DNA from: a virus | Length of the DNA stretch: 21,394 nt | Strand: one strand, 5' to 3' | IMG/VR virus record: IMGVR_UViG_3300008267_000471 | Coordinates: 1-21,394 of that record | Shown: positions 1 through 21,394 of the stretch, in pieces | How positions within the stretch are numbered: position 1 is the stretch's first letter | Layout of the letters: every line of letters starts with the position of its first letter | Translations under genes and position numbers: made by a program | Notes under the pieces: generated by a model | What the model was told of the DNA's origin: nothing | Database searches by the model: none | What the model saw: the letters and a program-made list of their open reading frames with translations, nothing else

Positions 1-29
1 GTTTTACTTCCGAGTTTGTCACTGCTCAT
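1..29 (-). CDS. Possible start of a further gene, cut by the left edge
   Basis: An ATG at 29 opens MSSDKLGSK and stays open to the edge. It overlaps by four bases (ATGA) the stop of a possible eight-codon reading frame starting at 52. The direction and spacing fit the operon, but only nine complete codons are visible, so the product cannot be named. Confidence 0.3.
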
Positions 30-60
30 ATTTCATCCATTTTATTGCTCATTTTTTAGA

Positions 61-681
61 TTAATGACAATCCGCACAAGGTGGGTCATAGTGGTCCATC
101 TCAGACCACATTGGTACACTTCTACCCAATTGTTCTTTACTGTAACCATAACGTGTTGTATGGTTTAAATAAATTGGTGAGTTGTATTTAGAACCTTTAT
201 CAGGTGTCATACCATCAATTGTTGAATATGAATTGTAATCAGGGAATAAGTTCTGTCCTCTACCTGTGATAAGGTAATCTTGCAATCTCATCTTGTAGAA
301 ATTTGACCTTTGAAATTGTACCGTTCTTAGATACTTCATCGTTTCCGTATCAACCGCTTGTGCACTTTCCATATCACCTTGTACAATACCTCTGTTCATC
401 GTTCTGTAGTGAAGATGAGGTATCATCTCATAGTACGCAGTTTGTATCAAATAAGGGGCTATATATTCGTTTACAAGGGTTAACTCATCTGAGTTGAAGG
501 TATTACCCGTTAATTGAATTTGGTCCAATAAATGGTCATAAAACTTTGTTCCCAATAACGGTTGTAGATGAATGTCTTGTGCAATTCCAATCTCGGCTCT
601 GATTGCATCAATATCAACATTCTTATTGATATTGGTAAATGACTTTAATTTGTTTTCTGATATTAATAATTTGTTAGCCAT
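61..681 (-). CDS. Head-tail connector-like protein
   Basis: The protein has 206 residues. The N-terminus (LLISENKLKSFTNINKNVDIDAIR) and IAQDIHLQPLLGTKFYDHLLDQI (about residues 33-55) match a conserved family found in Bacteroidota phages next to the portal, proposed to be a head-tail connector or head-completion protein (DUF6712-like in my judgement). The middle is helical (YIAPYLIQTAYYEMIPHL) and the C-terminus ends in a Cys pair (CADCH). It starts eight bases after the portal stop, so it is cotranscribed. It should sit under the portal ring; that position is inferred from the family and from context. Confidence 0.65.
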   Translation of the reverse strand: MANKLLISENKLKSFTNINKNVDIDAIRAEIGIAQDIHLQPLLGTKFYDHLLDQIQLTGNTFNSDELTLVNEYIAPYLIQTAYYEMIPHLHYRTMNRGIVQGDMESAQAVDTETMKYLRTVQFQRSNFYKMRLQDYLITGRGQNLFPDYNSYSTIDGMTPDKGSKYNSPIYLNHTTRYGYSKEQLGRSVPMWSEMDHYDPPCADCH

Positions 682-689
682 AGTTTTAA

Positions 690-2042
690 TTAATCGTTTT
701 CTTCATCTTCTCCCAACCAAACAAAACATTCTTCTTCTGTTAGACCATAACCGGCCATTAACATTTGTGCTGCTTGTTGTCTTGAAATTTTTCCTTTATT
801 GTATTCACGAACAATTCTCATTAGGTTTTGGTACTCACGACCTTTTAAACCTTTGATGTTTTCGTTGATAACCATCTTTTCACTTTCCGCTTCAACAGGT
901 GTAACAGGTTTGTCAATCACCGCTGGATTATCTGTAACGTCACCCGTTAGATAAATTGACAATGGTTTAATTTCAAATGATGTTGGTTTTTCAAACTTCA
1001 TTGACATTAACTTGTCAAAACATCCCAATAGTTCTTTTTGGTATGGTTGGATAACCATCTTTCTAAAGTACTCAGAATGGTCCACAATTTCGTTTCTTGA
1101 CCCTAATTTACCTGCGGTGGATATACCATATAGTTCACCTGAAGAAACCCTGTGAGAGGACAATATAGTACGTACAATGTCATCATAGATTGCTGCATAG
1201 TAACCATCATTTGCAGATGTTTGTATTTGTGTAATTTCAGGGGATAGTTCTTTACTTTCGTTAAATGATATGATTGGTCTACCCGCATTGTTTACAGATG
1301 TAAACTGACTTTCCAATGCTCTTGTAACCAATCTTTGTTCTTCCTCGCCAGGAATACCATTGTTCATATTAATCCATAAAGATGGCATCATACCATTCTT
1401 TAGGTTGTTTGCGTGAAACTCTTTTATATTTACATCAATCTCAATTGCAGCAAGACCGCCACTATAATCAGGCTGAGGATAGTAACTATTGCTTGGTTGA
1501 TATTGTTTATAATAATATATCTGTGATGGTCCACCATCTTCTTGATTAAATGCATCATATTCTTGTGGTACATATTTTCTTATATTAGACCAATCAGGTG
1601 AATAATAATACTTTTCAATTTCATCATCATCATTCAACTTACCACATCTAACTCTACTAAAGTCTAAGTGATAAATCTCTGCAATGTTCTTTCTGTCTCT
1701 TGACCATATTACATTCAATGCATAACCTCCAAATAAAATTAAATCCAATGCACATTTTTTCATTACATCAGATACGTTCTCACTCTTGTTAACAAGGTTG
1801 ACTGTAGCCATTGGGTTGTTTAATGATACAAGACCATCACCCATTATTTGTTCTCTCTTTGAGATTACCACCGCTTTATGTATTGCACAGTTGTTGTATC
1901 TACTAATTAGATACTGTGGCATCAAGTTGTTCTCACCATACCATACCCAAGGATAACGATTGAATACTTCACTGAATATAGGAAGTAACGGTTCTTGTGT
2001 AAAGTTGATTTTACCTAATTGGTATTTTTGTATTTCACTCAT
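690..2042 (-). CDS. Portal protein
   Basis: The protein has 450 residues, the normal size for a portal. Near the N-terminus is YPWVWYGENNLMPQYLISRYNNCAIHKAVVISKREQIMGDGL in outline (residues 30-70; pattern W-x-x-x-G-x-N-N-L-M-P), characteristic of portals from Bacteroidota phages. An LILFGGYALNVIWSRD stretch, an internal linker and the helical SSHRVSSGELYGI segment (about 308-320) followed by KLGSRNEI are also portal-like. The acidic C-terminal tail (WLGEDEEND) is consistent with contacts to other neck proteins. Portals form the twelve-subunit vertex through which DNA enters and to which the connector binds. The next gene downstream is a connector candidate, which supports the call. No nuclease or ATPase motif is present. 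Confidence 0.85.
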   Translation of the reverse strand: MSEIQKYQLGKINFTQEPLLPIFSEVFNRYPWVWYGENNLMPQYLISRYNNCAIHKAVVISKREQIMGDGLVSLNNPMATVNLVNKSENVSDVMKKCALDLILFGGYALNVIWSRDRKNIAEIYHLDFSRVRCGKLNDDDEIEKYYYSPDWSNIRKYVPQEYDAFNQEDGGPSQIYYYKQYQPSNSYYPQPDYSGGLAAIEIDVNIKEFHANNLKNGMMPSLWINMNNGIPGEEEQRLVTRALESQFTSVNNAGRPIISFNESKELSPEITQIQTSANDGYYAAIYDDIVRTILSSHRVSSGELYGISTAGKLGSRNEIVDHSEYFRKMVIQPYQKELLGCFDKLMSMKFEKPTSFEIKPLSIYLTGDVTDNPAVIDKPVTPVEAESEKMVINENIKGLKGREYQNLMRIVREYNKGKISRQQAAQMLMAGYGLTEEECFVWLGEDEEND

Positions 2043-2044
2043 AA

Positions 2045-2419
2045 TTAATCTTGTATATATATGTAATTTTCATTTTCTTCGTTATTAGAAACGTATGAAA
2101 TAATTGTGTTATTTTCTGAAGTACCATCTAATCTTGCAAGACCTGTATAAACTAAAGTAGTACCATTACCAAATATTTGTAATTGATATTGACCCTCATA
2201 ATTTAAGTCTTGGCCAGGTAATTGTAAATTCAAAACAATCTCACAGTATCTTATATTCTCACCAAACTCTGCAGGGTTGGATGTACTAATAGTGTACGAT
2301 TTTACTTCCTGTGATAGAGTATGTGTAAAAGTAAGAGTATAGCCCGAAAAGTCGGCCCTTGAATTGTTATTGATATTTAAAACCAATTCGTTTTGTTGTC
2401 CTTTTTGTAATATTAACAT
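2045..2419 (-). CDS. Small beta-rich virion protein of unknown role
   Basis: The protein has 124 residues and starts MLILQKGQQNELVLNINN. Successive hydrophobic beta strands (YTLTFTHTLS, EIVLNLQLPG, GQYQLQIFGN, TLVYTGLARL) suggest a small immunoglobulin-like or beta-sandwich fold; the C-terminus is acidic and Asn-rich (NNEENENYIYIQD). A similarly sized beta-sandwich protein often sits next to the portal in Bacteroidota phage modules, so a neck or head-decoration role is likely but unproven. It is the first gene after the tandem terminator-like hairpins and ends two bases before the portal ATG, so it is probably cotranscribed with the portal and connector genes. Confidence 0.6.
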   Translation of the reverse strand: MLILQKGQQNELVLNINNNSRADFSGYTLTFTHTLSQEVKSYTISTSNPAEFGENIRYCEIVLNLQLPGQDLNYEGQYQLQIFGNGTTLVYTGLARLDGTSENNTIISYVSNNEENENYIYIQD

Positions 2420-2444
2420 AATTTTACTCTATATAATTAAATAT

Positions 2445-2469
2445 AAAAATTCCCAAATTGAAATGGGAA
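2445..2469 (-). terminator. Second hairpin with T-run, tandem to the first
   Basis: On the minus strand: stem TTCCCA, eight-base loop, TGGGAA, then TTTTT. It lies just downstream of the stronger terminator and before the 124-residue gene, so the two may act together or as an attenuator. Confidence 0.5.
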
Positions 2470-2474
2470 ATAAT

Positions 2475-2498
2475 AAAAAAGGGGCTCACGCCCCTCTT
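2475..2498 (-). terminator. Rho-independent terminator after the 181-residue gene
   Basis: On the minus strand: stem AGGGGC, loop GTGA, stem GCCCCT, then a run of T. It lies about 55 bases downstream of the gene's stop and is the strongest terminator shape in the window. Confidence 0.75.
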
Positions 2499-2552
2499 TA
2501 TAGAATAGAGATATAGAAATTCAGTCCACAACAGACCTACTTTTTCCCTGTC

Positions 2553-3098
2553 TTAGTCATTGAAACCACCCGCAGTAAAGATAGATGATAATACACCTGA
2601 AATTACGTTTGCTGGTTGTGGTTCTTGACCTGTGAAAATCAATTCAAAACCGTTTCTATCACCTAACGCTACACCTGTTGCTGCACTACCACCTGATAGA
2701 TACATACCATTTACTTGTCCTAAATAGTATTGTACATCATTTTGGTCAACAGCAATAATTTGAATAGCGTCGTTTTGTGATAACAATTTCAATTGATTAC
2801 GTTTGTCTTGGTCATATTTGTAAAGAACCGCAGTTAATACTTGCTCAAAGTAGATTGTACCATTCTCAAAAGATTTGGTTACGTTCTGTGACAATGAAGA
2901 AGTGTTACGTTTCAATTCAAATTGGAACCAAGTACCTGCTCCTGTGATACCTGTAATAGGACCCGTAGAGCCTGATATTGATACGGATGAAACATCGGGT
3001 GTTGTAGAACCTGTAGCACCAAGAACATAGATAGTCTTAATACCACCGATACCATCTGAACAACCTAAAGCCACTCCGCTTGATATATAACAACTCAT
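2553..3098 (-). CDS. Virion structural protein, possible tail tube protein
   Basis: The protein has 181 residues and begins MSCYISSGVALGCSDGIGG. It then has an ISGSTGPITGITG segment, a FQFELKRNTSSLSQ motif (about 59-72) and a C-terminal ALGDRNGFELIFTGQEPQ. The size and all-beta pattern would suit a tail tube or related monomer, and similar proteins occur in structural modules of Bacteroidota phages. However, it lies between capsid and portal genes, so a head-associated role is also possible. It is flanked by terminator-like hairpins on both sides (3137-3157 upstream, 2445-2498 downstream), suggesting it can be expressed at a level different from the portal downstream. I have no firm family name. 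Confidence 0.55.
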   Translation of the reverse strand: MSCYISSGVALGCSDGIGGIKTIYVLGATGSTTPDVSSVSISGSTGPITGITGAGTWFQFELKRNTSSLSQNVTKSFENGTIYFEQVLTAVLYKYDQDKRNQLKLLSQNDAIQIIAVDQNDVQYYLGQVNGMYLSGGSAATGVALGDRNGFELIFTGQEPQPANVISGVLSSIFTAGGFND

Positions 3099-3136
3099 AT
3101 TATTTTATATTATTTGTTTTTCTGTTTATTAAAATG

Positions 3137-3157
3137 TGTGGGGACTTTCACCCCACA
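3137..3157. terminator. Hairpin with T-runs on both sides, after the capsid gene
   Basis: Perfect seven-base-pair stem TGTGGGG/CCCCACA with a seven-base loop. On the minus strand it is followed by CATTTTAAT; on the plus strand by a run of seven T. It lies between the capsid gene stop and the start of the 181-residue gene, so it may act as a bidirectional or leaky terminator. Confidence 0.6.
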
Positions 3158-3181
3158 GTTTTTTTATCTATTTTAGAACAA

Positions 3182-4153
3182 TTATGCAAGGTTGTTAGTT
3201 GCGAAGTAAACTGTTGAACCGAACAATGCGATTTGTGCACCGTAGTTGTAGTTTGCTCTCAAACGTAACTCATCATAATCTTTAGAGTACCAAATTACTA
3301 ATTTCTCGTGGTCAGACAATAAGTCAAAACCTACTACGAAATATTCTGCTGGTCCGATTACAACTTTGTTAGAACCGTTCAATCCGATTGTAGGGATTAC
3401 CTTAACATTTGTGTTAGGGTGAACAGCTTCCATATTACCTGTAATTTCAGAAGAACCAATGTAGTTACTGAAGAAGTTTGCTTTAGTTAACGCCTGTACA
3501 TAAACACGGAAGTTAGCATAAGACATAAACACTCTTAAGTCATCACGAGACATTGCGTCATCAGATAATGCGTTGATTAAGTTATCTACTTCAGTGATAG
3601 GGTTACCTGCGGTACCGTATGCAACTGAGTTAGAAAATGTAGTACCACTTGAGTTACCTACACCTGTAGTTCCTGTAACGATTAACGCTTTGAAACCATT
3701 GAAACAATCACCACCACCTGTTGTCGCTTGCCATAATTTTTGTTCAATTCTTTGTTGGATTTGTTTAACTTTCAAATCAGCGATTTGTTGTTCAAATGGA
3801 ACAGTTTCTTGAGTTTGACCTGGCTTCATCAACATTGATTGATAAGTGTCAAATAAGTCTTGGTAACATAATGCTTCGTTATATTTCTCAGCACAAGTTG
3901 TAATGTTTCTTTGTGTGTAAGTGGTAGTAGTACCTGTTGGTGGGTCCCATCCACATTCACCTGCTTGGAACACGATGTTAGAGTTTAATAGGTTCAATGC
4001 TTGTGTTCCCTTGATACCTAATCTCACGTTTACGTATTTAGGGGTTGTAGCACCAATAAGTGCTTTTGATAACAACTCACCACCTACTTGGTCAACATAT
4101 GAACCAATTGTAGACACGTCATACGAAAAGTTTTCTTTCTTTAAAATTTTCAT
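3182..4153 (-). CDS. Major capsid protein (HK97-fold candidate)
   Basis: The protein has 323 residues. Evidence is position after protease and scaffold genes, a length typical for a small HK97-type capsid subunit, and a composition with an N-arm (1-50), a long helix (EQQIADLKVKQIQQRIEQKLW, 121-142, the expected spine helix) and a C-terminal P/A-domain-like half with VVIGPAEYFVVGFDLLSDHEKLVIWYSKDYDELRLRANY, resembling capsid proteins of Bacteroidota phages. The start is preceded by 25 bases with no G or C, an arrangement linked to strong translation in Bacteroidota, which fits the most abundant virion protein. A hairpin terminator lies downstream. No additional decoration domain is obvious. 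The HK97 fold is inferred. Confidence 0.75.
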   Translation of the reverse strand: MKILKKENFSYDVSTIGSYVDQVGGELLSKALIGATTPKYVNVRLGIKGTQALNLLNSNIVFQAGECGWDPPTGTTTTYTQRNITTCAEKYNEALCYQDLFDTYQSMLMKPGQTQETVPFEQQIADLKVKQIQQRIEQKLWQATTGGGDCFNGFKALIVTGTTGVGNSSGTTFSNSVAYGTAGNPITEVDNLINALSDDAMSRDDLRVFMSYANFRVYVQALTKANFFSNYIGSSEITGNMEAVHPNTNVKVIPTIGLNGSNKVVIGPAEYFVVGFDLLSDHEKLVIWYSKDYDELRLRANYNYGAQIALFGSTVYFATNNLA

Positions 4154-4178
4154 TTTTTTATTTTTTTAATTTTTAATT
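4154..4178 (-). promoter_or_regulatory. G/C-free A-rich leader before the capsid gene
   Basis: The whole gap before the capsid ATG consists only of A and T, with A-runs directly upstream of the start and no Shine-Dalgarno sequence. A-rich, unstructured leaders are known to promote strong translation in Bacteroidota; that it does so here is inferred. Confidence 0.5.
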
Positions 4179-4940
4179 TTATTTTTTTCTCATTGCTGCA
4201 ATTGCTGCTAATCTTTCTGCAATTACATCATCAGAACTTGATTGTTTATTAAAGTCTGTTTTACCATCAGATATTTTCTTACCTGCTGGTTCTTTCTTGA
4301 ATGCTTCAAAGTCTGCATTCATAGTTTGTACTTTATCTTCCATAGCTTTCATTTTCTCAGATATTTTTTCCATCATATCTTTAACTAAAGCCATAAATTC
4401 TGCCATTGGGTCAGGAACACTAATCTCAGCTTCAGAACCTTTTGGTCCCTCTACCATTTCGTCTGCAAGTTCAATTTCAACTTCAGGTTCTACTTTTTCT
4501 TCAATTCTTGCAATAACACCTTCCTTGGTTTCAACCTTGGTGCCGTCTTCAAGTTCGTGAACACCATCAGGTGCAGGAACCTCTCCATCGGCCATTACTA
4601 CAACAACTTTAGCACCTTCCATCAAACTGTCACCTTCAACTTTAATCTGTGTACCGTCAACCAACTTAGCATCAACGAAAATCTCTTTTACAGTTTTAAT
4701 TTCACCGTCTACAACTTCTATTTCAAAGTTTTCAACTAATTTGTATGAACCATTATCTAAAGCCACTCTTTCAAACATATCGTTAATCTTCGTAATCTTC
4801 TCACCGACTTTCATATCGGGTGTTTCAACTATTGTATTATCTTCTGTTTTAAAAGACTTTAATGTAGGTTCATCCATAAAACCAAACTGTACCATCAATT
4901 TTTTAATCTCTTGGATTGCTGTTTTTGGATTTTTTGACAT
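4179..4940 (-). CDS. Capsid scaffold-like protein
   Basis: The protein has 253 residues. It is acidic overall with three parts: a helical N-terminus (1-60), a central region of short beta repeats with xDGTxxxVEGD and PAPDGVHELEDGTKV (about 70-150), and a C-terminal coiled coil (about 178-218, MEKISEKMKAMEDKVQTM) with a basic tail ending AAMRKK. Scaffold proteins typically combine a coiled coil with a basic C-terminal capsid-binding end, and this gene lies exactly between protease and major capsid protein, as scaffold genes do. The beta-repeat middle is characteristic of the versions found in Bacteroidota phages. It follows a 66-base AT-rich gap. Its presumed partner protease may digest it during maturation. 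No enzymatic motif is visible. Confidence 0.7.
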   Translation of the reverse strand: MSKNPKTAIQEIKKLMVQFGFMDEPTLKSFKTEDNTIVETPDMKVGEKITKINDMFERVALDNGSYKLVENFEIEVVDGEIKTVKEIFVDAKLVDGTQIKVEGDSLMEGAKVVVVMADGEVPAPDGVHELEDGTKVETKEGVIARIEEKVEPEVEIELADEMVEGPKGSEAEISVPDPMAEFMALVKDMMEKISEKMKAMEDKVQTMNADFEAFKKEPAGKKISDGKTDFNKQSSSDDVIAERLAAIAAMRKK

Positions 4941-4969
4941 AATCTTAAATTGTTTTGTTTATTCTTCTT

Positions 4970-4983
4970 ATTATTAAATATAA
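4970..4983 (-). promoter_or_regulatory. TTATATTTAATAAT motif, copy 1
   Basis: Exact copy of a 14-base motif, here 29 bases before the scaffold gene start, in a 66-base gap. The larger distance argues against a purely ribosome-binding role and makes a promoter element possible. Confidence 0.35.
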
Positions 4984-5006
4984 ATTTTTATATATATTCC
5001 CAAACG

Positions 5007-6692
5007 TTATTTTACATTCTTCAATATATCAGCCACTTGTTGTAAGAACATCTGTTCTCTTGCAAAGTCAGCAATCTCTTCAAAGAACCCTGAAACACTA
5101 AATCCTTTCAATTCTCCGTTCTTTACCTTCTTCCATACTTGGTCATTACGTACCTTCATTGATACAAACCAAGTACCTACAGGTAAGTCACCATAACCAT
5201 ATTTGTTTGATTTATCTTCTTTATCTTCTTTAATCCAACTCTCAACAACGTACACATCTTCCACCGCTTTACCATTATGGTTCTCATCATTGTTGTCAAT
5301 GTACTTATTCCTCATATACTTTTCAGCAATCATCTTGATTGTGTCAGCACTAAAGAATACATAGTAAGGATTACCAAATGGGTCTCTACGGAATATCTTT
5401 AAGTCAGGTATCATTGCTGGTCCCACAACCATTTTCTTTTCGTCATCAGTTTGGAACTTCTGTTTGGACATATTGGTTTTGTTAATCTCTTCCAATTTGT
5501 TTTGTGCCCATTCAATACCGGCTTGTCCACCCCAAGCATCTACCATTAAACCTCCACACCCTTCTGAGTATGGAACATCTTTATGTTGTAAATGTCTTGC
5601 GAATGATGCCATTCTTGATATAGTTTCTTCTGAGATGGCTTCACCCTTAGCAAGTTGATTTGCACGAGCTTTACCCACAGGTGTTCCACAAGAACCCCAT
5701 CCATTTTTCTCAGCCCAATCTAATGCTCTCTTTGCTGCGTTTCTTGCACTCTCAGGATAATCCGTATAACTTTCAAACGCAATAGATTTTTCTATTGTCT
5801 TTCCTGATACTTGGTCAACGTATGATGGTAAACCACCAACGTCATATCCTAACTCATCTTGGTGATATAGATATACACTATCTTCTGTATGTACAGCACC
5901 TGTCATCAATCTACCATCGGGTCCTTTGTGTGTAGGACCTTCGTATAATTTACCATCTTTTGTATAATGTGGTACACCAACTTCAAAACCTTGTTTAGAT
6001 AAACCTAAGTTCTTCTTTGTTGATGGTGATGGATTACCTAATGTTTTTTCTGTAACTGTATCAGGTTGTGGATAACCTAATAGGTCACCATAATCTTCAG
6101 TTGCAACACGGCCAGTCGTTATTGACCCTTTGTTTATAATTGTTGTATTCTTTTTATATTTAAGTTTGGCCCATCTGTGTCTGCAATTAAAACCACCTCT
6201 CCAAACCATTGCCGATTGACCAAAGTCGTTTCTAAGGTCATCCATATCTTCTACTCTCCATACAAAGTTCTTGTTCAATAAATCAGAACAAAAATCTCTT
6301 GTGGTTGCAATGATTGGTGCTTGTTTAATTCTTGGGTCTAAGATGTATTTGTAACGAATAAGATATTCACTATCCTCATCCACAAATGACGGTGCATTTG
6401 GTTTAGGTGCATTAAAAAAACTTTCCTGACCATTAACTTCAATGGATACTAATTCATAACCACCATCCAATAATTCCTGTTCAGGTTTTCCCTTTGTATA
6501 TAATAGTTCAAGATACTTACTATCTTCACCATCAGGGATATGGAAACACTCTTCAGTTGCTGAATGTTTATGTTTATTAAATGCTACCCAATTTACCTCA
6601 ATGGCTGGTTCATCAACGAGGGATATACTATCAATTCCTGATATTTCATCCTCTTCGTCAATTCTTAATTCATATACTTTATCTTTCTTCAT
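5007..6692 (-). CDS. Composite MuF-like / XkdF-like prohead protease
   Basis: Taken from the ATG at 6692 (561 residues), because the longer frame to 6797 overlaps the 42-residue gene and adds an unrelated stretch, while the family's beginning is ISGIDSISLVDEPAIEVNW (residues 17-35). Visible parts: a MuF-type end of minor head protein, RDFC ... GGFNCRHRW (132-174); a KDGKLYEGPTHK ... MTGAVHTEDS segment (245-272); a helical domain with ARNAAKRALDWAE, ISRMASFARH and WGG (316-390) seen in other phage head proteins; and an XkdF/S78_2-type protease (about 420-537) with candidate catalytic His472 in NDENHNG and Ser532 in KGFSVSGFF. It would cleave scaffold and capsid during head maturation. It lies directly before scaffold and capsid genes, as proteases usually do. 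An internal Met408 could start a separate protease form. Confidence 0.8.
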   Translation of the reverse strand: MKKDKVYELRIDEEDEISGIDSISLVDEPAIEVNWVAFNKHKHSATEECFHIPDGEDSKYLELLYTKGKPEQELLDGGYELVSIEVNGQESFFNAPKPNAPSFVDEDSEYLIRYKYILDPRIKQAPIIATTRDFCSDLLNKNFVWRVEDMDDLRNDFGQSAMVWRGGFNCRHRWAKLKYKKNTTIINKGSITTGRVATEDYGDLLGYPQPDTVTEKTLGNPSPSTKKNLGLSKQGFEVGVPHYTKDGKLYEGPTHKGPDGRLMTGAVHTEDSVYLYHQDELGYDVGGLPSYVDQVSGKTIEKSIAFESYTDYPESARNAAKRALDWAEKNGWGSCGTPVGKARANQLAKGEAISEETISRMASFARHLQHKDVPYSEGCGGLMVDAWGGQAGIEWAQNKLEEINKTNMSKQKFQTDDEKKMVVGPAMIPDLKIFRRDPFGNPYYVFFSADTIKMIAEKYMRNKYIDNNDENHNGKAVEDVYVVESWIKEDKEDKSNKYGYGDLPVGTWFVSMKVRNDQVWKKVKNGELKGFSVSGFFEEIADFAREQMFLQQVADILKNVK

Positions 6693-6706
6693 ATTATTAA
6701 ATATAA
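6693..6706 (-). promoter_or_regulatory. TTATATTTAATAAT motif, copy 2
   Basis: Exact copy directly adjacent to the chosen ATG of the protease gene, filling nearly all of the 16-base gap after the 42-residue gene. It supports the start at 6692. Confidence 0.35.
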
Positions 6707-6708
6707 AT

Positions 6709-6837
6709 TTATCTACCTTGGCCACGATACTTCTTGGGTTTCTGTGACTTAGGACCGAATGACTTTTGACCATTTGGTTGTGATTTACGTTTACCAAATG
6801 ATATTTTATTACTTGATTGTGATTTACTTTTAGCCAT
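6709..6837 (-). CDS. Very basic small protein, 42 residues
   Basis: This gene begins one base after the tape measure stop (TAATATG). The 42-residue product starts MAKSKSQSSNKISFGKRKSQ and ends PKKYRGQGR. It is almost entirely Lys, Arg, Ser, Gln and Gly with no acidic residue, so it is probably disordered and nucleic-acid- or scaffold-binding. An ORF in another frame extends over the same bases upstream of the protease gene, but the junction pattern here matches four other junctions in the window and the composition looks like a real small virion protein. Its function is unknown; a head-internal DNA-binding or assembly role is a guess. Confidence 0.6.
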   Translation of the reverse strand: MAKSKSQSSNKISFGKRKSQPNGQKSFGPKSQKPKKYRGQGR

Positions 6838-6838
6838 A

Positions 6839-8998
6839 TTATAATGTAGACAAGTCTTTTAATCTTGCCAGTTTTTCTTGTTCAGATGTTAATTCATTTG
6901 ATACAACATATGTTTTCATTATTACAGGTGATTGTTCTTGTTGTGGTTTAGATACATTTGCAGCATCAGGTCTAATAAATAACTGATTACCGAATGATGT
7001 ACCACCACCCATTTGGTTCATTGCTGATAATAGAGGTTGGAACATTGTTACCGCACCTCTTGTCATTACCGCTTCACCACCTTCAGCCTCAATCATCATT
7101 CCACCTTGAGCGTGTCTTGGTCCTTTTAATAGACCACCTTTCTCATAGTTTCTACCTAATGCTTCTGCTGAATTAGGTGCCGGTGCAGCACCTTCTGAAC
7201 CACCACTACCACCTTCTGATGCTTGATTAATTGATTGAATACCTTTTACCGCCGCAACAACTACCGCTGCCGCAGATACACCCGCTACCGCTAAGTTAGC
7301 CCACGCTAATGGTGATTTGATACCACCATCTTTAATAAAGTTTTTCTTAGCGTTAATCGCAATAGATGCAAGTGCTGCAGCCTTTTCAATAACAATACCT
7401 AATATTGCAAGTTTTTTATTCTCACCCGCAATATCTTGGAATAGTGAACCAAGACCTTGAAACGCTTGTGCGTATGCCAATTGAACTTGGAACTTTGCCT
7501 CCGTAGCCGCTCTCTCAGTTGCAACCTCTTTTGTAATCAGGTCAGTTCTCATTTTAGAGTACTTGGTCCTAATTTCATTCTTTTGAAACTCAGTTAATTC
7601 TGTGTTTGCAAGTTCATTCTTTTCTTGTTCTTCTAATAATACCTTCTTTTCTTGTAACCTTCTTAAATCCTCAGCAAAGTCAAATTCTTGTAATTCGTTT
7701 AATCTATCTATACTATCAATCTGATTTTGAAGATTTAGGTTGATGGTTGCTCTATCATCAGCCGCTAATTTCTTTCTTTGTTCACTTAGATATTGTTGGT
7801 ACTGTAATTCGTTTTGTGCAATATCTTTCTTATCAGTAAGATACTTTTTATTTATATTATATAAACTTTCTTGATATTCTGTCTCTTTAATCTCACCCTT
7901 AGCCTTCTTTAGGTTAAGTGCTGCAACCTCTTCATCAAGAAGTTCTTTATTCTTCTTTGTATTTAATTCTTTTTGTTTCTCACCAAACTCTCTTGTCTTG
8001 ATGATATTTTCATTCTCTAATTCTTCCTTGGTAATTTGTAGTGCTTTAAATTCTTCACTATCCTTCTTGTATAATTTTTGTTTATCCTCAAGGTCTTTTA
8101 ATCTTGCTTTATAGGATAACTCAAAGAATTTCTTTTCTATATCTAACTTTTCTTGTTCTGTCTCAGCAAGGTTTAATGCTTCTTGTTTCATCTTTTCAAG
8201 ACGAACCGCATCTAACTTATCCTGAGTATCCATCTCTTTCAATCTCTTTTCAAGTGCAGCCTTTCTTGCGTCTTCCCTTTCTTTAAGGTTTTCCTTTTCA
8301 GTCTTGGTCATCTTCTTAGTACCAGCGTCATAACGACCCATACTATCTGTAAATGATTTTACCGTCTTATCCCACGAACCAGCCAATTGGTCATATCCTT
8401 CTTTTAAACTATCAAAATCTAACGTGAATATACCTTTCAGTATTTTACCTGCACCCGTTCCAACTTCCTTAATTAAGGTAAATAAACCCACTAAAGAAGA
8501 ATAGAATATACCAATACCTTTTGTGATATATGGTAATGCAGTTAATGCCATCTCAAGGAACGCATCTAATAATGGTGTGAATACTTCCACAATACCACCA
8601 AAGATTTTTTCCAATCCAATCATTAACGGTTCAAGTTTCTTACCGGCACCTTCTACTTGTGAGAATGCAGCGGCAATACCACCTACAGCGGCAACCAATA
8701 AACCAATACCTGTTGCTTTGAGTGCCATACCAAATGACTTGGTACTAATTTCTAATTGTCTAAACCCTCTTGCTAATGAACCTACAGGTCCTGGCGCAGC
8801 CTCTAATTGGTCAACGAAACCTCTTGCACCCGCTTTACTTTCTTCTAACGCATCTTCAACATCCTTAATCTTTTTGGATATTTTGTTAAATTCCTCAGAA
8901 CCGGCTGCGGTTTCTTTAAGTTGTTTCTTTAACTCTTTTAACGCTTTAATTGATGGTTCTACATCAACGTCTACTTCTACTTCTACTTTTTTAGCCAT
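6839..8998 (-). CDS. Tail tape measure protein
   Basis: The protein has 719 residues. The charged N-terminal helical region (1-60, KALKELKKQLKETAAGSEEF) is typical of tape measure proteins of this group. It is followed by hydrophobic helices (about 91-114 and 136-178), a long charged coiled coil (about 230-530, rich in Glu, Lys, Leu), a second Ala-rich hydrophobic region, and a C-terminal GGLLKGPRHAQGGMMIEAEG motif followed by a Gly-rich loop, a hallmark of tape measures in Bacteroidota phages. Tape measures set tail length and run through the tail tube. By the usual rule of about 0.15 nm per residue, 719 residues would correspond to a tail of roughly 110 nm, if the virion is a siphophage or myophage. 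No peptidoglycan hydrolase domain is visible. Both ends have TAA-T-ATG junctions. Confidence 0.85.
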   Translation of the reverse strand: MAKKVEVEVDVDVEPSIKALKELKKQLKETAAGSEEFNKISKKIKDVEDALEESKAGARGFVDQLEAAPGPVGSLARGFRQLEISTKSFGMALKATGIGLLVAAVGGIAAAFSQVEGAGKKLEPLMIGLEKIFGGIVEVFTPLLDAFLEMALTALPYITKGIGIFYSSLVGLFTLIKEVGTGAGKILKGIFTLDFDSLKEGYDQLAGSWDKTVKSFTDSMGRYDAGTKKMTKTEKENLKEREDARKAALEKRLKEMDTQDKLDAVRLEKMKQEALNLAETEQEKLDIEKKFFELSYKARLKDLEDKQKLYKKDSEEFKALQITKEELENENIIKTREFGEKQKELNTKKNKELLDEEVAALNLKKAKGEIKETEYQESLYNINKKYLTDKKDIAQNELQYQQYLSEQRKKLAADDRATINLNLQNQIDSIDRLNELQEFDFAEDLRRLQEKKVLLEEQEKNELANTELTEFQKNEIRTKYSKMRTDLITKEVATERAATEAKFQVQLAYAQAFQGLGSLFQDIAGENKKLAILGIVIEKAAALASIAINAKKNFIKDGGIKSPLAWANLAVAGVSAAAVVVAAVKGIQSINQASEGGSGGSEGAAPAPNSAEALGRNYEKGGLLKGPRHAQGGMMIEAEGGEAVMTRGAVTMFQPLLSAMNQMGGGTSFGNQLFIRPDAANVSKPQQEQSPVIMKTYVVSNELTSEQEKLARLKDLSTL

Positions 8999-8999
8999 A

Positions 9000-9167
9000 T
9001 TAAATTAGGTTTAAATAACCATATCTTATAACTTGAAACGAATGTTCCAATAAAGGTTTATTACCTTTTAATTTATTAATGGAACTAAAGTCAGGAACTA
9101 TTAATTCAGGTTTCTTTAGTTTTACTTTTTTAACCTTAACAGGTTTGTTATTTATTTCTATATTCAT
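9000..9167 (-). CDS. Small basic protein upstream of the tape measure, 55 residues
   Basis: This small gene starts four bases after the stop of the linker protein gene and ends with TAA one base before the tape measure ATG (TAATATG). The 55-residue product opens MNIEINNKPVKVKKVKLKKP, strongly Lys-rich, and ends QVIRYGYLNLI. No family is recognised. Genes directly before a tape measure commonly encode tail-assembly chaperones, which makes that role possible, but the protein is much shorter than usual chaperones and no programmed frameshift partner is seen. The evidence that it is a gene is its exact fit between two neighbours and the shared junction pattern. Confidence 0.6.
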   Translation of the reverse strand: MNIEINNKPVKVKKVKLKKPELIVPDFSSINKLKGNKPLLEHSFQVIRYGYLNLI

Positions 9168-9171
9168 ATTT

Positions 9172-10710
9172 TTAACATTGTGTTGATGATAATGCCGTTA
9201 CTTGACCTGTTGATGTGTTTAAGTCCCAATTCGCACCATTCATAAATACAACTGCCCAACCTGTCAATGCGTTAGGGAACGTGTCAGTATAAACAAAACA
9301 CCCAATACCAAATGTACCTGTAGTACAATCAGAATATAATGTTCTATTATTTATACTAGCATCATTACAAGCATTTGCCACTGAATTACCATAACCACAT
9401 CCTGTAAACGAATATACTTCAGGTGCAATTGTTGGTGTAGGTGTCGGTGTAGGTGTTGCTGTTGGACCTACAGGTGTAGACGTTGGTGTCGGTGTAGGTG
9501 TACTTGTTGGTGTACTTGTTGGTGTAGGTGTAGGTGTTGAACCCGATGGTACGTATCCTGAACAATCATATCCCGTATTACAGTTACCTGTTAAATATGT
9601 TAATGTTAAATAAGATTGGTCAATACCCGTTGTTCCAATTGGGTCATATTGAACTACACTACTAATAACTTGTATACACTGATAATATGTACCTGGCCCA
9701 ACACTAAATGCTCTTGCAGTTAATACACCGTCACAATCATTATATTGAAGTGTTGCAATTGTTCCACCTTCAGGTGGAGGTAATGTACTACCTGTTACTA
9801 CAATTGGGAAACAATAACAAGGATTAGATGGTGTTGCTGTAGGTGTACTTGTTGGGGTCGGTGTTGGTGTACTTGTAGGTGTTGCAGTTGGGGTTGGTGT
9901 TGGTCCACAAATTCCACCACAAGTTGTACCTGTAGTAAGTACTGTCCACGCCGCTAAATCAGCCAAAGGAAACGCACTTCTAATTGAACCATCTTGAATA
10001 CAAGAAGTAATTGTATATGTACCTGTTGAAGATAAGAATGTATCTACATCATCACCATTACATAATGTCCATCTAATATATCCTGTATCTGTAACATTAA
10101 GTGTTCCACCTGATACACAACATACTGATACCGTTGGTGTAGGGGTTGGTGTACTTGTAGGTGTTGGTGTCGGTGTACTTGTTGCTGTAGGTGTAGGTGT
10201 AGGTGTTGGTGTTGGTATTGCACTAATTTGTTGTGAAAAACAAACAGGGAATACACATCTCTCACCAATAAACTTAACCTCAAAGTAATATGTACCATTT
10301 GTAAATGACGGAACACCAATCATTGATGGTGTCAATACAAAACTTAATCTACTAAAACCCGGCGTAACCCCACTCTCAATACGAGTAATTGGTATGTTAT
10401 TAAAAACAAATCTACCAACACATAAGAATGGTTTATAGTAATTTTGGGTCGGTCCCATCATATGTAGACTTAAAACAGATACCGCACCACTATTTCTTTC
10501 ATATGGTGTTGCACCATTTAAATCCCATATATAATCAAAACTAACGGTCATACCTGTAGAAGATACGGTTGTTGCTGAAAAAGCAATTACCTGACCACTA
10601 ACACAATTATCATTTATATCGTGTATAATTTCTACATCATATTCCGCTACCCTATTATTTGGGAATACGAAACTGTCATTGTCTATCTGACCTATATATT
10701 TCTTACTCAT
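9172..10710 (-). CDS. Multidomain virion protein with three Thr-Pro linkers
   Basis: The protein has 512 residues. Layout: an N-terminal beta-rich domain (1-165) and then three small Cys-rich domains separated by Thr/Pro/Ser linkers at about 166-193, 270-294 and 392-428 (repeating TPTPTPTSTP). Domain A (197-268) is homologous to the C-terminal module of the 1188-residue hub-like protein. Domain B (about 297-388, CYCFPIVVTGS ... GNCNTGYDCSGY) and domain C (about 433-512, FTGCGYGNSVANACND ... STQC) are unassigned; C resembles Cys-containing domains seen at ends of fibre-like proteins. It reads like beads on flexible, extended linkers, suited to display on the virion surface. It starts directly after a TTATATTTAATAAT leader. 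A glycan- or receptor-binding role is plausible but not shown. Confidence 0.7.
   Translation of the reverse strand: MSKKYIGQIDNDSFVFPNNRVAEYDVEIIHDINDNCVSGQVIAFSATTVSSTGMTVSFDYIWDLNGATPYERNSGAVSVLSLHMMGPTQNYYKPFLCVGRFVFNNIPITRIESGVTPGFSRLSFVLTPSMIGVPSFTNGTYYFEVKFIGERCVFPVCFSQQISAIPTPTPTPTPTATSTPTPTPTSTPTPTPTVSVCCVSGGTLNVTDTGYIRWTLCNGDDVDTFLSSTGTYTITSCIQDGSIRSAFPLADLAAWTVLTTGTTCGGICGPTPTPTATPTSTPTPTPTSTPTATPSNPCYCFPIVVTGSTLPPPEGGTIATLQYNDCDGVLTARAFSVGPGTYYQCIQVISSVVQYDPIGTTGIDQSYLTLTYLTGNCNTGYDCSGYVPSGSTPTPTPTSTPTSTPTPTPTSTPVGPTATPTPTPTPTIAPEVYSFTGCGYGNSVANACNDASINNRTLYSDCTTGTFGIGCFVYTDTFPNALTGWAVVFMNGANWDLNTSTGQVTALSSTQC
9427..9537 (-). repeat. Thr-Pro linker tract 3
   Basis: The longest of the three tracts, about 37 residues (392-428 of the 512-residue protein), interrupted once by VGPTA. 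It joins the second and third Cys-rich domains. Confidence 0.9.
9829..9903 (-). repeat. Thr-Pro linker tract 2
   Basis: Encodes about 25 Thr/Pro/Ser/Ala residues (270-294 of the 512-residue protein), again as a degenerate hexamer array, between the shared module and the second Cys-rich domain. Confidence 0.9.
9907..10122 (-). other. Shared NVTDTG/ADLAxW module, copy 2 (inside linker protein)
   Basis: Residues 197-268 of the 512-residue protein: C-C-x-S-G-G-T-L-N-V-T-D-T-G-Y-I-R-W, F-L-S-S-T-G, S-I-R-S-A-F-P-L-A-D-L-A-A-W, then C-G-G-I-C. It matches the last 65 residues of the hub-like protein in order and spacing. Confidence 0.75.
10132..10215 (-). repeat. Thr-Pro linker tract 1
   Basis: Encodes about 28 residues of mostly alternating Thr and Pro (residues 166-193 of the 512-residue protein). 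On the plus strand it is a degenerate GGTGTN hexamer array, interrupted by Ala/Ser codons. Confidence 0.9.
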
Positions 10711-10724
10711 ATTATTAAATATAA
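10711..10724 (-). promoter_or_regulatory. TTATATTTAATAAT motif, copy 3
   Basis: Exact copy directly adjacent to the ATG of the 512-residue linker protein. A near copy (TTATATTTAATTAT) lies at 2433-2446, before the 124-residue gene. Confidence 0.35.
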
Positions 10725-10733
10725 TTTTTTCTA

Positions 10734-12356
10734 TTAACAGTTTTGTAATTGACCCGTTGAACTTATTTGTAAAAATCCTCCGTTAGTTATTGATGTACCG
10801 TTGAAACCTGTTATTTGACCTGTAATAAGATAACTACCATTTGGTAATAGTTTACAGGTCTGTGGTGTTCCTACTATACCTGTACCTAAATTTGTGTTAT
10901 TACCCAAACTACCATCAGTATTTAAAAAGAAAATGTCGTTTGGTATTGACACACCATTATATGTTGCACCTGACCATTGACCAACGATTAAATATTTGTT
11001 TTCATCTTCGTTTAATGTTTCTGTTGTAAAAGTCAAATACGCCGGAGATAATGATGATAACCCTAAACCGTTAGGATTGAATGTTGTATCCAATGTACCA
11101 TCGTTATTTAACCTTGCAATGTTTTGTGAACAAGGTTGTCCATTATATCTATCAAACAGACCAATACATAATATTTTACCATCTGATTGTATTAATATGT
11201 TATTAACTAAAACAGTTGCACTTGTTCTTGTAAAACCTCCACGACCTGTACCGTTAAATGTTGTATCTAATTGTCCGTTTTGTGTTAATCTTAATATACA
11301 TCCAAATGTTGAACCTTGAAAAGTGTTATTACCTGTTCCAAAAAAATATGTTCTATCTTGTAAATCAATTTGACAACTAACTTGTCCACTAAATCCACTT
11401 CCTGTACCACCCGAATAATAAGTGTTATCTATTGTACCATCATAATTAAATCTAATATAAAAATTATATTCAAGACTATTAACTCTTTGAAAAATTCCTG
11501 ACACGATAATCTTACCATCACTTTGTTGTACAACATCTTGAACCATTTCACTACCACCAAGAAAACTCTCAAAAGTATACCTTGTAAAAGTACCATCTAA
11601 TGTACCATCGGTATTTAATCTACTTAAAGCATTACCCGTTGAACCTGTTACACCATTACCAACTAATACCTTTCCATCATTTTGTAATTCAATATCGTTA
11701 ACAAAAATACTTGTACCTAATGCCAACTTACTGTTAAATGTACTATCGGGTTGTGTGTAATATCTATCTATTTTTAAAACAGGACCAATTTGAGTTGTTC
11801 CACCAACGCTTCCGATATATCCTGTATTTGTAAATTGTGAAAAGACACCAACATATACATCACCATCATCGGCTACTGTTACACCAACAGATTTAGTTTT
11901 AATTTCAGAAGTTGTTGTATAAAGAAAACCACTACCTGTTAAACCTGTTAATGAACCAAATGGTGCACATCCTTGTGTTACACCCATACTAACTACAACA
12001 ATAAAATCATAACAGTTTGCACTTGGGTTAATTGGTATATTATTTACATTTAAATATCCAAATTGATTATTTCCTGTTACACCTGTTAATTGTGTTGTTT
12101 TAAGACCACCATCACCATTAACATCATCATTGGTATATTCGATTAAAAATACATTTATGTACGGTATTTGACCATAACCTGCATTTTGTACAGATGCTGA
12201 TAATGTATTACCTGAAAAGATATATGTGCTATAAAGACTATTAGCCTCAGACCATTGATAATCTCTTGTGTCTGTACCATTTATTTTTATTTCGTATAAA
12301 GGATTACCAAAAGTTTGTCTTCCTTCTTCGTATGCTATTAAAACTGAACCTCTCAT
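10734..12356 (-). CDS. Delta-60 repeat beta-propeller protein in tail module
   Basis: The protein has 540 residues. The N-terminal domain (1-150) is beta-rich and unassigned. From about residue 156 to the end I count seven degenerate repeats of the Delta-60 type (DUF5122 family; pattern V-x-D-I-x-x-Q-x-D-G-K-x-x-V-x-G ... R-L-N-x-D-G-T-L-D-x-T-F-N). They start near residues 156, 219, 272, 325, 384, 442 and 498. Clear examples are NDGKVLVGN/RLNTDGTLDGTF and QSDGKILCIG/RLNNDGTLDTTFN. Seven units fit one closed seven-bladed propeller. This family is known from secreted bacterial surface proteins. Between the hub and a linker-rich multidomain protein it is a plausible receptor-binding or virion-surface protein. 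The C-terminal residue is Cys (GQLQNC). Repeat identification is firm; function is inferred. Confidence 0.75.
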   Translation of the reverse strand: MRGSVLIAYEEGRQTFGNPLYEIKINGTDTRDYQWSEANSLYSTYIFSGNTLSASVQNAGYGQIPYINVFLIEYTNDDVNGDGGLKTTQLTGVTGNNQFGYLNVNNIPINPSANCYDFIVVVSMGVTQGCAPFGSLTGLTGSGFLYTTTSEIKTKSVGVTVADDGDVYVGVFSQFTNTGYIGSVGGTTQIGPVLKIDRYYTQPDSTFNSKLALGTSIFVNDIELQNDGKVLVGNGVTGSTGNALSRLNTDGTLDGTFTRYTFESFLGGSEMVQDVVQQSDGKIIVSGIFQRVNSLEYNFYIRFNYDGTIDNTYYSGGTGSGFSGQVSCQIDLQDRTYFFGTGNNTFQGSTFGCILRLTQNGQLDTTFNGTGRGGFTRTSATVLVNNILIQSDGKILCIGLFDRYNGQPCSQNIARLNNDGTLDTTFNPNGLGLSSLSPAYLTFTTETLNEDENKYLIVGQWSGATYNGVSIPNDIFFLNTDGSLGNNTNLGTGIVGTPQTCKLLPNGSYLITGQITGFNGTSITNGGFLQISSTGQLQNC

Positions 12357-12385
12357 ATATATGTATATATTTTATTTAAATTTAT

Positions 12386-15300
12386 TTAACACGGACTACC
12401 GCAAACTACATTGTTCCAATTCGCTAAGTCAGCAAATGGATATGCAAATCTTATTGTTGTACAATCAGCACAATCAGGTATTGTTTGTACACCTAAACTT
12501 CCAAAGTAAGTGTATACTGTACCTGATGCTGTGTCATACTTAATCCAACCTGTATCAGTTATGTTTAAAGTTGTCCCTGTTGTATATGGTGACACAGGTG
12601 TTGCGTTAGGTGCTGGTGACAATGTTACACCATTAGCCGCAGCATAACCTGCAAAGGTTCCACAATCTACGGCCGCATTGAAGAACGCTTTATTTATACC
12701 AAATTGATTAGATTGACACCATATGTTCTGAGCATTTTCATATTCACTCATACTTGGTGATAAACTTACATTATCAATAAATAATAATCTATTATCATCC
12801 TCGTTCCAAAATAAATAAGTTGGGTCATTATATTCTTCTTCAGTAATCTCAGTCATTGTATAATACCAAGTAGTACCAAATCCTGCATCTGTATAAGACG
12901 ATGTAATTCCACTTACACTACCACCCAATGCTCCAACCATATAGTCATAAAATATAGACCAATAGTAATATGTTCTTCTTATTGAATTAGGTTCTTCACC
13001 ATTGAAAGAATAAACAACACCTATTGTATTTTCTTCAGGATTAAAGTATGTTCTAAACTTATAAACTTTATTTCCTAATTCATTACAATACACATATTTA
13101 AAATATCTTGTTGGATATGGTTGTGGTCTAACATTACTATTAGTTTGTACCAATTCAACCATTGTAAGTTCAGGATTTGTCAAATCAAAACCTTCTAACT
13201 TATTAACATAGAAATATTGTTCTTGTATCTTAATTAAATCATTTGGTTTAAGATTTTTAACATCAGATAGTTTTAAATTAAATTGACCTGATAAAAATCT
13301 TGTGTTCTTATCATATAAGTTATTTACTCTATTTGAATAAAATAAATCATATATATCTTGGTCGGTATACGCATTGAAAGTAGGTATACCTAAACCAATG
13401 TCATCAGGTTCCTGTGAGTTAAATAGAATACATATACTATCGTTATTAATCTTATTACTATCAGGGTTACCATATGGCATTGTGTGTGATACAACGGTAT
13501 TAACCAATGAACCTAATGCATAGGTATTACCATCAGGACCTGGCCCGCCAGGATTTACACCCGTTGATGGTTGTATTCTAAAGAACATATTATTAATCCT
13601 AAACGCACTACCAAAGTTAAAACTCTCACCAACTGTATCTAAGAACGGTGATAAGTTTCCAAGGTTAAACATTAATCTTGGTTTTGATTTAAGACCTGTG
13701 TATCTCCATATAACCTTTTCAGAACCACCTGACGCTTGATTGTTAGATTGACCAGCATAGTTAATACCTAATGGTATACCTACGTTGTTGTCCCACTTAC
13801 GAATTACTTCAGGTGAAAAGATTGTATCAATCTTCTTTGTCTGTGATTTAAAATCTGTTGGATTATAAACTCTATTCTCTCCGTATATTAATTTGTTTCT
13901 ATCTTTAAATGTTTTGTTTGCCTCATCACCATCTTCTTGGTCTGTAAGGATTAATTCACTCTCAATAAAGTTAAGTGCCGGTTGTACCGTAAATCCTTTA
14001 TCAAACGATAACTTGTCTGTCCAATCATATATTGCACCACTACCAATATAATAGTCATACGGTTCTATAATCATCTGATTTGGAACATCAGGGTCAGGAA
14101 CAATAACAAGGTTAAATTTCTTAGCAATTGAACTAAGTATATCAATCTGTTTAATGTTTGTATCTATAACTAAACTAAAATCCACATATGTGTTTTCTGT
14201 AAATGTTACATTTGTATTAGGTGCTGCGGGTGTATATGCAAGCGGTGCTGAAGATAATCCCACATCAGATACTGATGCATTAAAACCATAGTTAAAGATA
14301 ATCTCAATAACACAACTTCCACCACCACAATCTACGAATTGATTACTTACCCAACTATATGTTGTTCCTGTTGTATTTGGTGGTATTGTTAATGACACAA
14401 TATATGGAGAGTTAGGTCCACCATAACAAGGTTGTAATTCAAAATCAAACCCTATATTAATTTGGTCAGAACATAATGCAGGTATACCTGTACCTTTTTT
14501 AACTACATAAATTGTATAAGTTCTATCTGTTCTAATATTTGGTGAACCCAAACAAATTTGAGTAGTATCTACATAACTTTCTTGTACTAACACATCCACA
14601 CCTTCTAAAGGTAATGTTTGTGGTACAGGGGTTTTATAACCGAACTTAGTACCATCAAATGAATAGTAACCATACATATACAATAACTTAAACCAAGGTG
14701 TCTCAAAGAAATTTGATTTAATTGTATATCCATAGTTTTTAAACATCAAGTTAATCAAGGCGTACATATTAAGTGCCGGTTTTAACTGATTGTCTAATAT
14801 TGGATTTAACGGTGAGTTAATTCTATAATCAGCACTCGTACCATTTGCAGCAACATAGGCGGCGTAAGTAGCGTATGTACCAATTTGATTTGTTGATGTA
14901 TATAATCTTGTTTGACTTGCAACGGTACTACCACTTAAGTTAACTGTATCACCTGTATATTCATAACCATTGTGTACAACAGGGTACATAAAAAGTGATG
15001 GTATAATTCTACCATTCTGTAATGTATTTTGATACCAAGATGCTGTAGTATTATAAACGTTGAAATAGTGATTGAAGTGCCAATCCATATCATTGTAATC
15101 AAGGTCCTTCAATAGGTTGTTACCCATTTGACCATATAGGTCCGCCACGGTTGAATATAAGGTTACATCATACTCAACCTTAGAGTTAAGTACTGACACC
15201 TTATTTAACCTCATATAACCCGTAAAATAGTTTTCATCATTCAATAATACATCAATGTTAACACGTCTTGTTACATCAAAGTATAATGAGTTTTTATCCA

Positions 15301-15952
15301 CATTATAGTAGTTCTCAAAGAACGCGTTGTTCTTTTTAGAACCTGGCAAGGATAAACCTACAGAATAATCTGAGTTTCTTTTACCAATGTCCTGTAACTC
15401 TGCAAATGATTTGTTTAACTTTAATGGAATATCTGTATATAAATCTAAAGTATCATAACTTAATACTTCACTAAAACTTGTTGTGTTGTCAGGTAAAACA
15501 TAATAAGACATTGTTGCACCTGTTGGAATTGATAATCCTGCATCCACATATATTCTGTCACCATCATAAACTTTAAAACTACCAATTAAATCTGATACAC
15601 CATATTCGTCAAATCCACCCATACCTTGTATAGTTCCATCGGGTTTTGATACAACAAATCTAATTCCGTAAAATAAAAATAAATCACTATTATTACCTGT
15701 ATAGGGTGACATATTTACATTGTAATAGAATGTACCTGTACCACCTGATACTCTCATAAAAATATTCCAATCATCACTACTACTAAAACCTGAGCCAGTT
15801 GTTGTACCTGTGATTGGTGATGTTTCTGTTCCACTACCACCATAAGTAACGTTGGTTTGATTTATTACCGATAGGGATGTATTACCTGTATATTCAATAC
15901 CTGATGGTATATTCGTTTGTACTCTTAATACTGTCTGTTGTTGTTGTGCCAT
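12386..15952 (-). CDS. Large baseplate hub-like tail protein with C-terminal Cys module
   Basis: With 1188 residues this is the largest protein in the window. After a beta-rich N-terminus (1-165) comes a segment with DIPLKLNKSFAELQDIGKRN and LPGSKKNNAFFENYY (about 174-216), a signature I associate with large tail proteins of Bacteroidota phages. A second recognisable stretch (about 597-640) has KQIDILSSIAKKFNLVIVPD followed by MIIEPYDYY and DWTDKL, like the hub domain that interacts with the tail tube. The last 65 residues (1124-1188) are a separate module, GTTLNITDTGWIKYD ... IRFAYPFADLANW ... CGSPC, homologous to an internal module of the 512-residue protein downstream. The C-terminal residue is Cys. 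The gene starts with a TAATATG junction and is followed by a 29-base AT-rich gap. Hub/tail-associated role is inferred from family resemblance and context. Confidence 0.65.
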   Translation of the reverse strand: MAQQQQTVLRVQTNIPSGIEYTGNTSLSVINQTNVTYGGSGTETSPITGTTTGSGFSSSDDWNIFMRVSGGTGTFYYNVNMSPYTGNNSDLFLFYGIRFVVSKPDGTIQGMGGFDEYGVSDLIGSFKVYDGDRIYVDAGLSIPTGATMSYYVLPDNTTSFSEVLSYDTLDLYTDIPLKLNKSFAELQDIGKRNSDYSVGLSLPGSKKNNAFFENYYNVDKNSLYFDVTRRVNIDVLLNDENYFTGYMRLNKVSVLNSKVEYDVTLYSTVADLYGQMGNNLLKDLDYNDMDWHFNHYFNVYNTTASWYQNTLQNGRIIPSLFMYPVVHNGYEYTGDTVNLSGSTVASQTRLYTSTNQIGTYATYAAYVAANGTSADYRINSPLNPILDNQLKPALNMYALINLMFKNYGYTIKSNFFETPWFKLLYMYGYYSFDGTKFGYKTPVPQTLPLEGVDVLVQESYVDTTQICLGSPNIRTDRTYTIYVVKKGTGIPALCSDQINIGFDFELQPCYGGPNSPYIVSLTIPPNTTGTTYSWVSNQFVDCGGGSCVIEIIFNYGFNASVSDVGLSSAPLAYTPAAPNTNVTFTENTYVDFSLVIDTNIKQIDILSSIAKKFNLVIVPDPDVPNQMIIEPYDYYIGSGAIYDWTDKLSFDKGFTVQPALNFIESELILTDQEDGDEANKTFKDRNKLIYGENRVYNPTDFKSQTKKIDTIFSPEVIRKWDNNVGIPLGINYAGQSNNQASGGSEKVIWRYTGLKSKPRLMFNLGNLSPFLDTVGESFNFGSAFRINNMFFRIQPSTGVNPGGPGPDGNTYALGSLVNTVVSHTMPYGNPDSNKINNDSICILFNSQEPDDIGLGIPTFNAYTDQDIYDLFYSNRVNNLYDKNTRFLSGQFNLKLSDVKNLKPNDLIKIQEQYFYVNKLEGFDLTNPELTMVELVQTNSNVRPQPYPTRYFKYVYCNELGNKVYKFRTYFNPEENTIGVVYSFNGEEPNSIRRTYYYWSIFYDYMVGALGGSVSGITSSYTDAGFGTTWYYTMTEITEEEYNDPTYLFWNEDDNRLLFIDNVSLSPSMSEYENAQNIWCQSNQFGINKAFFNAAVDCGTFAGYAAANGVTLSPAPNATPVSPYTTGTTLNITDTGWIKYDTASGTVYTYFGSLGVQTIPDCADCTTIRFAYPFADLANWNNVVCGSPC
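12389..12583 (-). other. Shared NITDTG/ADLAxW module, copy 1 (end of hub-like protein)
   Basis: Residues 1124-1188 of the hub-like protein. Pattern: G-T-T-L-N-I-T-D-T-G-W-I-K-Y, then F-x-S-x-G, Cys residues, IR-x-A-Y-P-F-A-D-L-A-x-W and a terminal C-G-S-P-C. It aligns along its whole length with residues 197-268 of the 512-residue protein. Confidence 0.75.
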
Positions 15953-15953
15953 A

Positions 15954-17540
15954 TTAGAAACCTTTACTTACAAAGTAGCCGTCAGCATACTTACAAGTTA
16001 TTCTATACTTGTTTAATTTTTGGTGTTTTTTTGTTATTGTCTCTACCTCTGTTGATAAAACCTGTATAGGTTTTAAATCTTTATAAATTCTGTCTTGTCT
16101 GTCTAATGGTGATATAAAATCAGGTAACATTTCGTATACCTGTGGTGACATAAATAATTGTTCTAACCAATTACCATATGATACATTTAACCAATCACTT
16201 TCCAATACAAACTCTCTATCTACGTTGGTATCAAAGGTTTTAACCGTTCTACCCACATTTCTGTCAGGTGATTGTTGTGATGTACTATAATATCTATTGT
16301 CAAATGTCTGACGTGTAATCTTTTTTGTGTCTTGTCTATAAGCGGTAAATGTATAATAGTCATATCCACCTCTTTGATTTAAGAACACAAGTCTTGTGTC
16401 TTGAGGTTTACAATTTTCGTTTATATAGAAATAAAACAATTCAGAAGATGGTCCAATACCACCGGCTGTTGTTCTTGTGTAATCATCAAAGAATGTTGGG
16501 TGACCATAACATAATTGTACGGTGTAATATGCAACATTACCATTACCTGTATTTAAACTACTGAATATACTCTGAATATCTTTAGGTCCACACGGTAATG
16601 CAAATATCTTTAAGGTATCTGTATATCCTGTTGTAGGTGTAGCATATGTTGTACCTGACCAATTTAGTTGTTGTTCAAAGTTTGTTATCAACTCATTGTT
16701 TTCATTATAAAAACTAAAGTTAGCCCAATCTGCTTCCATATATTGTCTATCGCCTGTTAGTCCGTTTAGATAATATAATACATAATTTTCATTGGATTGT
16801 ATAGATTGTATACGTGGAGCATCAGTCAAAAATCTTGAACTATCACTCATCTGTGGAGTGTTAGGATAATCAATATAGTATTGTGACATTGGTGATAATG
16901 TTCTATTACTATCCAACGTTAATATTGTATTGTTCTCAACCGCAGTACCTAATTCTTGGTCAAAGTTTGGTAACAGATATTTGTCTGTACCCATTTGAAA
17001 AGAACCACCTAATAAATCAAAATAGTTTCCTGTGTTTGTAAAACCACTTGCAGTAAATCCTGTGTTGGTTGCACATATTGGTATTTGAGTATAATGGTTA
17101 TAATCTGTATATCCTGATTGTGTTGTAAATCCTGATGACGCTAAATATGCATAACGATATTTAATGTTCGCCTTAATCTTATTAGGATATGGGTTATTCA
17201 AGTTAATGTGTTCCCAAGTTGAATACCAATCATTTGCATAATAGTATTGATAATGTTCTGACTTAACATAGTTAGACAAATAATCATATGGTCTGATATT
17301 AAACTTATATGTATAGGTTGCACCTGATTGTTGAACATCGTATGGAACAATTGACATTGAACCAACTTGTCTATCATCAGAAAACAATTGTACCTGTAAT
17401 TCAAGTGAGGCGTTATACGTATTACCTGTTAAAATAACTTCATACTGACCACCTCTTTGATAAATCATATCAGTTGACCTTCTTAATTGTGAACTACTAT
17501 TCAGTCCATTTGCGTATTGTGTAGGGTATCCGAAACTCAT
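15954..17540 (-). CDS. Virion structural protein, probable tail/baseplate component
   Basis: The protein has 528 residues and starts one base after the gp10-like gene. The sequence is rich in Tyr, Asn, Thr and Gln and appears almost entirely beta-stranded. An N-terminal segment (RRSTDMIYQRGGQYEVILTG, residues 20-39) and a central RLVFLNQRGGYDYYTF motif (about residues 383-398) resemble proteins found next to the hub gene in phages of Bacteroidota. The C-terminus (from about 440) looks like a compact domain ending in a strand-rich KYRITCKYADGYFVSKGF. No enzymatic motif is visible. Its position directly before the large hub-like protein, with a TAATATG junction, suggests the two work together in the distal tail. 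The precise role (distal tail protein, hub partner or peripheral baseplate) cannot be settled from sequence alone. Confidence 0.6.
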   Translation of the reverse strand: MSFGYPTQYANGLNSSSQLRRSTDMIYQRGGQYEVILTGNTYNASLELQVQLFSDDRQVGSMSIVPYDVQQSGATYTYKFNIRPYDYLSNYVKSEHYQYYYANDWYSTWEHINLNNPYPNKIKANIKYRYAYLASSGFTTQSGYTDYNHYTQIPICATNTGFTASGFTNTGNYFDLLGGSFQMGTDKYLLPNFDQELGTAVENNTILTLDSNRTLSPMSQYYIDYPNTPQMSDSSRFLTDAPRIQSIQSNENYVLYYLNGLTGDRQYMEADWANFSFYNENNELITNFEQQLNWSGTTYATPTTGYTDTLKIFALPCGPKDIQSIFSSLNTGNGNVAYYTVQLCYGHPTFFDDYTRTTAGGIGPSSELFYFYINENCKPQDTRLVFLNQRGGYDYYTFTAYRQDTKKITRQTFDNRYYSTSQQSPDRNVGRTVKTFDTNVDREFVLESDWLNVSYGNWLEQLFMSPQVYEMLPDFISPLDRQDRIYKDLKPIQVLSTEVETITKKHQKLNKYRITCKYADGYFVSKGF

Positions 17541-17541
17541 A

Positions 17542-18078
17542 TTATAAACCTTCTAATGCGTTTAGTACATCATCATATAGTGCGTCTTCCATTAGGGTTG
17601 TTATCCTTTGGTCTTTTAATATCTTATCATAAGATATTTCCACAAAGTTCTTTGGTTTGTTTTGATAACCAAATCTTCCTATTGAACGAGCAACTACAAA
17701 TGCTGTGTTCTTTATATTTTTTTCATTCTTAGGTAAAAATTTACCTGTTTTAAAATCTCTAATTCTGAAACTCTTTTTATTTTTAATCCATTCTTGTATG
17801 GCACCGATATTTGCATATCCTCCACCACCATTTGGTTTTCTATCATTAGCCAACCAATATGCGTATGTATTTGACAATGGTTGATTGAATGCTTGAACCT
17901 GTATAACTTGTAGACCTTGTTTGTTTCCCTTAACCACTGCTTTAATAGAATTTCTTAAATTCCCTGTTGCAACACGGCTGGTTAAACTTTTTTGAAAACG
18001 ACCGTATAGATATACCTTGTCAGATAAACTTTCTTTTACAATCTCTTCAATAATAGGTGCTACTTTACTTAAATCCAT
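17542..18078 (-). CDS. HK97 gp10-like neck / tail-completion protein
   Basis: The protein has 178 residues. The N-terminal helix (residues 1-30) followed by VATGNLRNSIKAVV (residues 36-49) matches the A-TGNLRxSI motif of the HK97 gp10 family, whose members act at the head-tail interface or terminate the tail tube. A Gly-rich loop (PNGGGGYANIGAIQEW) and a C-terminal helical segment follow, as expected for the family, and the length is only slightly above typical. The start overlaps the preceding small gene's stop (TAATG) and the stop is one base before the next ATG (TAATATG). In most phages this gene lies between capsid and tail-tube genes; here it lies among tail-tip genes, far from the capsid, which is unusual. 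Family assignment is good; exact position in the virion is inferred. Confidence 0.75.
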   Translation of the reverse strand: MDLSKVAPIIEEIVKESLSDKVYLYGRFQKSLTSRVATGNLRNSIKAVVKGNKQGLQVIQVQAFNQPLSNTYAYWLANDRKPNGGGGYANIGAIQEWIKNKKSFRIRDFKTGKFLPKNEKNIKNTAFVVARSIGRFGYQNKPKNFVEISYDKILKDQRITTLMEDALYDDVLNALEGL

Positions 18079-18248
18079 TAGTTAATTGTTTTTTCTCCAA
18101 ATAATGGTTCACCACTTATTGGTATTAATTTTATTTCTACAGTATATGGTCCTTCAATTGAACCTGATACTATTCCTGATAAATCAACGGATAAGTCACC
18201 GTTAATATCTCCTGTTAATGTTCCTGTTATTGTTGCTGTTGTTTCCAT
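18078..18248 (-). CDS. Small Gly/Thr-rich structural protein, 56 residues
   Basis: This is a small gene encoding 56 residues, starting METTATITGTLTGDINGD and ending LFGEKTIN. It begins four bases after the stop of the LamG gene, and its TAA overlaps the next gene's ATG by one base (TAATG), which strongly suggests it is translated in coupled fashion. It fills what would otherwise be a 174-base gap in a tightly packed operon. The first half has glycines spaced among short beta-like strands (GTLTGDINGDLSVDLSGIVSGSIEG, broken here into its pattern: G-x3-G-x2-G-x6-G-x3-G-x3-G), like the repeats in the fibre protein. No known family is recognised; it may be a short fibre segment or virion decoration. 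Confidence 0.6.
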   Translation of the reverse strand: METTATITGTLTGDINGDLSVDLSGIVSGSIEGPYTVEIKLIPISGEPLFGEKTIN

Positions 18249-18252
18249 AATT

Positions 18253-18957
18253 TTATTGATTAGCGTTTATATACGTATATACATCTGACATTTCTGTTCC
18301 TGTTAATGCTCTATTGAATATTAATAATCTATTTAAATAACATTGTATTGATGGGTCAGTCCATTGGAATGAATATCCAAATGTAAAATTCCTTGTGTTA
18401 TTCCAAAAGTTTGTTGTTGTTGTGTTAACTGTTGTTGCTACACTACTACCATCCAAATAATATTGACCATTAGTATTACCTGTTGAAGTAAAACCATATG
18501 ATTTTAATGAACCTCTTGTAGTGAGATTTGTTGTTGCTATTTGTTGACTTGAACCTGGCGCTCTCATTATAATTAATGGATTGTTTGTAAAATCTACACC
18601 CATACCATTACTATTTGTTGATTGTTTACCCCAAAATGTTTTATTAGTTGTTGATGTAACGTGCATATAACTTATGATTGTATAACCTGCGTTACTATCC
18701 CAAACACCATCTGAATTAATTTGAAATAATATACTTCTTGTTGTTCCTGAAAATACCACACCTGTTGCATTCTTTGTGTAACCACCAACAGGTATTGCAC
18801 TTACAACCGCAGTAGAACCTGGCGCATCATTAGTCCAACTTGTTGAACCAGCGGTATAGTTCCCTTGCCATAAGTTTACTGTTAAACCTGATGGGAAAGG
18901 ACTTGGTGGTGCCGCTGACACTTGTTGTTGTAAAAATGAAAATGGAGCAAAATTCAT
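18253..18957 (-). CDS. LamG/concanavalin A-like domain virion protein
   Basis: The protein has 234 residues. It starts at an ATG one base after the fibre gene's TAA (TAATATG). A short N-terminal stretch with FLQQQ and a Pro-rich PPSPFPSG segment leads into a domain that looks like a laminin-G/concanavalin-type jelly roll: a Trp-containing opening (NLWQGNYTAG), alternating beta strands and the C-terminal signature LNRLLIFNRALTGTEMSDV (about residues 207-226), which is characteristic of LamG_3-like domains. Such domains often bind glycans. In this position, between fibre and neck genes, a host-surface-binding or virion-decoration role is likely. No signal peptide typical of secretion is evident; the N-terminus is only mildly hydrophobic. 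The fold assignment rests mainly on the C-terminal signature; the ligand is unknown. Confidence 0.7.
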   Translation of the reverse strand: MNFAPFSFLQQQVSAAPPSPFPSGLTVNLWQGNYTAGSTSWTNDAPGSTAVVSAIPVGGYTKNATGVVFSGTTRSILFQINSDGVWDSNAGYTIISYMHVTSTTNKTFWGKQSTNSNGMGVDFTNNPLIIMRAPGSSQQIATTNLTTRGSLKSYGFTSTGNTNGQYYLDGSSVATTVNTTTTNFWNNTRNFTFGYSFQWTDPSIQCYLNRLLIFNRALTGTEMSDVYTYINANQ

Positions 18958-18958
18958 A

Positions 18959-21394
18959 TTATATTAAATTCTTTACGTTTGCAACATATAAGTTTGTTGT
19001 GTCAAAACTTACCATTGTTAATATATCTGTTCCAACTGTTGTTGTTGGTATGTACGCTGACCCTGATGGTTGTTTAACCGATGTAGGGAATGATACTGTA
19101 CCTGAACCCGTTGTATTTAGTTTTATGTTTATTGTTTGACCTGGCTTGATGTTTGATGGTTCAATTCTAATATCAGATGAACCTGTTAACGCTAACTCAA
19201 AGAAGTTACCATTATTTAAATTCAACGATGCGGTATTAGATGTTACCGTTAATGGTAATACATTACCTTGAACTGAACCTGTTATTACGGTACTACCATT
19301 CACAGTTAATGAACCTGTTACAGTAACATTAGCGTTAGTATGTAATGAACCTGTACCTGATTGATTTATTAATTTTAATGAGTAATCAGAACCCATATTG
19401 TTTGATTGTAATCCTGTCTCAACTAAATTACTACCTGTAATAACTGTCTGATATACTTGTGATTGTGTGGTGATTTGTGCTAAATCATAATTGGTAGAAT
19501 AGAATGTTTGGTTAGTACCGTCCAATCTTAATGCCGCTAAATTAGATGATGGATTACTATTAAATGGATTTGAATTAAAATGTAATCTTTTTGAGTTTAT
19601 AGTTCCATAAACAGTTAAAGGAAAATCACCATTACCATACATTGAAGTATTACCTGTTATGTTAATTTGTGAACCAACAATATTGTGGTCAAATGAACTT
19701 GAAGCGTTTAATGATGCTGTTAAGAATAAACGGGCACCGATAATACTATGGTCAGCCGATGAACCTGAAACACTTAATGAACCTGTTACATTTGTGTTAC
19801 CATTAACACTAAATTGACTTGTAATATTTGTACTGTTACCATTAATATAATGGTCACCTGAACCTGATACGTTTAATGAACCTGACACTGTAAGTGCCGG
19901 TTGTGATATTGATTGTGCAATTAATGTTAATGCTGGTTGACCTGCAGTCACGTGTTCTATTGTTGCAGAACCTGTTACTGTAAATACATTTGTTCCTCTA
20001 CTAACATTTAATGAACCACTCACACCAACTAATGAACCTGAAGTAACATATAAACTTGTTCTTCTATTACTTCCACCTGTACCTGTACCTATTGCAAATA
20101 CTGTTCTTGCACTATCATTTAATCCATTATCTTCACCATTCCATCTACCAAATATTGAGCTACCTTGTTGTGTTAAATTTCCTACTGAATGTGAACCCGT
20201 AATAGTTAAACCATATCCATATACTATAGAATTTCTTAAACCGGCTAAATCTGTTCCTGTTTGTTCAAGAGATACACCAATTGATTGTCCACCAATTAAG
20301 TTACCAACCAAAGGTCTTGCAACGTTTGTTGCTGGTGAACCTGCGGCATTAATAGTAAGTGCTTGACCTAATAATGTGTTTGCCGATACAACCAATGAGT
20401 TATTTGAACCTGTATTAATATATCTGTTATTAATTTCAATTATATTACCACCAAATATATTATTTGTAGATTGAATTGAACCACTTATATGTCTAAGAAT
20501 TAATTGTGGGTTTGCATTAATGTTATTACTAAAATTTGTTTGGGTTGTTAATAATGAACCTGATGCAAGTGATTGAATAGTACCAACACTTATATTAGAT
20601 TGAACCACTGAACTTTGACCTGCACCTATAGATGCGGATGGATGGTTAAAGTTTATACCTCCACCCAATAATATATTACTATTAAATGCGTGTGCGCCAT
20701 TACCTAAATTTGAACCTGTTGTTAAAGTTAAAGATAAAGCCGCTCCTAAATAGTTATTATTTGTTTGTGGTATTGTTAATGATGAAGTGTTAATTGTTGG
20801 TATGTTTGTTTGTACAAAGTTTGCATTACCTCCTATTACACTTCTTCTACCTGATGATGCTGGTAAAGTAGTACCTAAGTTCATTAGAAAGTTATTGGAA
20901 CCACTAATAAAAATTGAACTTGTTACATTTGAAATACCTGTTGGTCCTAATAAAGCTCCGCCAGGAATAAATCCAAAATTAACATCATCATTATCTAAAG
21001 ATGTTGTAATTGCATTTAGATAGTTTTGTAAATTTGTTGATGATGTGGTTGCATTATTAGCTCCTAATAAAACTAAGTTTTGTTTAAAGTCGTTTGGTTT
21101 AATTAGATTTAAACTAACATCTCCAACAAAGTTTGCTGAACCTGATACATTTAAACTACCTGTAATATTTTCTGTTCCAATAAAGTTATTTGAACCTGTT
21201 ATAGCAAATCCTAATTGTCCACCATCTTCATTTACCCACTGACCATAAGAACCTGAACGGTAAACCAATAGGTCACCAACAACAGGACTTGTAATATCCA
21301 CATCGTGAAGTTCCGTTAATTCATAACCATTATCTATGGAAATATATGCGGAACCATTATTTAATTGTGGTCTTAATACTTGACCTAATCTTAC
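18959..21394 (-). CDS. Tail fibre protein with GSLxVSGS repeats (5'-partial)
   Basis: This gene runs off the right edge. The frame stays open through the last base (the last 31 codons include VRLGQVLRPQLNNGS), so the GTG at 21301 is not the real start and at least 811 residues are visible. Near the visible N-terminus is GDLLVYRSGSYGQWVN, a motif common in phage fibre proteins. The body is rich in Gly, Ser, Asn and Thr, with repeated units of the type ITGSLNVSGS, VTGSLSVSGS and VTGSLTVNGS, and three DHxIxG units (DNA near 19850, 19745 and 19685). This pattern suggests a trimeric beta-helical or beta-prism shaft. The C-terminal 110 or so residues look like a beta-sandwich cap (ELALTGSSDIRI, GQTINIKLNTTGSGTVSFP). 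It is the most upstream gene seen and ends one base before the next start. The adhesion role is inferred from composition; no catalytic motif is visible. Confidence 0.8.
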   Translation of the reverse strand, partial: VRLGQVLRPQLNNGSAYISIDNGYELTELHDVDITSPVVGDLLVYRSGSYGQWVNEDGGQLGFAITGSNNFIGTENITGSLNVSGSANFVGDVSLNLIKPNDFKQNLVLLGANNATTSSTNLQNYLNAITTSLDNDDVNFGFIPGGALLGPTGISNVTSSIFISGSNNFLMNLGTTLPASSGRRSVIGGNANFVQTNIPTINTSSLTIPQTNNNYLGAALSLTLTTGSNLGNGAHAFNSNILLGGGINFNHPSASIGAGQSSVVQSNISVGTIQSLASGSLLTTQTNFSNNINANPQLILRHISGSIQSTNNIFGGNIIEINNRYINTGSNNSLVVSANTLLGQALTINAAGSPATNVARPLVGNLIGGQSIGVSLEQTGTDLAGLRNSIVYGYGLTITGSHSVGNLTQQGSSIFGRWNGEDNGLNDSARTVFAIGTGTGGSNRRTSLYVTSGSLVGVSGSLNVSRGTNVFTVTGSATIEHVTAGQPALTLIAQSISQPALTVSGSLNVSGSGDHYINGNSTNITSQFSVNGNTNVTGSLSVSGSSADHSIIGARLFLTASLNASSSFDHNIVGSQINITGNTSMYGNGDFPLTVYGTINSKRLHFNSNPFNSNPSSNLAALRLDGTNQTFYSTNYDLAQITTQSQVYQTVITGSNLVETGLQSNNMGSDYSLKLINQSGTGSLHTNANVTVTGSLTVNGSTVITGSVQGNVLPLTVTSNTASLNLNNGNFFELALTGSSDIRIEPSNIKPGQTINIKLNTTGSGTVSFPTSVKQPSGSAYIPTTTVGTDILTMVSFDTTNLYVANVKNLI

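Follow-up and report, generated by a model that had tools for sequence, protein, structure and literature searches.

The window analysed here, that is, the whole stretch of DNA under study, is a viral record from IMG/VR, 21,394 bases long, in which all main genes are read on the minus strand. Three of these genes concern us, encoding a 528-aa protein (15954..17540, minus strand), a 1188-aa hub-like protein (ORF 12386..15952, minus strand) and a 512-aa Thr-Pro protein (ORF 9172..10710, minus strand). A small cysteine-containing module occurs twice among them. Copy 1 (9907..10122, minus strand) spans residues 197-268 of the 512-aa protein, and copy 2 (12389..12583, minus strand) forms the last 65 residues of the hub-like protein. 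A preliminary description of this DNA had noticed the likeness of the two stretches, and both do translate as it had written them. In a BLASTP comparison, 28 of 65 residues (43%) were identical with one gap residue (E 4e-15), and the Smith-Waterman score of 137 far exceeded those of 2000 shuffles (mean 30, sd 5.9, maximum 58). Judged by this similarity, the two window copies are true homologues.

The 512-aa protein is built as a chain of modules. It begins with a conserved N-terminal anchor domain of about 155-165 aa (10216..10710, minus strand), followed by a Thr-Pro linker (10132..10215, minus strand), module copy 1 and a further Thr-Pro linker (9826..9906, minus strand). Two other Cys modules complete the chain. 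The second (9562..9822, minus strand; CYCFPIVVTG...NCNTGYDC) has relatives on the hubs of loci L129 and L131, and a relative of the third, C-terminal one (9175..9411, minus strand; CGYGNS...GQVTALSSTQC) is the C-terminus of the L129 hub. The 1188-aa protein is a putative tail hub, and its gene neighbourhood suggests a location in the virion; residues 167-305 match PHROG 38559, a family of unknown function. A search of PDB sequences gave no credible solved-structure match for either the hub-like or the 528-aa protein.

The preliminary description had proposed that a profile built from both copies be searched against viral proteins. Pattern and tblastn scans of viral contigs gave 12 and 15 loci with the two copies and 61 with an alignment of 14 copies. 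The iterated profile converged, and after an added hub-based scan the family comprised 56 distinct copies, a count of distinct sequences and not of independent events, from uncultured viral contigs of which many are fragments. The matches lie above background, as the final profile matched nothing among reversed ORFs at E <= 10. In bacterial and archaeal genomes, none of 37 pattern matches was confirmed as a module. Phage isolate records gave no tblastn match with the two module copies or with one of the DCxG modules described below, and the whole 512-aa and 528-aa proteins were likewise without match in phage isolates.

Searches of Pfam, PHROGs, NCBIfam and PDB sequences returned no credible match to the module copies, none rising above chance, so the earlier impression that this is not a named domain is borne out for these libraries. 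The same searches with all 56 copies did not reveal a ligand, a binding residue or a relative of solved structure, and no Ig-like family (such as Big) was found among the weak Pfam or NCBIfam matches. Across the family, T7, N9, G14, C41 and C68 are invariant, and T11, D12, T13, P52 and D55 are near-invariant, in copies down to 35% identical. Those of these residues that are not cysteines imply that selection acts on something specific. The module is thus a new domain family, absent from the libraries searched, that behaves in a known way.

AlphaFold2 run on the 56-row alignment predicted about seven strands and no helix (mean pLDDT 91.1, pTM 0.73). When the hub C-terminus was modelled from a separate 22-row alignment, the mean across the model was 80.4, and values within the module mostly exceeded 90. 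The two models are only partly independent, because the module part of the 22-row alignment overlaps the hub rows of the 56-row alignment. Compared by strand assignment, the two copies agree at 63 of 65 aligned positions; the folds predicted for them, whose comparison had been suggested at the outset, are therefore not unrelated. The module is confidently predicted to be an all-beta domain of about 65 residues.

The cysteines of this domain come and go in pairs. Among 52 copies, columns 41 and 68 hold Cys throughout. Both columns of the pair 0/19 are Cys in 17/52 copies and neither is in 35/52; for the pair 44/64 the corresponding counts are 40/52 and 12/52. At least one of these optional pairs is present in every copy, with 12 copies having 0/19 only, 35 having 44/64 only and 5 having both. 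A fourth, outer pair is found together in 5/56 copies and never singly. Copy 1 in the window thus carries an A-type staple (0/19), the invariant pair (41/68) and an extra outer pair, and copy 2 a B-type staple (44/64) with the invariant pair. The preliminary description had listed a closing Cys pair among the shared features. Each copy does end with two cysteines, but the pairs are not equivalent: those of the hub copy (VVCGSPC) are columns 64 and 68, and those of the 512-aa copy (TTCGGIC) are column 68 and an extra Cys, which by co-occurrence pairs with another extra Cys at the start of the module.

Since the pairs behave in an all-or-none manner, the module is probably disulfide-stapled, with 0-19 and 44-64 probably serving as alternative second staples. 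On a tree computed with the Cys columns masked, the three optional pairs required 3, 5 and 3 changes, and partners changed together. Independent contrasts of Cys co-gain or co-loss number 2 on well-supported branches and 3-5 in all, and because these are few, the co-change is suggestive and not statistically proven.

As for the proteins that carry the module, the 56 copies are distributed over the hub C-terminus (26), the hub interior (3), Thr-Pro proteins (20), inserts of the 528-type (5) and other sites (2). Homologues of the window hub bear the module directly at the C-terminus. More distant hubs (L027, L034) bear it there after Thr-Pro linkers, and in L038/L039, L040 and L049 it lies inside the hub, beyond the point that matches residue ~767 of the window hub. 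Members of the hub family occur with the module, without it, or with other C-terminal domains. From 481 relatives, the best 80 by hub similarity were sampled. Their 63 complete hubs divide into 22 with the module at the C-terminus and 41 without it; the frequency was taken from this sample only, and loci picked for holding the module were excluded. The module is found between Thr-Pro linkers in 20 of 67 homologues of the 512-aa protein, some of which consist of the anchor alone (about 163 aa); a single-sequence scan with the anchor of the window protein reached 5 loci only. The window's 528-aa protein has no insert. Its homologues in L004, L006, L008, L014, L036 and L072 have, at profile position ~359-362, a Thr-Pro-linked insert about 290 aa long in which the module lies, and the remaining homologues were found without such an insert. 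Hence, among the relatives compared, tail proteins carry the module optionally, either inserted or as an extension.

Close relatives of the window demonstrate how cleanly the module can be exchanged. Locus L010 is collinear with the window over ~11.4 kb (8 kb at 83%, then 3.4 kb at 89% identity), and the sole break in the alignment is a replaced block (9905..10132, minus strand) that corresponds to the module itself. At this site L010 carries an unrelated module, whose family was also found on further Thr-Pro proteins and on hubs. The hub of locus L088 is without the module. Its homology to the window extends over 5.5 kb at 79% and ends at 12609 (minus strand), about 26 nt before module copy 2; the L088 hub terminates as ...GVTLSSAPF-stop, and the next genes are of the same kinds, with synteny intact. 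A tree of the module, based on 67 columns only, required the host protein to have changed no fewer than 9 times. Movement between tail proteins, which had been suspected from the two window copies, is thus borne out by 56 copies on at least three unrelated host proteins and by presence, absence and replacement between close relatives. Taken together, the alignments and the tree show that different tail proteins of aquatic phages exchange the module as a unit.

The linkers offer a candidate site for this exchange. In L010 the left breakpoint falls within the upstream linker and the right one at the edge of the downstream linker. The DNA of the upstream linker is similar to that of other linkers, and linker DNA segments match one another at 75-90%. 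Threonine in the linkers of the window gene is encoded by ACA in 37 of 43 codons, versus 327 of 507 for the rest of the window's genes. Such repetitive DNA could provide the homology arms for crossover, and the breakpoints could be explained equally well if only swaps at module boundaries survive.

The module appears to belong to a wider pool. Besides the present family, five others are common to the hub and the Thr-Pro protein, six in total: m2 and m3 (the second and third Cys modules of the 512-aa protein), VIDAP, GDxG and DSDGSAT. Delta-60/DUF5122-like stretches were also found, in separate genes and in hubs. L022, with two modules, and L140, with one, supply near relatives of the module (hhalign E 5.9e-10, 97%). 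The DCxG modules share with the family a comparable Cys spacing (3/23, 41/59) and the same Y-x-D-C-x-G core, and their profile alone matches window copy 1 at E 6.3e-6. They differ in a shorter second half, an extra Cys pair (1/43) and the lack of the TLN[IV]TDTG and PFADLA motifs. They are likely distant relatives, and this kinship is not proven, because direct comparison with the module family (hhalign E 0.0007 over 32 columns) reaches a probability of only 26%. It is conceivable, if somewhat short of an even chance, that this aquatic phage group shares a pool of small disulfide-stapled modules fitting any exposed site on a tail protein. Linker DNA would then be the recombination handle, adhesion would be altered by plug-in, and staples could be swapped (Cys 0/19 for 44/64) with the fold kept.

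Two further readings of the module's history and chemistry have to be weighed. The presence of two copies in one 21-kb record could mean that they arose by duplication within one phage, with no movement between phages. However, the window copies fall in different supported groups of the module tree, the hub copy in one of 17 copies, all from hubs (98/92), and the 512-aa copy together with L022 (99/93), and they have different staple types. Moreover, L010 has a hub copy 98% identical to that of the window but a different module at the 512-aa site. Within-phage duplication was rejected on the tree and on L010, and we give it almost no weight. A zinc-binding knuckle, in which metal would take the place of disulfides, is suggested by the four cysteines of B-type copies, whose C-x2-C ... 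C-G-x2-C arrangement resembles a zinc ribbon, and by a weak match to PF22910 in 12/56 members (best E 0.0011). Against this, the four would-be metal ligands are not conserved together: in the 12 copies without 44/64 that pair is lost jointly, 41/68 is kept and 0/19 is present instead. Such a loss would destroy a zinc site and would be survived by separable disulfides, so the zinc ribbon is disfavoured and we regard it as improbable.

With regard to function, the reading we lean towards, with moderate confidence and by analogy, is that the module is a mobile accessory adhesion unit, exchanged as a cassette, for which a glycan would be a more likely ligand than a protein. A conserved anchor (the tail hub, the 528-aa protein or the Thr-Pro protein) would hold the module on the virion, where, on exposed termini or loops, it would contact the bacterial surface. 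Cassette exchange would alter the unit carried, and wherever Thr-Pro linkers flank the module, their repeated DNA would be the natural place for crossover. The hosts are probably Bacteroidota; a prophage look-up with the hub profile yielded a single remote contig, from a MAG with the label Bacillales, which was left out of the host inference. Instead of binding the host, the module might dock to another tail protein or to itself and so join the Thr-Pro protein or the propeller to the hub. The strongly conserved motif TLN[IV]TDTG[WY] would agree with such an assembly role, as would the occurrence of the module on neighbouring gene products, both within one phage in the window and in L056. A needed dock should co-occur, though, and in most sampled phages one protein only carries the module, many relatives have none, and in L088 and L010 the neighbours are retained where the partner copy is missing. 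We thus consider docking unlikely. An equally unlikely reading takes the module as inert, either a stable folded bead giving Thr-Pro stalks more stiffness or length, or a neutral passenger of recombination. Its dispensability in close relatives, its replacement by unrelated modules and its position within low-complexity linkers are in keeping with this. The invariant T7, N9 and G14 and the near-invariant non-Cys residues imply specific selection, however, and a stalkless cap at the hub C-terminus or an internal insert spaces nothing. For the adhesion reading itself, the strongly conserved core is unlike many specificity-determining tips, and a structural role or a common ligand would also fit.

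These results define a domain family absent from the libraries, with a profile, a confident model and precise cassette exchange between close relatives. They allow adhesion modules to be sought in those uncultured phages that have no recognisable receptor-binding proteins. Linker repeats as crossover arms are a testable idea, and the alternative staples would be a compact case, within a small domain, of one Cys pair taking the place of another.

Carbohydrate or surface binding is favoured here by analogy, because exposed, optional and interchangeable tail domains aid adhesion in lactococcal 936 siphophages and because the hub-like protein of a Nonlabens phage has a weak BACON match. In the 936 phages, CBMs are found on Dit, the major tail protein and the neck protein (carried by the evolved Dit, TpeX and the neck passage structure), and two bound the host as GFP fusions (PMC6669499); on EPS-positive hosts, full infectivity was regained with an evoDit gene (PMC10688798). 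Both those CBMs and the present module are small accessory domains on several unrelated tail or neck proteins, optional between close relatives. The module differs in being about 65 aa long, Cys-stapled and often set between Thr-Pro linkers, and it is a putative binder from a different phage group with probably Gram-negative hosts. No sequence match to a described CBM family or a solved CBM was obtained in Pfam, NCBIfam, PHROG or PDB sequences.

BACON (PF13004) is likewise a mobile domain on phage tail proteins, namely those of crAss-like and other gut phages, and its horizontal transfer as a single domain has been reported (PMC6949934). The nearest isolate relative of the window is Nonlabens phage P12024S, whose portal is 29% identical and whose hub-like protein matches at 29% over 12%. 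Its hub homologue P12024S_45 has a BACON annotated near the C-terminus, where the module sits in the window hub, at E 0.0029 and below the cut-off. Membership of the module in BACON was rejected, as PF13004 is not among the families matched by the 56 copies and the module profile gave the P12024S_45 C-terminus an hhalign probability of 1.6%. On a broader scale, Smug et al. (2023) described the shuffling of fragments between otherwise unrelated phage tail proteins (PMC10684548); the present case traces a single unnamed domain through three host proteins and places the breakpoints in linker DNA.

The DUF5122/delta-60 propeller-like protein (10734-12356; DUF5122/delta-60 match, E 4e-29) is encoded by its own gene in the window, whereas stretches resembling it make up the C-terminal part of the hub-like proteins of four related loci on uncultured viral contigs (L028, L029, L063 and L064). 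This difference suggests that tail genes have been either fused or split.

Reading frames were found to be broken in several relatives. In the nearest one (L003, contig 3300008107_001254), the hub gene at 337-3734 is present as two ORFs of 704 and 431 codons, with the split point at about L003:2442-2448. A frameshift is apparently the cause, and the split may be a sequencing error. The same observation applies to L123. At L014 (2212-4297), a homologue of the window's 528-aa protein, with the Cys-containing module in an insert, is divided between two ORFs that overlap, apparently through a frameshift or small deletion; the break lies just inside the module, with the ending ...CNTIVPGIHCW.

Two contigs, 3300044630_001916 (45 kb; L007 and L011) and 3300027759_000109 (57 kb; L031 and L061), each contain two sets, that is, two module-bearing hub genes or two module-bearing Thr-Pro proteins. 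Either the assembly could have combined sequences of two phages, or the duplication could be genuine.

The C-terminal part of the window's 596-aa protein (5007-6797) contains a protease domain of the XkdF type (E 3.6e-20), and the protein's N-terminal region matches other PHROGs (phrog_2859 and phrog_33693); the protein is possibly a fusion of head genes. The protein at 18959-21394, of at least 811 aa and open at the window end, contains many repeats of the type SGSLNVSGS and weakly matches a tail-fibre PHROG (E 0.002); by its sequence it looks like a fibre. The hub C-termini of L142, L143 and L021 have the appearance of a LamG-type domain when judged by eye (EVIIYNRVLTAGEKTQVWNYLSNKW). The ending of the window's 234-aa protein (18253-18957), which gave a weak Pfam TS_C match (E 0.0013), resembles these LamG-like hub ends (LLIFNRALTGTEMSDVYTYINANQ).
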